NCBI GenBank assembly: GCA_949288485.1
Contig: CASEKC010000004.1
Coordinates: 1-64,000 of the forward strand
Reading direction: 5' to 3'
Length of the DNA: 64,000 nt
Source: an uncultured bacterium
Lineage (GTDB): Bacteria > Bacillota_I > Bacilli_A > RFN20 > CAG-826
A model generated the notes under the pieces. The model did no database searches. It was given only the letters and a program-made list of their open reading frames with translations, and was not told where the DNA came from. Shown here one piece after another: positions 1 to 64,000 of this stretch. The translations under genes were made by a program, and so were the position numbers. The number at the start of each line of letters is the position of its first letter. Positions within the stretch are counted from its first letter, which is position 1.

Positions 1-46
1 TAAATTTTATTTCCATATGATACCCCTCTATGAATATCATATAAAA

Positions 47-82
47 AAGTGTACATTTTCATCTTGAAATTTTTGTACACTT
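47..82. repeat. Short inverted repeat, possible IS-end remnant
   Basis: Nine-base perfect arms, AAGTGTACA at 47-55 and TGTACACTT at 74-82, are separated by 18 AT-rich bases. No T-run follows the second arm, so a terminator is unlikely. With the tandem repeats at 162-221 it looks like the repeat-rich end of an insertion sequence such as IS21-type elements, but no transposase gene is visible in the window. Bases 1-397 hold no gene I can support. Confidence 0.35.
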
Positions 83-161
83 AAATCTTAAAATTAATAG
101 TGATTTATGATTATTAATTTGATTAATATCGTTTTATTACTTCGGTAGTTTTATAAAATAT

Positions 162-221
162 CACAAAAGTGTTTAATAAATTACTACAAAAGCGTCTAGA
201 AAAATAGCACAAAAGTGTCTA
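162..221. repeat. Three tandem 13-14 bp repeats, period 23
   Basis: Copies cacaaaagtgttt (162-174), tacaaaagcgtcta (185-198) and cacaaaagtgtcta (208-221) recur with a 23-base period. Related single copies lie at 946-960 and 2669-2686, beside the duplicated lipoprotein units. Regular spacing by about two helical turns suggests protein-binding sites, either transposase sites at an IS end or operators. No cas genes or longer array are present, so this is not CRISPR. Confidence 0.5.
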
Positions 222-251
222 AAAATAAATTATGTTTTACATCAAAAAACA

Positions 252-279
252 AAAAAATACGACTGTTATCGTATTTTTT
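252..279. terminator. Rho-independent-type hairpin
   Basis: AAAAAATACGA (252-262) pairs perfectly with TCGTATTTTTT (269-279) across a six-base loop. The A-run and T-run on either side make it usable in both directions. It lies downstream of the decayed lipoprotein gene on the minus strand and could also end a transcript entering from the left. Confidence 0.6.
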
Positions 280-382
280 AATTTTTAGTAAGAAAAAATG
301 TAGCGAATTAATGAAATTTCTTTAACAACTTTTCTTGAATCAATGATTTTTATTAATTTAATTCCATTATTATAAATAAAAT

Positions 383-1035
383 CTCAATTATTTGTTCTCA
401 AAATGATAAATCATCGATTGTTAAATTATATAAACTTAAAAAAGCATCAACTAAATAAACAGCTTGAGCAAAAATATCTTTCGGAATATCTCCACTTAAT
501 TGATATGGTGTTCCAAAAGATAATTTATTTGGGCAGACTATCCAGTTAATTCGAGATACTTTTAATTCTTTATTAATTCCAATAGAAATACTATTATCGA
601 TAATTTCAGACTTTAATGATAAATCAAAATACTGAGTTGGATTACCTGCATATAAAGACATATTTTTCTTATGAATATTTCTTCTACAATCGCGATACAG
701 TTTTTCAACTCTATTTTGAAGTTCTTTACCTAATGTAATTTCATTTAATTCACCTATACACCTATACCAGGGATTTTACCAAATAAAAGACTCTATCATA
801 ATGTTCGGGATTAGATCCACAACTTGTTAATAAGAAAAGTGGTGTTAGAAATAATATTATTATCTTTTTTAATTAATAAAGCTTCCTCCAACTAACTATT
901 AAGATGATTAAATACTAATTTTGGTGAAAAGAGTTTTAGGAAACACAGCAAAAGTATCTAATAATATTAATTAACAGGAATACAGAATGAGTTTATTCGA
1001 TTAGTAAAATGAAGTGTTTAGAAACAATCGTTAAA
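383..1035 (-). repeat. Duplicated unit, copy 1 (decayed)
   Basis: This stretch is a degenerate direct copy of 2117-2745. The similarity covers the lipoprotein reading frame, its Shine-Dalgarno region and about 150 bases further upstream, including a cacaaaagtgtcta-like box at 946-960. The two copies flank the C39-like peptidase gene. Edges are approximate, judged by eye. The part from 877 to 1133 has no gene: it holds the copied upstream region and weak AT hairpins. Confidence 0.7.
398..876 (-). pseudogene. Decayed copy of the 2136-2600 lipoprotein
   Basis: The C-terminal 87 codons (398-661) are still open and nearly identical to the downstream paralogue, for example SIGINKELKV against SIGIDKELKV. 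Upstream, an insertion near 755-775 puts a stop and a frameshift in the part matching the mature N-terminus, and the start codon at about 874-876 is lost (the intact copy has CATAAAGC there, this copy TAATAAAGC). It ends in TGA whereas the intact paralogue ends in TAA. An internal Met restart without a signal peptide is formally possible but would not give a lipoprotein. Confidence 0.8.
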
Positions 1036-1133
1036 ATTTATAAATCCATGCAGTTATAACTATTCCTAATCGATTTTTACGTCAAAAAATAAATGGTAAA
1101 TGATAATAGAATTATTATTTCTTTTATCCTTTT

Positions 1134-2096
1134 TTACCCTCCAATTGCCATATATGTGGTCGAAAACATCAATGAAGAGTTAACATAATAAATACCGAGA
1201 TTGCTATTGCTAATATTATAATGCGTAGCAATGAATTGTCCGCTATTGTATAAATTTGCCCACCCAACACCTAAGACTGCATGAAAAGTATTCTCTCCAG
1301 GATTTTTAAGCCAAACAATCGCTGGATTTCTAAAAGTCGTAATAATTTCCTTATAATCCATAAAATCCGAAGTTGAATAAGCGGTATAATTATATCCGGC
1401 ATCAATAAAATACATGTTGAGACCATAAATCATAAATCCTATATAAACTCCAGAAGAATTCCATCCCATCAAATCGGCAAGTTTAAATATTAAATTGTCT
1501 ACCCTACTTCTGTCATCATAATGATTTAAAGGCAATAACCCATCAATTAAATTTGTCATGTCTGTATTTCGATCATAAAAAGAAATCAACATTGCTGCGC
1601 TTGTTGGAACACAAAGATTCTTTTTTCCATCGAAAATATCAGAATAATAAAATGGACAATTTTTAATTAAATAATATGTAGAATATGAATCGTAAACTAC
1701 TGAATAATATTCTTCAGAAACATAAGGCAAACTATAAACAATATCTCTTTTAACTTGGTTTATTTGTTCAATCCCTTCTATAAGAAAATCATCATCATTA
1801 AATATTGGTGAAAAACAGGAAATATCATCTTCTTTAGTAGGGAAAAATTCTCCCTCATAAACAGTTAGAATTTCTCCATTAGAATCAACTAAATCGAATC
1901 CAATATATTTACTGCCTTTATAATTATATTGAATTTGATAATCCTTGCCACAATACTTGAAATTAAAAGAGATTTTTTCGTTACTTAAATTACCATAAGT
2001 TGAAAATTCTTTAAATTCACTAGGAAATAAATTAAAAGGTATTAAAATTAAACTACAGAGATTTATTTTTTTCATCCTTTTGACTATTTTTTTCAT
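1134..2096 (-). CDS. Secreted C39-like cysteine peptidase
   Basis: Predicted 320-residue exported protein. The N-terminus is basic (MKKIVKRMKK) followed by a hydrophobic stretch typical of a signal peptide, without a lipobox. The start at 2096 was chosen over the ATG at 2111 because a GGAGG lies five bases before it. Around residue 162 is NLCVPTSAAML, the nucleophile-cysteine motif of papain-like C39/C39_2 peptidases. Near residue 272, FHAVLGVGW carries the expected catalytic His. The first 130 residues are a region I do not recognise. The gene sits between an intact and a decayed copy of the same small lipoprotein gene, so the three may have moved or been amplified as one unit. Substrate unknown; proteolysis of host or bacterial peptides is inferred only. 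Confidence 0.7.
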   Translation of the reverse strand: MKKIVKRMKKINLCSLILIPFNLFPSEFKEFSTYGNLSNEKISFNFKYCGKDYQIQYNYKGSKYIGFDLVDSNGEILTVYEGEFFPTKEDDISCFSPIFNDDDFLIEGIEQINQVKRDIVYSLPYVSEEYYSVVYDSYSTYYLIKNCPFYYSDIFDGKKNLCVPTSAAMLISFYDRNTDMTNLIDGLLPLNHYDDRSRVDNLIFKLADLMGWNSSGVYIGFMIYGLNMYFIDAGYNYTAYSTSDFMDYKEIITTFRNPAIVWLKNPGENTFHAVLGVGWANLYNSGQFIATHYNISNSNLGIYYVNSSLMFSTTYMAIGG

Positions 2097-2116
2097 GTCC
2101 ACCTCCAACATAAATA

Positions 2117-2745
2117 GAATCTCAATTATTTGTTATTAATAAGACAAATCATCAATGGTTAAATTATATAAACTTAAAAAAGCATTAACTAAATAAACAG
2201 CTTGAGCAAAAATATCTTTTGGAATATCTTCGCTTAATTGATATGGCGTTCCAAATGATAATTTATTCGGACAGACACTCCACCTAATTATATCTACTTT
2301 TAATTCTTTATCAATTCCAATAGAAATACTATTATCGATAATTTCAGACTTTAAAGATACGAAAAAATATTGCGTTAAATTGCCAGCATATAAAGAAATA
2401 TTTTTCTTATGAATATTTCTTCTACAATCGCGATACAGTTTTTCAACTCTATTTTGAAGTTCTTTACCTAATGTAATTTCATTTAATTCACCTATATTAC
2501 CAGATAAAATAACTTTATCATAATGTTCGGGATTAGGTCCACAACTTGTTAATAAGAAAAGTGGTGTTAGAAATAATATTATTGTCTTTTTTATATTCAT
2601 AAAGCTTCCTCCAACTAACTATTAAGATGATTAAATACTAATTTTGGTGCAAAGAGTTTATAAAACACCACAAAAGTGTCTAAAAGTTATTGATAGTGAA
2701 AGATAAATATTTTTCTATTAGCAAAATGAAATATTAAGTGAGAAT
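2117..2745 (-). repeat. Duplicated unit, copy 2 (intact gene)
   Basis: This is a direct repeat of 383-1035 containing the intact lipoprotein gene plus its leader. The leader segment just upstream of the start (about 2598-2650) is almost identical in both copies, so the duplication included the regulatory region. Bases 2601-3021 contain no other gene: they hold this leader, a cacaaaagtgtcta box at 2669-2686, a 31-bp direct repeat and the promoter of the next gene. Confidence 0.7.
2136..2600 (-). CDS. Small lipoprotein, unknown function
   Basis: 154 residues with a clear lipoprotein signal peptide: basic start, hydrophobic core and lipobox LLTSC with the lipidated Cys at position 20. A GGAGG lies seven bases before the ATG. 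The mature part is about 134 residues, mixed alpha/beta in look, with no motif I recognise. A decayed paralogue lies at 398-876 on the other side of the peptidase gene. Proximity suggests that the lipoprotein and the peptidase work together, perhaps as substrate or inhibitor partner, but nothing in the sequence proves it. Confidence 0.6.
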   Translation of the reverse strand: MNIKKTIILFLTPLFLLTSCGPNPEHYDKVILSGNIGELNEITLGKELQNRVEKLYRDCRRNIHKKNISLYAGNLTQYFFVSLKSEIIDNSISIGIDKELKVDIIRWSVCPNKLSFGTPYQLSEDIPKDIFAQAVYLVNAFLSLYNLTIDDLSY

Positions 2746-2912
2746 CAGTGATAAATTATTAAAAACTTAAACTTTTACTATTGTTTTAATTGCTCGTCCT
2801 AATGGTTGCACTAAAACTGCAATCACCAAAAGAATTGTTAAAAGTTTATCGAATTTTAAAATGATAAATGAATGTTTCGAAATTCACTTGAAGTTGATTT
2901 TTAAAAAAATGA

Positions 2913-2989
2913 ACGGTTAAAATTTGAGAATTCATTCGATTATAATTTAAAAATTTGTACGGTTAAAATTGGCGAATTCATACGGTTAG
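2913..2989 (+). repeat. 31-bp direct repeat in promoter region
   Basis: The motif acggttaaaatt followed by gaattcat and cg-tta occurs at 2913-2943 and again at 2959-2989, a 46-base period. The second copy overlaps the -35 to -10 region of the gene at 3022. Such paired sites could bind a regulator, or be what remains of a local duplication of the promoter. Confidence 0.55.
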
Positions 2990-2997
2990 AGTATAAT
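2969..2997 (+). promoter_or_regulatory. Sigma-70-type promoter for the 3022 ATPase
   Basis: TTGGCG at 2969-2974 and TATAAT at 2992-2997 are separated by 17 bases, close to consensus. The expected start of transcription is about 3004, giving a leader of only about 18 bases without a Shine-Dalgarno sequence before the ATG at 3022. Confidence 0.65.
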
Positions 2998-3021
2998 TAT
3001 AGTAAATCTAAGCTTTATATT

Positions 3022-4287
3022 ATGGAAATAACAAATTATAAAAAGAGAATAATCGATTCTACAATTGAAAAATATTTAAAAATTTTTGGTGCTATACTAA
3101 TTGAAGGCCCAAAATGGTGTGGAAAAACTTGGACAAGTCGTTGTCATTGCAATAGCCAATTTTTAGTAGGAAATCTAAATAACAAAAAGCTAGCTTTATT
3201 AGACCCAAATATTGCTCTAGAAGGTTCTTATCCTCACCTTATTGATGAATGGCAAGAAGTTCCATCTATTTGGGATGCGGTTAGATATAAAATAGACGAG
3301 GATAATCTAAAAGGTAGATTTATATTAACTGGATCCACTATCGTTCATAAAGATAGTTATATACATTCAGGAACAGGAAGAATATCTAGATTAAAAATGA
3401 GACCAATGAGTTTATATGAATCTGGAGCTAGTAATGGAAAAATATCATTAAAAGATTTATGCATTAATAAAGAAATTGAGAATATTTTTACAGGAGATAT
3501 TTCTTTATCTACTATTATTGATTTAATTTTAAAGGGTGGTTGGCCTGCCTCATTAGAAGTTTCTACTGCTGAAAGTTTAATTATTGCTAAAGAATACATT
3601 AAATCAATAATTCAAGAAGACATTTATAAAATTGATTTTGTTAATCGAGATGCTAATAAAATTGAATTGTTACTGAAATCTTTGGCAAGAAATGAATCAA
3701 CTACAGCTTCAAACAATACTTTAAAAAGAAATATTAATGAAATAGATTTAGATGATATAAATAGCGAGACTATTTCAGAATATTTAAATATCTTTAATTC
3801 TTTATATATAAGTGAAAATATACCTCCATTTTCACCTAAAATCAGATCTTCTTTAAGAGTAAAACAATCATATAAAAGGCATTTTGTTGATCCATCTTTA
3901 CCTTCTGCAATTTTAAACTTAACAAAAGAAAAGTTATTAAATGATTTAGAACTTCTTGGTTTTCTTTTTGAATCTTTAGTAATTAGAGATATTTTAACTT
4001 ATGCTGAATCATTTAATGCAAAAGTATTTCATTATCAAGACTATAAAGGTAATGAAATAGATTTAATCCTTGAACTTGAAGACTCATCTTTTGTTGCTAT
4101 TGAAATTAAATTAGGAGCCCATCAAATTGATGATGCAGCAAATAATCTTATTAAAATTAATAACACTATTAAAAAAGAGGGTGGAAAAGAAGCAAGTTTG
4201 CTTTTAGTAATTTCTGGTTTAAGTAATGCCGCTTATAAAAGAAATGACGGGGTATTTGTTATACCTATTACATCATTAAAAAATTAA
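3022..4287 (+). CDS. AAA_14 / DUF4143 ATP-binding protein
   Basis: 421 residues. The N-terminal half is a P-loop ATPase of the AAA_14 type: Walker A GPKWCGKT at 29-36, Walker B LIDEWQE at about 73-79 and a sensor-like FILTGST. The C-terminal third is the DUF4143 domain, with NEIDLILE followed by AIEIKLG, which resembles the D...ExK pattern of PD-(D/E)XK nucleases. The family is abundant in archaea and anaerobic bacteria; its biological role is unsettled, with regulatory or mobile-element-linked functions suggested. It is alone on the plus strand, convergent with the next gene 12 bases away. No Shine-Dalgarno is visible. A second, divergent member lies at 5059-6348. Confidence 0.85.
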   Translation: MEITNYKKRIIDSTIEKYLKIFGAILIEGPKWCGKTWTSRCHCNSQFLVGNLNNKKLALLDPNIALEGSYPHLIDEWQEVPSIWDAVRYKIDEDNLKGRFILTGSTIVHKDSYIHSGTGRISRLKMRPMSLYESGASNGKISLKDLCINKEIENIFTGDISLSTIIDLILKGGWPASLEVSTAESLIIAKEYIKSIIQEDIYKIDFVNRDANKIELLLKSLARNESTTASNNTLKRNINEIDLDDINSETISEYLNIFNSLYISENIPPFSPKIRSSLRVKQSYKRHFVDPSLPSAILNLTKEKLLNDLELLGFLFESLVIRDILTYAESFNAKVFHYQDYKGNEIDLILELEDSSFVAIEIKLGAHQIDDAANNLIKINNTIKKEGGKEASLLLVISGLSNAAYKRNDGVFVIPITSLKN

Positions 4288-4298
4288 AGATTATATTT

Positions 4299-4955
4299 TT
4301 AAAAGTAATAGTCATTACCTTTATAAGCTTTATGAACTCTACGATATTTATAAGTAAATTCTTTATTTTCTTTATCTATATCAATTTCTTTATCAAAATC
4401 TTTAAAATCATTAACATCATTATCAAGCCCAAAATTAATTGGTAACCATTGTTTAACTTCTCTTCTAATTGAACTTATACTTCTTCCTTCAAGATAATCT
4501 AATAATAAAGATTTAGAATCTTCAAAAATTGCTCCTCCTTTTGCTTCTAAAAGGTAAGCAATTTTTGAGCATTCTTTTTTAACTATTGGATCTTCATATT
4601 CAATATATCCAACAAACATATAACTATCACCAAAATCATAAGTATATAAAAATAAAGATTCTTCAATATTTAAATCTTTATTTTTATAACGATATTTAAA
4701 TAAATGATTCATCTTATAATCTTTTTGATAAACTTGTTTACGTTTATTATTAAAATCATAAAGTTCAGTAAATCTATTTTCATAAACATATTTATTATTT
4801 TCTATTGAAAAAAGATGATATGCTGCAGTATTTAAAAATGTAGTTATTACGCACCCTAATTCTTCAATATTTACATCTTTTCTAATTAAAAAACGACGAT
4901 AAAATCTTGTTGGTTCTTCTAAGAAAAATAAATTTACTTCATAATATGTAGCCAT
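4299..4955 (-). CDS. PRiA4 ORF3-like protein
   Basis: 218 residues, resembling the plasmid pRiA4b ORF-3 family: an N-terminal segment with RFYRRFLIRKD (the family's position for W-RR-hydrophobic) and a central YTYDFGDSY matching the conserved YxYDFGD motif. Function is unknown; members are often found near transposons or plasmid genes. A GAGG lies about seven bases upstream of the ATG. The C-terminus is highly charged. It sits between two DUF4143 ATPases in the accessory segment, which fits a mobile origin. Confidence 0.7.
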   Translation of the reverse strand: MATYYEVNLFFLEEPTRFYRRFLIRKDVNIEELGCVITTFLNTAAYHLFSIENNKYVYENRFTELYDFNNKRKQVYQKDYKMNHLFKYRYKNKDLNIEESLFLYTYDFGDSYMFVGYIEYEDPIVKKECSKIAYLLEAKGGAIFEDSKSLLLDYLEGRSISSIRREVKQWLPINFGLDNDVNDFKDFDKEIDIDKENKEFTYKYRRVHKAYKGNDYYF

Positions 4956-5058
4956 TTTAAAACCTCATTATTAATTTTTAAAGTTATTTAAATTATATGG
5001 TGTTTTTAATATTTAAAAAATGAATTATTAATTATCTTAATAAAAAAGAATAAAACTT

Positions 5059-6348
5059 TTATAGTTCGAGTGAATTTTCATTTAATAAAAATTCATAAAG
5101 GCCTAAATGTAAAATTCCATCTTCATCTGTCCATGCTTTCATAGGAGTTTTAACAATTAAAATTTTTTTGAAGAAATCATTTGTCTTTTTTAATGGTCTT
5201 ATTTCAGTTTCGAGTTTATCACTATTAGAAACATTTAACGCAGATTGAATATAATATTTTTTATTCCCTTTATTTACTACAAAATCAATTTCGTATTGCT
5301 TTTTATCTTTGTGCCCTTCTTTTATTTTAACAATTTCTATTACTCCAACATCAACTAAATATCCTCTATTTAAAAGTTCATTATAAATAATATTTTCCAT
5401 AATATGAGTTTCCTCTTGTTGTCTAAAATTTAAACGAGCATTTCTTAATCCAATATCAATAGAATAATATTTTGAAGGATATTCAAAATATTTTTTACCT
5501 TTAATATCGTAACGTTTTGCATTATTAAAAAGGAAAGATTCTGTTAAATATTCTAAATAACTTGCTATTGTTACACTAGATATTCTAATTTTTTTGACCG
5601 AATTTAAAGTATTAGCAATTTTACTTGCATTAGTTAATAAACCAATTGATGAACAAAGATCATTAGTAAGTTCCTCTAAAATATTTGGTAAATTAATATC
5701 ATATCTTTCAATAATATCTTTAAAATATACTTCCGTAAAAAGACTTTTTAAATAATCAACTTTATCATTATCGTTATTTTTATTTAAAACTAAAGGCATA
5801 CCACCATATAAAGCATAATTTTCATAAGCTAAAATAGTGTCTCCACCAACAAAATCATAATAATCTTTAAATGATAAAGGATAGACTCTAGCTTCATCAC
5901 TTCGACCTCGAAAAGCTGTCAAAACATCTTTAGTTAACATTTTTGAATTAGATCCAGTTACATAAATATCAACGTTAGGAAGTCTCAAAAGACCATTTAA
6001 AACATTATAAAGTTTTATTTCTTCACTATTTTTAAGTTCTTTTTTACTAATTGCGTATTGTATTTCATTAATTAAAATATAATACATTCCATTATCGATT
6101 ATTTTTTCTCTTATATATTTTGATAATTTAAGAGGATCACGATATTCAAGGTATAAATCATCATCTAAGGCAATAGTAATAATATGATTTTTATCAACAC
6201 CACTTTTTATTAAATAATCACAAAATAAATTAAATAAAAGATAACTTTTACCACATCTTCTAATACCAGTTATAACCTTAATAAGCCCATTTTCTTTTTT
6301 ATTTATTATTTTTTGAAGATAATTATCACGTTTAATTTCACTAGACAT
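5059..6348 (-). CDS. AAA_14 / DUF4143 ATP-binding protein
   Basis: 429 residues, starting behind a good AGAGGAG. Walker A is GIRRCGKS at 28-35. The Walker B segment reads ILINEIQ at 91-97, so the usual Asp is Asn, while the following Glu is kept. TGSNSKML is sensor 1 and AFRGRSDEARVYPLSF is the conserved arginine-rich stretch of the family. The C-terminal DUF4143 part has YEIDFVVNKG with a weak trailing YYIQSAL instead of the usual ExK, so a nuclease-like site may be degenerate. It has only family-level resemblance to the 3022 gene, so they are not recent duplicates. A strong hairpin lies just upstream of its ribosome-binding site. Confidence 0.85.
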   Translation of the reverse strand: MSSEIKRDNYLQKIINKKENGLIKVITGIRRCGKSYLLFNLFCDYLIKSGVDKNHIITIALDDDLYLEYRDPLKLSKYIREKIIDNGMYYILINEIQYAISKKELKNSEEIKLYNVLNGLLRLPNVDIYVTGSNSKMLTKDVLTAFRGRSDEARVYPLSFKDYYDFVGGDTILAYENYALYGGMPLVLNKNNDNDKVDYLKSLFTEVYFKDIIERYDINLPNILEELTNDLCSSIGLLTNASKIANTLNSVKKIRISSVTIASYLEYLTESFLFNNAKRYDIKGKKYFEYPSKYYSIDIGLRNARLNFRQQEETHIMENIIYNELLNRGYLVDVGVIEIVKIKEGHKDKKQYEIDFVVNKGNKKYYIQSALNVSNSDKLETEIRPLKKTNDFFKKILIVKTPMKAWTDEDGILHLGLYEFLLNENSLEL

Positions 6349-6362
6349 TATATCAACTCCTC

Positions 6363-6396
6363 TTTAAATTTAGGGATACTTACCCCTAAGTTTAAA
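6363..6396 (-). promoter_or_regulatory. Hairpin before the 5059-6348 gene
   Basis: TTTAAATTTAGGG (6363-6375) pairs with CCCTAAGTTTAAA (6384-6396), 13 pairs with one G-U, around an eight-base loop. On the minus strand it sits directly upstream of the AGAGGAG ribosome-binding site of the ATPase. There is no T-run after it in that direction, so an operator or a translation-control hairpin is more likely than a terminator. The rest of 6349-6552 shows nothing else. Confidence 0.5.
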
Positions 6397-6552
6397 ATAT
6401 AAATTAAATAATTATTTAATCTTTTTCTAGCATGTTCGGCAAAGATGAACAAAACAGTTGTTTATTTATAAAGGATAACTGATTTTATGTTTACTATTTA
6501 TATTTCTCTTATGAACAATGATTTTATAAAAAGATAACAAAAGAGGATATTT

Positions 6553-6842
6553 ATGAAATTTTATGGAATAAGAGAGCTAAGTAATAGCACAAAAAAGTAA
6601 TTGAATCATTATCTTTTGGAAGTCCAGTAGTTATAACCGATAAAGGTAAACCTAAAGCAATTTTATTAAAAATCGATGAAGATAATTTTGAAATGATATT
6701 AGATTCTATAAATCGTTACAGTGCCTTAAAAAATTTAGAAGAAATACAAAATGAATCTTTAAAAAGATATTCTAATGGTGTTAACGAAGAAGAAATCAAT
6801 AAGGAAGTTAATAGAATTAGAAAAGAAATAAATAATAAATAA
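6553..6842 (+). pseudogene. Phd/YefM-type antitoxin, frameshifted
   Basis: The start MKFYGIRELSNSTKK is followed at once by TAA, but the next frame continues as VIESLSFGSPVVITDKGKP and stays open to the stop at 6840-6842. The join falls in a run of six A (6591-6596) where seven would restore a 96-residue protein. Conserved Phd/YefM features are all there: IRELxN, a short helix, and VVITDKGKPKAIL. An AGAGGA ribosome-binding site precedes the ATG. No RelE/Doc toxin gene follows: the next gene is on the opposite strand. A homopolymer sequencing error, or translational slippage on the A-run, are alternatives to true decay. Confidence 0.75.
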
Positions 6843-6884
6843 AAAGTGAAATAAATTACTATTATCAAGTTTATTTCACTTTTT
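6841..6884. terminator. Bidirectional terminator
   Basis: AAAAAGTGAAATAAA (6841-6855) pairs perfectly with TTTATTTCACTTTTT (6870-6884), 15 base pairs with a 14-base loop, flanked by A and T runs. It separates the convergent antitoxin remnant and the membrane protein gene. Confidence 0.8.
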
Positions 6885-6915
6885 ATTTTTAAAATTATAA
6901 ATATTTAAAAAAACA

Positions 6916-7308
6916 CTATTTATTATTTAATTTATTAATTAATAAAGAAATATTTTCTTTATTAATTTTATAGTTAATTATATAAATAATTAAATATATA
7001 ATTCCTAAAATAAATAATATACTTCCTATTCCTATTCCTAAATATGCTATAAAAGCTTCTAAAGATAAATATGAAAAATATGATTCTCTAATTGTATTAA
7101 TTATTGCCATTGGGATAAATATTATTCCAATAATTAATAAAATAATACCAATGATTATAAAAGAAAGAGAATAATTCTTCTTTTCTTTTAATAAAGAAGA
7201 ATTATTATATTCTTTCTTTAAAATCATTTTTATTTCTTCTTCATTATTAAAAGAAGATATTCTATTAATATCTATTTTATTAAATAATATCTTCTTTTTT
7301 TCTTTCAT
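6916..7308 (-). CDS. Small two-helix membrane protein
   Basis: 130 residues with a charged N-terminal 45 residues and two long hydrophobic segments (about 47-72 and 85-112). No family recognised. It begins 13 bases after the stop of the binding-protein gene and is probably the last gene of that transcript, before the terminator at 6841-6884. A role as accessory membrane subunit of the transporter is possible but only suggested by position. Confidence 0.55.
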   Translation of the reverse strand: MKEKKKILFNKIDINRISSFNNEEEIKMILKKEYNNSSLLKEKKNYSLSFIIIGIILLIIGIIFIPMAIINTIRESYFSYLSLEAFIAYLGIGIGSILFILGIIYLIIYIINYKINKENISLLINKLNNK

Positions 7309-7321
7309 AATAATTTAAAAA

Positions 7322-8830
7322 CTAAATATTTTCGTAAGCTTTATTAAGTTCTTCTTTAATGAAGTTAGTTAATTCTTCTCCACTTAATGTTGATCTTAAA
7401 ACTTCAACTAAAACTGTTCCAACAGCATCTCTAACTGCACTAGAGAATTGAGAAACAGGAGCAATAAATGCTTGATTATTAGCAGTATAATCAGCATAAA
7501 TATCATAAATTTGTGCTGTCATATAAGAAGTTGAATCATCAGTTTCTCCATCTCCAGTAGTAGAAACAGGAGCATTCATAACTTCTTTAACATTATCTTC
7601 TTCATAAGAAGATGCTCTAATAGGAGCAGCACCATAAAGTAAGCTTAATTCAGCATTATTTTCAGTGTTAGTTAAGAATTTATAAAGTAACCATGCACCT
7701 TTATTTTCTTCATCGCCCTTATCAAACATACAAACAGATGGACCTTGAGACATAACTTTTGCTTCTAAAGCATTAACATTTCCACCAGTTAACATATTTT
7801 TATCAATTGCAGGCATTGGTGCAACTCCAGGAACAAAAACATCAGTAGCACACCATGAAGCACCGGTTGTTGAATTTAAAACCATGAATGAAGTTTGTGA
7901 TGTGAATGGTTCATTAATCCAGTGATCATATGGTTCATCAAAAACTAAAGTTGGTGAAACAGTAATTAAACCTTCATCATACCATCCTTTAATTAATGAA
8001 AGCATTGAAACCATCTCATCATTATTAAATAAAACAGCTTCATCTTTAGTTAAAGTACCATCTTTATTAGCATCAACATTGCTTGAAAGTGGGACACCCA
8101 TCATTTCGGCAAATGTAATCATCATATTATCATATGAATCATATCCAATAGGAGCAACTGCACCGCTTCCAGCATTTCCTTTGTTTTCATCGGTAAAAAC
8201 TTCTGGATAATCTGCTCTCATTTGACGAGCTAAAGTAATCATTTCGTTCCAATTTGTAGGAACTTCATAGCCTTTTTCAGTGAAAACATCGCTATTATAA
8301 TACATAACTTCACTTGTTCTAGCAAAAGGCATTGAATATGTGCCTTCAACTTGGAATCCTTGTCCATCAGAAATATATGCTGAAGACATATCGTCTTTAA
8401 CTGTATTTGTTTCATCAACAACTTCACCGTTTTCATTAGTTGTGTGTCCAAAACCATATTCTGAATTATTCATAAAATCATCAAAGTTCATGACTGCACC
8501 TTGATCTAACCATGAATAAACATAATCAGGATAACAAACTGCTAATGAAGGAAGTCTTGTTGGAGTATTAATAACTTGATTGACTGCTTCTTGAATATCT
8601 GGATAATCTCCTGATTCTTCCCAAACTACTTCATATTGAGGATATAAATCTTCAAATTCAGCAGCTTTTTTATCCATCCATTCTACTTGTTGATCTTGGT
8701 AGAAGTTAGTCCAAAATGTAATAGTTGTTTTTTCTTCTTCAACAGGTGTTTTAGGATTACAACTAGCTAAAGCCATGATAGATGCGCTTGCTACGACTAA
8801 AGGCATAACTCTTTTAAATAATTTGTTCAT
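7322..8830 (-). CDS. ABC transporter solute-binding lipoprotein A
   Basis: 502-residue family 1 (MalE/UgpB-like) extracellular binding protein. The signal peptide ends in lipobox LASC with Cys24, so it is anchored on the outer face of the membrane. The family hallmarks are present: ITFWTNFYQDQ at the start of the mature domain, PSLAVCYPDY, and PFARTSEVMYYN. Residues 253-264 (DANKDGTLTKDE) match a calcium-binding EF-hand loop at every ligand position, as seen in some large-oligosaccharide binding proteins such as AlgQ. It is last in the order ATPase-permease-permease-binding protein. A 156-base gap with its own extended -10 sequence precedes it, which would allow higher expression than the membrane subunits. 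Ligand unknown. Confidence 0.88.
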   Translation of the reverse strand: MNKLFKRVMPLVVASASIMALASCNPKTPVEEEKTTITFWTNFYQDQQVEWMDKKAAEFEDLYPQYEVVWEESGDYPDIQEAVNQVINTPTRLPSLAVCYPDYVYSWLDQGAVMNFDDFMNNSEYGFGHTTNENGEVVDETNTVKDDMSSAYISDGQGFQVEGTYSMPFARTSEVMYYNSDVFTEKGYEVPTNWNEMITLARQMRADYPEVFTDENKGNAGSGAVAPIGYDSYDNMMITFAEMMGVPLSSNVDANKDGTLTKDEAVLFNNDEMVSMLSLIKGWYDEGLITVSPTLVFDEPYDHWINEPFTSQTSFMVLNSTTGASWCATDVFVPGVAPMPAIDKNMLTGGNVNALEAKVMSQGPSVCMFDKGDEENKGAWLLYKFLTNTENNAELSLLYGAAPIRASSYEEDNVKEVMNAPVSTTGDGETDDSTSYMTAQIYDIYADYTANNQAFIAPVSQFSSAVRDAVGTVLVEVLRSTLSGEELTNFIKEELNKAYENI

Positions 8831-8871
8831 AAAATACTTTTTCTCCTTTTATTTTTTATAAACACACGAAT

Positions 8872-8880
8872 ATTATATCA
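8872..8880 (-). promoter_or_regulatory. Extended -10 promoter for binding protein A
   Basis: On the minus strand the sequence reads TGATATAAT, a full extended -10 element, about 40 bases before the start codon; no convincing -35 is present. An AAAGGAG follows at a rather long 12-base distance from the ATG. A tandem pair of ttattaacaat copies lies further upstream in the same gap. Confidence 0.5.
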
Positions 8881-8986
8881 CTAACAATTCATGCTTTAAT
8901 ATTAGGAATTTATTAACAATTTATTAACAATTTTTGCAATTTTAATTTTTTTATTTGGATTTTATTAATAAAATGTTTAATTATTT

Positions 8987-9946
8987 CTATCCCTTAATTC
9001 CAGCTCTTCCAACTCCTCTCATAATATATTTTCTAAAGAAAATAAAAAGAAGCAATAAAGGAATTGTTACAATTACAGTTGCGGCCATTTGTAAAGTTAC
9101 AAGTTCTCTTCTTTCTGAACCATTTCCAACAAAGAAGTTAGCAAAATCTCTTAAAGCAACTGTAATTTGAGCATATGTTGGATCATTTAATACTACTGCT
9201 TTTGGCCAAGCATAAGCATTCCATCCACTAATAACTTTTAAAATGATTATTGTAATTAATGTTGGAGAAGCAATTGGAACCATAACTTTCCATAAATATT
9301 GCCAATCATTTTTACCATCTACCTTTGCCGCTAAATATAATTCGTTAGGTATTTGTTTAAAATTTTCATTTAATAAATAAATATAGAAAACATTTACCAA
9401 AAATGGAGCCATTGTTGCAAAATAAATTTGCCATCTTCCATCTAATAAATTTAATCTATACATCGTAATAAAATTTGACGTAACAAATAATTCAGAAGGA
9501 ATCATCATTGTTGCTAAAAAGATAAAAAACACAGCATCTCTTCCTTTAAATTGAAGTCTAGTAAAAGCAAAAGAAGCAAAAACAGTTATAAAAAATGTTC
9601 CTGCAGTTGAAATAATAACAACTGTTAAAGTATTGATTAATAAATTTGGAATATCAAATCCATCTACTTGAAACACTTTAACATAATTACTCCAAGCAAT
9701 TTCATCAAAAGGAATAAAAAAACTATTCCCAATTTGATAATGCTCCGCATCTTGATATTTTAAAGATGTTAAAATCATCCAATAAAATGGAAGAAGACAA
9801 AAAAGCGCAAAAGCAATAAGAAGAGCGTAAACAAAAATTAAGACAATAATTTTTAAGACTTTGTCTAATTTTTTTCCTTCGTTTAGATTTTTACTTTTAC
9901 TAACAATAACTAAACGGGTATTTTGATCTAAACTTGATACTTTCAT
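8987..9946 (-). CDS. CUT1 ABC permease, MalG-type (A)
   Basis: 319-residue inner-membrane permease with about six hydrophobic segments. The cytoplasmic EAA loop that docks on the ATPase is clear as LAAKVDGKNDWQYLWKVM near residues 205-225, followed by PIASPTL. The C-terminus FRKYIMRGVGRAGIKG is typical of MalG-like subunits. Its start lies two bases after the stop of the MalF-type gene and no Shine-Dalgarno is visible, so translation is probably coupled. Partner of 9949-10881 and of the ATPase at 10898-12376. Confidence 0.9.
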   Translation of the reverse strand: MKVSSLDQNTRLVIVSKSKNLNEGKKLDKVLKIIVLIFVYALLIAFALFCLLPFYWMILTSLKYQDAEHYQIGNSFFIPFDEIAWSNYVKVFQVDGFDIPNLLINTLTVVIISTAGTFFITVFASFAFTRLQFKGRDAVFFIFLATMMIPSELFVTSNFITMYRLNLLDGRWQIYFATMAPFLVNVFYIYLLNENFKQIPNELYLAAKVDGKNDWQYLWKVMVPIASPTLITIIILKVISGWNAYAWPKAVVLNDPTYAQITVALRDFANFFVGNGSERRELVTLQMAATVIVTIPLLLLFIFFRKYIMRGVGRAGIKG

Positions 9947-9948
9947 AC

Positions 9949-10881
9949 TTAATAAATGACTCTCTTTTTAGAAACAATAAATTGTAAACCAGTAAATAAA
10001 AGAATAATTAAAAATAAAATAACAGCAGCTGCGCAAGCATAATTTATATTTCTTCCACCAGTTTGAATTTGATCATAAATAAAATAAACAGCAGTATAAA
10101 GATTATATTCTAAAGGAGAAGTTCCTCTAGCATTGAATAATCCAGCTATAGCTTGATATTCTTTAAATCCATCAATAAATGAAGTAATTGAAATATATAA
10201 AATTTGAGGTGAAAGTAAAGGAACGGTTATTTTACTAAATTTTTTTATTGCAGGAGTTGAATCAATTCTTGCTGCTTCATAATATTGCTTATCTATATTT
10301 TGTAATCCGCCAATAAAAACTAAGATTTTAAAAGGCATTTCATACCAAACAAGTTCAATACATAAAACTATCATTGCATTTAAATAAGTCGTTTGTCCTC
10401 CTGCTCCTGGCATCCATGAAATATCTAAATCAAATATTTCATTAATTAAGCCATTTTGAGCAAATAAGACACCAAAAACCATACCGATTGCAATAATATT
10501 AGTTACATATGGAGTAAAAAATATTGTTTGGAAGAATTTTTGTAAAACTTTAATTGAATTTAAACAAACTGCAATAATTAAAGATAAAATAATTGAAATA
10601 GGAACAGTTATAAATGTAATTAAAAGAGTATTAGGTAGAGCATATTTTAAAAATGCTTCTACTTGTCCTTTTCCAGTCATATTAGAAGGAAAATCACTTA
10701 AACCTAAAATAACTCCATAATTATCAAAAGTAAAACCAGTATTTGCTCCGGTTGCATAAGTATAATCTTTTAAAAATGAAATATAAAAAGTATTAATAAT
10801 TGGGTATAAAGTAAAAACAACTATCAAAATGATAGCAGGCATTAAATATAACCATCCTTTATAATTGTTTTTACTTTCCAT
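9949..10881 (-). CDS. CUT1 ABC permease, MalF-type (A)
   Basis: 310 residues with about six membrane segments. The EAA motif reads YEAARIDSTPAIKKFSKITV near residues 200-220, the ATPase-docking loop of MalF/UgpA-type permeases. An expanded periplasm-type loop as in E. coli MalF is absent, as expected in a single-membrane organism. It lies 16 bases after the ATPase gene and is directly followed by its MalG-type partner. Confidence 0.9.
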   Translation of the reverse strand: MESKNNYKGWLYLMPAIILIVVFTLYPIINTFYISFLKDYTYATGANTGFTFDNYGVILGLSDFPSNMTGKGQVEAFLKYALPNTLLITFITVPISIILSLIIAVCLNSIKVLQKFFQTIFFTPYVTNIIAIGMVFGVLFAQNGLINEIFDLDISWMPGAGGQTTYLNAMIVLCIELVWYEMPFKILVFIGGLQNIDKQYYEAARIDSTPAIKKFSKITVPLLSPQILYISITSFIDGFKEYQAIAGLFNARGTSPLEYNLYTAVYFIYDQIQTGGRNINYACAAAVILFLIILLFTGLQFIVSKKRVIY

Positions 10882-10897
10882 AATTAACTACTTTTAT

Positions 10898-12376
10898 TTA
10901 CTTTATATCTATTCTTTCTTCACTATCTATATCAAAAACAAACATCTTGTTTGTTTTTATTTTAAATTGATATGTATCAATATTTATATTTAAATCACTA
11001 TCTACTACTATTTTAATATTTTCTCCAATAAAAGAATCATGTTCTAAAGTTAATGTTGTATCTTTCCCGTTTAATGTAATTTCTTTTGCTCTTAAAGATA
11101 TAGTATCCAAATTATTTTCATCTTTTTTTGATGAAACAAAAATAAATCCTTCAGGTCTAATTCCTACATAAACTTCTTTATTTATATATTTTTCATTTTT
11201 TAAAGAAGATATTTTTTCATTATCAACATAAATTCCATCTTCTTTAATTATTCCTTTAAATACATTAATTGGAGGTGTTCCTAAAAATTTAGCAACAAAT
11301 AAGTTAGAAGGATTTTTATATATTTCAATAGGTTTTCCTTCTTGCATTACTTTTCCATTATTCATAACAACAATCTCATCACATATTGACATTGCTTCTT
11401 CTTGATCATGCGTTACAAAAATTGTAGTAATTCCTGTTTCTTTTTGAATTCTTTTAATTTCTTCTCTAGTTTTTATTCTTAAACGAGCATCTAAATTTGA
11501 TAATGGTTCATCTAAAAGTAAAACACGAGGTTTTTTTACTAATGCTCTAGCAATAGCGACTCTTTGTTGTTGACCTCCAGATAATTCTTTAGGTTTTTTA
11601 TCTAATTGTTCTTCAATTTGAACGAGTCTAGCAACTTCTCTAACCATTAAATCTATTTCATCATTTACTAATTTTCTTCTTTGAATTATCTTTTCATCAT
11701 TTAAATTAGTAATATAAAAAGAATCATCTATTTTTAAGTTTCTTTTTAAATATTTATCTTTTATTTCTTTAATTTTTATATTATTTTCATTAATAATATT
11801 ATCAACTTTATTTTTTAATTCTTCTTTAGAAGAAACACAAAAAAGTTTATGATTAAAAAGTCTTTTTGCAAAAGAAGGTGAAATAATATATTTATCGATT
11901 ATAAAAACAATTGCTCTTTCTTTACTTATCTTATTATTTAAAGAAGAATCTTTGATAATATTAACTAATTCTTCGTAATTAGTTAATATTTCGTTTTCTT
12001 TAGTTAACATTTCGATTTTATATTCTTTTTTATATGAATCTATTTTTAAATTAGTTAATGGAAACGCAATATTTTTATATACATTCATATGAGGATATAA
12101 AGCATAGTTTTGAAAAACAAAACCAATACCTCTTTTTTCACTAGCTAAATTAGTAACATCTTCATTATCAAACCAAATTTCGCCATTACTTGGTTCTTTT
12201 AATCCAGCAATCATATATAAAGTAGTTGATTTTCCACATCCAGAAGGTCCTAAAAGACCAACAAGTTCATTATTTTTAATATGTATTGAGATATTATCAA
12301 CGGCTTTAGTATCGTCAATTCCTTTTTTAGCGTCACCTTTAAATATTTTAGATAAGTTTTTTATTACTATTTCCAT
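10898..12376 (-). CDS. CUT1 ABC ATPase with an insertion in the helical domain (A)
   Basis: 492 residues, MsmK/UgpC/MalK family, energising the adjacent permeases. Walker A is GPSGCGKS (43-50), Q-loop Gln at 89, signature LSGGQ at 265-269, Walker B LLLDEP near 287-292, and the TOBE-type C-terminal domain follows (GTPPINVFKG, YVGIRPEGF). In the usual family about 53 residues separate the Q-loop from the signature; here there are 176. The extra stretch of about 125 residues (roughly 110-243) is Lys/Asn/Ile-rich and probably helical; I recognise no domain in it. It lies where the NBD faces the permease. All catalytic motifs are intact, so the protein should be active. Spacing indicates an operon with the two permeases downstream. 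Confidence 0.88.
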   Translation of the reverse strand: MEIVIKNLSKIFKGDAKKGIDDTKAVDNISIHIKNNELVGLLGPSGCGKSTTLYMIAGLKEPSNGEIWFDNEDVTNLASEKRGIGFVFQNYALYPHMNVYKNIAFPLTNLKIDSYKKEYKIEMLTKENEILTNYEELVNIIKDSSLNNKISKERAIVFIIDKYIISPSFAKRLFNHKLFCVSSKEELKNKVDNIINENNIKIKEIKDKYLKRNLKIDDSFYITNLNDEKIIQRRKLVNDEIDLMVREVARLVQIEEQLDKKPKELSGGQQQRVAIARALVKKPRVLLLDEPLSNLDARLRIKTREEIKRIQKETGITTIFVTHDQEEAMSICDEIVVMNNGKVMQEGKPIEIYKNPSNLFVAKFLGTPPINVFKGIIKEDGIYVDNEKISSLKNEKYINKEVYVGIRPEGFIFVSSKKDENNLDTISLRAKEITLNGKDTTLTLEHDSFIGENIKIVVDSDLNINIDTYQFKIKTNKMFVFDIDSEERIDIK

Positions 12377-12467
12377 TTTTTAAAAACCTTTATTTAAATA
12401 CCTATATATTTTATTTAAAAAATAAAATATTTAAAACTATATTTTTTATTAAAAATATAAAGAAATA

Positions 12468-13904
12468 TTAAACTTCTATATATCCAATAGTTTTTAAAGT
12501 TTCTTTAACAACATCTCTTGCTAAAATATTAGTTTCAATTATTTCTTCAGCTAATGAAGAAGTATTTTTATAGGCTACATAATCAATTGTTGCTAAATAA
12601 AATTTTCCTTTATATGAGGTAGGAGGATTACTTCTAACAACATTTTCTTGTCCATTTAAAAACATGTTATACATTGAAGGATCAAATTTCATTAAACATA
12701 AAGTATTTTCAAAAGGATATATTTTAATTAAATCTCCATAAGTAAATTCACCCTTTACGATATCACTTCTTATTCCTCCACTATTAATACTTCCGCTATC
12801 ACAAGGAATATTAATATTTTCATTATTAGTAGCATAATTCATTAAAGAATAAGAAATAAATCTAGCAAATCTTCCTTTTGAAACATTACTTTCAAAAGTA
12901 TATAAAACTTCATCTCTTATAGATTCTATTTCTTCTTTATATTTATCATATACTTCATCAACTAATGTTGATGAAGTGGAAAATAAAGAGTCTTTATTTT
13001 CCCAAGTAGAAATATTATTAAAAGATGAAGAAATAATTTCATATTCATTATTACTATTAAGTTTTAAATCTAATGAAATATTCGAAAGATAACTTCCATA
13101 ATTTTTTCCTTCAATATATGGAACTTTTTTATTAGTTTCATCTAAATAACCACTTTTTAAGTTATGATCATGTCCTAAAAATAATGCATCGATATAATCT
13201 ACTAATTCTAAATATCTTTCATATTCTCCATCATGAGTTGATAAAATTACGATTTCACATTTTTCTTCATTTCTTAAATAAGTAGCTTCTTCTTTAATTA
13301 ATTCAATCGATTCATCATAAATAAAATCATCAGCAATAGTTGCTAAAATATCTTCTTCAATTCCTGGCATAATTGAACCAATTATTCCGACATTAATCCC
13401 TTCTTTATTAATAACTGTTGAAGAAGATAAATAATAAGGTCTTTTGTTAGTAGAAGCATGAAAAACATTAATACCTAAAAGAGGAAAATCCATTTTAGAA
13501 GCCATTTCTTCTAATTTTTCTTCTCCCCAATCAAATTCATGATTACCAATAGTCATTGAATCAAACCCGATTTGATTCATCGTTTCAATAACGACTTCTC
13601 CATAAGTAATATTGCTTTCAGCTCCACCTTGAAACATATCTCCACTAGAAATAATAAAAGTATTATCAAAATTATTATTTTTTTCATTTATTAAATAATT
13701 ACCAATTCTTGATAAACCTACTTGTTTATAATCTTCATCATAAAGATATGCCCCATGAAAATCATTTAAAGCATAAAAATTTAAAGTTCTTTCTTCTATC
13801 CTTTCACCTAGCTCATCATAAGATACTTTATTTTGACAAGATGCAATTGTAATTAATGATAAAAATGTTACAAAAATATAAGATAATCCTTTTTTAAGTT
13901 TCAT
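12468..13904 (-). CDS. Surface 5'-nucleotidase lipoprotein
   Basis: 478 residues. The lipobox IASC gives Cys23. The N-terminal calcineurin-like metallophosphatase has its metal ligands in order: NDFHG (47-51), SGDMFQGG (87-94), GNHEFDWG (120-127), LSTHDGE and LGHDHN. The C-terminal 5_nucleotid_C domain has NSGGIRSDIVKG and FTYGDLIKIYPFENTL, which bind the nucleotide base. The family (UshA/YfkN-like) removes phosphate from nucleotides and cyclic nucleotides outside the membrane. In this locus it would follow the upstream thermonuclease in turning DNA/RNA fragments into nucleosides. A terminator precedes it, so it probably starts a second transcript that continues into transporter A, 91 bases downstream. 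Confidence 0.9.
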   Translation of the reverse strand: MKLKKGLSYIFVTFLSLITIASCQNKVSYDELGERIEERTLNFYALNDFHGAYLYDEDYKQVGLSRIGNYLINEKNNNFDNTFIISSGDMFQGGAESNITYGEVVIETMNQIGFDSMTIGNHEFDWGEEKLEEMASKMDFPLLGINVFHASTNKRPYYLSSSTVINKEGINVGIIGSIMPGIEEDILATIADDFIYDESIELIKEEATYLRNEEKCEIVILSTHDGEYERYLELVDYIDALFLGHDHNLKSGYLDETNKKVPYIEGKNYGSYLSNISLDLKLNSNNEYEIISSSFNNISTWENKDSLFSTSSTLVDEVYDKYKEEIESIRDEVLYTFESNVSKGRFARFISYSLMNYATNNENINIPCDSGSINSGGIRSDIVKGEFTYGDLIKIYPFENTLCLMKFDPSMYNMFLNGQENVVRSNPPTSYKGKFYLATIDYVAYKNTSSLAEEIIETNILARDVVKETLKTIGYIEV

Positions 13905-13979
13905 AAGTTTTTCCTTTTATTTATATTAAATTTATATATTTCAATATATAAATTTTATTATATTTACTTTATAAGTGTC

Positions 13980-14010
13980 AAAAAGGATATGACTAAGCCA
14001 TACCCTTTTA
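13980..14010 (-). terminator. Terminator after the OB-fold lipoprotein gene
   Basis: On the minus strand AAAAGGGTATGG pairs with TCATATCCTTTT with G-U tolerance across a short loop, followed by TTTGACAC. It lies 25 bases after the stop of the 14035-16224 gene and divides the 16-kb transporter block into two likely transcripts. A TTGACA hexamer overlapping its far edge (13976-13981) might serve the next gene, but I cannot pair it with a well-spaced -10. Confidence 0.6.
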
Positions 14011-14034
14011 TCTAGTTTCTATAGATTAATTAAA

Positions 14035-16224
14035 TTATTCAGCTAATCTAACATTGTCACAAACGATTTGGATATTTCCGTTGTAATCACTTCTAACACA
14101 TGTGAAGGTAATCTTATCACCAACTTTTAAGTCTTTAGTAACTTCATTTGTTAACCAATCTTTTGGATTTCCAATTGAATATTTACCACTACCATTATAG
14201 TTATATGAAATTTTACCATCTTGTGCTGTTGCACCATAAACTGCTACTTCAAGACCACTTTCATCAGTAACAACCATATCACCATATTCAGTAGCGCCAG
14301 GTTTATTAGTTGCCCATGATTTAATTGTAGCTGTGACCTCATAGATATATTGACCAGAAGCAGTTGCACTTGTTGCAGATAATGGAGCACCTTCAACAAC
14401 TTCTTTTAATGTTGCTTTTGTTGGAGCAATTCTTGTATCGTTTGTAGCTGCTAAAACACCAACGATTTCTTTTGTATCTTTATAATCTGATCTAATTGCG
14501 ACCATTGAAATTGTATCGCCAACTTTTAAATCTTTAGTATTTGCGTGAGTATTAGCATCTTTTGGATTACTGAATTTATATTCACCAGTTGCTTCATCAT
14601 AACTTAAAGCTGTATAAGTAGCACTGATTCCATATACAAGAATTTCTTTAGTTGCATCTTCTTCGTCAACTAAAATGATATTTCCGAATTGATCGATTGC
14701 TGTTTGATCACCTTTACTACCAAATCCTTTAATCTTACCTCTAACGACATAAGCTTGTTCTTTAGTATTTTGAGCTTCTAAAACTTCAGCAACTGAAGCA
14801 TGGAGATAATCTGGTTCACCTTGTCTAACTGAAGCAGTTAAAGTAATAACACCAATAGCACCTGATTCTGTTGAAGCACTAATTGTAACAGTTCCTTCAC
14901 TAACACCAGTAACTAAACCATTTTCATCAACTGTAGCGACTGAAGAATCTGAAGTAGCCCATGTAATTGTTTCACCTTCTAAAGAAGCAGTGAGTTGTAA
15001 ACTACTTCCAACAAATAAGTTACCTGTATAAGTAATATCGATACTTGTTGCTTCTTGATATGGTTCATCAACAACTTCGATTAAGCTTGAATCGACTAAC
15101 ATTAAAGCTGCACCATCAGTAGTTTTCATGTCATTATTGTCACCTTCCCAAACTACTTCTTTATTCATAGCTTGCATACCAGTGATATTGACAGTTTTTT
15201 CACCATTTGAATCTAAAGCTTCTTTTAAAACATCGTAAGCAGCTTTTTTAGCTTCCATATTGCTATTGTATCTATCAGCATAGAAGAACATTTCAGCACC
15301 TTTATATTCTAAAGTTGCGACTACATAATCACCTTCAGTAACTTTACCATCAAAATGATTATCAACTAATTCGACGCTTGTAACTTTAGCGCCTTCAACT
15401 CTAGACATAGTTCCATATGTTGCTTGGGAAATAAATCCTGGGTGACCTAAAACACTGAATTCAGCTGGAGCAACGCTACTTGCATCTTCTCCACTTAAAA
15501 TAGTAATTTGTGCATCACTACCTTTAATTTGTTTTGTTCCATTGTATGGTGAAGAAGTACCACTAACTTCAACGATATCACCAACTTTTAATCCACTTGG
15601 AACTTTATTCTTTTTAATATTATAAATCATGAATCCATGATTACCGGATTGAACAAGAATTCCATACCATTGATCATCGTCACCATCGATAAATCCAACG
15701 ACTTCACCTCTAACAGCGACTAAACCGCTATTTGGAATATCTTCAATTGCAATAAGATTTTTATTATTATCGAATGTTAATGTATATGTTAATGAAGCGC
15801 TAGCGTCATTTAATGTAGCTGTAGCTGTTAATTTTACAGTACTAGTTGTTCCAAAATCTCCCCAAACAGGTCTTAATTCTAAGTGTGTTGAGCCATTAGA
15901 AGAAACTGTTTCTTCTTCTAAAGTCCCTTGAGCATAGTCCCAATCAATTGCAACATCATAAGTATTACCACTATCTGATAAATAACTATAAGATGTTTGA
16001 GCAATAAGGTAACTTGCAGCCTTTTGTTCGAGTTTGTTGGTGACTCCGTATGAATCATCTCTAATTGGAGCAGCTTTATTATCTGTAATAACTGCGGAAG
16101 AATTTAAAACAGCTTTAACGATATCTTCATCTGTCATTGTTTCGTTAGCTGGTTTATCTCCACATGAAGCAAGAACTGCACCTGCACTTAAAACTAAAGC
16201 GAGTAATAATTTAGTTTTTTTCAT
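14035..16224 (-). CDS. Surface lipoprotein with OB-fold repeats and an Ig-like domain
   Basis: 729 residues. The signal peptide has lipobox LASC (Cys21) and a GGAGG ribosome-binding site. From about 163 there is an OB-fold-like segment (VRGEVVGF, LKVGDIVEVSGTSSPY, IKG) of the kind found in YhcR-type nucleases. Residues 390-470 form a bacterial Ig-like (BIG_2) domain (TITWATSDSSVATVDENG). Two further OB-like units at about 483-590 and 610-729 are clear internal repeats of each other: both have a VYG strand, NPKD, TKDLKVGD and RSDY in the same order. No catalytic nuclease motif is seen, so a role in binding nucleic acid or polysaccharide at the surface is inferred. It starts 16 bases after the thermonuclease gene. 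Confidence 0.75.
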   Translation of the reverse strand: MKKTKLLLALVLSAGAVLASCGDKPANETMTDEDIVKAVLNSSAVITDNKAAPIRDDSYGVTNKLEQKAASYLIAQTSYSYLSDSGNTYDVAIDWDYAQGTLEEETVSSNGSTHLELRPVWGDFGTTSTVKLTATATLNDASASLTYTLTFDNNKNLIAIEDIPNSGLVAVRGEVVGFIDGDDDQWYGILVQSGNHGFMIYNIKKNKVPSGLKVGDIVEVSGTSSPYNGTKQIKGSDAQITILSGEDASSVAPAEFSVLGHPGFISQATYGTMSRVEGAKVTSVELVDNHFDGKVTEGDYVVATLEYKGAEMFFYADRYNSNMEAKKAAYDVLKEALDSNGEKTVNITGMQAMNKEVVWEGDNNDMKTTDGAALMLVDSSLIEVVDEPYQEATSIDITYTGNLFVGSSLQLTASLEGETITWATSDSSVATVDENGLVTGVSEGTVTISASTESGAIGVITLTASVRQGEPDYLHASVAEVLEAQNTKEQAYVVRGKIKGFGSKGDQTAIDQFGNIILVDEEDATKEILVYGISATYTALSYDEATGEYKFSNPKDANTHANTKDLKVGDTISMVAIRSDYKDTKEIVGVLAATNDTRIAPTKATLKEVVEGAPLSATSATASGQYIYEVTATIKSWATNKPGATEYGDMVVTDESGLEVAVYGATAQDGKISYNYNGSGKYSIGNPKDWLTNEVTKDLKVGDKITFTCVRSDYNGNIQIVCDNVRLAE

Positions 16225-16240
16225 AATTTTTAATCTCCTC

Positions 16241-17650
16241 CTAATTAATATGTTCGCTTATATAATTTTTATATTCACTTGCTTTAAAGAATGGGAATTC
16301 AATTTGGTAAGATACTTCTTCACTGTCATTATATTGGAAAATTCCTAATAAAACGTTAACATCATAAGATTTTCCTCTTTCAAAAACAGTTCTTATTGTA
16401 GATTCTGAAGAGAAGAAATTATGACCTTCACAACGAATATTTAATTCAATTCCATTACAAGTAGCATGAATTGTGAAAGTTGAACTATCGGTTTGAGATT
16501 GATAGACAAAATCTTCGCTATCTTCAATCGTAATTGTTGTCCTAACTAAATTTCCAGCATAAGGTTCAAAAGAATCTGTACTTGTAATTAAACTTGGATC
16601 CATATAAACAGGATCAACATTATAAACATAGCCTAATTCTTCAGCTTCTTCTTTAGTTGTTGCTAAAATTTCAAATGGATAGTGATCATTATTAAGTTTG
16701 ACATCGGTTAATTGTAAATTACCATAATATTTTGTAATTTTTGCATAAAAACGGACAATATCTCCGACTTTAACACCAGAACTCTTGTATTGAGTAAATG
16801 CAAAAATCGAGGCAGGAACAACATCTTCATCGCTAGGATTGACATCTCTAACATAGAAATCACTGCCACTAATAGCTATAACTTGACCAATAATTCTTAA
16901 TTGTTTACCACTATTACCCGTTGAATCATTAACACCAAGTGTATCAAAATTTTCTTTGGCATTAGAAATAGTTGTTTCAACAACTTCTCCACTGGAATCA
17001 AAATCACAATCTTTTTCCCCATTAACTCTTCTTCCTTTAGCAGCTTCTTGAGCTTCTTGGAAAGCTTCATAATAGCCATCTAAAATTTGTGAATTTTGAT
17101 TTAATAAATTAAGAGAATAACCTTGTTCAACAATTTCAAGATTTAATAATCTAAAATCAGCACCATCATTTGGTTGATACCAAACAAATCCCATATATCT
17201 TCCGCCACTAGAATCGTATTTTTCAAATAAATCTAAATCATTTACAACTACAATTCTAGAAGCATTTGTTAATTTTGATTTTGTAAAATGGGAAGCTTTT
17301 AATCCCCATTCTTGAATCGCACCAGTGGATTCTGGAGTATCAATACCTTCATATCTAAAACGGAATCTTGAAGTAGCAGTTTCATCGTTTAAAGGATAAA
17401 AATTTGAAGTATCTCCATCTGTATTGGAAGCTAAACTAACTTCCATAATTGCTAAACCACTTGTTGCGCTTAAAAAATTATTATTTGGAATACTACCTTC
17501 GTTTGCAAACTTAAAAGAATCAGTTATAGGTGTTTCATATTCAATATTTTCACCACAAACATCCTCATTTTGCTTCTCGCCGCAGGCGGCGAGAGCAAAA
17601 GATACAAATAAAACAGAAATAATATTTTTAAATAATTTTTTTATTTTCAT
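16241..17650 (-). CDS. Surface thermonuclease lipoprotein with OB-fold
   Basis: 469 residues; lipobox LAAC with Cys23. Residues 70-185 are a staphylococcal-nuclease domain with the catalytic set conserved: Asp80 (TDGDT), Arg99, Asp104, Thr105 and Glu107 (RYEGIDTPES), and Arg151 (GGRYMGF). The expected reaction is Ca-dependent cleavage of DNA and RNA outside the cell. Residues 250-330 look like an OB-fold (LRIIGQVIAISGSDFYVRD, VKVGDIVRFYAKI) and 350-460 like another beta domain, an arrangement resembling YhcR-type nucleases. No Shine-Dalgarno is seen before the ATG, only an A/T-rich leader. It follows binding protein B by 37 bases and precedes the OB/Ig lipoprotein, so nuclease, binder and transporter are probably co-transcribed. 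Confidence 0.85.
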   Translation of the reverse strand: MKIKKLFKNIISVLFVSFALAACGEKQNEDVCGENIEYETPITDSFKFANEGSIPNNNFLSATSGLAIMEVSLASNTDGDTSNFYPLNDETATSRFRFRYEGIDTPESTGAIQEWGLKASHFTKSKLTNASRIVVVNDLDLFEKYDSSGGRYMGFVWYQPNDGADFRLLNLEIVEQGYSLNLLNQNSQILDGYYEAFQEAQEAAKGRRVNGEKDCDFDSSGEVVETTISNAKENFDTLGVNDSTGNSGKQLRIIGQVIAISGSDFYVRDVNPSDEDVVPASIFAFTQYKSSGVKVGDIVRFYAKITKYYGNLQLTDVKLNNDHYPFEILATTKEEAEELGYVYNVDPVYMDPSLITSTDSFEPYAGNLVRTTITIEDSEDFVYQSQTDSSTFTIHATCNGIELNIRCEGHNFFSSESTIRTVFERGKSYDVNVLLGIFQYNDSEEVSYQIEFPFFKASEYKNYISEHIN

Positions 17651-17687
17651 ATTTTTTATATTTTTTTAATAAATAATAAACACTTAA

Positions 17688-19202
17688 TTAAGCCGGAATA
17701 TTATTTGGATTTAATTGATAGTAGCTATCAAGTAAATCGAACCAGAAATCATCACTTGCTGCTTGTTCTTCTGTAGCATCACCACATGCAGCCATAATTC
17801 CTGAGACGTTACTTCTAATTGAGGATGAACCAACGAAACCTGGGTCAACATATTGAGTCCAACCATCTCCACCTTGATAGACTTCGAAGTTTAATTTGAC
17901 TGCGTCTCTCATAGTTTTTGATGTACCAGTTAATGATTCATCATTTAAGTAATCTTGATAAACAGTTGATTCATAAGCATCTGTTGTAACTGGGATATAA
18001 CCAGTGTTTTTAGCAAATGTAGCGTTAACTTCTGGATCATATGTTAATGTTTTTAATAAATCAAATGCTTGAGCTCTATTTTCAGCATCTGTATTTTTAA
18101 ACATAACTAAGTTAGTTCCTTGAGAAATAACATATTTTGCTTCAGGTTTATCAGCATTATATGGTAATGGGTTAATTTCAACTTCGATACCATCTTGGAC
18201 ACAGTTACTAACACCAGCGGATGAACCAATTGTGAAAATTGTTTTATAAGCCTTGAATGGTGTAGATGTATAACTTGATTCACCGAATGTTGATGGAATA
18301 CCGATTAATCCTTCTCTAAATAATCTATTGAAGAATTTGAGCATATCAACAGTTTCTTGGCTCTTATATTGCATAAATCCTTGAGTTTTGCCATTAGCAA
18401 GTGTTTCAACTGTGGTATATGTTCCACCCCATTGTCTAACCATTGTAATAAAGAAGTTAGCTTGAGAGTCATATGAACAAACTCTGAAATCATTTTCACC
18501 AACGTTTGTTAAGTCAATTGCAACATCTTGTCCAGCTTCACCAGCAGCGACAGCATTTTCATAAACGACACCGTCAGCACCAATAACTTTATTAAATGCA
18601 GAAGTTTCTTTTAAAACTTTTAAAGCAGCTAAACCGAATGTTTCCATTTCTTGCCATGTTGTAGGAACACCTGTAATTTTGTCTTCACCTGTTTTATTTT
18701 CGGTCATTTTAATTAAAACATTAATAAATGTTCTATTTGTTGTTAAAACTTCTGTAGATTTATTAAATGGTAAACCCATGACGTGATCTGGGACAATTTC
18801 TAAGTTTTCTTGTAAGTAGTTAGGATAGAATTTATTTAAATCCATTCCTTGTTCTTCGATTGTTGTTGTTAAATCAAATAAAATACCTGATTCTTGATAT
18901 TGAGCCATATGATCAGGATAAGCAACAGCTAATTGTGGATAAGTTCTTGTTGAGACTGAACCAACAATAGCAGCAAGTAAGTTATCATAACCACCTTGAC
19001 CTGTGTGGACAACTTCCCATCCCTCATCAAGTCCAGCCTCGTAATCATCTAAAATGTTGACTAATTGAGTAGTCATTGATTCACCGAAACCAGTCCAAAT
19101 GTTGATTGTTTTGTTTCCAACTGTTGTATTTTGATTACAACTTGTTAAAGCAAATAAACCGATAACTGGGACTGCAGCTAACAATTTAATTTTTTTGTTC
19201 AT
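17688..19202 (-). CDS. ABC transporter solute-binding lipoprotein B
   Basis: 504 residues, family 1 extracellular binding protein; lipobox ALTSC with Cys22; strong AAGGAGG. The mature part starts with INIWTGFGES and has PQLAVAYPDHMAQY and LPFNKSTEVLTTN, matching the same places in binding protein A (ITFWTNF, PSLAVCYPDY, MPFARTSEVMYYN). The two are therefore distant paralogues. It lacks the EF-hand-like loop. Last of four genes in transporter B (ATPase, MalF-type, MalG-type, binding protein), followed by the thermonuclease lipoprotein. The ligand is unknown; CUT1 proteins normally bind oligosaccharides or glycerol-phosphate compounds, so nucleotide-derived ligands would be new. Confidence 0.88.
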   Translation of the reverse strand: MNKKIKLLAAVPVIGLFALTSCNQNTTVGNKTINIWTGFGESMTTQLVNILDDYEAGLDEGWEVVHTGQGGYDNLLAAIVGSVSTRTYPQLAVAYPDHMAQYQESGILFDLTTTIEEQGMDLNKFYPNYLQENLEIVPDHVMGLPFNKSTEVLTTNRTFINVLIKMTENKTGEDKITGVPTTWQEMETFGLAALKVLKETSAFNKVIGADGVVYENAVAAGEAGQDVAIDLTNVGENDFRVCSYDSQANFFITMVRQWGGTYTTVETLANGKTQGFMQYKSQETVDMLKFFNRLFREGLIGIPSTFGESSYTSTPFKAYKTIFTIGSSAGVSNCVQDGIEVEINPLPYNADKPEAKYVISQGTNLVMFKNTDAENRAQAFDLLKTLTYDPEVNATFAKNTGYIPVTTDAYESTVYQDYLNDESLTGTSKTMRDAVKLNFEVYQGGDGWTQYVDPGFVGSSSIRSNVSGIMAACGDATEEQAASDDFWFDLLDSYYQLNPNNIPA

Positions 19203-19260
19203 TTAAAATTTTCCTCCTTGAACAACACTTTTTTATATATCTAATATGCAGTACGCATTA

Positions 19261-20310
19261 TTAGCCCTTAATTCCACTTCTTGAAACACCTCTCATAATA
19301 TATTTATGGAAGAATATAAAGAGGATAAAGAGTGGGAGCGTAACAACAACGGAACCAGCCATTTTACCTGGTTGGTTATCACTAAATTCTGAAGAGAATG
19401 AAGCCATTAATCCGTTTGAAACTAATCTAATATCATAGTTATCACCGAAAATTACAGAATGTTGAATTCTTCCGTTAGCGACGAGTTGAGGCCAAACATA
19501 AGCATTCCATCCACCCATCAATGAAAGAATAATAATCGTAACAATTGTAGGCATACCAATAGGAATCATAACTTTTAAAAGATATTTCCAATCTGTATAA
19601 CCATCAACCTTAGCAGCTAAATATAATTCGTTTGGAATTTGTTGGAAAGTTTGTCTTAAATAGAAAATATAGAAGACACTAACACCATGTACTAATATCA
19701 AAGCTGCGAAAGTATTTTCCCAGTTAAATTCTTTAACTAACGCATAGTTTGTAATAACCATCATTTCGCCAGGAATCATCATTGTTGCTAAGATAACTAA
19801 GAATAAAGCGTTTTTTCCTTTGAAATTTAATCTAGCAAAAGCAAATGCAGCTAAAACCGAAGTAATAACTGTAACAAGCATTCCACCTGCAGCACTAATA
19901 AAGGTATTTAAGAAATAAATCCAGAAGGATGTTTTTTCTTGTACAATTCCTAAGTTATCAACATATGTAGGAGCAAAGACTGAAACATAGTTTTCAAATG
20001 TAAAAGGAATTGGCAAAAGTGTAATTGTATTATTACTCTTATTCATTTCAAATGTAGTTTGAGAAATGAATGAAGTTGAAATCATGAAAAGGAATGGTAA
20101 AAGAATAAAAATCGCAAAGATAATTAAGAAAATATACATTAAAGATTGGGAAACAATCATTTTTGGTAAGTAACTTTTACCGATAGTATATTCCCCATCT
20201 TTTTTATGATTTCTATGTTCAAGACGATACTTTTCACTATCAGCTAACTTTTGATTTCCTGATTCTAAATAAGCTTGTAATTCTTGTTCACTCTTAATAG
20301 CGTTTCTCAT
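19261..20310 (-). CDS. CUT1 ABC permease, MalG-type (B)
   Basis: 349 residues with a roughly 50-residue charged N-terminal tail before the first of about six membrane helices. The EAA loop is LAAKVDGYTDWKYLLKVM and the C-terminus FHKYIMRGVSRSGIKG closely matches permease A (FRKYIMRGVGRAGIKG). AGGAGG precedes the ATG. It lies 14 bases after the MalF-type gene. It is the docking subunit for ATPase B. Confidence 0.9.
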   Translation of the reverse strand: MRNAIKSEQELQAYLESGNQKLADSEKYRLEHRNHKKDGEYTIGKSYLPKMIVSQSLMYIFLIIFAIFILLPFLFMISTSFISQTTFEMNKSNNTITLLPIPFTFENYVSVFAPTYVDNLGIVQEKTSFWIYFLNTFISAAGGMLVTVITSVLAAFAFARLNFKGKNALFLVILATMMIPGEMMVITNYALVKEFNWENTFAALILVHGVSVFYIFYLRQTFQQIPNELYLAAKVDGYTDWKYLLKVMIPIGMPTIVTIIILSLMGGWNAYVWPQLVANGRIQHSVIFGDNYDIRLVSNGLMASFSSEFSDNQPGKMAGSVVVTLPLFILFIFFHKYIMRGVSRSGIKG

Positions 20311-20324
20311 TTTTTAAAACCTCC

Positions 20325-21557
20325 TTAATAGTGGACTCTCTTCTTACTAACAGCAAATTGAATAGCTGTAATCAAAAGAATGATAATTAAAAGAACGATA
20401 CTTCCTGCAGCAGCATAACCTGGATTTAATGGATTTATCTGTTTCATATCACGGTATAAGTAACCGACGACTGTAATCCATTCAACACCTTGATATCCAC
20501 CGAAGAAATAGTTATTTTGTGAAATGTAAATCGATCTAACATCGGTATACATTTTAAATGCGCCAATAAATGATGTAATTGTAATATAAAGAATTTGAGG
20601 TGAAAGTAATGGGACAGTAATTTTTCTGAAAATTTTTGCACCACTAGCACCATCAATTCTAGCAGCGTCATAATATTGTTTATCGATTGTAGATAATCCA
20701 GAAAGGAATACTAAAATTTTAAAGGCCATTTGATTCCAAACTGAATAAGTAACAATAACAACACCTTGAGCCCATCTTGGAGCACCTTCTGTAACCCATT
20801 GTTGATTTAATCCAAAAATTGTATTGAATAAACCACCGCCAACTGCGCCATTTGTATAACTTGTAAAGATAAGGTTGAAAACCATACCTAAAGCGATTGT
20901 GTTAGTAACATATGGTAAAAAGAAAACGGTTTGGAAGAATCCCTTTAAAAACTTAATTCTATGAATAAAATAAGCAATTAAAAGAGAAACTAAAATAGTT
21001 AAAGGTACTTCTAAAATAACAAGTTCAAAAGTATTCCATAAACTCTTGATAAATAATGAGGTAGGAATATTTTGACCGAATAAATTAATTGAATAACTAG
21101 TATTACTAAAAAGGTATGTGAAATTTCCAAAACCAAAACTTGTTGGATAAGGAGCTTCAGTACAAACAATCCCACTTCCTCCAACAGCACTCATATCTTC
21201 ACAAATTGTTGAGTTTCCTTTAATAATATTAGCGATTGAGAATGATCCTGCACCATCAACCCATGTAAAATCTTCAGTAAAAGCAATAATAAAGCTGTTT
21301 AAAATTGGGTAAATCATGAATAAACAGATTAAAATGAAAGCAGGAATCAAAACCAAGAAAGCTAAAAGATTTTGATTCATATGGAACAATCTTTTTTTAG
21401 CTTCTAATGGTCTATTTATATTAAATTTACAAGTTCCATCAGCATTATAATAATAAGATTCTTCATGACCTCTATGTCTTAATCTTAAATAGAAGTTATA
21501 GAAAGACTCTTTTACTTTGCTAAAGAAACTATTTTTCTTACTCGCATTATTTTCCAT
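20325..21557 (-). CDS. CUT1 ABC permease, MalF-type (B)
   Basis: 410 residues from the ATG at 21557; an in-frame TTG at 21569 would add four residues. An unusually long cytoplasmic N-terminus (about 55 residues) precedes about six membrane helices, and the loop after helix 1 is longer than in permease A and contains two cysteines (STICEDMSAVGGSGIVCTE) that could form a disulfide. The EAA loop reads YDAARIDGASGAKIFRKITV. The gene starts 15 bases after the stop of ATPase B. Confidence 0.88.
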   Translation of the reverse strand: MENNASKKNSFFSKVKESFYNFYLRLRHRGHEESYYYNADGTCKFNINRPLEAKKRLFHMNQNLLAFLVLIPAFILICLFMIYPILNSFIIAFTEDFTWVDGAGSFSIANIIKGNSTICEDMSAVGGSGIVCTEAPYPTSFGFGNFTYLFSNTSYSINLFGQNIPTSLFIKSLWNTFELVILEVPLTILVSLLIAYFIHRIKFLKGFFQTVFFLPYVTNTIALGMVFNLIFTSYTNGAVGGGLFNTIFGLNQQWVTEGAPRWAQGVVIVTYSVWNQMAFKILVFLSGLSTIDKQYYDAARIDGASGAKIFRKITVPLLSPQILYITITSFIGAFKMYTDVRSIYISQNNYFFGGYQGVEWITVVGYLYRDMKQINPLNPGYAAAGSIVLLIIILLITAIQFAVSKKRVHY

Positions 21558-21572
21558 AAAAATTACCAAGAA

Positions 21573-23357
21573 TTAATAAATTCTTTCCCCAGTTTCTTCA
21601 AAAACATAAATACGTTTAGCAGAGAAGTTTAAAATTTCTTTACCTTCACATTCTTTAGCGAGTTCTGAAGAAATAATAATTTTAACGTGTCCTTCTTCTA
21701 ATCCTACAACGTCTCCAATAACAGAAATATCTCTACCGATATGTTCGATATTGAAAACTTTAACTGCGATTGGTCCATTTGGATCTAAAACGAAAGATTC
21801 AGCTCTAATGCCAATCTTACAATCTCTAATTGGATTTAAACGTCCTTCCAAAGATGAAATAATTTTTTCAATTCTTTCTTTTGATTCAGGAGTTTCGATA
21901 CCATTTGAATTTTTTAAAATTTCAACTTGATATTCTTTAATTCTCTTTGTTCCTTCCCAATCACTATCTTTATATAATTCATCGATTTGATGTGCATAAG
22001 GAATAACATCAATTGAAACTTTAGCTTTTTTAACGAGTTTTTTAACCTTCTTGAGTCCGTTTGGTGAAGATGCTGATTCAACATTATCTAATTCGTTTAA
22101 AACTGCATCAACAAGACTTCTTTCTTCATCATTATTTGTTTTAACACGTCTTACTTCCATCTTGCCTCTAGCTATTGCAATTTTATCTTTAATTAATAAG
22201 AGTGTTTTTTCAACTTCTTCATCTGAAACATTTGAAATTTTTCGAACTTCAGAATTATAAACATCTATGACACTTTGATCATCATATTTACAAAGTGATT
22301 TTTTAATTTTCTTAATTCCTTTTAAAAGTTGTTTATTTTCGAGCTCTGGTAAAGAAGCACTTAAATAGCAATCAAACTCAAGAAGAGATTCGACAACTTC
22401 ATTTTTATTAGATTTTTTATCTTTTTTACTTTCAAATTCATTTATACCAGAAATAATATTTGTTCCACAAACGTTGCAGTATTTACCATTATGAGAAACA
22501 ACGTTTCCACAGTTTGGACAAATAACTTCTTCAATATGAACTTTATCTAATTCTTTAGAATTTAAAACTTCTTTTCCTGCCATAAAAAGTTTTCCGCTTT
22601 CAATTTTTCCATCAAAAACGTTAATAGCAGGTGTACCTAAAAATTTAGCAACGAATAAATTAGCTGGTTCTTCATAAACTCTTTGTGGTTCGTCTTTTTG
22701 TTGGACAATACCATCTTTCATAACAACGATAAAATCAGAAATTGACATTGCTTCTTCTTGGTCATGAGTAACGAAAACTGTAGTAATTCCAGTTTCTTTT
22801 TGAATTCTTTTGATTTCTTCTCTAGTTTGAAGTCTTAATCTAGCATCGAGGTTAGATAAAGGTTCATCAAGTAAAAGAACTCTTGGTCTTTTTGCTAAAG
22901 CTCTAGCAATAGCAACTCTTTGTTGTTGACCACCTGATAATTCTTTAGGTTTTCTGTCTAATAATTTTTCAATATTAACAATTTTTGCATTTTCAAGTGC
23001 AATAGCACATTTTTCATCGAAAGTAAGTTTAGGAACAACATTATCTAATGGGAACATGATGTTTTGTCTAACATTAAAATGAGGATAAAGAGCATAGTTT
23101 TGGAAAACTAAACCAATTCCACGATTTTCTGGAGGTACATTGGTAACATCTTCATTTCCAAAGAAGATTCTTCCTTCAGTTGGATTATGAATTCCCGCAA
23201 TCATGTAAAGTGTGGTTGATTTACCACATCCGGAAGGTCCTAAAAGTCCACATAACTTTCCATCAGGAATATCGAAAGTCATATTATTAACTGCTACTGT
23301 TTTAGCGCCTTTCTTTCCTTCAAATGTCTTAACGAGGTTTTGAATTTTTACTTCCAT
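21573..23357 (-). CDS. CUT1 ABC ATPase with zinc-ribbon insertion (B)
   Basis: 594 residues, against about 360-370 for a normal MsmK/UgpC protein. The ATPase core is complete and uninterrupted: Walker A GPSGCGKS (40-47), Q86, LSGGQ (140-144), LLLDEP (161-166) and the switch His in VTHDQ. The C-terminal TOBE/regulatory domain begins at about 240 (GTPAINVFDG) and is split at about 272: an inserted zinc ribbon, CPNC at 280-283 and CNVCG at 294-298, is followed by about 200 Lys/Glu-rich, helical residues, and the domain resumes at about 512 with CKIGIRAESFVL. The insertion sits in the part that senses regulators in MalK. First gene of the B transporter; spacing to the permease is 15 bases. Confidence 0.9.
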   Translation of the reverse strand: MEVKIQNLVKTFEGKKGAKTVAVNNMTFDIPDGKLCGLLGPSGCGKSTTLYMIAGIHNPTEGRIFFGNEDVTNVPPENRGIGLVFQNYALYPHFNVRQNIMFPLDNVVPKLTFDEKCAIALENAKIVNIEKLLDRKPKELSGGQQQRVAIARALAKRPRVLLLDEPLSNLDARLRLQTREEIKRIQKETGITTVFVTHDQEEAMSISDFIVVMKDGIVQQKDEPQRVYEEPANLFVAKFLGTPAINVFDGKIESGKLFMAGKEVLNSKELDKVHIEEVICPNCGNVVSHNGKYCNVCGTNIISGINEFESKKDKKSNKNEVVESLLEFDCYLSASLPELENKQLLKGIKKIKKSLCKYDDQSVIDVYNSEVRKISNVSDEEVEKTLLLIKDKIAIARGKMEVRRVKTNNDEERSLVDAVLNELDNVESASSPNGLKKVKKLVKKAKVSIDVIPYAHQIDELYKDSDWEGTKRIKEYQVEILKNSNGIETPESKERIEKIISSLEGRLNPIRDCKIGIRAESFVLDPNGPIAVKVFNIEHIGRDISVIGDVVGLEEGHVKIIISSELAKECEGKEILNFSAKRIYVFEETGERIY

Positions 23358-23393
23358 AATAAAATATCATCCTTATAAAATATTGAATTACAT

Positions 23394-23427
23394 TTTAACA
23401 TTTTAGATTAGTAAAAAAAATGTTAAA
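23394..23427. promoter_or_regulatory. Inverted repeat upstream of transporter B
   Basis: TTTAACATTTT (23394-23404) and AAAATGTTAAA (23417-23427) are perfect 11-base arms with a 12-base spacer, 37-70 bases before the ATPase B start. There is no T-run on the minus strand after it, so an operator for the transporter/nuclease operon fits better than a terminator for the RDD genes. A TGTTAAAAT -10-like sequence is formed by the arm nearest the gene. Confidence 0.5.
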
Positions 23428-23477
23428 CTTTACAATCTTCAAAATCAACCGTAAAAACATAAAAATTTCGATAATTA

Positions 23478-24635
23478 TCATAAATTTTTATCACTTTTAT
23501 TGTGTGATGAAACTCTTTCATTAACTTGATTTAAGAGTTTTTCTTCGGTTTCTCTATTTAAAAACCATACACTATTTTTAGTATCAATTACTCTTGTAAC
23601 TGAAATTAAATCAGCTAAAGAAGTATGATGTTTACTAAAAATAATTAATAAATAATCAATTAAATAAAATAAACCTAAGGTAAAATACCCAATAAAAGCC
23701 TCAATAGAAATAAATAAATATTTAACAAAAATTTGTATTTTTTTAATCTGATATTCTTCCTTATTAACAAGTCCTAACTTCATCATTCTCATCGATAAAG
23801 TTTCACCGTTTTTTGATAATAAAGGGATAAAAATAAAATATATTAATAAAGCAATTGTTAAAGAAATATAAAAAACATATCTTCCAATTCTTTCTAATTC
23901 AACATAAATTTCATGATATCTATCAGTTTCTCTTAAATAAAAACAAGCTTGATGATAACTTCCTGGATAAGCTTCTGTATCTGCAAAAATTCTTAAATAT
24001 GCTCTTATATAAGCTTGATTTTCATTAGCACTAAATTCTTTACTACTATCTTTTTTATAAGTTACACCATTATAAATAACTTCATCATATATACCAATAT
24101 TAGAAGAAATTACTTCTCCTTTATCATTAAAAGATAAAGGAGAAGAATATTTATCATTATTTATAATATAAAAAGCTTTAAAATTAGGATATTCTTCATT
24201 ATCTATATTGCAAACATTTTTATAAAACCACTCATTTAATTCCCTTTCACTTGGTTTTGTATCAAAAATAACATCATAAGAAGAAATTTCATCTAAATAA
24301 TTAAAGTAAAAATTATAAAGCATAGTTAAAAAAATCATATGAGAATCATATGTAAAATAACCATTTTCATCAGTTAATTTTTCTGCTGAAATATAATTTA
24401 CTTCACTTAATGGTTCTTCATCGATTTTTGAATCATCAAAAAATAAACCACTATCAACTTGTATTTCTTTTACTTCTTTTAATTTTTGAGGAATATGAAA
24501 ACCATAATCAACATATCCTTCTACTGTTGGTAAATAGGTAGGAATAATTAGAATAATAATGAATAATAAATCTAATATGTATCCAAAAGTTCTTTTCCCT
24601 AAAGAACCATAATGAATTGAACTAATCTTCTCCAT
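23478..24635 (-). CDS. RDD-family membrane protein 1
   Basis: 385 residues. The first helix (about 17-36) carries the RDD signature in KRTFGYILDLLFIIILI (Arg and Asp in the expected places). About 210 residues, acidic and Tyr-rich, follow before helix 2 (about 252-272). After helix 2 comes the conserved LLSKNGETLSMRMMKLGLV, then one or two more helices and SLADLISVTRVID. A normal RDD protein has only a short loop between helices 1 and 2. By topology the insertion should be outside the cell. It overlaps the previous gene by 14 bases. RDD proteins are poorly characterised; ion or metabolite transport has been proposed for some. Confidence 0.75.
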   Translation of the reverse strand: MEKISSIHYGSLGKRTFGYILDLLFIIILIIPTYLPTVEGYVDYGFHIPQKLKEVKEIQVDSGLFFDDSKIDEEPLSEVNYISAEKLTDENGYFTYDSHMIFLTMLYNFYFNYLDEISSYDVIFDTKPSERELNEWFYKNVCNIDNEEYPNFKAFYIINNDKYSSPLSFNDKGEVISSNIGIYDEVIYNGVTYKKDSSKEFSANENQAYIRAYLRIFADTEAYPGSYHQACFYLRETDRYHEIYVELERIGRYVFYISLTIALLIYFIFIPLLSKNGETLSMRMMKLGLVNKEEYQIKKIQIFVKYLFISIEAFIGYFTLGLFYLIDYLLIIFSKHHTSLADLISVTRVIDTKNSVWFLNRETEEKLLNQVNERVSSHNKSDKNL

Positions 24636-25614
24636 TTACTTTATCTGCCTCTAATTCATCAAAACTATTATAAATAACTGATTCTTTTTTATTTGCCGCT
24701 CTTGTAAAAGATAAAAAATCTAATAAAGAAGCATATTCTCTATTCATTAAAGTAGCTAACCAGTTAAAAAGGAAATAAGCTCCATAAATTGGTGCTAAAA
24801 TAAAGATATTATCTTCAAAAAGCATCACAATAAGTAAAATTATCATTGGAATATTTCTAATTAGGAAAAAATATTTTTTCTGATAAAGTCCATCTTTTGA
24901 AACAAGTGCAACTTTTGTTAAAAATCTACCTAAAGTAAAACCATATTTGTTTGTTATAGGCGGAATAACAAAAACTAAAATATAAGGAATAAATGCAGAA
25001 AAGAAAATACGATAAACTCCTTTTTGAACGATTTCTTCTCTTGCAAGTTGATAAAATTCATCATTATAAAGATCACTGAATATTTCACGATAATGTCTGG
25101 AATAGAATGTTAATAAATCAGCTTTAGCATCATCTGTTAAATCTTTTGAAGGATCTTCATCTTCGTAAAATTCCCTTTTAATAATTCCCAATTTAGTTTC
25201 ATCTATTTTCCCATTTTCATCATATTGATACTCAAAATAAGTATAATCAGTGCCTAATTCTAAAATTCTTTCATTATAATCTTCAATTGTATAATGAGTT
25301 CTTGTTCCACCATTTTCCTTATAAAAAGAGGAACCAAAATAAGTATCGGTTAAATAATAATTTTCAACTACTTCTTGATATTTTGTATAGTCATTAGAAT
25401 TAATTTGGTTGTAATAACCATTTTTATCTTTAACTAATAAGCCAGAATATACTTGGGCTTGAGCAACAATTTGATCTGCAATATAAGAATCAAAAATATA
25501 TCTAAAAACAAATGTTGAACAAATAAAAAACAAAACTCCAAAAACAATGAAATCAATACATATTCCTAAAAATCTTAATGACATTTTTGGATAAACTATT
25601 CTTTTATTTTCCAT
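24622..25614 (-). CDS. RDD-family membrane protein 2
   Basis: 330 residues. Helix 1 (about 12-36) has LRFLGICIDFIVFGVL, with the Arg and Asp of the RDD motif. A 165-residue hydrophilic insertion rich in Tyr, Asp and Glu separates it from helix 2 (about 203-222). Then NKYGFTLGRFLTKVALVSKDG matches the RDD segment after helix 2, and SLLDFLSFTRAA matches the end. The last 14 bases overlap the start of RDD 1, indicating coupled translation. Confidence 0.75.
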   Translation of the reverse strand: MENKRIVYPKMSLRFLGICIDFIVFGVLFFICSTFVFRYIFDSYIADQIVAQAQVYSGLLVKDKNGYYNQINSNDYTKYQEVVENYYLTDTYFGSSFYKENGGTRTHYTIEDYNERILELGTDYTYFEYQYDENGKIDETKLGIIKREFYEDEDPSKDLTDDAKADLLTFYSRHYREIFSDLYNDEFYQLAREEIVQKGVYRIFFSAFIPYILVFVIPPITNKYGFTLGRFLTKVALVSKDGLYQKKYFFLIRNIPMIILLIVMLFEDNIFILAPIYGAYFLFNWLATLMNREYASLLDFLSFTRAANKKESVIYNSFDELEADKVNGED

Positions 25615-25689
25615 TTCTTTAAAATATTTCCTTCAAAAATTTTCAAGTATTATAACTTTATCAAAAAATAGACTTAATTAATATAAAAA

Positions 25690-26754
25690 TTAACTTAAAG
25701 TATCTTCTTTTACTAAATTAGTTTTGCTAATACTTTCTAAAAAACCTCTTCTAGTTTTATTAGTATAAATAAAGATTATATTAGCAATCAAAAATAAGAC
25801 TCCGATAAGTGGAATAATATATAGAGCTAAATATGATGAATAAAGAGTAAAACTTATTTTAAATAAAGGTATAAAAAATATAACTGGTAAACATTCGATT
25901 GTTTTAATCAAAAATATATAAATTACTTCAATTCTTTTTATATATGAGCCATCTTTTTCTTTAATTCTTTCTAATTTTAAAGTTACTTCGCCAAAACTTT
26001 CATGTTTTTTAGAAAAAAGTGGGTAAATTAAGAATAATAATAATGTGGTTGAAAAAAAGGAGATTAAAGAGCAATAAAAATAATTATCATTAATTAATTT
26101 GTCGTTAAAATTTATCTTATTTCTTAAGTTTAAGTATGTAGTTTCGTTTTTAATTGAGACTAAATCGTTAACTTTTATATCTTCTAATATTTTTTGATAA
26201 AGATTAACAAAAGAAATACTCAAATCTCCATAATCTTCATATCCTTTTATATTCATTTCTTGATCTAAAAATAAAAGATTAAATTCATCAATATATTCTT
26301 TTTTTAAAGAAACACTTCCATTGATTAAATAAATATCTTTTTCAAAAAATGGTGATAAATATTCTATTTTTAAATTATTTAAAAACGAAATATCTTCGTT
26401 TTTAATATCAATATAATAATTATAAAAAACATCATATTTGCTAGATTCTTCATCATTTTTTACTAAAAACTCAACAAAATGATAAAAAGTATCACTTATA
26501 GCATCGTTAAAAGTATATTTATCACTATCTTCATCTTCATCATAAAAAAGAAGTTCGTGTTCATATAATAAATCAAAAATTCCTTTTTCAATTTGTTGAT
26601 TTTCCTCTATAAAATTATCATAAGAAATAATTGGTCTAGAAATTTGAAATATAACAACATTAAAAAGGAGAATAGATATAATAAATGTTAAAGCAAAATC
26701 TAATAAATAAGCCAGTATTCTATCTTTCGTTTTTAAAACGCTTATATTTTCCAT
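25690..26754 (-). CDS. RDD-family membrane protein 3
   Basis: 354 residues. Helix 1 begins with DRILAYLLDFALTFIIS, carrying the RDD Arg and Asp. The inserted region runs to about 222 and is acidic, with several EDEDSD-type stretches. Helix 2 (about 226-244) is followed by FSKKHESFGEVTLKLERIKEKDG, a weaker form of the RDD segment, and the C-terminus has FLESISKTNLV. Gaps of 92 and 75 bases separate it from its neighbours, with nothing recognisable in them. Confidence 0.7.
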   Translation of the reverse strand: MENISVLKTKDRILAYLLDFALTFIISILLFNVVIFQISRPIISYDNFIEENQQIEKGIFDLLYEHELLFYDEDEDSDKYTFNDAISDTFYHFVEFLVKNDEESSKYDVFYNYYIDIKNEDISFLNNLKIEYLSPFFEKDIYLINGSVSLKKEYIDEFNLLFLDQEMNIKGYEDYGDLSISFVNLYQKILEDIKVNDLVSIKNETTYLNLRNKINFNDKLINDNYFYCSLISFFSTTLLLFLIYPLFSKKHESFGEVTLKLERIKEKDGSYIKRIEVIYIFLIKTIECLPVIFFIPLFKISFTLYSSYLALYIIPLIGVLFLIANIIFIYTNKTRRGFLESISKTNLVKEDTLS

Positions 26755-26846
26755 TTTTAATGCTCCCTCAATTTCTAAAATAAATTATCACACTTAAATT
26801 AAAACTTAAAATTAATTTTTCTTTAAAATTCTAATAAATTACATTT

Positions 26847-27812
26847 TTATTTATTTTCTTTTTTCTTTTTATCAAAAAAATATTCTTCATAATTTAAATA
26901 AAACTTTTTATTTTCATTAGATAAACTATAAGTTTTTGACATATATTCGTTAAAATTTTGGTGAGAAGAAGAAAAAATCATCATGCCAACACTCACAATT
27001 AAAGGAACGAAAAAAGTTAATAAAGAAAGTAAGAATTCGAAAAAGAAAAACCACAAAAATTTAAGTATCAACTCTTTTATAGATAATGAAAAACCATAAA
27101 CATTCAATGTTCCAAATCTAAATATAAGTTTTCCAATTGTTTTGTTCCCTCTTCTTATAAATAAAGGTATAAGAAAATAAAATAATAAAACACTAAAAAA
27201 TAAGGAAATTAATAATAAAATCAACTGAATCATAAAAATATTATTCGTCTCTTTTCGATAAAGGTCATTTTGGAGCAAATAGCCAATTGCATTTTCATTA
27301 ATAATATAAATGTAAAAAGAAGCGAATTCTTTATCCAAAACATCTTCTTTTTCTTTTATTAAACTAGTAGATTCATCCAAATAAAAACAGTTACTGCCAT
27401 ATTTTATTTTTAAATCATTTAATAAATTAATTCCGAAATTTTCTTTATCACTATAACAATTTAAAGAAATATAAAAATGATTAACTCGTTTTTCTAAGTC
27501 CTCTTTTTTTTCTAAATCAGAAAATGTTTTATTATTTTCATAAAAATCACTAACTAAAACATATTCATTGTTATTTCGAATATATAAATTTGATTCATTT
27601 ATAATTTCATTAATTGAAATCAAACTAGTTTTATATAATGAAGTGTTTGTATAAATAAATATACTAGACAAAGTCAAAATAAATGTTAGAAAAACAGTTA
27701 AAAAAATATCGATTAATCCTGCAAAAAATCTTTTATATAAAGGCACAGAATCATATTCGAGTTCAATTAGATTGCTATTTTTTGTTGTTTCATTTCTTAT
27801 ATTATTTTTCAT
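26847..27812 (-). CDS. RDD-family membrane protein 4
   Basis: 321 residues. The N-terminal 25 residues are hydrophilic, then YKRFFAGLIDIFLTVFLTF forms helix 1 with the RDD motif. The inserted loop is shorter, about 140 residues. Helix 2 (about 193-216) is followed by FIRRGNKTIGKLIFRFGTL, matching the G-T-G-K pattern of RDD proteins, two further hydrophobic segments, and a Lys-rich C-terminal tail. Confidence 0.7.
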   Translation of the reverse strand: MKNNIRNETTKNSNLIELEYDSVPLYKRFFAGLIDIFLTVFLTFILTLSSIFIYTNTSLYKTSLISINEIINESNLYIRNNNEYVLVSDFYENNKTFSDLEKKEDLEKRVNHFYISLNCYSDKENFGINLLNDLKIKYGSNCFYLDESTSLIKEKEDVLDKEFASFYIYIINENAIGYLLQNDLYRKETNNIFMIQLILLLISLFFSVLLFYFLIPLFIRRGNKTIGKLIFRFGTLNVYGFSLSIKELILKFLWFFFFEFLLSLLTFFVPLIVSVGMMIFSSSHQNFNEYMSKTYSLSNENKKFYLNYEEYFFDKKKKENK

Positions 27813-27849
27813 CGTTGCTATTTTATTAAATTATTAAAAATATATAAAT

Positions 27850-29013
27850 CTATTTATTTTCAACATAAATATCTTCAAATTTGATTATTTCATTAGCCCC
27901 TAAATTTATCAAAGAATAATGTTTTTTATTTAAAAGTGGTAAAAACATATTTATTAATAAAAGCGAAAAAGAAAATATCGAAACATTAAAAATATTTATA
28001 AAACCAATAAATATCATATTTAAATAGGAAAAATAAAAGAAAAATATAAAAATTATTAAAGAAAATAAAAAAGTTAAATAAAGAAGAATAAATTTAGCAG
28101 TGTAATTATAGATATTTAAATTTAAGAATGTTTTTTTATTTACTCCAACTAGTTTAAACATTTTCATCATTAAGGTTTGATCTTTTTTAAATATAAAAAT
28201 AGGTATTAAAAAATAAATAAAAAAAGCTAAAGAATAAGAAATAATTAACTCAACATTTAAATAAAAATAATAATCATTATTTAGTTTTTGAAAATTAGAA
28301 AATTCATTTTTATATAATTTATCGTTAGTTTCGAAATCTTTAATTAATTCATTGTAAAATAATGAATAATTATCTAAATATTCGTTATAAAACAATGTGA
28401 ATTCGTTAGAATAATCTTCTTCAAAAATATATTTTGTTAGTTCTAAGGCAACTTCCTCTTTTAAAATAAAACGATTATTTTCAAGATAATTATTTTGATA
28501 ATAAGTAAAAAAATATTTATTAAATAAATCATTTATAAATAAATTATTTATTTCTTTATCTTGTTCGATATTTTTTAATCGATATGAAAATAGATAATAA
28601 TTTATGTTTTCCTCATTAAAATCATCAAAAACTTCATATTCTTTATATATATTTCCTTTAAACTCGTAACCTATGTCAACTAAATAGGTTTTTAAACTCC
28701 TTCTAACCTCTTTATAAATAGTATCTTCAAAAGAAACTAAATTATTATTTTCAATTTCTAAAAGAGAAGAAGAATTAGAAATATTATATAAATTACTTCT
28801 ACTTTCATTAATTTCTTCTATTTTTGAACTTATAGGAGGTAATAAATATCCAATTTGGTTTGTTATAACTCCTTGAATAAGAGAAAAAAGTATAAAAAAT
28901 AAGGCAAAATCTAGAAGAAAAACTAAAAACCTCTTTTTCATAGAGGCTTTTTCATTTAAAGAATAATTTGAATAATTATTTTTATGATTATTTATTAAAA
29001 AAATATGCTTCAT
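27850..29013 (-). CDS. RDD-family membrane protein 5
   Basis: 387 residues and the first of the five in transcription order, 20 bases after the SIR2-like gene. Helix 1 is in MKKRFLVFLLDFALFFILFS. The insertion spans about 200 residues and is very Asn/Tyr/Glu-rich. After helix 2 comes FIFKKDQTLMMKMFKLVGV, which fits the RDD segment, and the C-terminal part is strongly hydrophobic with about three helices, ending KKHYSLINLGANEI. Apart from these positions the five proteins hardly resemble each other, so the family has diverged a long time or under diversifying pressure. Confidence 0.7.
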   Translation of the reverse strand: MKHIFLINNHKNNYSNYSLNEKASMKKRFLVFLLDFALFFILFSLIQGVITNQIGYLLPPISSKIEEINESRSNLYNISNSSSLLEIENNNLVSFEDTIYKEVRRSLKTYLVDIGYEFKGNIYKEYEVFDDFNEENINYYLFSYRLKNIEQDKEINNLFINDLFNKYFFTYYQNNYLENNRFILKEEVALELTKYIFEEDYSNEFTLFYNEYLDNYSLFYNELIKDFETNDKLYKNEFSNFQKLNNDYYFYLNVELIISYSLAFFIYFLIPIFIFKKDQTLMMKMFKLVGVNKKTFLNLNIYNYTAKFILLYLTFLFSLIIFIFFFYFSYLNMIFIGFINIFNVSIFSFSLLLINMFLPLLNKKHYSLINLGANEIIKFEDIYVENK

Positions 29014-29033
29014 TTATTTATAAATCAAATTTA

Positions 29034-30332
29034 TTAATCAATCTTACTTAACCATTCACCAATTTCTTTATAATCATCAACCCATATGGTAATTAAATCA
29101 TATGAAAAGAAATAATTAGTAACATCTCTAAATGTTTTTTCATCAAATCCTTCTTCTTTTTTCATAAATATAAAATTGAATTTTAGAAAATTAGATGCTA
29201 ACTCTAATAATCTTTTCATGTTTGGATCAGTTAAAGAAATACCAATAAATAAAGATGTTTTAAACATAAAATCATGTAATTGTTTAGCAATATTCCATGA
29301 ATATGGATTGTTATAAAGATAGAAATATTCAGATTCATTAAAAATTAATGAATCTGTAAATTTTTCTTCATTATATTTATCAAAAGGTAGTAAACCATGA
29401 ACATGATAAATATCTACTTTAGCATCTTTATTTAAAAAAGCATTGTCATCATAAACAGTATTATATAAAATACCTCTTCTTTTTAAGATATATTCTAAAT
29501 TTGTATCGTAATTATATGTAATAACAGTTGTTTTATGGTGATTATTAATAAAATTAGTTAATTCATATAATGTTGAAGAAGGATCATCAAAATCAATATT
29601 ATCTTTAAATAAATATAATTCTTTATTTAATTCTTTATAGGTATCAAAACCATTAGTTTTTAATATTTTTGAAGATACAAATAATTCTTTACCAACATAA
29701 TGCGATATCTCTTCCATCCTTTCTTCATTACCTTCATAAAATGTTGAATTAAGTGCTGAAATTAAATGTTTCCAATCTTTTGCACCATAATTTACATTCA
29801 TTCCAGCACCTAAAATTAAATCGATATCAAGTCGATATGTAAAAAGTTTTAAAAGATAAAGAATAAATGATTCTTCATTATTTTCTTGTCTATCTAAATT
29901 TAAAAGATATAAAAGTTCATCTTTAAATAACGATTCATCATTCTTTTTAAGTGTATATCTAATCTTTTTACCTTCAATATAACCAACTGCTAAAAAATTA
30001 TCTTCATCAAAATAAATATTTAAAGAAGAGATAGGAATATAAGGATCAAAATTTTTTAAAGATTTAATTTTAAAGAAATTGATATTTCCCATAATGTCAA
30101 TTTCTTCTAAATTAACTTTAAAAATAGAAGAATATATATGAACTACATATTTATGGATATGATCATGAGAAGAATAAACAACTACTTTAAAATTACATTT
30201 TGGATCAAAATGAAATCCAAAAGATCTAAAAATAATATTTTTATAACTAACTCCATTTAAATAATATAAATAGATTAAAATAAGTAAACATTTTTTATTA
30301 AATATATAGTTTTCTCTATCTTTTTTTCTCAT
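29034..30332 (-). CDS. SIR2-like domain protein, possible NADase
   Basis: 432 residues. The C-terminal 265 residues are a SIR2-like fold: LILGAGMNVNYG (172-183, NAD-binding GAG motif), VITYNYDTNLEYI (270-282), the catalytic-type His in HVHGLLP (310-316), and LFIGISLTDPNMKRLL (361-376). These are features of the SIR2 proteins that act as NAD hydrolases in several anti-phage systems rather than of classic deacetylases: no zinc-binding cysteine quartet is seen. The N-terminal 165 residues are a mixed alpha/beta region I do not recognise. AAAGGTG precedes the ATG. It heads a run of five RDD membrane genes on the same strand and may be transcribed with them. Enzyme activity and defence role are inference. 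Confidence 0.75.
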   Translation of the reverse strand: MRKKDRENYIFNKKCLLILIYLYYLNGVSYKNIIFRSFGFHFDPKCNFKVVVYSSHDHIHKYVVHIYSSIFKVNLEEIDIMGNINFFKIKSLKNFDPYIPISSLNIYFDEDNFLAVGYIEGKKIRYTLKKNDESLFKDELLYLLNLDRQENNEESFILYLLKLFTYRLDIDLILGAGMNVNYGAKDWKHLISALNSTFYEGNEERMEEISHYVGKELFVSSKILKTNGFDTYKELNKELYLFKDNIDFDDPSSTLYELTNFINNHHKTTVITYNYDTNLEYILKRRGILYNTVYDDNAFLNKDAKVDIYHVHGLLPFDKYNEEKFTDSLIFNESEYFYLYNNPYSWNIAKQLHDFMFKTSLFIGISLTDPNMKRLLELASNFLKFNFIFMKKEEGFDEKTFRDVTNYFFSYDLITIWVDDYKEIGEWLSKID

Positions 30333-30338
30333 AAATTC

Positions 30339-30367
30339 ACCTTTAAAATTTTAACATGTTTAAAGGT
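30339..30367. promoter_or_regulatory. Inverted repeat covering the SIR2-like gene's ribosome-binding site
   Basis: ACCTTTAAA (30339-30347) and TTTAAAGGT (30359-30367) are perfect nine-base arms with an 11-base spacer. On the minus strand the second arm to be transcribed contains the AAAGGTG Shine-Dalgarno of the SIR2-like gene, so the hairpin would hide it in the mRNA. It could equally be an operator. The rest of 30333-30467, between two divergent genes, shows only AT-rich sequence. Confidence 0.5.
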
Positions 30368-30467
30368 TAATTAATAAATCTTTTATTAAGAAAAAAAGGA
30401 AAGTTTTTTCGACTTTTTAATAAATAAAGATATAGAAAAATATTAAATAGATAATTAGAATATTTGT

Positions 30468-31436
30468 ATGCGTTATTTTATTTTTAAAAAATTATTTGAT
30501 TATATTTGGAAAAATGCTGATAAAGGCGATAAAAAGGTTAAAGAAAAAGAAATAAAACCTGAAGGAATCATTAAAAAAGAATATTCCATTCCTTTAATAA
30601 AAAATGAAATCATTAAATATAAATCTAAAGAATTAAAATTTAATATTTATTATGATGAAAAAATAATAAGTAGACCAGCTATTATTGATATTCATGGCGG
30701 AGGATGGCGCTATGGAGATAAAGATTTAAACGACAATTTTTGTTTTCATTTAGCAAAAAAAGGTTTCAACGTTGTTTCTTTATCTTACACTTTAGCTTAT
30801 AAAGCAAAGCTTGTTAATCAACTTCAAGAAATTCATTATTTAATTAATCATCTTTATAAAAATAATGACAAATATTCTTTAGATACTTCTTCTTTATTTT
30901 TAACTGGCGATAGTGCTGGTGGAGAACTTGCATTTTTATATACTGCAATTATTGTTAATAACTTCAAATATGGTGAAATATTTAAAATCTATAATAAAAA
31001 TAATATCGAAATAAAAGGAATCGCTTTAAATCACGCAACTTGTTATTTAAAAGATTTAGGTGAATTTCCAGATCATAAAATATTATCTTCTATATGTAGA
31101 TATGGGATTAAAAGGATGCTTTATGGGCCATTTTTTAAATATCGCAAAATTTATAGAAAAACTGATCCAAATGATATTTTTCCTACCTCCAACCCATTCC
31201 CACCTATTTTAATATTAACTTCTAAGGGTGATAAATTATATTCATATCAATCAATATTATTAAATGATGATTGTAATTTATATGGAATTAAACATAAATT
31301 CATTAATTTAGATAATCCAAAAGCAATTCATGTTTTTAATGTTTTATATCCAAATTTAGAAGATTCTATTCATTTTAATAATGAAATATGTAATTTCTTT
31401 AAAGAGGAAATAAATAAAACTACCGATATTAAATAA
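30468..31436 (+). CDS. Alpha/beta hydrolase, HSL-type
   Basis: 322 residues. HGGGW at 76-80 is the oxyanion-hole motif and GDSAGG at 147-152 carries the nucleophile Ser149, the pattern of the hormone-sensitive-lipase group of esterases. The acid and His are probably in LTSKGDKLYS and KAIHVF near the C-terminus. The first 45 residues are basic and may sit on the membrane, but there is no signal peptide. No Shine-Dalgarno; a TAGAAT lies six bases before the ATG, which would make the transcript leaderless. Stands alone; substrate unknown. Confidence 0.8.
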   Translation: MRYFIFKKLFDYIWKNADKGDKKVKEKEIKPEGIIKKEYSIPLIKNEIIKYKSKELKFNIYYDEKIISRPAIIDIHGGGWRYGDKDLNDNFCFHLAKKGFNVVSLSYTLAYKAKLVNQLQEIHYLINHLYKNNDKYSLDTSSLFLTGDSAGGELAFLYTAIIVNNFKYGEIFKIYNKNNIEIKGIALNHATCYLKDLGEFPDHKILSSICRYGIKRMLYGPFFKYRKIYRKTDPNDIFPTSNPFPPILILTSKGDKLYSYQSILLNDDCNLYGIKHKFINLDNPKAIHVFNVLYPNLEDSIHFNNEICNFFKEEINKTTDIK

Positions 31437-31469
31437 AATATTTTTTTATTCTTACATTCCGTCGTAATT

Positions 31470-31550
31470 AAAAGAGGTCAATTTGACCTTTTTTATTTTC
31501 ATTTAGGGGACATTTTGTCCTCTTTAAATTTAAAATAATACGTAAGTATT
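31470..31550. terminator. Cluster of three hairpins between convergent genes
   Basis: First, AGGTCAA-T-TTGACCT (31475-31489) with flanking A and T runs: a good terminator for the hydrolase gene. Second, AGGGGACA-TTT-TGTCCTCT (31505-31523) followed by a short T-run. Third, AATAC-GTAA-GTATT (31537-31550). They lie between the stops of the plus-strand hydrolase and the minus-strand reductase. Confidence 0.6.
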
Positions 31551-31587
31551 GCTTCTTTTTTATTTAAGAGACACTTTATTCTTAAAA

Positions 31588-32127
31588 TTATTTTATTGTT
31601 TTTCCCATTTCATATGCTTTAATTAATTTTTCATTATTTAAAACGCTATTTGGTTTATCTACTCCTCCGATAAATAAATAATCTTTTAATTTAGCTTTTT
31701 CAAAACAATCAATCCACCCTGTCAAGGTAACAATTGTTTTATCTTTTGTATATTCTTCATCTTCTGCTGCTGACATTAATAAATAGATATCTCTAAATTT
31801 ATAATCTTTATTAAATAATGGATTACATCTATCTAATAAAGTTTTAAGTTGTCCAGAAATAGAATAATAATAAATTGGAGTAGCAAAAACTATGACATCA
31901 CTATTTAACATAAGTTTTTCTATTTCGTTAGCATCATCTCTAATAAAACAATTTCCTGTTTTTTGACAACTTAAACAACCAACACAAAAAGCAATTTTCT
32001 TTCCTTTTAAACTAACTTCAGTAACATTATTTCCAGCTTCCTTAGCGCCTTTAATAAAATTATCAGCAATAATATCTGAATTTGAATTATTTCTTAAGCT
32101 CGTTTTAATTACTAATACGTTTTTCAT
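31588..32127 (-). CDS. Flavodoxin-like FMN reductase
   Basis: 179 residues from the ATG at 32127, chosen because GAGGAAA precedes it; an in-frame upstream start at 32169 has no support. MKNVLVIKTSLRNNSNS is the phosphate-binding loop of the NADPH-dependent FMN reductase/flavodoxin-2 group. CVGCLSCQKTGNCFIRDD is the Cys-rich segment of the iron-sulfur-flavoprotein-like branch, and ATPIYYYSISGQLKTLLDR is the conserved FMN-contact stretch. Probably a cytosolic NAD(P)H:acceptor reductase. It follows the NAD salvage genes after about 110 bases, which may or may not be functional. Confidence 0.8.
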   Translation of the reverse strand: MKNVLVIKTSLRNNSNSDIIADNFIKGAKEAGNNVTEVSLKGKKIAFCVGCLSCQKTGNCFIRDDANEIEKLMLNSDVIVFATPIYYYSISGQLKTLLDRCNPLFNKDYKFRDIYLLMSAAEDEEYTKDKTIVTLTGWIDCFEKAKLKDYLFIGGVDKPNSVLNNEKLIKAYEMGKTIK

Positions 32128-32236
32128 AATATTTCCTCTTCTTTTTATTATTAAACTAAGTAAAAACAATATCTATAAATATTATTAAATATAGAAAATT
32201 GATATATTTTATAATTCATTTCTTTTATTTTATTAA

Positions 32237-34129
32237 TTATTTTTCTTTATTTATGGAATTAATAAAATTCAAATCACTAGCTAATCTTAAATCTCCTCGA
32301 GGAGAAAGAGAAACTGATCCTACCTTTACTCCATCAGGCAAACAACTTCTTTTAAATTGCTGAGTGAAAAATCTTTTCATAAATGTATCTAAAGTAGTTT
32401 TAATATATTTTTCATCAACATCTTTAAATGCAATTTTAGCAAGCTCGTATATTTTTTCTTTTCTAAATGAATTTCTAATAAAGTGATAAAGGAAGAAATC
32501 ATGTAAATCGTATTTCCCTAAGATTTGTTCAGTTTTTTGAGCAATATCTTTAGATGAAGAAGGAATCAACTCAGGTGAAATAGGGGTATTGATAATATTT
32601 TCAATAGCATTATTTAATACTAATTTTTCATAAGAATAGTCTTTTAATAATATTTTTATTAAAGTTTTAGGAACACTTGCATTAACTCCATACATTGACA
32701 TGTGATCACCATTATAAGTAGCAAAACCAAGTGCAAGTTCACTTAAATCACCAGTACCAATGACTAAACCATTAACCATATTTGCATAGTCCATTAAATA
32801 TAATGTTCTGATTCTAGCTTGAGCATTTTCATAAGCAACATCATATAAATCTAAAGGATGTGATAGATCTTTTAAATGTTTAGTTGCTAAATCTTTAATA
32901 GGAATTTTTTTATAATCTAAACCCAATGCTCTTAGTAACCATTTAACATTCTTAAGTGTCTTTTCACTAGTTGCAAAACCAGGAAGTGTTAAAACGTGAA
33001 TATGACTAAAATCAATTTTAAGCATTTTATAAGCTTCAACTATAACAATTAAAGCCAAAGTTGAATCAAGACCACCACTTATTCCTATAACAACGTCTTT
33101 AAAATTTGAATTATACAAACGAGTAGCTAATCCTTTAGCTTGTAAAGAAATAATTTCTAAAGATCTCTTTCTTCTTTGTTCTTCATCTTTTAAGATAAAT
33201 GGGTAAGGATCAACTTCTTCAGGCAATAAACTTATTTCGCTATTTAAATTAACTTCAATATAGCGATATTTATCACTATTTTCGCAGTCAAAAGCTGTTT
33301 TATATTTAATACGGTCATTACTTATTTTATTAAGATCAATAATTCCAATATTTAAACCTAATTCATCATATTTTTCGTTAATAATTTCTCCACAAGAAGC
33401 AATTATTTGATGACCAGAAAAAACTAAATCTTGGCTAGATTCTCCAAAACCACTTGAACAATATAAATATGCACAATAATTTTTAGCTGATTGAAGTTTT
33501 ACTAATTCCTTTCGATATTCTCTTTTACCAATATATTCATTAGAAGCAGATAAATTTACAATTACATTAGCTCCATTTAAAGACAAAGAATTAGAAGGAG
33601 GATTTATAACCCATAAATCTTCGCAAATTTCTACGCCGATTTTCATTTCTCCTAAAGAAAAAATTAAATCTGTTCCAAATGGTACTTCAACATCATCGAA
33701 TTTAATATTAATATTTTTTAAATTAAGACCACTTGTAAACCATCTTTTTTCGTAAAATTCATTATAATTTGGTAAATATGATTTAGGAACAATACCTAAT
33801 ATATTATTTGAAGTTAAAACAAAAGCAACATTATATAATTTATCTAAATAAGAAAATATTCCACCAACAAAAACAACCATTGAAGAAGGAATTATTTTTA
33901 TAAGTTTTTTAAGTAAAACTAGTTCTTCATCAATTAATTCTTTATGAAAAAATAAATCTTGGGCGGTATATCCAAAAAAAGTTAATTCGCTAAAGTTCAA
34001 AAGAGTTATATTTTCTTTTTTAGCTTCTTTGATTAATTTAACTATTTCTTCATAATTTTTATTAACTTCTCCAACATGCGTAATGAAGTTTGCTGTTGCT
34101 ACTTTATAAAAACCATATTTTGAAATCAT
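32237..34129 (-). CDS. nadE: Glutamine-dependent NAD synthetase
   Basis: 630 residues with two domains. Residues 1-290 are a nitrilase-type glutaminase with its triad: Glu48 (NFSELTF), Lys in PKSYLPNYNEFYEKRWF, Cys in VEICEDLWV. The C-terminal synthetase has the PP-loop GISGGLDST near 347-355, and GTGDLSELALGF plus HMSMYGVNASVPKTLI, all typical. It makes NAD from nicotinate adenine dinucleotide using glutamine and ATP. It overlaps nadD by four bases and completes the pncB-nadD-nadE salvage path from nicotinate; no de novo genes are present here. Confidence 0.96.
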   Translation of the reverse strand: MISKYGFYKVATANFITHVGEVNKNYEEIVKLIKEAKKENITLLNFSELTFFGYTAQDLFFHKELIDEELVLLKKLIKIIPSSMVVFVGGIFSYLDKLYNVAFVLTSNNILGIVPKSYLPNYNEFYEKRWFTSGLNLKNINIKFDDVEVPFGTDLIFSLGEMKIGVEICEDLWVINPPSNSLSLNGANVIVNLSASNEYIGKREYRKELVKLQSAKNYCAYLYCSSGFGESSQDLVFSGHQIIASCGEIINEKYDELGLNIGIIDLNKISNDRIKYKTAFDCENSDKYRYIEVNLNSEISLLPEEVDPYPFILKDEEQRRKRSLEIISLQAKGLATRLYNSNFKDVVIGISGGLDSTLALIVIVEAYKMLKIDFSHIHVLTLPGFATSEKTLKNVKWLLRALGLDYKKIPIKDLATKHLKDLSHPLDLYDVAYENAQARIRTLYLMDYANMVNGLVIGTGDLSELALGFATYNGDHMSMYGVNASVPKTLIKILLKDYSYEKLVLNNAIENIINTPISPELIPSSSKDIAQKTEQILGKYDLHDFFLYHFIRNSFRKEKIYELAKIAFKDVDEKYIKTTLDTFMKRFFTQQFKRSCLPDGVKVGSVSLSPRGDLRLASDLNFINSINKEK

Positions 34130-34752
34130 AAATATCCCTCTTCTTTTAATATATCAATAACATAATTATATGTTAATTCCTTAAGAGCAACTTCATTTTT
34201 ATTGTTAAGGCATTCTCTAATTTTAGTCGAAGAAATATCTTGATAATTATCTTTGAAATCAACAAGAATAAAAGAATTTCTATATTTTTTTAAAAATTCA
34301 TTCTTTTCAAATAATTTATTTAAGTTATCGTGATTTCTTCTAACTAGAATAATTTTAAAATTATTCAAAATATCTTCAATTCGATACCATCTTTCAAGTT
34401 CATCCACCTTTTCACTTCCAAAAGCAAATAAAATTTCTTTATCTATATATTTTTCCTTTAGATATTTTAATGAATTATAAGTTTTTAAACTTTTTCCTTC
34501 TACTTCGACTAAATCTACTTCTATGTTTTTATTTCTTTTTATAAATTCATTTATTATTTTTAGTCTTAAATCGGTAGGGAGAATACTTTTATCATTAAAA
34601 TGTTTCCACGTGTGAAAAAAAATTAAATTTGTTGGTAAAAGAATTCCTTTATATGCATCAAAATAATTAACTAAAAAGTTAATTAATTCTCCGTGAGCCT
34701 TTGATAAAGGATTAAAAGTTCCACCTAAAACAACGATTTTATTACTTGTCAT
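34126..34752 (-). CDS. nadD: Nicotinate-nucleotide adenylyltransferase
   Basis: 208 residues. GGTFNPLSKAHGEL near the start is the nucleotidyltransferase signature, with SKAH in place of the more common HxGH, and ISSTKIREC near the C-terminus is the second ATP-binding motif. It converts nicotinate mononucleotide to nicotinate adenine dinucleotide. It overlaps pncB by 11 bases and nadE by 4 bases, a tight operon order following the pathway. The deviation in the first motif is worth noting, but the last His is kept. Confidence 0.9.
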   Translation of the reverse strand: MTSNKIVVLGGTFNPLSKAHGELINFLVNYFDAYKGILLPTNLIFFHTWKHFNDKSILPTDLRLKIINEFIKRNKNIEVDLVEVEGKSLKTYNSLKYLKEKYIDKEILFAFGSEKVDELERWYRIEDILNNFKIILVRRNHDNLNKLFEKNEFLKKYRNSFILVDFKDNYQDISSTKIRECLNNKNEVALKELTYNYVIDILKEEGYL

Positions 34753-36187
34753 ACTTATTTTCTTTAATTAATTTAATTTTTAAATCGTATAAATCTTTAC
34801 TAAAATCTAAATAATGAATATGAGGCATAACAAATCTTTTTTCTTCGTCCCACATTAAATTATCTATTTGATAGCGTACATAATTTCTTCTAGTTTCAAT
34901 ATCAGGAACTTTATAAATTAATTCACCTTTATCAAAAATTTTAACTCGCATATTTTTAATAGTTAAATCATCAAAAACCATATTTTTCCATGGTTTTGAA
35001 GGATCGATAACTGTTAAAGGTTGAATTAATTTTTCATCATGCAAAGTTAATAAATCGGCAATTGCACGATTTTCTTTATTAAAAACACGATAGACATCTT
35101 TAAAAGATGGATTTGTTATTTTTTCTAAAGTTTCACTAATTTTAATTTTTGGTATTAATTCTCCTTTTTTATAAATTCCAACTAATTTATAAACTCCTCC
35201 AAAAACAGGGTTTGATTTGGAAGTAATTAAATTTTCACCAACTCCGAAAGAATCAATTTGAGCTCCTTGATCAATTAAAGAATTAATTTTATATTCATCT
35301 AAAGAATTTGAAGCAACAATAATAGTATCCTTTAATCCATTTTGATTGAGAATTTTACGACATTTTTTAGATAAATATGCTAAATCTCCAGAATCTATAC
35401 GAACTCCTTTAAGTTTATATCCGTTTGGAATTAAAAATTCTTTAGCAACTTTTATCGCGTTCATCAAACCAGAATGAATAACATCATAAGTATCAATTAA
35501 AAATACAGAATTTTCTGGATATAATTTTGCATAAGTTAAAAATGCATCATATTCGTCTTCAAAAGACATAATCCAAGAATGCGCCATTGTGCCGCTAACT
35601 GGAATATTAAAAAGTTCTCCAGCTAAAGTAGTTGCAGTTGAATTAACTCCACCGATATATGCGGCTTTTGCTCCATATAATGCACTATCAATATTATGAG
35701 CTCTTCTTGCTCCAAAATCCGAAACACTTCTACCTTTTGCTGCTAAAACTATTCGATTTGCTTTAGTAGCGATTAATGTTTCGTGATTGACAATTGCTAA
35801 AAATGCAGTTTCTAGAAGCTGACAATCAATTAATGGTCCAACTATTGTCATTAAAGGTTCATTTGGATAAACAACACTTCCTTCTAAAAATGAATAAATA
35901 TCGCCTCTGAATTTAAATTTTTTTAAAAATAACAAAAATTCATCATTAAAAATATTTAAAGATTTTAAATAATCAATATCACTTTCATCGAAACGAAAGT
36001 CTTTTACATAATTTATCACATCTTCTAAGCCACAAAATATGGAATATGCCGCTTCATCTGGATTATTTCTATAAAATAAATCAAAAACAGCAATTTCGTC
36101 TTTTTTATTTTTGACAAAATAACCATTCGACATGGTTAATTCATAAAAATCCATTAATAATGAGATGTTTCTTTTAAAATTTTCCAT
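34742..36187 (-). CDS. pncB: Nicotinate phosphoribosyltransferase
   Basis: 481 residues, the size of the Gram-positive type. MDFYELTMSNGYF at the start, RAHNIDSALYGAKAAYIGG, the phosphorylatable His in SGTMAHSWIMSF (near residue 202), and RIDSGDLAYLSKK are family landmarks. It makes nicotinate mononucleotide from nicotinate, PRPP and ATP, the first step of NAD salvage. First gene of the pncB-nadD-nadE operon. The upstream spacer of 38 bases after the thioredoxin-like lipoprotein suggests possible read-through. Confidence 0.95.
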   Translation of the reverse strand: MENFKRNISLLMDFYELTMSNGYFVKNKKDEIAVFDLFYRNNPDEAAYSIFCGLEDVINYVKDFRFDESDIDYLKSLNIFNDEFLLFLKKFKFRGDIYSFLEGSVVYPNEPLMTIVGPLIDCQLLETAFLAIVNHETLIATKANRIVLAAKGRSVSDFGARRAHNIDSALYGAKAAYIGGVNSTATTLAGELFNIPVSGTMAHSWIMSFEDEYDAFLTYAKLYPENSVFLIDTYDVIHSGLMNAIKVAKEFLIPNGYKLKGVRIDSGDLAYLSKKCRKILNQNGLKDTIIVASNSLDEYKINSLIDQGAQIDSFGVGENLITSKSNPVFGGVYKLVGIYKKGELIPKIKISETLEKITNPSFKDVYRVFNKENRAIADLLTLHDEKLIQPLTVIDPSKPWKNMVFDDLTIKNMRVKIFDKGELIYKVPDIETRRNYVRYQIDNLMWDEEKRFVMPHIHYLDFSKDLYDLKIKLIKENKYDK

Positions 36188-36225
36188 TTCTTTCTTCCCT
36201 TATTTACTAATAATGTATATTTTTC

Positions 36226-37155
36226 TTAAGAATTTAACAAATCTATAATTTCATTTTCTCCTATATAACAGTTTGAATAATGATTTTCGCTTATCTCATA
36301 AAGAGATGGAACATAGTTAAAATAAGTATCTTCAAGTTTATCTGTTTTATTATCAATATTTTCTTTTACGTATCTATTTTTAAAATCATTAACTGATTCA
36401 ACATCATTAACTCTTTTAAATTTATTTCTTATTTCTTGTCCTTTTTCACTGCTAGATTCATAAATATTAAAAACAAAGATAGGCGTTTCTTTATTTTTAT
36501 ATGAAGTCAAATAGTTTAAAACATTTGGTTTAATACTAAAACAATGAGGACATCTATCAAAATATAAATAAATGTAATATTTTTTATAATCCAAAAGATA
36601 AAAATCATCTATATTTGATAAGGTTGCGCTTTCAATATCGCTATAACTTCTACTATCTAATTTGGTATCAATTAAATATTTAGCAGGTTCCACTCCTCCA
36701 GGAATATAATCATAAATTTGACCATTATTTACAATATATAAAGATGGGATAACATTGATAATTGTATCTTTTAAAGTTGAAACATTATTTTCAAGCATAA
36801 TACTTCTACTTTCTTCAATGCTTATGGAAGAATCTGAAATATAGGAAGCTCCTTCCTCTTTTAATCTAACCGTATTATAAATATAAAGTTTAAAGTGCTT
36901 ATTTCCATTTTTATATTCATTTAAATGATTTAAAATTGCATTTTTATTATCGTTACAAGTAGGGCAATCAGTTCTAAATAAATAAACCCCATAAGTATTT
37001 TCTTCTTGAGTGTATAAATTATTAATATTATCTAAATAATATTCTTGAAAAGATGAATAATCTAAAGAAGGATCAATATCAAAAGTAGGTATTGAATTAC
37101 ACGAAGTTAAAAATAGCAAAGAAAATAATATAAAACTTCTAAAAATCTTTTTCAT
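36226..37155 (-). CDS. Lipoprotein with two thioredoxin-like domains
   Basis: 309 residues; lipobox LTSC with Cys19. Two similar halves each look like a thioredoxin fold: the first has CPTC (64-67) and the cis-Pro loop NVIPSLYIVNNG (about 134-145), the second CPHC (202-205) and NYVPSLYEIS near 285-295. Both retain the CxxC needed for thiol exchange, so the protein should act as an extracytoplasmic thiol-disulfide or peroxide-handling factor. Double-domain lipoproteins of this kind are uncommon. It is two bases downstream of the GNAT gene and precedes the NAD operon. Confidence 0.8.
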   Translation of the reverse strand: MKKIFRSFILFSLLFLTSCNSIPTFDIDPSLDYSSFQEYYLDNINNLYTQEENTYGVYLFRTDCPTCNDNKNAILNHLNEYKNGNKHFKLYIYNTVRLKEEGASYISDSSISIEESRSIMLENNVSTLKDTIINVIPSLYIVNNGQIYDYIPGGVEPAKYLIDTKLDSRSYSDIESATLSNIDDFYLLDYKKYYIYLYFDRCPHCFSIKPNVLNYLTSYKNKETPIFVFNIYESSSEKGQEIRNKFKRVNDVESVNDFKNRYVKENIDNKTDKLEDTYFNYVPSLYEISENHYSNCYIGENEIIDLLNS

Positions 37156-37157
37156 AA

Positions 37158-37772
37158 TTAAGAAATTTCCTTTCCTTCAATAAATATTTTAATTGAATCT
37201 TCATTTTCATAATGTATCATTTTTTCTTTTAAAATCTGAAAGTCATATTTTAAATAATATTTATAGTTACATTCGCTATCGCTGCTTAAAAACACATTTT
37301 TAATATTATTATTCTTTAAATAATTTAATGCTTCATTAAGTAAATATTTTCCAATTCCTTCTTTCCTATAGGAAGAGTCGACAACAAATAAACTAATTTC
37401 ACTTTCAAATTTAATTTTTGTTTCCTTTAATAAATCTAAAACAGTTTCTCTATAGATATGATTATTATTTAAAAAATTATAATCGCTAAATTTTTTATCT
37501 AGATTTTTAACTAATTCTTCAATATTTTTATTATTTTTAAATATTTTCTCTATATTAAAAGCATTTGCAGTTATTAAACCAACTAAAGATGAGTCATGAT
37601 AAGCACCTAAAATATAAGTTGCGTCTAAAATATCATTTAAAACAAATAACAAAGAATAAGAAGTTAAATCTTCTTCTTTAACAAAACGCGATAAATTTGC
37701 AGCTTCTTTTGTTAATTTTATTAAATCGTCTAAATCTTGAGATAAATCTATATTTTTATAAATAATTTCCAT
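37158..37772 (-). CDS. GNAT-family acetyltransferase
   Basis: 204 residues from the ATG at 37772 (a TTG at 37781 would add three). The acetyl-CoA-binding motif A is SLFVVDSSYRKEGIGKYLL, with the R/K-x-x-G-x-G core, followed by ALNYLKNNNIKNVFLSSDSE and YYLKYDF (motif B with the usual Tyr). An extra 60 residues precede the core. Substrate unknown. A TATAAT lies about 18 bases upstream. Confidence 0.85.
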   Translation of the reverse strand: MEIIYKNIDLSQDLDDLIKLTKEAANLSRFVKEEDLTSYSLLFVLNDILDATYILGAYHDSSLVGLITANAFNIEKIFKNNKNIEELVKNLDKKFSDYNFLNNNHIYRETVLDLLKETKIKFESEISLFVVDSSYRKEGIGKYLLNEALNYLKNNNIKNVFLSSDSECNYKYYLKYDFQILKEKMIHYENEDSIKIFIEGKEIS

Positions 37773-37789
37773 AGTTAACAACTTTCATA

Positions 37790-37795
37790 ATTATA
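37790..37795 (-). promoter_or_regulatory. -10 element for the GNAT transcript
   Basis: TATAAT on the minus strand, about 18 bases before the GNAT ATG. No good -35 is seen. It would give a leader of roughly 10 bases, and lies back to back with the promoter of the plus-strand gene at 37852. Confidence 0.45.
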
Positions 37796-37836
37796 CTAAA
37801 ACTATCTATAAACTTATAAAATAAAATTTATTATTT

Positions 37837-37845
37837 TGATATACT
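37837..37845 (+). promoter_or_regulatory. Extended -10 element, leaderless start at 37852
   Basis: TGATATACT is an extended -10 element ending six bases before the ATG at 37852, which is exactly where transcription would begin. No Shine-Dalgarno fits in between. Confidence 0.5.
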
Positions 37846-37851
37846 TAATAC

Positions 37852-39465
37852 ATGCAAACAGAATTTAAAAAAGCAAAAATCGCTATTCTTATACCACTTT
37901 TATTCTTTTTACTATTTTTAGTATTTTTCTTACTTAATCTATATGCCTTAACTATAGAATATTCAATTTTAAATTTAATAATTGAAATTATTCTCGGTAT
38001 ATTTGAAATGTTTTTTCTTTATAAAATTCTTAAATTTTTATTCACACCAAAAATTTTATTAAAAATAAATGATGAAGAAATCATAATTTATAAATTTAAT
38101 AAAAAAATAGAAATAAAGTATCAAGAAATTTTTACTATTTATAATGTTCCAAGTTCAGTTTTAACAACTTCTATTTTTATAATCTATTTAAAAAATGGTA
38201 AGAAAATTAAGATTAAATATTTAAAAGATGATAAAATCGCTTCTTTAATGATTTTTTCAAAATTAGATCATAATTTCTTTATTGATAAAGAAAATCTATT
38301 TGTTAAATTTTTCGTAAGAATTTTTAACTTTTTTGAATCATTGTTTTTACATTTTATTAAATATCCTCTTCCTAAAGAACTTAAAAATATTAAAGATATT
38401 GCATTAAAATTTAAAGAAAAAGGTGCAAAAAAAGTATTTGTTTTAAAATATAATCATCTTAATTTAACGTTTATTGATAATATTTTTAAAAATTCTGATT
38501 TATCTTATTTTGTTTTTAATAAATCAATTCCAAATCCTAGTGAAGAAATTGTTTTAGAAGCTAAAAATGAATATTTAAAAAATAACTGCGATTCAATTTT
38601 AGCAATTGGAGGAGGATCAGTAATTGATTTAGCTAAAACTTTAGGAGTTAGTATTAAAAATAATAAAAAAGATTTAGAAAGATATAGTGGTCTTTTTAAA
38701 GTTAGACATCATCTACCTCCATTTATTGTAATTCCTTCTACTCCAGCAAGTGGAAGTGAAATGTCTTATGCTTCAGTAATAACTTTTAAAGATAAAAAAA
38801 GTTCAATAATCTCAACAAAAATAATTCCTGATTATATTTTTTATAGTGATGAATTAATTTCCTTATTACCTAAAGAAACATTAATAAATAGTATTATGGA
38901 TGCTTTAACTCATGCTTTAGAAAGTTATTTAAATGTCTATCGCTATAAAAAGTATGATAATTATGCGCTTTCTGCTATTAAATTAATATATGGAAATTTA
39001 ACTAAAGCAATAAATGAAAATAATTTAGAAGCTAAAAGAAATTTATTTAAAGCATCTTCTTTAGCAGGTGTTGCTTTTTCTATTAAAGGAGTAGGAAATG
39101 TTCATGCTTTATCTCATGCTCTTTCTTATAAATATAATTTATCTCACGCTAAAACAAACGCTATTATTTTACCTTTAGTTATAAAAACTTATTTATATAA
39201 TAAAAAAGCCTATAAAAAGATAAACTATATCTCTAAAAATATATTAAATAATACTAATTTAATCACTTATTTAGATAATTTATCTATAAATTATGGTTAT
39301 AATGTTAATATAAAAGATATTAGAAAAGAGGATATATCTTTTTTAGCAAAACATGCTAAAAAAGAAGCAATTCCTCTTTATGGAACACCTCTTGTTTATT
39401 CTAAAATTATGTATTCATATATGTATTTAAATTTATATAGTTATTATAAAAAGGAGAAAAAATAA
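37852..39465 (+). CDS. Membrane-anchored iron-dependent alcohol dehydrogenase
   Basis: 537 residues against about 380 for the family. The first 165 residues carry two membrane helices (about 11-31 and 38-60) and a beta-rich stretch (KINDEEIIIYKFNKKIEIKY, IFIIYLKNGKKIKI) like a bacterial PH domain, followed by a hydrophobic hinge. From about 172 an iron-ADH domain begins: GGGSVID (253-259) binds NAD, STPASGSEM (296-304) is the family signature, and the metal ligands are all present: Asp350, His354, His418, His432, with His422 as the catalytic base. It should reduce aldehydes or oxidise alcohols at the membrane. I know no such fusion; start and reading frame show no sign of an artefact. Followed at seven bases by a DUF2804 gene. 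Confidence 0.85.
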   Translation: MQTEFKKAKIAILIPLLFFLLFLVFFLLNLYALTIEYSILNLIIEIILGIFEMFFLYKILKFLFTPKILLKINDEEIIIYKFNKKIEIKYQEIFTIYNVPSSVLTTSIFIIYLKNGKKIKIKYLKDDKIASLMIFSKLDHNFFIDKENLFVKFFVRIFNFFESLFLHFIKYPLPKELKNIKDIALKFKEKGAKKVFVLKYNHLNLTFIDNIFKNSDLSYFVFNKSIPNPSEEIVLEAKNEYLKNNCDSILAIGGGSVIDLAKTLGVSIKNNKKDLERYSGLFKVRHHLPPFIVIPSTPASGSEMSYASVITFKDKKSSIISTKIIPDYIFYSDELISLLPKETLINSIMDALTHALESYLNVYRYKKYDNYALSAIKLIYGNLTKAINENNLEAKRNLFKASSLAGVAFSIKGVGNVHALSHALSYKYNLSHAKTNAIILPLVIKTYLYNKKAYKKINYISKNILNNTNLITYLDNLSINYGYNVNIKDIRKEDISFLAKHAKKEAIPLYGTPLVYSKIMYSYMYLNLYSYYKKEKK

Positions 39466-39472
39466 AAAGAAT

Positions 39473-40495
39473 ATGGAACAAAACGAATTAAAAGAAGGAA
39501 GATTACTTGATTATGAAGGTAATTTATATGAAGCTGGTTATTCTACTTCATTAATAAAAAAATATAAAAGAAAAGATATTGTTGGTTTAAAATCTAGAAT
39601 TAAAGAATGGGATTATTATGCAATCTTTTTAAAAGATTATGCAATTTGTTTTACAATTTCTGATTGTTCAATATTTTCTTTAATATCTGTTTCAATAATT
39701 GATTTAGTTAAAAAAAGATTTAAAACTAAATCAAAATTACAATTTTTCTCTTTTGGAAAATTAAATTTACCTTCTTCTAGTGAAATAGGTGATAGTGTTT
39801 ATTCTTCAAAAGATTTTTCTTTAACTTTTTTAAATAATGGAAATAGCCGTGAAATTAAAGCTAGTATTAAAAATTTTGTCAATAATAAAGATTTAGATGT
39901 TGATATTATTCTTTCTCCAACATCTACTAAATCAATGGTTATAGCTACACCTTTTAAAAAGAAAAAACATTTCTATTATAATCAAAAAATTAATAATTTA
40001 GTCGCTAATGGATATTTCAAACTTGGTGATAAATTAACATCTATTAAAGATGGAATGGGTGTATTAGATTGGGGTAGAGGTGTTTGGACTTATAAAAATA
40101 CATGGTATTGGGCATCTTTATCTATAAAAGATAATGAAGAATATAAAGGTTTTAATCTTGGTTATGGATTTGGCGATACCTCCAAAGCTAGTGAAAATAT
40201 GCTTTTTATTAATAAAGAAGCTTATAAACTTGATGATGTTAAATTTTATTTTACTAAGAAAAATGGGAGAGAAGATTTTTTAGGCCCAATTAAACTTTTA
40301 TCCGAATCTAAAGATATAGATTTAACTTTTACTCCGATTGTTGATCGTCATGAAGATACTAACGCTTTATTAATCGCATCTTTCCAACATCAAATATTTG
40401 GTAAATTTAATGGAAAAATTAAAACAAAAGATAATAAAGAAGTTATATTTAAAGACGCAATTGGATTTTTAGAAAAAGTAAAAAATAGATGGTAA
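39473..40495 (+). CDS. DUF2804 family protein
   Basis: 340 residues. The opening GRLLDYEGNLYEAGYSTSLI, the IKEWDYYAIF segment, and the late DWGRGVWTYKNTWYWASLS are the recognisable DUF2804 landmarks. The family has a lipocalin-like beta fold (shared with hydroxyneurosporene synthase-like proteins) and no settled function; lipid-related roles are suspected. Co-transcribed with the membrane dehydrogenase, which hints at a lipid aldehyde/alcohol substrate. Ends in a strong terminator. Confidence 0.8.
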   Translation: MEQNELKEGRLLDYEGNLYEAGYSTSLIKKYKRKDIVGLKSRIKEWDYYAIFLKDYAICFTISDCSIFSLISVSIIDLVKKRFKTKSKLQFFSFGKLNLPSSSEIGDSVYSSKDFSLTFLNNGNSREIKASIKNFVNNKDLDVDIILSPTSTKSMVIATPFKKKKHFYYNQKINNLVANGYFKLGDKLTSIKDGMGVLDWGRGVWTYKNTWYWASLSIKDNEEYKGFNLGYGFGDTSKASENMLFINKEAYKLDDVKFYFTKKNGREDFLGPIKLLSESKDIDLTFTPIVDRHEDTNALLIASFQHQIFGKFNGKIKTKDNKEVIFKDAIGFLEKVKNRW

Positions 40496-40510
40496 AAACC
40501 ATCTATTTTT
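40481..40510. terminator. Bidirectional terminator overlapping a stop codon
   Basis: AAAAATAGATGG (40481-40492) pairs perfectly with CCATCTATTTTT (40499-40510); the loop contains the TAA stop of the DUF2804 gene. It also serves the convergent ABC-2 permease transcript. Confidence 0.85.
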
Positions 40511-40534
40511 ATTCAAAACTAAACAAATTTAAAA

Positions 40535-41227
40535 TTAAAAATCTCTTTTCTTAAACATTAATAATGCTAAAAAATAGAATAAAACATACATTCCAATTCC
40601 AAAAACGAGGAAATTAATCAATCCAAATATCCAAAGATTTCCCATCATTCCTTCCATAATTGTTGGAATTAAAATAATTCCCATTGGAATAAGTGTTGTT
40701 ATAAAAGAAAATATTGAACTTAATACAAGTGCCTTACTACTTCCAATTGCTGAACACATAAAAAGTGACATTGAACCTGAAAACAAGCAAGAAGCTAAAA
40801 ATGTAAAAATTAAACCTATATAAATACTTAAATTAAATGAAGCGTCTAATACAAATAACGATATTAAAAATGGAATAAACAAAATAAAAGTAGCAATTAA
40901 ATGAATTAATACTTTTGATAATAAAACCTTACTTTTTCTAACTCCAACAGAAAGAATAAATGGTGTCCAATGTGATTTTTCATCAAAACTATAAGAAGAA
41001 ACAAGCATATTACCTGGATAAAAACCTCCAATAAACATTAATGGCATTAATAAATAGATCCCTGTTCGATTCATTTCTTCAATAGTTGGTAAAACCCCAT
41101 CACTATTTGGTTCATTTATTACATTTCCATCAGTAAAAGCGATAATACAAAGCAAAAGCACTACTAAAAAATAGACGACAAATACCATTCTTAAATTATA
41201 AAATTCTTTTAGTAACAAACCTTTCAT
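40535..41227 (-). CDS. ABC-2 type transporter permease
   Basis: 230 residues, about six membrane helices, beginning MKGLLLKEFYNLRMVF as ABC-2 permeases do. The segment SYSFDEKSHWTPFILS is the short amphipathic stretch shared by the YtrC/ABC2_membrane_2 group. It overlaps the ATPase gene by four bases (ATGA type). Exported substrate unknown. Last gene of the nudF-led operon. Confidence 0.85.
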   Translation of the reverse strand: MKGLLLKEFYNLRMVFVVYFLVVLLLCIIAFTDGNVINEPNSDGVLPTIEEMNRTGIYLLMPLMFIGGFYPGNMLVSSYSFDEKSHWTPFILSVGVRKSKVLLSKVLIHLIATFILFIPFLISLFVLDASFNLSIYIGLIFTFLASCLFSGSMSLFMCSAIGSSKALVLSSIFSFITTLIPMGIILIPTIMEGMMGNLWIFGLINFLVFGIGMYVLFYFLALLMFKKRDF

Positions 41228-42066
41228 AACTGAATACCTCTTATAATAAGAATCATAATCTCTGAAAGATTAGCTCTTCTTTTATTTTCTAAATCATATT
41301 TATCTGCAAGGGTTATAAATTCAATATAATCTTCATTAAATCTTTTATATTTTATTACAAATTCTTTATTTAAATTTTCCCACGTTGAATTATCGACTTT
41401 GTAATAATCATACATATTTAAAAGATCATTTTTTGAAGAATTTAAAATAATTTTTCCTGCATGTATAAAGACAATTCTGTCAGAAATTCTTTCTAAATCT
41501 TCAACAATATGAGAAGAAATTAATACACTTCCACCATTATTTTTAATTTCATGGAGAATATCTAATATTTCATCTCTTGCAATTGGGTCAAGCCCATTAG
41601 TAGGTTCATCTAGAATAAATACTTTTGCTTTATGAGAAAAAGCGATTGCTAAGTTTAATTTAACTTTCATGCCTTTAGAAAGTTCGCGACATCTTTTTGT
41701 TTTATCTAAACCGAAATTGTTTAAATATTTATAAAATGTATCGCTTTCCCAATTTTTAAAAATATTTTTTAAAACGTTTTCTAATTGGAATAATTTAATA
41801 TTCTCTGGGAAATTTAATTCATCAAGAATAAAAGAAATTTTTTCTCTTTCATTATTACTTAATTTATTAATTTCTTTATCAAAAATATGGACAACTCCTT
41901 CTTTAAAAGAAGTTATTCCAGCTAAAATTTTCATTGTTGTCGATTTACCGGCTCCATTTTCACCAATAAATCCACAGATTTCACCTTCGTTTAGATAAAA
42001 TGAGATATTATCTAAACTAAAGTTTTTGTAACTTTTATTTAAATTTAAAATTTCTACTACTTTCAT
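41224..42066 (-). CDS. ABC transporter ATP-binding protein
   Basis: 280 residues. Walker A is GENGAGKS, signature LSKGMKVKL, Walker B VFILDEPTNGLDP and the switch His is in ISSHIVEDL, so the ATPase is complete. The lack of Leu/Ser-Gly-Gly-Gln in favour of LSKGM is usual in the YtrB-like group that pairs with ABC-2 permeases. A 60-residue C-terminal tail follows. Partner of 40535-41227. Confidence 0.92.
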   Translation of the reverse strand: MKVVEILNLNKSYKNFSLDNISFYLNEGEICGFIGENGAGKSTTMKILAGITSFKEGVVHIFDKEINKLSNNEREKISFILDELNFPENIKLFQLENVLKNIFKNWESDTFYKYLNNFGLDKTKRCRELSKGMKVKLNLAIAFSHKAKVFILDEPTNGLDPIARDEILDILHEIKNNGGSVLISSHIVEDLERISDRIVFIHAGKIILNSSKNDLLNMYDYYKVDNSTWENLNKEFVIKYKRFNEDYIEFITLADKYDLENKRRANLSEIMILIIRGIQL

Positions 42067-42069
42067 ATT

Positions 42070-42645
42070 TTATTCCATGTAATTTGAAGAATCTAAGTAA
42101 GTTAAAACTTCTAAAACAATATTTTTAACTATTTTTTCATTTTCTTCTTTTGTATTTCCTTCTACTACTAATCGATGATTTCCGTTATTTATAACGTTAA
42201 GGTTTATATAGCGATATTTAAGCTTATTTCTTGCATCTTCACTTAAATATTTGTCATTACTTCCGTATGCAATATAGTCTGTTTGTTCTAAATAAGGAAT
42301 TGATTGATCCAAAGGAGTTAAACAAATATATTTAACCTTTCTTAATAAATTAGGATATTTTGTTTTGATTAATTCGCGTATTTTCCCTGAAAAAATAGTT
42401 CCGATACTTTTTGAAATTAAAATTATTTCACTATATTCATTTAAATTATCAAAATTTATTTTGCTCAATACAAATTCATAGGCCTTTTCTTTATCAAAAG
42501 AATCATTTTTTTCATCATAAAATGTTGAATAATCTAAATAAAGAGTTTCTCCATTAATAGCTTCATCAAGTTCTTTTAAAAGTGGTTTATTTAAACCATA
42601 TCTAATACCTGGAAAAATAATTTTAATTGTTTTCAATATGTTCAT
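42070..42645 (-). CDS. Alpha/beta hydrolase-like protein
   Basis: 191 residues, small for the fold. The strand-turn-helix IILISKSIGTIFSG places a Ser where the nucleophile elbow lies (SKSIG for GxSxG), and NNGNHRLV near the C-terminus supplies a plausible His. An Asp may come from YIAYGSNDKYLS. The protein resembles the short alpha/beta hydrolases of low-GC bacteria. It overlaps the preceding gene by 23 bases. Function unknown. Confidence 0.65.
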   Translation of the reverse strand: MNILKTIKIIFPGIRYGLNKPLLKELDEAINGETLYLDYSTFYDEKNDSFDKEKAYEFVLSKINFDNLNEYSEIILISKSIGTIFSGKIRELIKTKYPNLLRKVKYICLTPLDQSIPYLEQTDYIAYGSNDKYLSEDARNKLKYRYINLNVINNGNHRLVVEGNTKEENEKIVKNIVLEVLTYLDSSNYME

Positions 42646-43135
42646 ATTTATTAATTTCTTTAATTAAAGAAGTGATCTCGTCAACTTCTCTATTATTATA
42701 TATTTGCGTTGTGTTTTTTAAAATCTTTTTAAATGTTTTTATAGTAAAAATCTTATCGTCTTCTTTAACTTTTTTAAGATTGTTAAAAAGTGGAATTAAG
42801 TAACAAACAAAATTTAAATTTTCTTTAAAGTTTTCTTTTATATAATCTTCTGCTTCTTTTAAAGATAAGTAGGGATTCTCTAAATCAACAATTCCTTTAT
42901 AATTATCATCAATTTTTAAAAATTCATCAGTTTCTTTAAAATAGTTTGCTATTTCTCCCTCATTATTTCCAATATAAAAAATAAAAATACCAGAAGAAGC
43001 AATGATTATTGAAAACTCGTGTGGATCATCCTTTGCAATTTTAAAATTATAGATTAAGTTTTCTTTTTCAAAAAAGCAATCGTATAACTTATTAGCTATT
43101 TTTTCTTTATAAGGTTTAAAAAAGAAAAGCCCCAT
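42623..43135 (-). CDS. Hypothetical protein
   Basis: 170 residues, no signal or membrane segment. HEFSIIIASSGIFIFYIG has the look of the central strands of NERD-type nuclease domains, but the expected acidic and Lys residues are not in place, so I make no such call. It starts one base after the nudF stop and overlaps the hydrolase gene, so it belongs to this operon. Confidence 0.5.
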   Translation of the reverse strand: MGLFFFKPYKEKIANKLYDCFFEKENLIYNFKIAKDDPHEFSIIIASSGIFIFYIGNNEGEIANYFKETDEFLKIDDNYKGIVDLENPYLSLKEAEDYIKENFKENLNFVCYLIPLFNNLKKVKEDDKIFTIKTFKKILKNTTQIYNNREVDEITSLIKEINKYEHIENN

Positions 43136-43136
43136 T

Positions 43137-43682
43137 TTATAAATTTCCTTTTTCTTTATTTAAAAGATAGAGTAAAAAAGCATGTACAGTTTTTGCATCA
43201 CGAATCTCACCTTTTAAAATCATATTTTTGATTTCATCTTCATTTTTATATATAACATCAACAAACTCATTTTCATCTAAATTAGTTTCTTTTAACGTTA
43301 AATCTTCACAATAGTAAAGATATATTTTTTCATTTGTATAAGCGACACTAGGATAAGTTTCTCCTAAATAAATACATTTTTTGGCTTCATATCCTGTTTC
43401 TTCTTTTAATTCTCTTAATGCTGTAACTTTTGTATCTTCATTTTTATCAGTTTTTCCGGCTGGAAATTCAATCATTATATCATCATAAGGATAGCGAAAT
43501 TGTTTTTCTAGAATAAACTTTCCTTCATTCGTTTTAGCTATAACACAAGCCGCAGGACCTTTATTGATATATTCACGATAAGATTCGTGGTTATTTGGAC
43601 ATAAGACTTTATCTTTATGAACTTCTAATAAATGTCCATTAAAAACTATTTCACCATTTAATTTCTTTTCTTTCAAATCCAT
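43137..43682 (-). CDS. nudF: NUDIX hydrolase, ADP-ribose pyrophosphatase type
   Basis: 181 residues. The Nudix box is complete: Gly76, Glu82, Arg90-Glu91, Glu94-Glu95 and Gly97 in the GX5EX7REUXEEXGU pattern. The N-terminal beta domain and PAACVIAKT, FRYPYDDIMIEFPAG are typical of ADP-ribose pyrophosphatases, which split ADP-ribose to AMP and ribose 5-phosphate. It heads a five-gene operon and has a clear promoter and a GAGGT ribosome-binding site. An ADP-ribose hydrolase fits well with the presence of a putative NAD-consuming SIR2-like protein in the window. Confidence 0.9.
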   Translation of the reverse strand: MDLKEKKLNGEIVFNGHLLEVHKDKVLCPNNHESYREYINKGPAACVIAKTNEGKFILEKQFRYPYDDIMIEFPAGKTDKNEDTKVTALRELKEETGYEAKKCIYLGETYPSVAYTNEKIYLYYCEDLTLKETNLDENEFVDVIYKNEDEIKNMILKGEIRDAKTVHAFLLYLLNKEKGNL

Positions 43683-43703
43683 AATTTTTACCTCGATTTA
43701 CTT

Positions 43704-43733
43704 ATTATACTTATTTCTAAAAAAGAATGTGAA
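43704..43733 (-). promoter_or_regulatory. Promoter of the nudF operon
   Basis: On the minus strand TTCACA (43728-43733) and TATAAT (43704-43709) are 18 bases apart, about 22 bases before the nudF ATG. Confidence 0.6.
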
Positions 43734-43798
43734 AGATAAATTTAAAATCTTTTAAATAAAAAGTGAATATTTTTTTGAATTGGAGCATTCTTGTATAT

Positions 43799-43822
43799 AA
43801 AGGGTTGGGATTTTTTCCCTTT
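43799..43822. other. Hairpin in the nudF-trxB divergent region
   Basis: AAAGGG (43799-43804) and CCCTTT (43817-43822) form a short stem followed by a T-run on the plus strand. No gene ends before it, so it may be a leader hairpin or attenuator-like element for trxB. A TATAAA just upstream (43796-43801) could be its -10 with TTGAAT at 43775-43780, but the spacing of 15 is poor. Bases 43823-43918 are AT-rich with nothing clear. Confidence 0.4.
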
Positions 43823-43918
43823 TTATTATATATATGTATATATTTATATTAATAAGTGCAAAATCATTTATTTTTATTCATTAATAAATTATATTTATAC
43901 ATAATACGAGGTTAAATT

Positions 43919-44827
43919 ATGGAAAGATTTGATACGATTATTATTGGAGCTGGCCCTGCTGGCGTAACTGCTGCTATTTATGCTCATAGAAGTGGTTTAT
44001 CTTATTTACTTTTAGAAAAAGGTGCAATTGGTGGTAAAGTTGTTACTGCTTACGAAATTGAAAACTATCCTGGAATTAGTAAAATCGGCGGAAGTGAATT
44101 GGCTTTAGATTTTAGAAAACAAGTTAAAGATATGGGCATTAATTTTAGACGTGAAGAAGTTATAAGTGTTGAAAAATTTGATGATCATTTATTTTTTGTA
44201 ACAACAAACAAAGATAAATATCAATGCGAATCAATCATTATAGGAACAGGAACAAAAGAAAACGAATTAAATTTACCAAAAGAAGATCAATTTAGAGGAA
44301 GAGGCGTTTCTTTCTGTGCTACTTGTGATGGTGCTTTTTATAAAGATAAAGATGTTGTTGTTTATGGAGGTGGAGATAGTGCGGTAACCGAAGCTACTTT
44401 TTTAGCTCCAATTGTTCATTCTATTACTATGATTTCTAGACATGAATTAAGAGGCGAAAGAAAAAACATTGAAAAATTAAAGGCTCATTCAAATGTTTCA
44501 TATTTACCAAACACTGTTATTACTGAATTAATTGGCGATGATCACCTTGAAGGAGTAAAAGTATTAACCGAAGGAAATAAAGTTTCAACTATAAAAACCG
44601 AGGGTATATTTGTATATATCGGTTCTAAACCTGAATTAAAATTCTTAAATCATTTAGATGTATTAAATTCAAAAGGATATATCGAAGTTGATAAAGAATT
44701 TAGAACTAAAGTTAAAGGTGTTTATGCTATTGGCGATGTCATTGAAAAGGAATTACGTCAAATTGTTACCGCAACTAATGATGGCGCAATTGTAATTCAT
44801 ACTTTACATAAAGATTTAGATAAATAA
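43919..44827 (+). CDS. trxB: Thioredoxin reductase
   Basis: 302 residues. IIGAGPAGVTAAIYAHRSGL is the FAD-binding motif, CATCDGAFYK (near 132-141) holds the redox-active cysteines, VVVYGGGDSAVTEA is the NADPH-binding motif, and GVYAIGDV the second FAD contact. It reduces thioredoxin with NADPH in the cytosol. GAGG ribosome-binding site present. Single gene with its own terminator. Confidence 0.95.
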   Translation: MERFDTIIIGAGPAGVTAAIYAHRSGLSYLLLEKGAIGGKVVTAYEIENYPGISKIGGSELALDFRKQVKDMGINFRREEVISVEKFDDHLFFVTTNKDKYQCESIIIGTGTKENELNLPKEDQFRGRGVSFCATCDGAFYKDKDVVVYGGGDSAVTEATFLAPIVHSITMISRHELRGERKNIEKLKAHSNVSYLPNTVITELIGDDHLEGVKVLTEGNKVSTIKTEGIFVYIGSKPELKFLNHLDVLNSKGYIEVDKEFRTKVKGVYAIGDVIEKELRQIVTATNDGAIVIHTLHKDLDK

Positions 44828-44831
44828 TGAA

Positions 44832-44857
44832 AAATGGTTTCCACATGGAAACCATTT
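44832..44857. terminator. Bidirectional terminator between trxB and lysS
   Basis: AAATGGTTTCC (44832-44842) pairs perfectly with GGAAACCATTT (44847-44857) across a four-base loop, between the convergent stops of trxB and lysS. Confidence 0.85.
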
Positions 44858-44861
44858 CATT

Positions 44862-46346
44862 TTACTTTTGATCTTTCATTGTTGGGAAGAGAATGACTTC
44901 TCTAATAGAAGGTTGATTGAGTAATAACATTACTAATCTATCAATTCCTATACCAATACCACCAGTTGGAGGTAATCCATAATCCATAGCTTCTAAGAAA
45001 TCATAATCCATTTCATTAGCTTCATCATCACCAAGTTCTTTAGCTTTAAGTTGAGCAACAAATCTTTCTTTTTGATCAATAGGATCATTTAATTCACTAT
45101 ATGCGTTAGCAAATTCCCATCCATTAATGAAAAGTTCAAATCTTTCTGTAAATCTTGGATCAGGACTCTTTTTAGTTAATGGAGAAACTTCAATTGGGTG
45201 ATGATAAACAAATGTAGGTTGAATAAGTTCGTCTTCACAAAGTTCTTCAAATAAAGCATTCATATAATATCCTGTTGAAGTCCAATGTTTTTCAATCTTG
45301 ATATTATATTTTTTACATAATTCTTGTGCTTCTTCTAAAGAAATATCTTCTTTAAAATCAACACCAGTTTTTTCTTTAACTAATTCAGACATTTCAACCC
45401 ATCTAAATTCAGGTCTAAAATCAATTTCTTTACCTTGATAATTTAAAACATCTGTTTTAATAACGTTTTTTAAAACATATCTAATTACATCTTCGCTTAA
45501 TTTTCTCATTGAAGATAAATCACCATATGCTTCATATAATTCAACGGTAGTAAATTCTGGGTTATGTCTTGTATCCATACCTTCATTTCTAAATAATCTA
45601 CCAAATTCATATACTTTTTCTAATCCACCAACGATTAATTTCTTTAATGGTAATTCTGTTGCGATTCTTAAATAAAAATCTTTATTTAAAGCATTATGAT
45701 GAGTAATAAATGGTCTAGCATTAGCTCCGCCTAAAATTGGAGAAAGAACACTAGTTTCAACTTCAGTAAATCCTAATAAATCAAAATAATGTTGCATACA
45801 TCTAATAATTTTTGGTCTTAAAAGAGCAACTTGTTTTGCTTCATCGTTCATAATTAAATCAACATATCTATGTCTATATCTTTCTTCAACATCAGTTAAA
45901 CCATGGAATTTTTCTGGTAATGGTCTTAAAGATTTTGTTAAGAAAGTGAATTCGGTAACTTTTAAAGTTAATTCGCCAGTTCTAGTTTTCATTAAATGAC
46001 CACCTAAACCAACGATATCGCCGACATCACATAATTTAAAAATAGCATAATTATCAGCATTAACTGTTTCAACGGAGATATATCCTTGAATTCTTCCTTC
46101 TTTATCTTGAATAGTTACAAATGAAGCTTTTCCCATTTTTCTAAGAAGCATAATTCTTCCAGCAACTTTTACTTCGGTAGGATTTGCTTCTAATTCTTCA
46201 TTCGTTTTTTCTCCAGCTTTTTCTTTACAAGTTAAAGTTGAATCTGTTCGATCGTATTTTTGGCCCCATGGATTGACACCAAGTTCGATTAATTTATTTA
46301 ACTTTTCTCTTCTTGCTAATTCTTGATCTGTTAACTTGTTTTCCAT
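44862..46346 (-). CDS. lysS: Lysyl-tRNA synthetase, class II
   Basis: 494 residues, the normal length. N-terminal OB anticodon-binding domain (VKVAGRIMLLRKMGKASF), then the class II core: YRHRYVDLI, motif 2 FRNEGMDTRHNPEFT and motif 3 GIGIGIDRLVMLL. It charges tRNA-Lys. AAAGGA ribosome-binding site. No T-box-like leader is seen in the 82 bases upstream. It closes the conserved Firmicutes block that starts at pth. Confidence 0.97.
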   Translation of the reverse strand: MENKLTDQELARREKLNKLIELGVNPWGQKYDRTDSTLTCKEKAGEKTNEELEANPTEVKVAGRIMLLRKMGKASFVTIQDKEGRIQGYISVETVNADNYAIFKLCDVGDIVGLGGHLMKTRTGELTLKVTEFTFLTKSLRPLPEKFHGLTDVEERYRHRYVDLIMNDEAKQVALLRPKIIRCMQHYFDLLGFTEVETSVLSPILGGANARPFITHHNALNKDFYLRIATELPLKKLIVGGLEKVYEFGRLFRNEGMDTRHNPEFTTVELYEAYGDLSSMRKLSEDVIRYVLKNVIKTDVLNYQGKEIDFRPEFRWVEMSELVKEKTGVDFKEDISLEEAQELCKKYNIKIEKHWTSTGYYMNALFEELCEDELIQPTFVYHHPIEVSPLTKKSPDPRFTERFELFINGWEFANAYSELNDPIDQKERFVAQLKAKELGDDEANEMDYDFLEAMDYGLPPTGGIGIGIDRLVMLLLNQPSIREVILFPTMKDQK

Positions 46347-46428
46347 AATCTTTTCCTTTCATTTTTTAAAACTATAATATTTTAATAAATTAAATACAAA
46401 AAATAAAATATTATTGATAAATTGCGAC

Positions 46429-47415
46429 TTAATATACTTTATTATCTTTCAAATAATTGTTTACAATTTCAAATAACGAGTCAACTGAAGTAATGGTAGT
46501 CGAGATTTCATTTTTCAACTTTTTAGTATTTGAAAACATATTGAAGAATTTTGGAGCAATACCTCTTAAAATAGATACAGCTTTTTGTTCGCCAAATTCT
46601 TCATTTAAAAGTGTTGTAAATTCTTTTAAATATTCAATTTGACCTTCTATTGTAGGTTCTTCTATTAAATCTAATTCATTATTTAAATAATGATTAATAT
46701 TTTTTATTAATAAAGGATTTCCAATTCCACCTCTAGCCACCGCTATAGCATCAGCTTTTGAAATCTCTAAAGCTTTTATTGCGTCATTAAGAGTAAAAAT
46801 ATTGCCACTAACAGCATAAGGTATTGTAATATATTTTTTTAAATCTTTTAAAGCTTCATAATGAGCTTCCCCAATATATAATTCTTTTTTTGTTCGACAA
46901 TGAATTGTTAAAAAAGAAACTCCAGCTTCTTCTAATGCTTTAGCTATTTCAATAACGTTATTTCGATCCCAACCTAAACGAATTTTTGCACTAACTGGTT
47001 TAGAAGATTTTTCTACTATACTTTTCATCATATCTTTCATAGCAGGAATATCCTTTAACCAACTACTTCCCCCATTAGATTTAGTAACTTTCGGAACTGG
47101 ACAAGCTAAATTTATATCTAAAACATCATAATCGGTATTACTTTTTTCTAATATATCTAAAGCTGTTAATAAAGTGTCTTTATTTCCACCAAAAAGTTGG
47201 ATAGCTAAAGGTTTATCACTTCCATCAGTTTTTATCATCTCAAATGTTCTCTTATTATTATAAATAAGGCCACAATCTGAAATCATTTCACTATAAGTAA
47301 TTGCACATCCGAACTTATTCAAAAACTTTCTATAAGAAAAAGAAGTTATTCCAGCCATAGGGGCTAGAATAACTTTTCCTTTTAATTCGAGATTTTTAAT
47401 TTTCAAATTTTCCAT
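46429..47415 (-). CDS. dus: tRNA-dihydrouridine synthase
   Basis: 328 residues. VILAPMAGITSFSYR is the FMN-binding start of Dus proteins and Cys105 in NLACPVPKV is the catalytic acid. KIRLGWDRNN, TIHCRTKK and AVARGGIGNP follow in the usual order. It reduces uridines in the tRNA D-loop. Of the DusB type by its place between ftsH and lysS, as in Bacillus. It starts four bases after the ftsH stop without a Shine-Dalgarno, so translation is probably coupled. Confidence 0.93.
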   Translation of the reverse strand: MENLKIKNLELKGKVILAPMAGITSFSYRKFLNKFGCAITYSEMISDCGLIYNNKRTFEMIKTDGSDKPLAIQLFGGNKDTLLTALDILEKSNTDYDVLDINLACPVPKVTKSNGGSSWLKDIPAMKDMMKSIVEKSSKPVSAKIRLGWDRNNVIEIAKALEEAGVSFLTIHCRTKKELYIGEAHYEALKDLKKYITIPYAVSGNIFTLNDAIKALEISKADAIAVARGGIGNPLLIKNINHYLNNELDLIEEPTIEGQIEYLKEFTTLLNEEFGEQKAVSILRGIAPKFFNMFSNTKKLKNEISTTITSVDSLFEIVNNYLKDNKVY

Positions 47416-47419
47416 TTAA

Positions 47420-49498
47420 TTAATCTTTTTTATCTTCAGCTGAATTAATTGTTTCTTTTTCTTCTTTTTTATCGACTGTTTCAACATTTTCACTTGTTGT
47501 TTCTTTTGTTTCAGCAGTTTTTACATCTTCAGTTTTAGTTTTATTATCTTCTTTAACTTCTTCTAAATGATCTTTATCATTAGGAAGTGAGCGATGTTCT
47601 AAAAGATAATTAATTTGTTCTTCAGTAATGGTTTCGTTTTCAAGAAGTGTTTTAGCAATTAATTCCATATCATCTTTTCTTTCGGTAATAATTTTAACTG
47701 CTAAAGCATGAGAATCATCGACAATTTTTCTAACTTCTCTATCGATTTCATTTGCAACATCTGCAGAGAAATTCTTTTGAGTATTGTAATAATCTCTTCC
47801 TAGGAAAACGTTTCCGCTTGGTTTTTCATATTGAATAGGACCTAAAGAAGACATACCATATTCAACAACCATGCTTCTTGCAATTTGTGTAGCTCTTTCA
47901 ATATCGTTACTTGCTCCAGTAGATACATCGTTAAAGAAGATTTCTTCAGCAACACGACCACCAAGTAAGCCACAAATTTCAGCTTCTAATTCTTTTTTAG
48001 TTAATAAGAATCTATCTTCATCTGGTCCCATTAAGACATGTCCACCAGTTCTACCACGAGGAATGATAGTAATTTTTCTAACCTTATCAGCATCTGGTAA
48101 AGTCAAACCAATAATAGCATGTCCACTTTCATGATAAGCAACTCTAAGTCTTTCTTTATCACTTAAACCTTTTGTACTTCTAGCAGGTCCAGCAATTCTT
48201 CTATCAATAGCTTCATCAATATCTGAAAGTGTAATAAAATCTTTCTTTTCTCTAATAGCTAAAATAGCAGCATCATTTAAGATAGAAGCAATATCAGCTC
48301 CAGAGAAACCAACTGTTCTTTTTGCTAAGAAACTAAAATCAATTTTTGGATCTAATTTTTTATTTTTTGCATGGACTTTGAAGATAGCTTCTCTTCCAGC
48401 TCTATCTGGAAGTGAAACTGTAACTTGTCTATCAAATCTTCCAGCTCTTAAAAGTGCAGGATCAAGAACATCATCACGGTTAGTAGCTGCAATTACGATA
48501 ATTCCACTATTTTCTTCGAAACCATCAAGTTCAACTAATAATTGGTTAAGAGTTTGTTCTCTTTCATCGTTTCCGCCACCAAGTCCAGCTCCTCTTTGTC
48601 TACCAACAGCATCAATTTCATCAATAAAGATTACACATGGGGCATTTTGTTTTGCTGTTTTAAATAAATCTCTTACTCTACCAGCACCAACACCAACGAA
48701 CATTTCGACGAAATCAGAACCTGAAATAGAATAGAATGGAACACCAGCTTCCCCAGCAACAGCTTTTGCTAATAAAGTTTTACCAGTTCCTGGAGGACCA
48801 ACAAGTAAAATACCTTTTGGTAACTTAGCACCGTATTTTGTATATTTCTTTGGATCTTTTAAATAATCAACAACTTCAACTAATTCAGCTTTTTCGCTAT
48901 CGCATCCAGCGACATCATCAAATCTAACTTTTGAATCATCAACTTTTCTTGCTCTTGATTTATTAAAATCTAAAGCCTTTTGATTTCCTCCAGCTGAAGA
49001 CATAAGTAAACGGAAGAAGAATATAGCAATTGCAATCATTACAACAGTTGAAATAATTGTTGGTAACCATGCTATAAACCAGTTTTCAGTATAAATAGAA
49101 CCATAAATACCAGGATGTTGACCACATTCAATAATTTGTGAAGTCATTGCTTCAGCAAATGTTACAGTAACTGGATTTCCATTTTCATCAACACCAAATT
49201 CATAAGGATATGCATTAAATGCATCCTTACTCATTGTAAAAGTGAAGTATTCTTGGTTGTTATATGGTTTATCAAGTTGAATATAAACTTGTACTTCTTC
49301 ACCATTTTCTATAGCTGCTCCATATTGAACTTTATATTCATCTGAATCATCTAATACTAAACGAATACCATTATCAGTTGAAATACTTGCGTATTGTTGA
49401 TTATTAAAACCAACAAGGAAATAGATCATTAAACCTAAAAACGCAAAAAGTATTATATATATAAGGATATTAAACCAACTAAATCTTCTTTTCTCCAT
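47420..49498 (-). CDS. ftsH: ATP-dependent zinc metalloprotease FtsH
   Basis: 692 residues. Helix 1 (about 13-33), an extracytoplasmic domain, helix 2 (about 145-167), then the AAA module with [21 protein letters not shown] and the second-region-of-homology RAGRFDRQV, and the protease zinc site HESGH. The last 60 residues are acidic and Lys/Thr/Glu-rich, a divergent tail. It degrades membrane proteins and unassembled subunits. AAGGAG ribosome-binding site. Long reading frames on the opposite strand within it are codon-bias shadows. Confidence 0.97.
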
Positions 49499-49560
49499 GT
49501 TTTCTCCTTTTTTACACGCCTAAATAATTTTAATATAAATAATAGTTTTTTTATAGAGAA

Positions 49561-50796
49561 TTACTTTATTTTTATCAAATTTTCTATATCAAAAACTAAA
49601 AATGATTTATTTGTATATCTAACTTTTTCCATATAACGAGGTAGATAAATTAATTCACCATTTTTTGAATAAACACCCGGCCAGATTTTTCGATAAGAAG
49701 TTGGAAGTTTCATATCAATAAATATCTTAGAAACTCTTTTTTCCTGCCCCTTATAAGAATAAAAATCGTCTCTAGACACCGGATGAATAATAATACTATC
49801 ATAATTTGAAAATATTTCATTATATTTTGTATCTACTAAAAAGCGAAAATACTTATTACCTTCTCTAGTAAGCTCAAAATAGTAATTTGATTCATAAATC
49901 TTATCTATTTTTAAATAGCCATATTCAATAAAAATATAATAAGAAGAACCATCAATCTTTTCTTTAATGTTTTTATTTAAAAATAGTTTTAGATAAATAT
50001 CATTTATTTTGTTTTTGCTAAAATTTTTAAAAAAAGGAAACAATGAAAGATAATAATAAAATAGATTTATAAAATCATTTATATCCATTTTTTTACATTT
50101 TTCTACATTTAAACGATTCTTTTTAATTAATTTTTCAAATGATTTATTTTCAATTCGTTTCTTTTTATTTCCTTCTTTTATTTCAAGTAAAATACTTTTT
50201 ATTTCTTTATCACTTAAATTTTTAATATATTCATTACGAATTTTATTTCGTTTATATTTATTATCAAAATTTGATTTATCAATATTGAAAGGAATATTGT
50301 TTTTTATACAATAAATTTCTAAATCTTTTTTTCGATATGATAAAAGAGGGCGAATATAGCAAACATCATCTTTATAAATTAATGTTTTTAATCCATAAAA
50401 AGTAACATAAGAATTTCTTTCTTTTTGAAGAATATAAGTTTCAATTAAATCATCTAAATTATGGGCAATTAAAGTGGCTTCGTATTCATTTTTATATTTT
50501 TCAAAAATTTCTTTAAAAAAATCATAACGGATTTTACGAGCCCACGATTCGATATTTTTATCTTCTTTTTTATAAAAAACTTCTTTTTTAAATACTTTAA
50601 TATTATATTTTTTAGCAAATTTTAATAATTCTTTTTCTTCATAATCGCTTTCATCTCTTAAATGATAGTTAATAAAAGCAATATCAAAAGAAATATTATT
50701 ATTTAATAATAAAGAAACTAACGCCATTGAATCCGGCCCAAAAGAGCAGCCAACTAAATATTTTTTATTCGTTTTGATTATCTTCTTTAATTTCAT
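49561..50796 (-). CDS. tilS: tRNA(Ile)-lysidine synthetase
   Basis: 411 residues from the ATG at 50796 (an ATG at 50811 would add five). The PP-loop reads GCSFGPDSMALV, so the usual SGGxDS has Phe in place of the first Gly. AFINYHLRDESDYEE, IAHNLDDLIETYIL and YIRPLLSYRKKDLEIY follow as in TilS. It attaches lysine to C34 of tRNA-Ile so that AUA is read as Ile. The C-terminal 170 residues are poorly conserved and Lys-rich. The start overlaps rqcP by about 30 bases. Confidence 0.9.
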   Translation of the reverse strand: MKLKKIIKTNKKYLVGCSFGPDSMALVSLLLNNNISFDIAFINYHLRDESDYEEKELLKFAKKYNIKVFKKEVFYKKEDKNIESWARKIRYDFFKEIFEKYKNEYEATLIAHNLDDLIETYILQKERNSYVTFYGLKTLIYKDDVCYIRPLLSYRKKDLEIYCIKNNIPFNIDKSNFDNKYKRNKIRNEYIKNLSDKEIKSILLEIKEGNKKKRIENKSFEKLIKKNRLNVEKCKKMDINDFINLFYYYLSLFPFFKNFSKNKINDIYLKLFLNKNIKEKIDGSSYYIFIEYGYLKIDKIYESNYYFELTREGNKYFRFLVDTKYNEIFSNYDSIIIHPVSRDDFYSYKGQEKRVSKIFIDMKLPTSYRKIWPGVYSKNGELIYLPRYMEKVRYTNKSFLVFDIENLIKIK

Positions 50797-51037
50797 CTTT
50801 AAGCACTTCATACATTTTAAAAGAATCTTCTTTTAAAATGTGGTCTTTTATTAATAAAACTTTTACTATTAAATGATGTCTACCTAAAGTTAAATCTAAA
50901 ATATCACCTTCTTTAACTTCGCTAGAAGGTTTACATGGATGATTATTAAGAAAGAAAATATCTCTAGAAACTAATTCTTTAGCTACACTTCTTCTTTTAA
51001 TTAATCTACTTACTTTTAAAAATTTATCTAATCTCAT
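50765..51037 (-). CDS. rqcP: S4-domain protein RqcP (YabO-like)
   Basis: 90 residues consisting of a single S4 RNA-binding domain: MRLDKFLKVSRLIKRRSVAK and GDILDLTLGRHHLIVKVL. In Bacillus RqcP works with RqcH in ribosome quality control to add C-terminal alanine tails. The position between mfd and tilS is the same as in Bacillus. It overlaps both neighbours. Confidence 0.88.
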   Translation of the reverse strand: MRLDKFLKVSRLIKRRSVAKELVSRDIFFLNNHPCKPSSEVKEGDILDLTLGRHHLIVKVLLIKDHILKEDSFKMYEVLKDEIKEDNQNE

Positions 51038-54000
51038 TTTTTAAAGCCTCTTCGTGTATAACTTTTAAAACTTCTAATAATAATTTATCATAATCATCAT
51101 TTTTAAGAATGATTATTTCAATAGATTTATTACGATAAGTCAATTTTAATCTATTAATAAAATTAATTAATTTCATAAATATAGTTGTACCTATTGCATT
51201 AATTGATGAAAATTCAATAGATAAAATAAGATTTATAGAATTTTGGGTATTTTTAAGTTCACTGAATTCTTGAAATGTTAAATATATATCGATTTCTCTT
51301 TGTTTTAAGATATTCACAAATGAAGGAGGTATTTCTCCACCAAAAATATCTTTAATGTGTTTAGATAAATTTTTGAGTTTATCAAAAGTATCAGCTTCGC
51401 TTATTTTTTGATATAACTCGATTTTTTCATTATCTGAAGCAAAGGAAGAAGGAATATAAGCATTTTCAATGACGGTTGTTGTAGCTTTAGGTTCATTTTC
51501 TTTAATAATTTGGCCATCTTTCTTTTCTTTTAAAGCTTCATTTAAAAGTTTTAAATATAAATCAATTCCAACATCATCGATAAAACCAGCTTGTTCACGG
51601 CCTAAAATTTCTCCTGCACCTCGAATAAGTAAATCTCTTTGAGCAATTTTAAAACCACTACCTAATTCAGTGAAATCTTGTAATGCTTTAAGTCTTTTTT
51701 TAGCTTCATCATTAATCTTTTTGTTTTTATCAATTAAAAGATAACAATAAGCCATTCTATCACCTCGACCAACTCTTCCTTTAATTTGATAAAGTTGAGA
51801 AAGTCCAAATCTATCAGCATCATCAACAATAATTAAATTAGCGTTTCTAACATCAATACCATTTTCAATAATTGAAGTAGCTAGTAATAAATCAATATCG
51901 TTTAAATAGAAATCTGCCATTACATTATTTACATCGTTTTTATCCATTTTTCCATGAACAACTCCAACTCTAATTTCTGGTATCATTCTTTGAATTTTTA
52001 CACCTAATTCATAAATATCAGAAATATTATTATGGACAAAATAAACTTGTCCACCTCTAGCAAGTTCTCTTTCAATAATTTCTTTTAAAACCTTTTCGTC
52101 TTTTTGAATAACATAAAGTTGAATTGGAAGTCTTTCTTTAGGTGGAGTTTGAATTGTTGAAACACTCTTTAAACCGACTAAAGAAGATTGCAAAGTACGT
52201 GGAATTGGAGTTGCTGAAAGTGTTAAAACATCGATATTTTCAGTATTTAATTTAATTTTTTCTTTTTGTTCGACACCAAATCTTTGTTCTTCATCAATAA
52301 TTAAAAGACCAAGATCTTTAAATTTTACTTTATTCGATAAAGCTTTATGTGTTCCTATTAATAAATTTATTTTTCCTTTTTCTAAATCATCTAAAATAAG
52401 TTTTGTTTCTTTTCCGCTTTGATTTCTAGTTAAAAGTTTGATATTCACATCAAATTTTCTAAATCTATCAAGAGCAACTTCAAAATGTTGTTTTGCTAAA
52501 AGTGTTGTAGGTGCTAAAAGCAAAACCTGTTTATTACTTAAAATAGCCTTAAATGCTGCACAAAAAGCAATTTCTGTTTTTCCAAAACCAACATCACCAC
52601 ATAAAAGACGATCCATTGGTTGCTCTTTTTCCATGTCTTCCTTTATTTCTTTTAAAGATTTCTTTTGGTCATCAGTTAATTCGTGCTTAAATTCCGCTTC
52701 AAATTCAGCTTGAAGTTCATCATCGTTATCAAATTTAATACCCTTAATTAAAGCTCTATTTTTATATAAAACTAATAGTTTATCTGCTAAATCATTAACC
52801 TTATCTTTGATTCTTTTCTTTGTTTTTTTCCACGTGTCACTATGTAAAGACGATAATTTAGGGATTCTTCCTTCTTGCCCAGCATATTTTCTTATTAAAT
52901 TAAAAGAATATAAAGGAACAAAAAGTTCATCATTTCCAGCAAACTTTATCTCAAGGTAATCTTCTTTTTTTCCTTGTAATTCCATTTGACTTAACCCAAT
53001 ATATTGCCCAATTCCGTATGTTTCATGAACCACATAATCACCTTGTTCTAACTCTTGATAACTTCCCAAAATTACACCTTCTTTAAATTTAGAAGAATAA
53101 GTTAAATTTGTATGTCTTGAGTTAAATAATAATTTTGAAGTTACAATTGCAAAACTATCATTTTTATCTTCAATTGCAATATTAAAATCAGCAATAATTA
53201 TGTTTATATCTTCACTAAATTTATCTTCGATTTTATCTAAAATTGCAAAATCTCGATGTAAAAATTTTAAATAATCAACTAGAGAAGTAAATTCATCTTT
53301 ATTTTTTACTATAAATAATACTTTTTTAAACTCAGTTAAATATAAATCAACTATTTTTTGATATTCAACACCTCTTTTTGCTTCAAAAATTGGTGATGAT
53401 AAAGGAATATTGATCATATTATTATGAGTAAAATCAAAAGATGAAATATAGGAAATCTCTAAAACACCATCATCACTTAAACCTAAATTATTATTAAAAT
53501 ATTCAAGATGGGTTAAACTTTTTCCACTATCAAATAAATCCATTAATAATTCATGTGATTCTAAATAAAGTTGTTTTTTTGATTCTAAAACATCGTTTTC
53601 TTCTAAGATGATTTCAATATATTCATCTAAATAAGAAAGGATTGTTTTATGTGAATTTTTTAAAAACCCATAATATTTATAAAGTGTAGGTTGAAAATTA
53701 TTATTGATTAAATTGTCACAATCTTCGTTAATTTGAGCTTCAAAAATATCTTTTAAGTCATTTCTAACTCTTTTTAAATCTTCTTCTTTTCTAAAATTCA
53801 TCTTTTTTTCGATATTCGATCTTTCTTCTTCATTAAAAATTAATGTTGTAGCTGGTAAAATATCGATTTTATCCATCGTTGAAATGGAAGATTGAGTTGC
53901 AATATCAAAAAAACGAATAGATTCAATAGAATCATCAAAAAATTCAATTCTTATTGGATTATCATAATTCATTGTAAAAATATCGATGACATCACCTCTT

Positions 54001-54509
54001 GAAGCAAATTGAAGCGATTGATCAATTTTTGGAACTTTATAATAACCAAGTTCACTTAGTTTTTTTATTAAATCTTCAAAATTATAAGTTTCATTAACCT
54101 TTAAAGAGATAATTGAATCTAAGAACTCTTCTTTTTTTGGATAATATCTAAAAAATGATGATGGCGTAAAAATAAAAATCTTGTGGGATGAAGTAACCAT
54201 TTTATATAAAGCATAAATTTTATTAGCTAAAATATCTTTACTTTCAGAGATGTATTCAACTCTTATCATCTCATTTTCCAAAAATAAAATAATATCATCC
54301 TTATTTATTAAATTTGCGAGAGATGAATATAATTTATTAGCTTTATATGATGAAGAACATAATAAAACAATATTTTTATCATAGTTTTCTAAATATTTTT
54401 TATATGTTAAAAATGTTCCACCAATTATTTCGTCAACACCAAAAAAAACCTCCTTACTATTTTTGGAGGGGGTAAAATATTTTAATAAATCATTTAAATA
54501 ATTAATCAA
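51024..54509 (-). CDS. mfd: Transcription-repair coupling factor
   Basis: 1161 residues, the usual length. The N-terminal UvrB-like domains, the RNA polymerase-interacting domain (QGDYVVHETYGIGQY), then the RecG-like motor with Walker A CGDVGFGKTEIA, the DEEQ box in IIDEEQRFG, SATPIPRTL and QIKGRVGRG, and the TRCF C-terminal domain. It displaces RNA polymerase stalled at DNA damage and recruits UvrA. The start appears to be TTG at 54509, with AAGGGAG 12 bases upstream; no ATG lies within the first 75 codons. Confidence 0.96.
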   Translation of the reverse strand: MINYLNDLLKYFTPSKNSKEVFFGVDEIIGGTFLTYKKYLENYDKNIVLLCSSSYKANKLYSSLANLINKDDIILFLENEMIRVEYISESKDILANKIYALYKMVTSSHKIFIFTPSSFFRYYPKKEEFLDSIISLKVNETYNFEDLIKKLSELGYYKVPKIDQSLQFASRGDVIDIFTMNYDNPIRIEFFDDSIESIRFFDIATQSSISTMDKIDILPATTLIFNEEERSNIEKKMNFRKEEDLKRVRNDLKDIFEAQINEDCDNLINNNFQPTLYKYYGFLKNSHKTILSYLDEYIEIILEENDVLESKKQLYLESHELLMDLFDSGKSLTHLEYFNNNLGLSDDGVLEISYISSFDFTHNNMINIPLSSPIFEAKRGVEYQKIVDLYLTEFKKVLFIVKNKDEFTSLVDYLKFLHRDFAILDKIEDKFSEDINIIIADFNIAIEDKNDSFAIVTSKLLFNSRHTNLTYSSKFKEGVILGSYQELEQGDYVVHETYGIGQYIGLSQMELQGKKEDYLEIKFAGNDELFVPLYSFNLIRKYAGQEGRIPKLSSLHSDTWKKTKKRIKDKVNDLADKLLVLYKNRALIKGIKFDNDDELQAEFEAEFKHELTDDQKKSLKEIKEDMEKEQPMDRLLCGDVGFGKTEIAFCAAFKAILSNKQVLLLAPTTLLAKQHFEVALDRFRKFDVNIKLLTRNQSGKETKLILDDLEKGKINLLIGTHKALSNKVKFKDLGLLIIDEEQRFGVEQKEKIKLNTENIDVLTLSATPIPRTLQSSLVGLKSVSTIQTPPKERLPIQLYVIQKDEKVLKEIIERELARGGQVYFVHNNISDIYELGVKIQRMIPEIRVGVVHGKMDKNDVNNVMADFYLNDIDLLLATSIIENGIDVRNANLIIVDDADRFGLSQLYQIKGRVGRGDRMAYCYLLIDKNKKINDEAKKRLKALQDFTELGSGFKIAQRDLLIRGAGEILGREQAGFIDDVGIDLYLKLLNEALKEKKDGQIIKENEPKATTTVIENAYIPSSFASDNEKIELYQKISEADTFDKLKNLSKHIKDIFGGEIPPSFVNILKQREIDIYLTFQEFSELKNTQNSINLILSIEFSSINAIGTTIFMKLINFINRLKLTYRNKSIEIIILKNDDYDKLLLEVLKVIHEEALKNEIR

Positions 54510-54526
54510 GCTGAATAATATCTCCC

Positions 54527-55081
54527 TTATTTATTATATAAGCTCATAGCTTTATTAAAACTTTCTTTTATTGCAACTTTTAAAGCTTCAACAGCATTAT
54601 TTTGAGATTCTTCAATTAAATCTTTTTCTTCTTTTGAAGGTTTAGATAACACAAAATCAATATTATTATAAGTTGGACTACCTATTCCAACGCGGATTCT
54701 TTTAAATTCTTGTGTTCCTATATTATTAATAATAGATTTAATTCCGTTGTGTCCACCGCTACTTCCTTCAAATTTTAATTTTAAATGACCAACTTTAATA
54801 TCCATGTCATCGTAAACAACAATTAAATCACCAACATCGATATCAAAATAATCCATTATTTCTTTAATAGCGATACCACTATTGTTCATATAAGTTTGTG
54901 GTTTTTGCAAAATGATATCTTCACCCATATATTTTCCTTTAAAATATAAAGAGTGAAAACCAGACTTTGTGATATCTTCGCCTAAAGAATCTGCAAATTT
55001 ATCTACAACATCAAAACCCATGTTGTGACGGGTATGTTCATATTCTTTTCCAAAATTTCCTAATCCGACAATAAGTTTCAT
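54527..55081 (-). CDS. pth: Peptidyl-tRNA hydrolase
   Basis: 184 residues. IVGLGNFGKEY with Asn9, TRHNMGF with catalytic His19, QTYMNNSG, and VYDDMDIKVG with the catalytic Asp are the full active site. It recycles peptidyl-tRNA released from ribosomes. First gene of the pth-mfd-rqcP-tilS block. There is no Shine-Dalgarno; TATATT ends six bases before the ATG, so the mRNA may be leaderless. Confidence 0.95.
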   Translation of the reverse strand: MKLIVGLGNFGKEYEHTRHNMGFDVVDKFADSLGEDITKSGFHSLYFKGKYMGEDIILQKPQTYMNNSGIAIKEIMDYFDIDVGDLIVVYDDMDIKVGHLKLKFEGSSGGHNGIKSIINNIGTQEFKRIRVGIGSPTYNNIDFVLSKPSKEEKDLIEESQNNAVEALKVAIKESFNKAMSLYNK

Positions 55082-55258
55082 AACGTTAATATATTACATT
55101 TTTTTAATAAAAAATAAAGTTAAATAAGATCAAAAGTGGTATTTATGTAATTAGTTTTCACGTGAAAATAATAAATGATAAAAATTTTTATTTTTTTGTC
55201 CGAAAACAAGAGAATTTTTCTTTTAATTTTTGCCTACTAATTTTAGAATAAAAAATAA

Positions 55259-55276
55259 ATTGACTAATCTGTCAAT
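55259..55276. promoter_or_regulatory. Likely TetR operator
   Basis: ATTGAC-TAATCT-GTCAAT, perfect six-base arms, 37 bases before the TetR start codon. Size and symmetry fit a TetR-family site that autoregulates this operon. A second palindrome, TTTTCACGTGAAAA (about 55148-55161), lies further upstream. Nothing else is recognised in 55082-55312. Confidence 0.6.
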
Positions 55277-55312
55277 GCCTATTATTATTTTTTCTTACCT
55301 GGAGGAAAAACT

Positions 55313-55903
55313 ATGCCAAGAACACCTGAAGCAAATCAATTTGTTAAAGAAAAAAGAAAAAAAGAAATACTTCTTGCTGCTTTAAAACTATTCTGTTTGC
55401 AAGGTTATGAACATGTAACTATGGATAGAATTTCAAAAGAAGCAAAGGTTTCTCATGGTTTAATTTACCATTATTTTAGTAAGAAAACCGAAATTCTTTC
55501 TGAATTGATAAGTGAAAGTCGTCAAAAATTTAATCAAATTTTTAATCTTGATCACATCAAGACATTAAAAGGAACTGAATTTTTCCAAAATTTCACTGAA
55601 TTTATTATTTCAGCGGTTAGTTTGGGTGGCGAATATTCTTATTACATAGCGTTGTATTTGAATTTTAAAATATCCCCAACTCTTTATGAAGATTTTGGTT
55701 CCACTTCTTACTTTAAAGAGTTAGAGAATAATTTCAAAATTGCACAAAGTGAAGGTAAATTTGAAAAAGGAAGCCCAAAAGAATATTTAATCTGTTACTT
55801 TTTCTTATTAAAATCAATTACAATGTCAGCAATTTATTCAAATAATAAAAACACAATACCTTCAGCCGAGGTTATATTAAATTTATTTAAAAGGAGCATC
55901 TAA
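55313..55903 (+). CDS. TetR-family transcriptional regulator
   Basis: 196 residues. The N-terminal helix-turn-helix is typical: ILLAALKLFCLQGYEHVTM, RISKEAKVSHGLIYHYFSKK. The C-terminal ligand-binding part is variable as usual. GGAGG ribosome-binding site. It is two bases from the first exporter gene, so regulator and exporter are one operon; the ligand is probably a substrate of the pump. Confidence 0.9.
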   Translation: MPRTPEANQFVKEKRKKEILLAALKLFCLQGYEHVTMDRISKEAKVSHGLIYHYFSKKTEILSELISESRQKFNQIFNLDHIKTLKGTEFFQNFTEFIISAVSLGGEYSYYIALYLNFKISPTLYEDFGSTSYFKELENNFKIAQSEGKFEKGSPKEYLICYFFLLKSITMSAIYSNNKNTIPSAEVILNLFKRSI

Positions 55904-55905
55904 TA

Positions 55906-58098
55906 ATGGTTAAACTATTCAAAATAGTCGGAAAGAGATGGTATTTCTTACTCCTTGCAGTCATAGCGATTATTTGTCAATGTTGGTTCCAACTAAATTT
56001 GCCAGAATTTATGGGAAATATTCAAACCATCATTACATATAAACCTATTGATCCTAGTTCTGTAGGGGTTCCTTTATTAATCCCAGTAGAACTAGCAAAC
56101 CCTTTAACCAACCAAATAGTAGAAATTACACACTATCTTTCTCAAGATGAACTTACATCATTAATTTTAGGACAAGGCGGATGGATGATTTTATGTTGCG
56201 TCATAATTTTATTCTGTGCGTTCTGTCAATTTTATGGAGCTTCTACTGTTGGAGCTTACGTAGGCAAAGAATTAAGAAGAGAAATTTATGCAAAAGTAAA
56301 TACTCTTTCTTTAGCAGATTACAATAAATTTGGAACTGCTACTTTAATTACCAGAACAACTAATGATATCGAACAAATCAAAAACTATGTCATTATGTTC
56401 ATTAGAATGATTGTTATGTCTCCTACTTATATGATAATTGCTTTAATTAAGACATTATCATTACAAAATCCAGGACCAAAATTATCAATCGTTCTTGCAA
56501 TTACTATCCCAATTATTCTTGGAATTATGATAGTTATCTTCGTTTTTGCAATGCCTTTATTTAAACAAATGCAATCACGTATTGATGATGTCACTATCGT
56601 ATTAAGAGAGAACTTAACTGGTATAAGAGTCATTAGAGCTTATAACCAACAAAAAACTGAAACAGAAAAATTCGATAAAGTTAACACAAATTTAAAAAAT
56701 ATTATTGTTAAATCTGGAAGAATTATGTCTGTTGCAAATCCTTTCATTCAAATTATCTTTAACTTTGCATTCATTTGTATTTATGCATTCGGTTTCTATT
56801 TATTAACAGAAATTCAAGGCACAAATTTATCAGATTTCCGATTAACTATTAATACTCAAGTTTCAATTATTGCTGTTGTTGCTCAATATTCAATGCAAAT
56901 TATGAATTCATTCTTAATGCTTGCTATGATTATTGCAATGATTCCTCAAGCTGCTGCTTCTTATAAGAGAGTTTATGAAGTTATTAACACAAAAACATCA
57001 ATCAACGATAAAGAAGCAAGAGATTTTGCAGTTGAACAATATGAACTTCACCTCAAACGCTTAGAATTCAGATTTAAAGAAAATTATAAAGAAACTCATA
57101 ATGGAAGTGTCTTCTCTTACTCATTATTGAAAAATAAATATGAAGTAATGAGCCAAGAAGAGAAAGAAAAAGATCCACAATATAAAGATTTTATTGAATA
57201 TACAAATATTAGAAAAGATAGAGAAAGCATCCTCAAATCTTTGCAAGATGAAGAATCCGATGAATATATCAATATTATTAGTAAGAATTTCAACAAAGTT
57301 GAAAAATATGGTGAAATTGAATTCAAAAATGTATCTTTTCAATATCCTGATGCTAATACACCAACGATTATGAATATTTCTTTTAAAACAAAACCAGGTA
57401 CAACTACCGCAATCATTGGTTCAACAGGAAGTGGAAAATCAACATTGATTAATCTTATTCCTCGTTTCTATGATTCAACGACTGGAGAAATTTTATTCGA
57501 TGGAATAGATATTAAAAAAATACCTCAAAAAGTTTTAAGAGAACATATTGGTTTTGTTCCACAAAGCGCTGTTTTATTTACTGGAACAATTAAAGAAAAC
57601 ATTTGTTATGGTAAAACAGATGCTACTGATGAAGAAGTTCAAGAGGCATTAAGAGTAGCTCAAGCTTCAAATTTTGTCTCAAAACTTCCTGATCAATTAG
57701 ATACATTTGTTTCTCAAGGTGGTAAAAACTTCTCTGGTGGTCAAAAACAAAGATTATCTATTGCTAGATGTTTAGTTAGAAAACCTGAAATTTATGTATT
57801 CGATGATTCTTTCTCAGCTTTAGACTTTAAAACCGATGCTCAACTTAGAGCAGGATTAAAAACTTATACTAAAGATGCTTCTGTTATTGTTGTCGCTCAA
57901 AGAGTTTCATCAATTTTAGATGCAGATAATATTATCGTTTTAAACGAAGGTAAATGTGTCGGACAAGGAACTCATGCTGAGTTATTAAAAACATGTCCAG
58001 TTTATCAAGATATTGTTAGATCTCAACTTGATGCTGATGAAGTTGAAAAAACAATTAAATTAAATCAACAAGCTGCGATGGAAGGAGGTAATAAGTAA
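55906..58098 (+). CDS. ABC exporter half, degenerate-site subunit
   Basis: 730 residues: six-helix export domain, then ATPase with Walker A GSTGSGKST (about 505-513), signature FSGGQKQRL and Walker B VFDDS in which the catalytic Glu is Asp634. That substitution marks the non-hydrolysing site of heterodimeric exporters such as TM287/288 or BmrCD. Compared with the family there is an extra loop of about 80 residues between helix 1 and helix 2 and another of about 90 residues (about 370-465) between the membrane domain and the ATPase, highly charged. It overlaps its partner by one base. Multidrug or lipid export is likely. Confidence 0.9.
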   Translation: MVKLFKIVGKRWYFLLLAVIAIICQCWFQLNLPEFMGNIQTIITYKPIDPSSVGVPLLIPVELANPLTNQIVEITHYLSQDELTSLILGQGGWMILCCVIILFCAFCQFYGASTVGAYVGKELRREIYAKVNTLSLADYNKFGTATLITRTTNDIEQIKNYVIMFIRMIVMSPTYMIIALIKTLSLQNPGPKLSIVLAITIPIILGIMIVIFVFAMPLFKQMQSRIDDVTIVLRENLTGIRVIRAYNQQKTETEKFDKVNTNLKNIIVKSGRIMSVANPFIQIIFNFAFICIYAFGFYLLTEIQGTNLSDFRLTINTQVSIIAVVAQYSMQIMNSFLMLAMIIAMIPQAAASYKRVYEVINTKTSINDKEARDFAVEQYELHLKRLEFRFKENYKETHNGSVFSYSLLKNKYEVMSQEEKEKDPQYKDFIEYTNIRKDRESILKSLQDEESDEYINIISKNFNKVEKYGEIEFKNVSFQYPDANTPTIMNISFKTKPGTTTAIIGSTGSGKSTLINLIPRFYDSTTGEILFDGIDIKKIPQKVLREHIGFVPQSAVLFTGTIKENICYGKTDATDEEVQEALRVAQASNFVSKLPDQLDTFVSQGGKNFSGGQKQRLSIARCLVRKPEIYVFDDSFSALDFKTDAQLRAGLKTYTKDASVIVVAQRVSSILDADNIIVLNEGKCVGQGTHAELLKTCPVYQDIVRSQLDADEVEKTIKLNQQAAMEGGNK

Positions 58099-59930
58099 TG
58101 CCACCAAGAGGAAAAGTAGGCCAAGCTGAAAAACCAAAAGAATTTAAAAAGACCTTTAGAAAAATGCTTAAAGACTTCGGTCATCAATGGCATTTCATAC
58201 TTTTTATTGTTATTCTTGCAATAGGTAGTGCAATTTTAACAGTTATTACACCAAGCCTTTTAAGATCAATTTTAGATAATGCGCAAGACATGTTCATACG
58301 TAATGAATTCGAATTAACTGTTTCAATTAAATGGGATGTATTCTTATCAAATTTTGGTCTTTTATTAGGATTATATGCTATAGCTGCTATCTTATCATGG
58401 TTAAGCGAATTTACAGCTGTTTCTGTAAGTGCTCGTTATTCCTATGATATGAGAGTTAAAATTCAAGATAAATTAGATAGATTACCTTTATCTTATTTTG
58501 ATAGAGTTCCATATGGTGATACTTTATCAATTGGAACTAATGATGTTGATAATATTTCTAGAAACTTACAATCAATTATCACTCAAATATTCTCAGGAAT
58601 TACCCTTTTCTTTGGTTCTTTAATTGCAATGCTTGTCATTGATTGGAGAATCGCACTTGTCGCTTTTGCTTCTTTACCTTTATCATTTATATTTATTATT
58701 CTTATTTCTGTTTTTTCAGGTAAATTATTTACAAAATATAGAAAAGATTTAGGTGAATTAAACGGTAAAATCGAAGAAACATACGCAGGATATAAAATTA
58801 TTAAACTATTCAATAAAGAGGAAGATGTTGAAGAATCATTTAATAAAACTAATGTTTCAATGGAAAGGAGCGACCGTTTCTCTCAATTCTTATCAGGTTT
58901 AATTTTCCCAACAACTTTCTTTGTTAATAACCTTTGTTATGTTGGAATTGCTGTTGTTGCTGGTATCGTTTCAAGTGCCGGGACAATGATTTCATTCTTC
59001 CTTTATTTGAATCTTTTTACTAGACCACTTCAACAAATTGGACAAATTGCAAATATTATTCAATCAGTTGTCGCTAGTGGAGAAAGAATTTATTCACTTT
59101 TAGAAGAACAAGAAGAAATTCCTGAACTTAGTAATGCTATTTCAAATGAAGATAATATTAAAGGAACGTTTGATTTCGAACATGTTGATTTCTCATATTC
59201 TTCAGATAAACCATTAATTGAAGATATGAATTTACATGTTAATAATGGCGATATGATTGCAATTGTTGGTCCTACTGGAGCTGGAAAAACCACTTTAGTT
59301 AATTTAATTATGAGATTCTATGAAATTAATAATGGAATAATTAAACTTGATGGTGTTTCTACTAAAGGCTATACAAAAAATTGCTTAAGAGGATCAATTG
59401 GAATGGTTCTTCAAGAAACTTGGTTATTTAAAGGTACAATTAAAGAAAATTTATTATATGGTAATCAAGATGCAACCAATGAAGAAATTATTCAAGCATG
59501 TAAAGATGCTCATATTCATCACTTTATTGAAACTTTACCTGATGGATATAACTATATGTTAAATGAAGATGGAAATAACATCTCTCAAGGTCAAAGACAA
59601 CTTTTAACTATTGCTAGAGCTATTCTTTCTAAACCTAAAATCTTAATTTTAGATGAAGCCACTTCTTCAGTTGATACTCGTACTGAACAATTAATTCAAG
59701 ATGCTTTGGATAACATTATGAAAGGAAGAACCTCATTTGTTATCGCTCACCGTTTATCAACAATTAAAAACGCTAAAACAATTATTGTTATGAAAAAAGG
59801 TCATATTGTTGAAACTGGTAATCATCAAGAATTACTTGCTAAAAATGGTTTCTATGCTGAACTTTATAACTCTCAATTCTCTGGAGTTAATCCAATGGCT
59901 AAGGAAGAAAATTCAGTATTAGAAAGCTAA
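58098..59930 (+). CDS. ABC exporter half, catalytic subunit
   Basis: 610 residues: six membrane helices, Walker A GPTGAGKTT from Gly391, signature ISQGQRQLL, Walker B LILDEATSSVD with Asp519-Glu520 intact, and switch His in IAHRLSTI. It supplies the canonical residues the 730-residue partner lacks, so the two form a heterodimer. The N-terminal 30 residues are basic. Ends with a terminator shared with the convergent kinase gene. Confidence 0.93.
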   Translation: MPPRGKVGQAEKPKEFKKTFRKMLKDFGHQWHFILFIVILAIGSAILTVITPSLLRSILDNAQDMFIRNEFELTVSIKWDVFLSNFGLLLGLYAIAAILSWLSEFTAVSVSARYSYDMRVKIQDKLDRLPLSYFDRVPYGDTLSIGTNDVDNISRNLQSIITQIFSGITLFFGSLIAMLVIDWRIALVAFASLPLSFIFIILISVFSGKLFTKYRKDLGELNGKIEETYAGYKIIKLFNKEEDVEESFNKTNVSMERSDRFSQFLSGLIFPTTFFVNNLCYVGIAVVAGIVSSAGTMISFFLYLNLFTRPLQQIGQIANIIQSVVASGERIYSLLEEQEEIPELSNAISNEDNIKGTFDFEHVDFSYSSDKPLIEDMNLHVNNGDMIAIVGPTGAGKTTLVNLIMRFYEINNGIIKLDGVSTKGYTKNCLRGSIGMVLQETWLFKGTIKENLLYGNQDATNEEIIQACKDAHIHHFIETLPDGYNYMLNEDGNNISQGQRQLLTIARAILSKPKILILDEATSSVDTRTEQLIQDALDNIMKGRTSFVIAHRLSTIKNAKTIIVMKKGHIVETGNHQELLAKNGFYAELYNSQFSGVNPMAKEENSVLES

Positions 59931-59950
59931 TAAGTAACTAAATTATTTAA

Positions 59951-59980
59951 AAAAACACTGATTTTTAAGTCAGTGTTTTT
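59951..59980. terminator. Bidirectional terminator
   Basis: AAAAACACTGA (59951-59961) pairs with TCAGTGTTTTT (59970-59980), loop of eight, between the convergent exporter and FGGY kinase genes. Confidence 0.85.
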
Positions 59981-60006
59981 ATTTTTGTTTAAATTATAAA
60001 TTAAGA

Positions 60007-61572
60007 TTATTTAACAGAACCTTCATTATTTTTCTCTAAATAATCAGATAATGATGAATAAGTTTTCTTAAGTTTTGGATAAATAGTTGAATATACTTTT
60101 TTATATAAATATGAATATTTTTCACTATCTATTTTGCTAGGTTTAAAGACTTTTTCATAATTTACCATTGCTTTTTTAGCATCATTAACATCATCAAATA
60201 CTTTTAAAGAGATAAATTGAGACATTGCACAGCCTAATGAAGAAGCTTCATAATGGGTAGGTTTATAAACAGGTAAATTTAAAATATCCGCGGTAATTTG
60301 ACAAATAGCATCACTTCTAGATCCACCACCACTAATAGTTACATATTTACATTTTTGATGACTTCTTTTTTGAATAGAAATAAGCCCTTCTTTCATGGCG
60401 TATCCTAAACCTTCAATAATCGCTCTATAAATATGATATTTAGTATGAACATCATCATAAAAACCAATCATTGAACCTTTTCCTAAAGGTTTATCTAATT
60501 GAGGACCCCAATATGGTTGAACAACTAATCCATTGCTTCCTGGAGGTACATCTAAAATCTTTTGATTTAATAATTCTTCAGGAGCAATTTTTTCAATTTC
60601 AGCTTCATTGACATCTTCTTTAGCAAATTCTTTAGAAAACCAAGTTAGCATCCATGCTCCTCTATAAATTTGTACTTCACCACTATAATATCCTGGATAA
60701 GCAGTAATATAAGAAGGTAAAAAGTGAATAGGTTCAAAATATTTATCGCTAGTCATAGCAATTGAACAACTCGTTCCAAAACTAGCATGAGCGCTATATG
60801 GTTCAATAGCTCCAGCACCTAAAGCTTCGCAGCTCTTATCATTTCCTGTACCAATATAGGCTAATCCTTCTGGAAAACCAGTTTCCACGTGGCAAGTTTC
60901 TGTAATATTCCCAATAATTTCTCCTACTGAAAATATCTTTGGAAGCATTTTTGGATCAATTCCATAAATAATTCCTTTTAAATTATTTTTTCCATATAAT
61001 TTTCCAGTTTTAAAACATATTGGAGCATGGCCAATCATATTGGAAGCACTATCCCCTAAAACACCAAGCATTTTATAGTTTAAATATGAATTTAACGGAG
61101 CATAATACCTAGTTTTAGCCCAATTCTCTTTTTCGTTTTCTTGAAGCCATAAAGCTGGCGTTCTTTTTCTATTTAAAATAACAGTTTCACTCATTCCTAC
61201 AATCCGAAAAGCAAGGGAATATATTAAAGGAATTTTCTTTTCAAGACGGGCTTTTCTTTGATCGAGCCAAATAATTGCTGGTCGAACTGGTTTAAAATCT
61301 TTATCTAAAAGTACATAAGTATCTCTAAAGCAAGTTGAAGAAATTGAAGAACATTTTCCAACTAAATCCTTGTTTTTTCTAACAAGTCTTTTAGCTGCTT
61401 TACACATCATTTCATAGTAATAATCAGCATTTTGTTCACAATATCCTGGCTTAATTGAGAAATATGGTGGGTTATATTTTTCTTGTTCAAAAGCAAGAAA
61501 TTCACCCTTATCATTTATAACAGAAACTCGTACAGATTGAGTTCCATAATCAATACATAAAACGCAACTCAT
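60007..61572 (-). CDS. FGGY-family carbohydrate kinase
   Basis: 521 residues. CIDYGTQSVRVSVIN is the N-terminal phosphate-binding loop, IIWLDQRK the substrate-side motif with the catalytic Asp, and ISGGGSRSDAICQITADIL the FGGY signature region near the C-terminus. Xylulokinase, glycerol kinase and other FGGY enzymes share these; the sequence does not tell me the sugar. No transporter or isomerase gene is adjacent. No Shine-Dalgarno: TATAAT ends eight bases before the ATG, suggesting a leaderless mRNA. Divergent from ppdK. Confidence 0.88.
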   Translation of the reverse strand: MSCVLCIDYGTQSVRVSVINDKGEFLAFEQEKYNPPYFSIKPGYCEQNADYYYEMMCKAAKRLVRKNKDLVGKCSSISSTCFRDTYVLLDKDFKPVRPAIIWLDQRKARLEKKIPLIYSLAFRIVGMSETVILNRKRTPALWLQENEKENWAKTRYYAPLNSYLNYKMLGVLGDSASNMIGHAPICFKTGKLYGKNNLKGIIYGIDPKMLPKIFSVGEIIGNITETCHVETGFPEGLAYIGTGNDKSCEALGAGAIEPYSAHASFGTSCSIAMTSDKYFEPIHFLPSYITAYPGYYSGEVQIYRGAWMLTWFSKEFAKEDVNEAEIEKIAPEELLNQKILDVPPGSNGLVVQPYWGPQLDKPLGKGSMIGFYDDVHTKYHIYRAIIEGLGYAMKEGLISIQKRSHQKCKYVTISGGGSRSDAICQITADILNLPVYKPTHYEASSLGCAMSQFISLKVFDDVNDAKKAMVNYEKVFKPSKIDSEKYSYLYKKVYSTIYPKLKKTYSSLSDYLEKNNEGSVK

Positions 61573-61580
61573 AATGTTTT

Positions 61581-61631
61581 ATTATATTCTTTTTGATATT
61601 TATATCAAATTAGTTTTAAAAATGTTATAAT
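61581..61631. promoter_or_regulatory. Divergent promoters with palindrome (FGGY kinase / ppdK)
   Basis: Minus strand: TTGATA (61603-61608) and TATAAT (61581-61586), 16 apart, for the kinase. Plus strand: extended -10 TGTTATAAT (61623-61631) for ppdK, which has AGGAGG at 61665-61670, 12 bases before its ATG. A palindrome, TTGATAT-TT-ATATCAA (61593-61608), covers the kinase -35 and lies just upstream of the ppdK promoter, placed to control both. Confidence 0.6.
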
Positions 61632-61682
61632 CTCGTCGTAAGGTTTTGAACCAAACATTTTTTTAGGAGGAAATATAGAAAA

Positions 61683-64000
61683 ATGGCAAAACAATATGTT
61701 TACCTTTTTAAAGATGCACATGGCTTAGGTAAAGAACTCTTAGGCGGAAAAGGTGCAGGTCTTGCTGAAATGACCCACATTGGAGTACCAATTCCACAAG
61801 GTTTTACAATTACAACTGAAGCTTGTACTCTTTATTATCAAAGTAACAAAACAATGCCTGATTACTTAATTGCTCAAATCGATGAAGGAATTAGAGATGT
61901 TGAAAAAGAATCAGGAAAATCATTCGGTGGAATCGATCCAACAAAAATGCCTTTACTTGTCTCAGTCCGTTCAGGTGCTAGAGTTTCAATGCCAGGTATG
62001 ATGGATACAATCTTAAACTTAGGTTTAAATGATGCTTCTGTCGAATTATTAGCAAAAGCTAGCGGTAACGAAAGATTTGCTTACGATTCATATCGTAGAT
62101 TTATCTTAATGTTCACAAACATTGCTAAAGGTCATCCAAGAACTAACATGGATAAAATGTTAGAAGAATTAAAAGAAACTAAAGGTTATAAACTTGATAG
62201 TGATGTCCCAGCTGAAGATTTAAAAGAATTAGTTAAAAAATATAAAGAATATTATCACAACACATTCGGTGAAGACTTCCCAAGTGATCCATACGTTCAA
62301 TTACACGAAGCAGTTACAGCTGTCTTTAGATCATGGGATAACGATAGAGCAAATGTTTACCGTAAGATGAATGGTATTCCTTATGAATGGGGTACAGCAG
62401 TTAACGTCCAATCAATGGTTTTTGGTAACTTAAATGACAATTCCGGTACAGGTGTTGCTTTCTCAAGAGACCCATCAACAGGTAAAAAAGAAATCTATGC
62501 TGAATACTTACCATGCGCTCAAGGTGAAGACGTTGTCGCAGGTATTAGAACACCAATGCATATCGATGAATTAAAGAGAAGAATGCCAGATGTTTATGAA
62601 CAATTCGCAACAACAATTAAACAAATGGAAGCTCATTATAAAGATATGCAAGATATGGAATACACCGTTGAAAACGGAAAACTCTATTTCTTACAAACAA
62701 GAAATGGTAAGAGAACAGCTCAAGCTTCATTACAAATCGCTTTCGATTTATTAGACGAAGGTGTTATTGATGAAGAAACAGCAGTTTGCAGAATCGAACC
62801 ACAATTATTAGATTCTCTCTTACACCCAACATTCGATAAAGATGATTTAAAAGCTCATACAGCAATCGCTTCTGGTAACCCAGCTTCTCCAGGTGCAGGT
62901 GTCGGTAAAATTGCTTTCGATGCTAAAGAAGCAGAAGAAAGACATGCAAATGGTGAAAAAATTGTCTTAGTTAGAGCTGAAACATCTCCAGAAGATATCG
63001 AAGGTATGGTCGCTGCAGAAGGTATCTTAACTATGAGAGGCGGTATGACTTCTCACGCAGCTGTCGTTGCTAGAGGTATGGGTAAATGCTGTATTACTGG
63101 TTGTAGCGCAGCTATCGTTGATGAAGAAGCTAGAACTCTTACAATCAATGGTAAAGTTTATACAGATAAAGATACGATCTCACTCAACGGTTCAACAGGT
63201 GATGTCTATGAAGGTGCACTTAAACTCGTCGAAGCTGATACATCATCAGGTAACTTCGGTAGATTAATGACCTTAGCTAACAAATATAAGAGATTATCAA
63301 TCAGAACAAATGCTGATACTCCACGTGATGCTATCCAAGCAGCTAAATTCGGAGCTGAAGGTATTGGCCTTTGTAGAACAGAACATATGTTCTTTGATAA
63401 AGATAGAATCTTCCATATGAGAAAAATGATTCTTTCTGATACAGTCGAAGAAAGAGAAGCAGCTTTAGCAGAACTTCTTCCATATCAAAGAAATGACTTC
63501 TATGGATTATATATGTCCATGAAAGATTTAGATGAAATCAATGTTAACATCAGATTACTTGACCCACCTCTCCACGAATTCTTACCTCAAGAAGAAGATA
63601 AGATTCAAGAATTAGCAACAGCTTTAAATAAGAGCGTTCAAGAAATCAAAGATAGAATCGCTTACTTACATGAATTCAACCCAATGATGGGCCACAGAGG
63701 ATGTAGATTAGACGTTTCTTATCCAGAAATTGGTAGAATGCAAGCAAGAGCTATTATGGAAGCAGCTATCCAAGCTAGTAAAGAATTAAAACGTGATATC
63801 CAACCAGAAATCATGATTCCATTAACTCTTGATCTTAAAGAATTCAAATTCGTTAAGAAAATTATTTGTGATGAAGCTGATAAAGTATTAGCAGAACACA
63901 ATTCTCACTTACATTACCATGTTGGTACAATGATTGAAATTCCACGTGCTGCTTTACTCTCAAGTGAAATCGCAAGTGAAGCTGAATTCTATTCATTCGG
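61683..64000 (+). CDS. ppdK: Pyruvate, phosphate dikinase (partial)
   Basis: 772 codons are present and the gene runs off the window; about 100 residues are missing at the C-terminus, including the pyruvate-site Cys. VYLFKDAHGLGKELLGGKG opens the ATP-grasp domain; the phosphorylatable His458 lies in GGMTSHAAVVARGMG, after the PEP-utilising domain start; then the TIM-barrel part with GLCRTEHMF and DPPLHEFLP. It interconverts PEP and pyruvate with ATP/AMP and PPi/Pi. Codons include many more C-ending ones (ttc, atc, gtc) than neighbouring genes, a sign of high expression. Strong ribosome-binding site. Confidence 0.96.
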   Translation, partial: MAKQYVYLFKDAHGLGKELLGGKGAGLAEMTHIGVPIPQGFTITTEACTLYYQSNKTMPDYLIAQIDEGIRDVEKESGKSFGGIDPTKMPLLVSVRSGARVSMPGMMDTILNLGLNDASVELLAKASGNERFAYDSYRRFILMFTNIAKGHPRTNMDKMLEELKETKGYKLDSDVPAEDLKELVKKYKEYYHNTFGEDFPSDPYVQLHEAVTAVFRSWDNDRANVYRKMNGIPYEWGTAVNVQSMVFGNLNDNSGTGVAFSRDPSTGKKEIYAEYLPCAQGEDVVAGIRTPMHIDELKRRMPDVYEQFATTIKQMEAHYKDMQDMEYTVENGKLYFLQTRNGKRTAQASLQIAFDLLDEGVIDEETAVCRIEPQLLDSLLHPTFDKDDLKAHTAIASGNPASPGAGVGKIAFDAKEAEERHANGEKIVLVRAETSPEDIEGMVAAEGILTMRGGMTSHAAVVARGMGKCCITGCSAAIVDEEARTLTINGKVYTDKDTISLNGSTGDVYEGALKLVEADTSSGNFGRLMTLANKYKRLSIRTNADTPRDAIQAAKFGAEGIGLCRTEHMFFDKDRIFHMRKMILSDTVEEREAALAELLPYQRNDFYGLYMSMKDLDEINVNIRLLDPPLHEFLPQEEDKIQELATALNKSVQEIKDRIAYLHEFNPMMGHRGCRLDVSYPEIGRMQARAIMEAAIQASKELKRDIQPEIMIPLTLDLKEFKFVKKIICDEADKVLAEHNSHLHYHVGTMIEIPRAALLSSEIASEAEFYSF

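Follow-up and report, generated by a model that had tools for sequence, protein, structure and literature searches.

RDD proteins form a widespread membrane family without a settled function. Five RDD genes follow a SIR2-like gene at 23478-30332 of the window (the whole stretch of 64,000 nucleotides analysed here), which raises the question of what such a cluster does. The initial annotation saw a unit of six genes, with a putative NAD-consuming effector and an array of diversified outer domains, that would fit immunity or surface sensing. The positions of the open reading frames bear out its layout: the six genes lie on one strand, the gap after the SIR2-like gene is 20 bases and the last RDD pair overlaps by 14 bases. 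The unit itself did not hold. Directly 3' of 23478, on the same minus strand, are genes for a MalK-like ATPase, two permeases, a binding lipoprotein, a nuclease lipoprotein, a Big_2 protein and a 5'-nucleotidase (Table 1). Judged from gene order, the six genes make up only the first half of a longer predicted operon, and the island looks like equipment for scavenging nucleic acids.

Table 1. Coordinates and profile matches of the genes in the SIR2-RDD-importer region of the window
Feature	Position	Strand	Remarks
SIR2-like protein, 432 aa	29034..30332	-	SIR2_2 2.8e-14; N-terminal domain 1-~140, SIR2 domain ~141-432
RDD protein type A2, 387 aa	27850..29013	-	PF06271 24.4 bits; insertion ~60-250
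RDD protein type B, 321 aa	26847..27812	-	PF06271 44.4 bits; insertion ~56-182, alpha-helical ectodomain
RDD protein type A1, 354 aa	25690..26754	-	PF06271 26.9 bits
RDD protein type C1, 330 aa	24622..25614	-	PF06271 23.0 bits; also matched by class profile A3
RDD protein type C2, 385 aa	23478..24635	-	PF06271 49.4 bits
MalK-like ABC ATPase, 594 aa	21573..23357	-	ABC_tran 2e-36; zinc-ribbon-like and helical insertion in C-terminal regulatory part
ABC permease 1	20325..21569	-	BPD_transp_1 4.2e-15
ABC permease 2	19261..20310	-	BPD_transp_1 2.4e-18
Solute-binding lipoprotein	17688..19202	-	SBP_bac_8 4.4e-21
Staphylococcal-nuclease-like (SNase) lipoprotein	16241..17650	-	SNase 1.5e-11
729-aa protein with Big_2 domain	14035..16224	-	Big_2 4e-10
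5'-nucleotidase / NadN-like metallophosphoesterase	12468..13904	-	5_nucleotid_C 3.8e-8, Metallophos 6.8e-7
Second ABC importer, same type	7322..12376	-	ATPase 10898-12376, permeases 9949-10881 and 8987-9946, binding protein 7322-8830

Four of the five RDD proteins score above the curated PF06271 cut-off of 24.1 bits, and the type C1 protein (24622-25614), at 23.0 bits, falls 1.1 bits under it; the profile searches uphold the assignments made from the letters for the SIR2-like protein and four of the RDD proteins, with the fifth just short. The Arg...Asp of helix 1 is kept in all five, as had been claimed. The G-T segment after helix 2, said to be present in each, is degraded in 25690-26754 (KKHESFGE) and 27850-29013 (KKDQTLMM). 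Towards the C-terminal end, the third Asp of the RDD signature is present only in 24622-25614 and 23478-24635; its position is occupied by Glu in 26847-27812 and 25690-26754, and by Asn in 27850-29013. A recent analysis mentions a conserved intramembrane site of RDD proteins that faces the cytoplasm (PMC12419801). Searches of the PDB gave no credible sequence match to the RDD proteins. The AlphaFold2 model of the type B protein (pLDDT 91) places TM1 at residues 25-55 and TM2 at 183-218, with a helical ectodomain between them, and Foldseek returned no match to this model at E < 0.001. In a second structure comparison 137 of its residues aligned with 7t92_C, a subunit of the peroxisomal retro-translocon, at Z 10.4 and rmsd 2.7, a likeness that may reflect only the common arrangement of helical membrane proteins.

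The insertions between helices 1 and 2 had been described as five unrelated domains. Profile comparison with hhalign resolves them into two related classes instead, A1/A2 (27850-29013 with 25690-26754, E 1.7e-4) and B/C1/C2 (26847-27812, 24622-25614 and 23478-24635, E about 1e-4 or better), and the reversed-sequence controls showed no relation. An SGL[YF] motif is common to the B/C1/C2 class. Between the window and the related genome G003 the insertions have diverged to nearly the same degree as the transmembrane parts (in two examples, 74% identity against 73-80% for the membrane part, and 84% against 87-96%), and with dN/dS values of 0.16-0.27 they are under purifying selection and not hypervariable.

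In related genomes, 61 RDD runs were chosen by RDD homology alone. In 51 runs an ABC ATPase or permease gene of the same strand lies no more than four genes away; the other ten have no ABC gene within this distance, and three of these ten are cut off by the end of the contig or locus. Chance adjacency of an RDD run and an ABC gene is about 5%, as estimated from the approximately 12 permease loci in a 1.36-Mb genome. The linkage is conserved in order as well as in proximity: RDD-A, RDD-B, in some cases a gene termed c10, ATPase, permease, permease, binding protein and SNase recur in this sequence in many genera, and in several families the operon often sits just after rpsL-rpsG-fusA-tuf, a stable chromosomal site. 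The window departs from this order in that its type A1 gene (25690-26754) is found without the usual type B partner; in other operons a B gene comes after A1, and in many cases c10 after that. Tandem RDD genes with long insertions, which the initial annotation regarded as exceptional, are common in this order, as the 61 sampled runs show (36 of two genes, eight of three and one of four), and the longest run found, of five, is in the window and G003.

In a search of 296 genomes from the class, long insertions were confined to RDD proteins of this order, and the RDD proteins found elsewhere are mostly single and about 150-310 aa long. Thirteen of 14 sampled loci without an RDD match, from other families of the class, carry ATPase-permease-permease-binding protein-SNase with no RDD gene, and six sampled loci of family f23 have a single RDD gene, encoding 252-281 aa, that lies before the ATPase gene, either next to it or separated from it by one small gene. 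The comparison suggests a series running from no RDD gene through one short gene and two to three long ones to the five seen in G003 and in the window genome. Another RDD gene of the window genome (G000, C1:279 kb) belongs to a GH2/GH43 sugar importer operon, and at another locus (L117) RDD genes are part of an importer operon with a pullulanase-like enzyme, so the RDD genes track the type of importer and not a nucleic-acid substrate. Full-text searches, with subscription journals and preprints outside their coverage, returned no paper on RDD-ABC importer operons and no description of SIR2 together with RDD and an ABC transporter.

The nuclease and the metabolism of the bacterium bear on the substrate. 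The ATPase, two permeases, binding protein and SNase form one minus-strand cluster from 23357 down to 16241. The SNase profile matches relatives across the class, and in many of its families the gene follows that of the binding protein. In 15 homologues D78, D80, T81, R99, E107 and R151 are invariant, along with the lipobox C23; from knowledge of the family we take the former residues to be the catalytic positions. With one marker for each pathway, the purH (purine) and pyrF (pyrimidine) families were absent from the 96%-complete genome in which control families were detected, and so the bacterium probably needs nucleotides from outside. Rfam had no match in the window, and thus no riboswitch points to a substrate.

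Mycoplasmas are described as carrying an SNase with an ABC transporter and binding lipoprotein (PMC3585158, PMC9740415), and import of nucleic-acid precursors is proposed for such operons, which are reported to be co-transcribed in M. agalactiae (PMC3585158). The window operon resembles the MAG_5030-MAG_5070, MHO_0730, Mpn133 and Mhp379 loci in that binding lipoprotein, SNase lipoprotein, ATPase and two permeases are clustered, and the mycoplasmas likewise need outside nucleotides (PMC3585158, PMC9740415); by this analogy we read it as scavenging nucleic acid. It differs in that one to five RDD genes precede the ATPase here and, in four genera, a SIR2-like gene precedes those; the passages that describe the mycoplasma loci mention neither.

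We propose, and consider it probable, that a CUT1-type ABC importer here scavenges nucleic-acid precursors together with a surface nuclease and nucleotidase, and that the RDD proteins serve it as accessory subunits in the membrane. The nuclease and nucleotidase would cut extracellular DNA or RNA, and the binding protein would pass the products to the permeases. The RDD proteins, usually as an A-B pair, would sit beside the permeases with their helical ectodomains outside, where they might dock secreted partners, or else gate or regulate the importer. Their physical association with the importer, its substrate and each of these steps are inferred from genomic evidence. Two RDD proteins, Mas1B and SppI, set a precedent for an accessory role next to other membrane proteins. 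Mas1B, an RDD protein of actinobacterial mce operons, shares the RDD-type helices, an external domain and an importer-like operon (PMC1810536), but that importer is of a different class, and in Mas1B the external domain comes after the RDD helices and does not separate helix 1 from helix 2. In Bacillus subtilis, SppI (YteJ) is the membrane partner and inhibitor of SppA (PMC7568657); its target is a protease, on which it acts by way of the C-terminal domain, and it has no importer partner. The recurrent position of RDD genes directly before CUT1 ABC importers in one order offers a concrete and testable role, that of accessory importer subunits, and the operon is a candidate architecture for uncultured, nucleotide-auxotrophic gut Bacilli feeding on extracellular nucleic acid.

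The SIR2-like gene has a history of its own. As first noted, the protein lacks zinc cysteines (there is no cysteine in the SIR2 domain) and has defence-type motifs: N274 (the Asn of TxNYD) and H312 (the His of HG) are invariant in 30 homologues, and the ThsA profile matches at 2.2e-9. Among the structures listed in the fold search, which matches to the SIR2 domain filled, its model (mean pLDDT 76, moderate) aligned over residues 141-432 with KomC, ThsA and DSR2 (Z 16-18.5), and in this model the domain does look like the NAD-hydrolysing SIR2 domains of defence systems. Of 279 genomes from the order, 33, belonging to four genera, encode the combination of this N-terminal domain and SIR2, each in one copy, and a class-wide search added only one distant partial match. 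As a separate gene the N-terminal domain was not found in the 279 genomes, two short frames being ambiguous; these frames of 172-174 aa (G358:C14:46347 and G394:C48:2443) are possibly broken genes or contig ends.

Linkage of SIR2 to RDD, which the initial annotation implied, is real and old when viewed from the SIR2 side: RDD genes lie near 24 of 34 SIR2 loci (immediately in 20), in several chromosomal contexts, and in most of the 24 they are an A-B pair. Orthologues of 27850-29013 come after SIR2 in other genomes. From the RDD side the linkage is rare: SIR2 stands beside only one of the 61 runs and is missing from the other 60, and SIR2 in turn is without neighbouring RDD at L074, L077-L080, L083, L084 and L097. 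Such separate occurrence is among the patterns that the initial annotation had named as refuting it. At L084 it lies directly before the importer, and at L085 it is divergent. The SIR2-like gene is therefore a long-standing but optional companion of the importer operon. In the SIR2 tree the genus forms one clade (100/99) with other families outside it, SIR2-RDD-A-RDD-B is the arrangement on many of the outer branches, in several cases immediately behind tuf, and dN/dS between the window and G003 is 0.06. Horizontal spread within the genus was considered and not seen. The family is lineage-specific and lies outside the usual defence setting. Within the proposed scheme the protein would be a cytosolic NAD-binding, probably NAD-cleaving enzyme encoded before the operon, and we conjecture that under certain conditions it modulates either the importer or the salvage of nucleotides.

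Five further explanations bear on these data. In the first, a defence module, the SIR2-like NADase would be an abortive-infection effector and the RDD proteins its membrane sensors. The SIR2 fold, the invariant catalytic-type Asn and His and the stable association with the A-B pair speak for it, and the protein shares with Thoeris ThsA and Kongming KomC the lack of a zinc module. It differs from both in its own N-terminal domain, not seen outside the family, in the absence of known partner genes, and in vertical inheritance within the genus among transporter neighbours. No TIR ThsB, KomA/B, HerA, STAND or Argonaute partner was found among the window neighbours scanned (most genes at 5059-42645), the RDD genes follow the importer, and a single genus clade with so low a dN/dS is unlike a typical mobile defence gene; we regard the idea as quite unlikely. 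Diversified surface antigens, whose insertions would vary to escape host or phage, agree with the external location predicted by topology and with the strong differences between paralogues. Since insertions and helices are conserved to a similar extent between orthologues (dN/dS of the insertions < 0.3 against G003) and the genes accompany an importer, the array of antigens or immune proteins was rejected, and we give it hardly any credence. Perhaps the RDD proteins of this lineage are true CUT1 subunits that confer a new capacity such as oligonucleotide uptake, and the SIR2 NADase guards this entry route and causes cell death once phage DNA or a phage protein exploits or obstructs it. This would place nutrition and immunity in one operon, and we think it improbable.

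A further possibility is that the operon imports carbohydrates and that the nuclease genes are separate passengers. The MalK-like ATPases, the SBP_bac_8 proteins and the presence of RDD genes, elsewhere in this genome, in importer operons that include glycosidases all point this way, and two of the same facts weigh on the nucleic-acid proposal, namely that RDD genes also occur in sugar importer operons and that CUT1 homology alone points to sugars; the ten runs with no nearby ABC gene count against it as well. Against a carbohydrate importer stand the nuclease behind the binding protein in so many families, the auxotrophy markers and the mycoplasma precedent, and we judge it unlikely. The SIR2-like protein could alternatively split imported or surplus pyridine nucleotides and feed a PncB-NadD-NadE route. 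Genes for NadE, a NadD-like nucleotidyltransferase and PncB lie at 32237-36187, just upstream of the SIR2 region, and likewise in G014, and the island contains the NadN-like nucleotidase. The full set, however, adjoins SIR2 in only these two sampled genomes, and the fold resembles NAD-depleting effectors, which leaves this a possible though doubtful explanation. It covers the SIR2 gene only and is compatible with the nucleic-acid importer; for the SIR2-like protein, salvage or regulation is favoured and guarding is less likely.

Several other features of these loci deserve mention. Two RDD-A/RDD-B pairs (L118 and L193, in G009 and G015) adjoin proteins of about 1020-1040 aa and one of 539-550 aa, with no importer; the 1021-aa protein of L118 had no Pfam match. 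The c10 protein (500-720 aa, no Pfam match) has a signal helix, about 350 aa outside and three C-terminal helices. It is absent from the window operon and is encoded between RDD-B and the ATPase in operons of the RDD-A1 type, as at L050:8584-10113 (G014) and in 12 further members of its cluster. The ATPases carry large insertions: in 21573-23357 there are sub-threshold zinc-ribbon matches at residues 277-300, and in 10898-12376 the insertion interrupts the ABC domain ahead of its signature motif.
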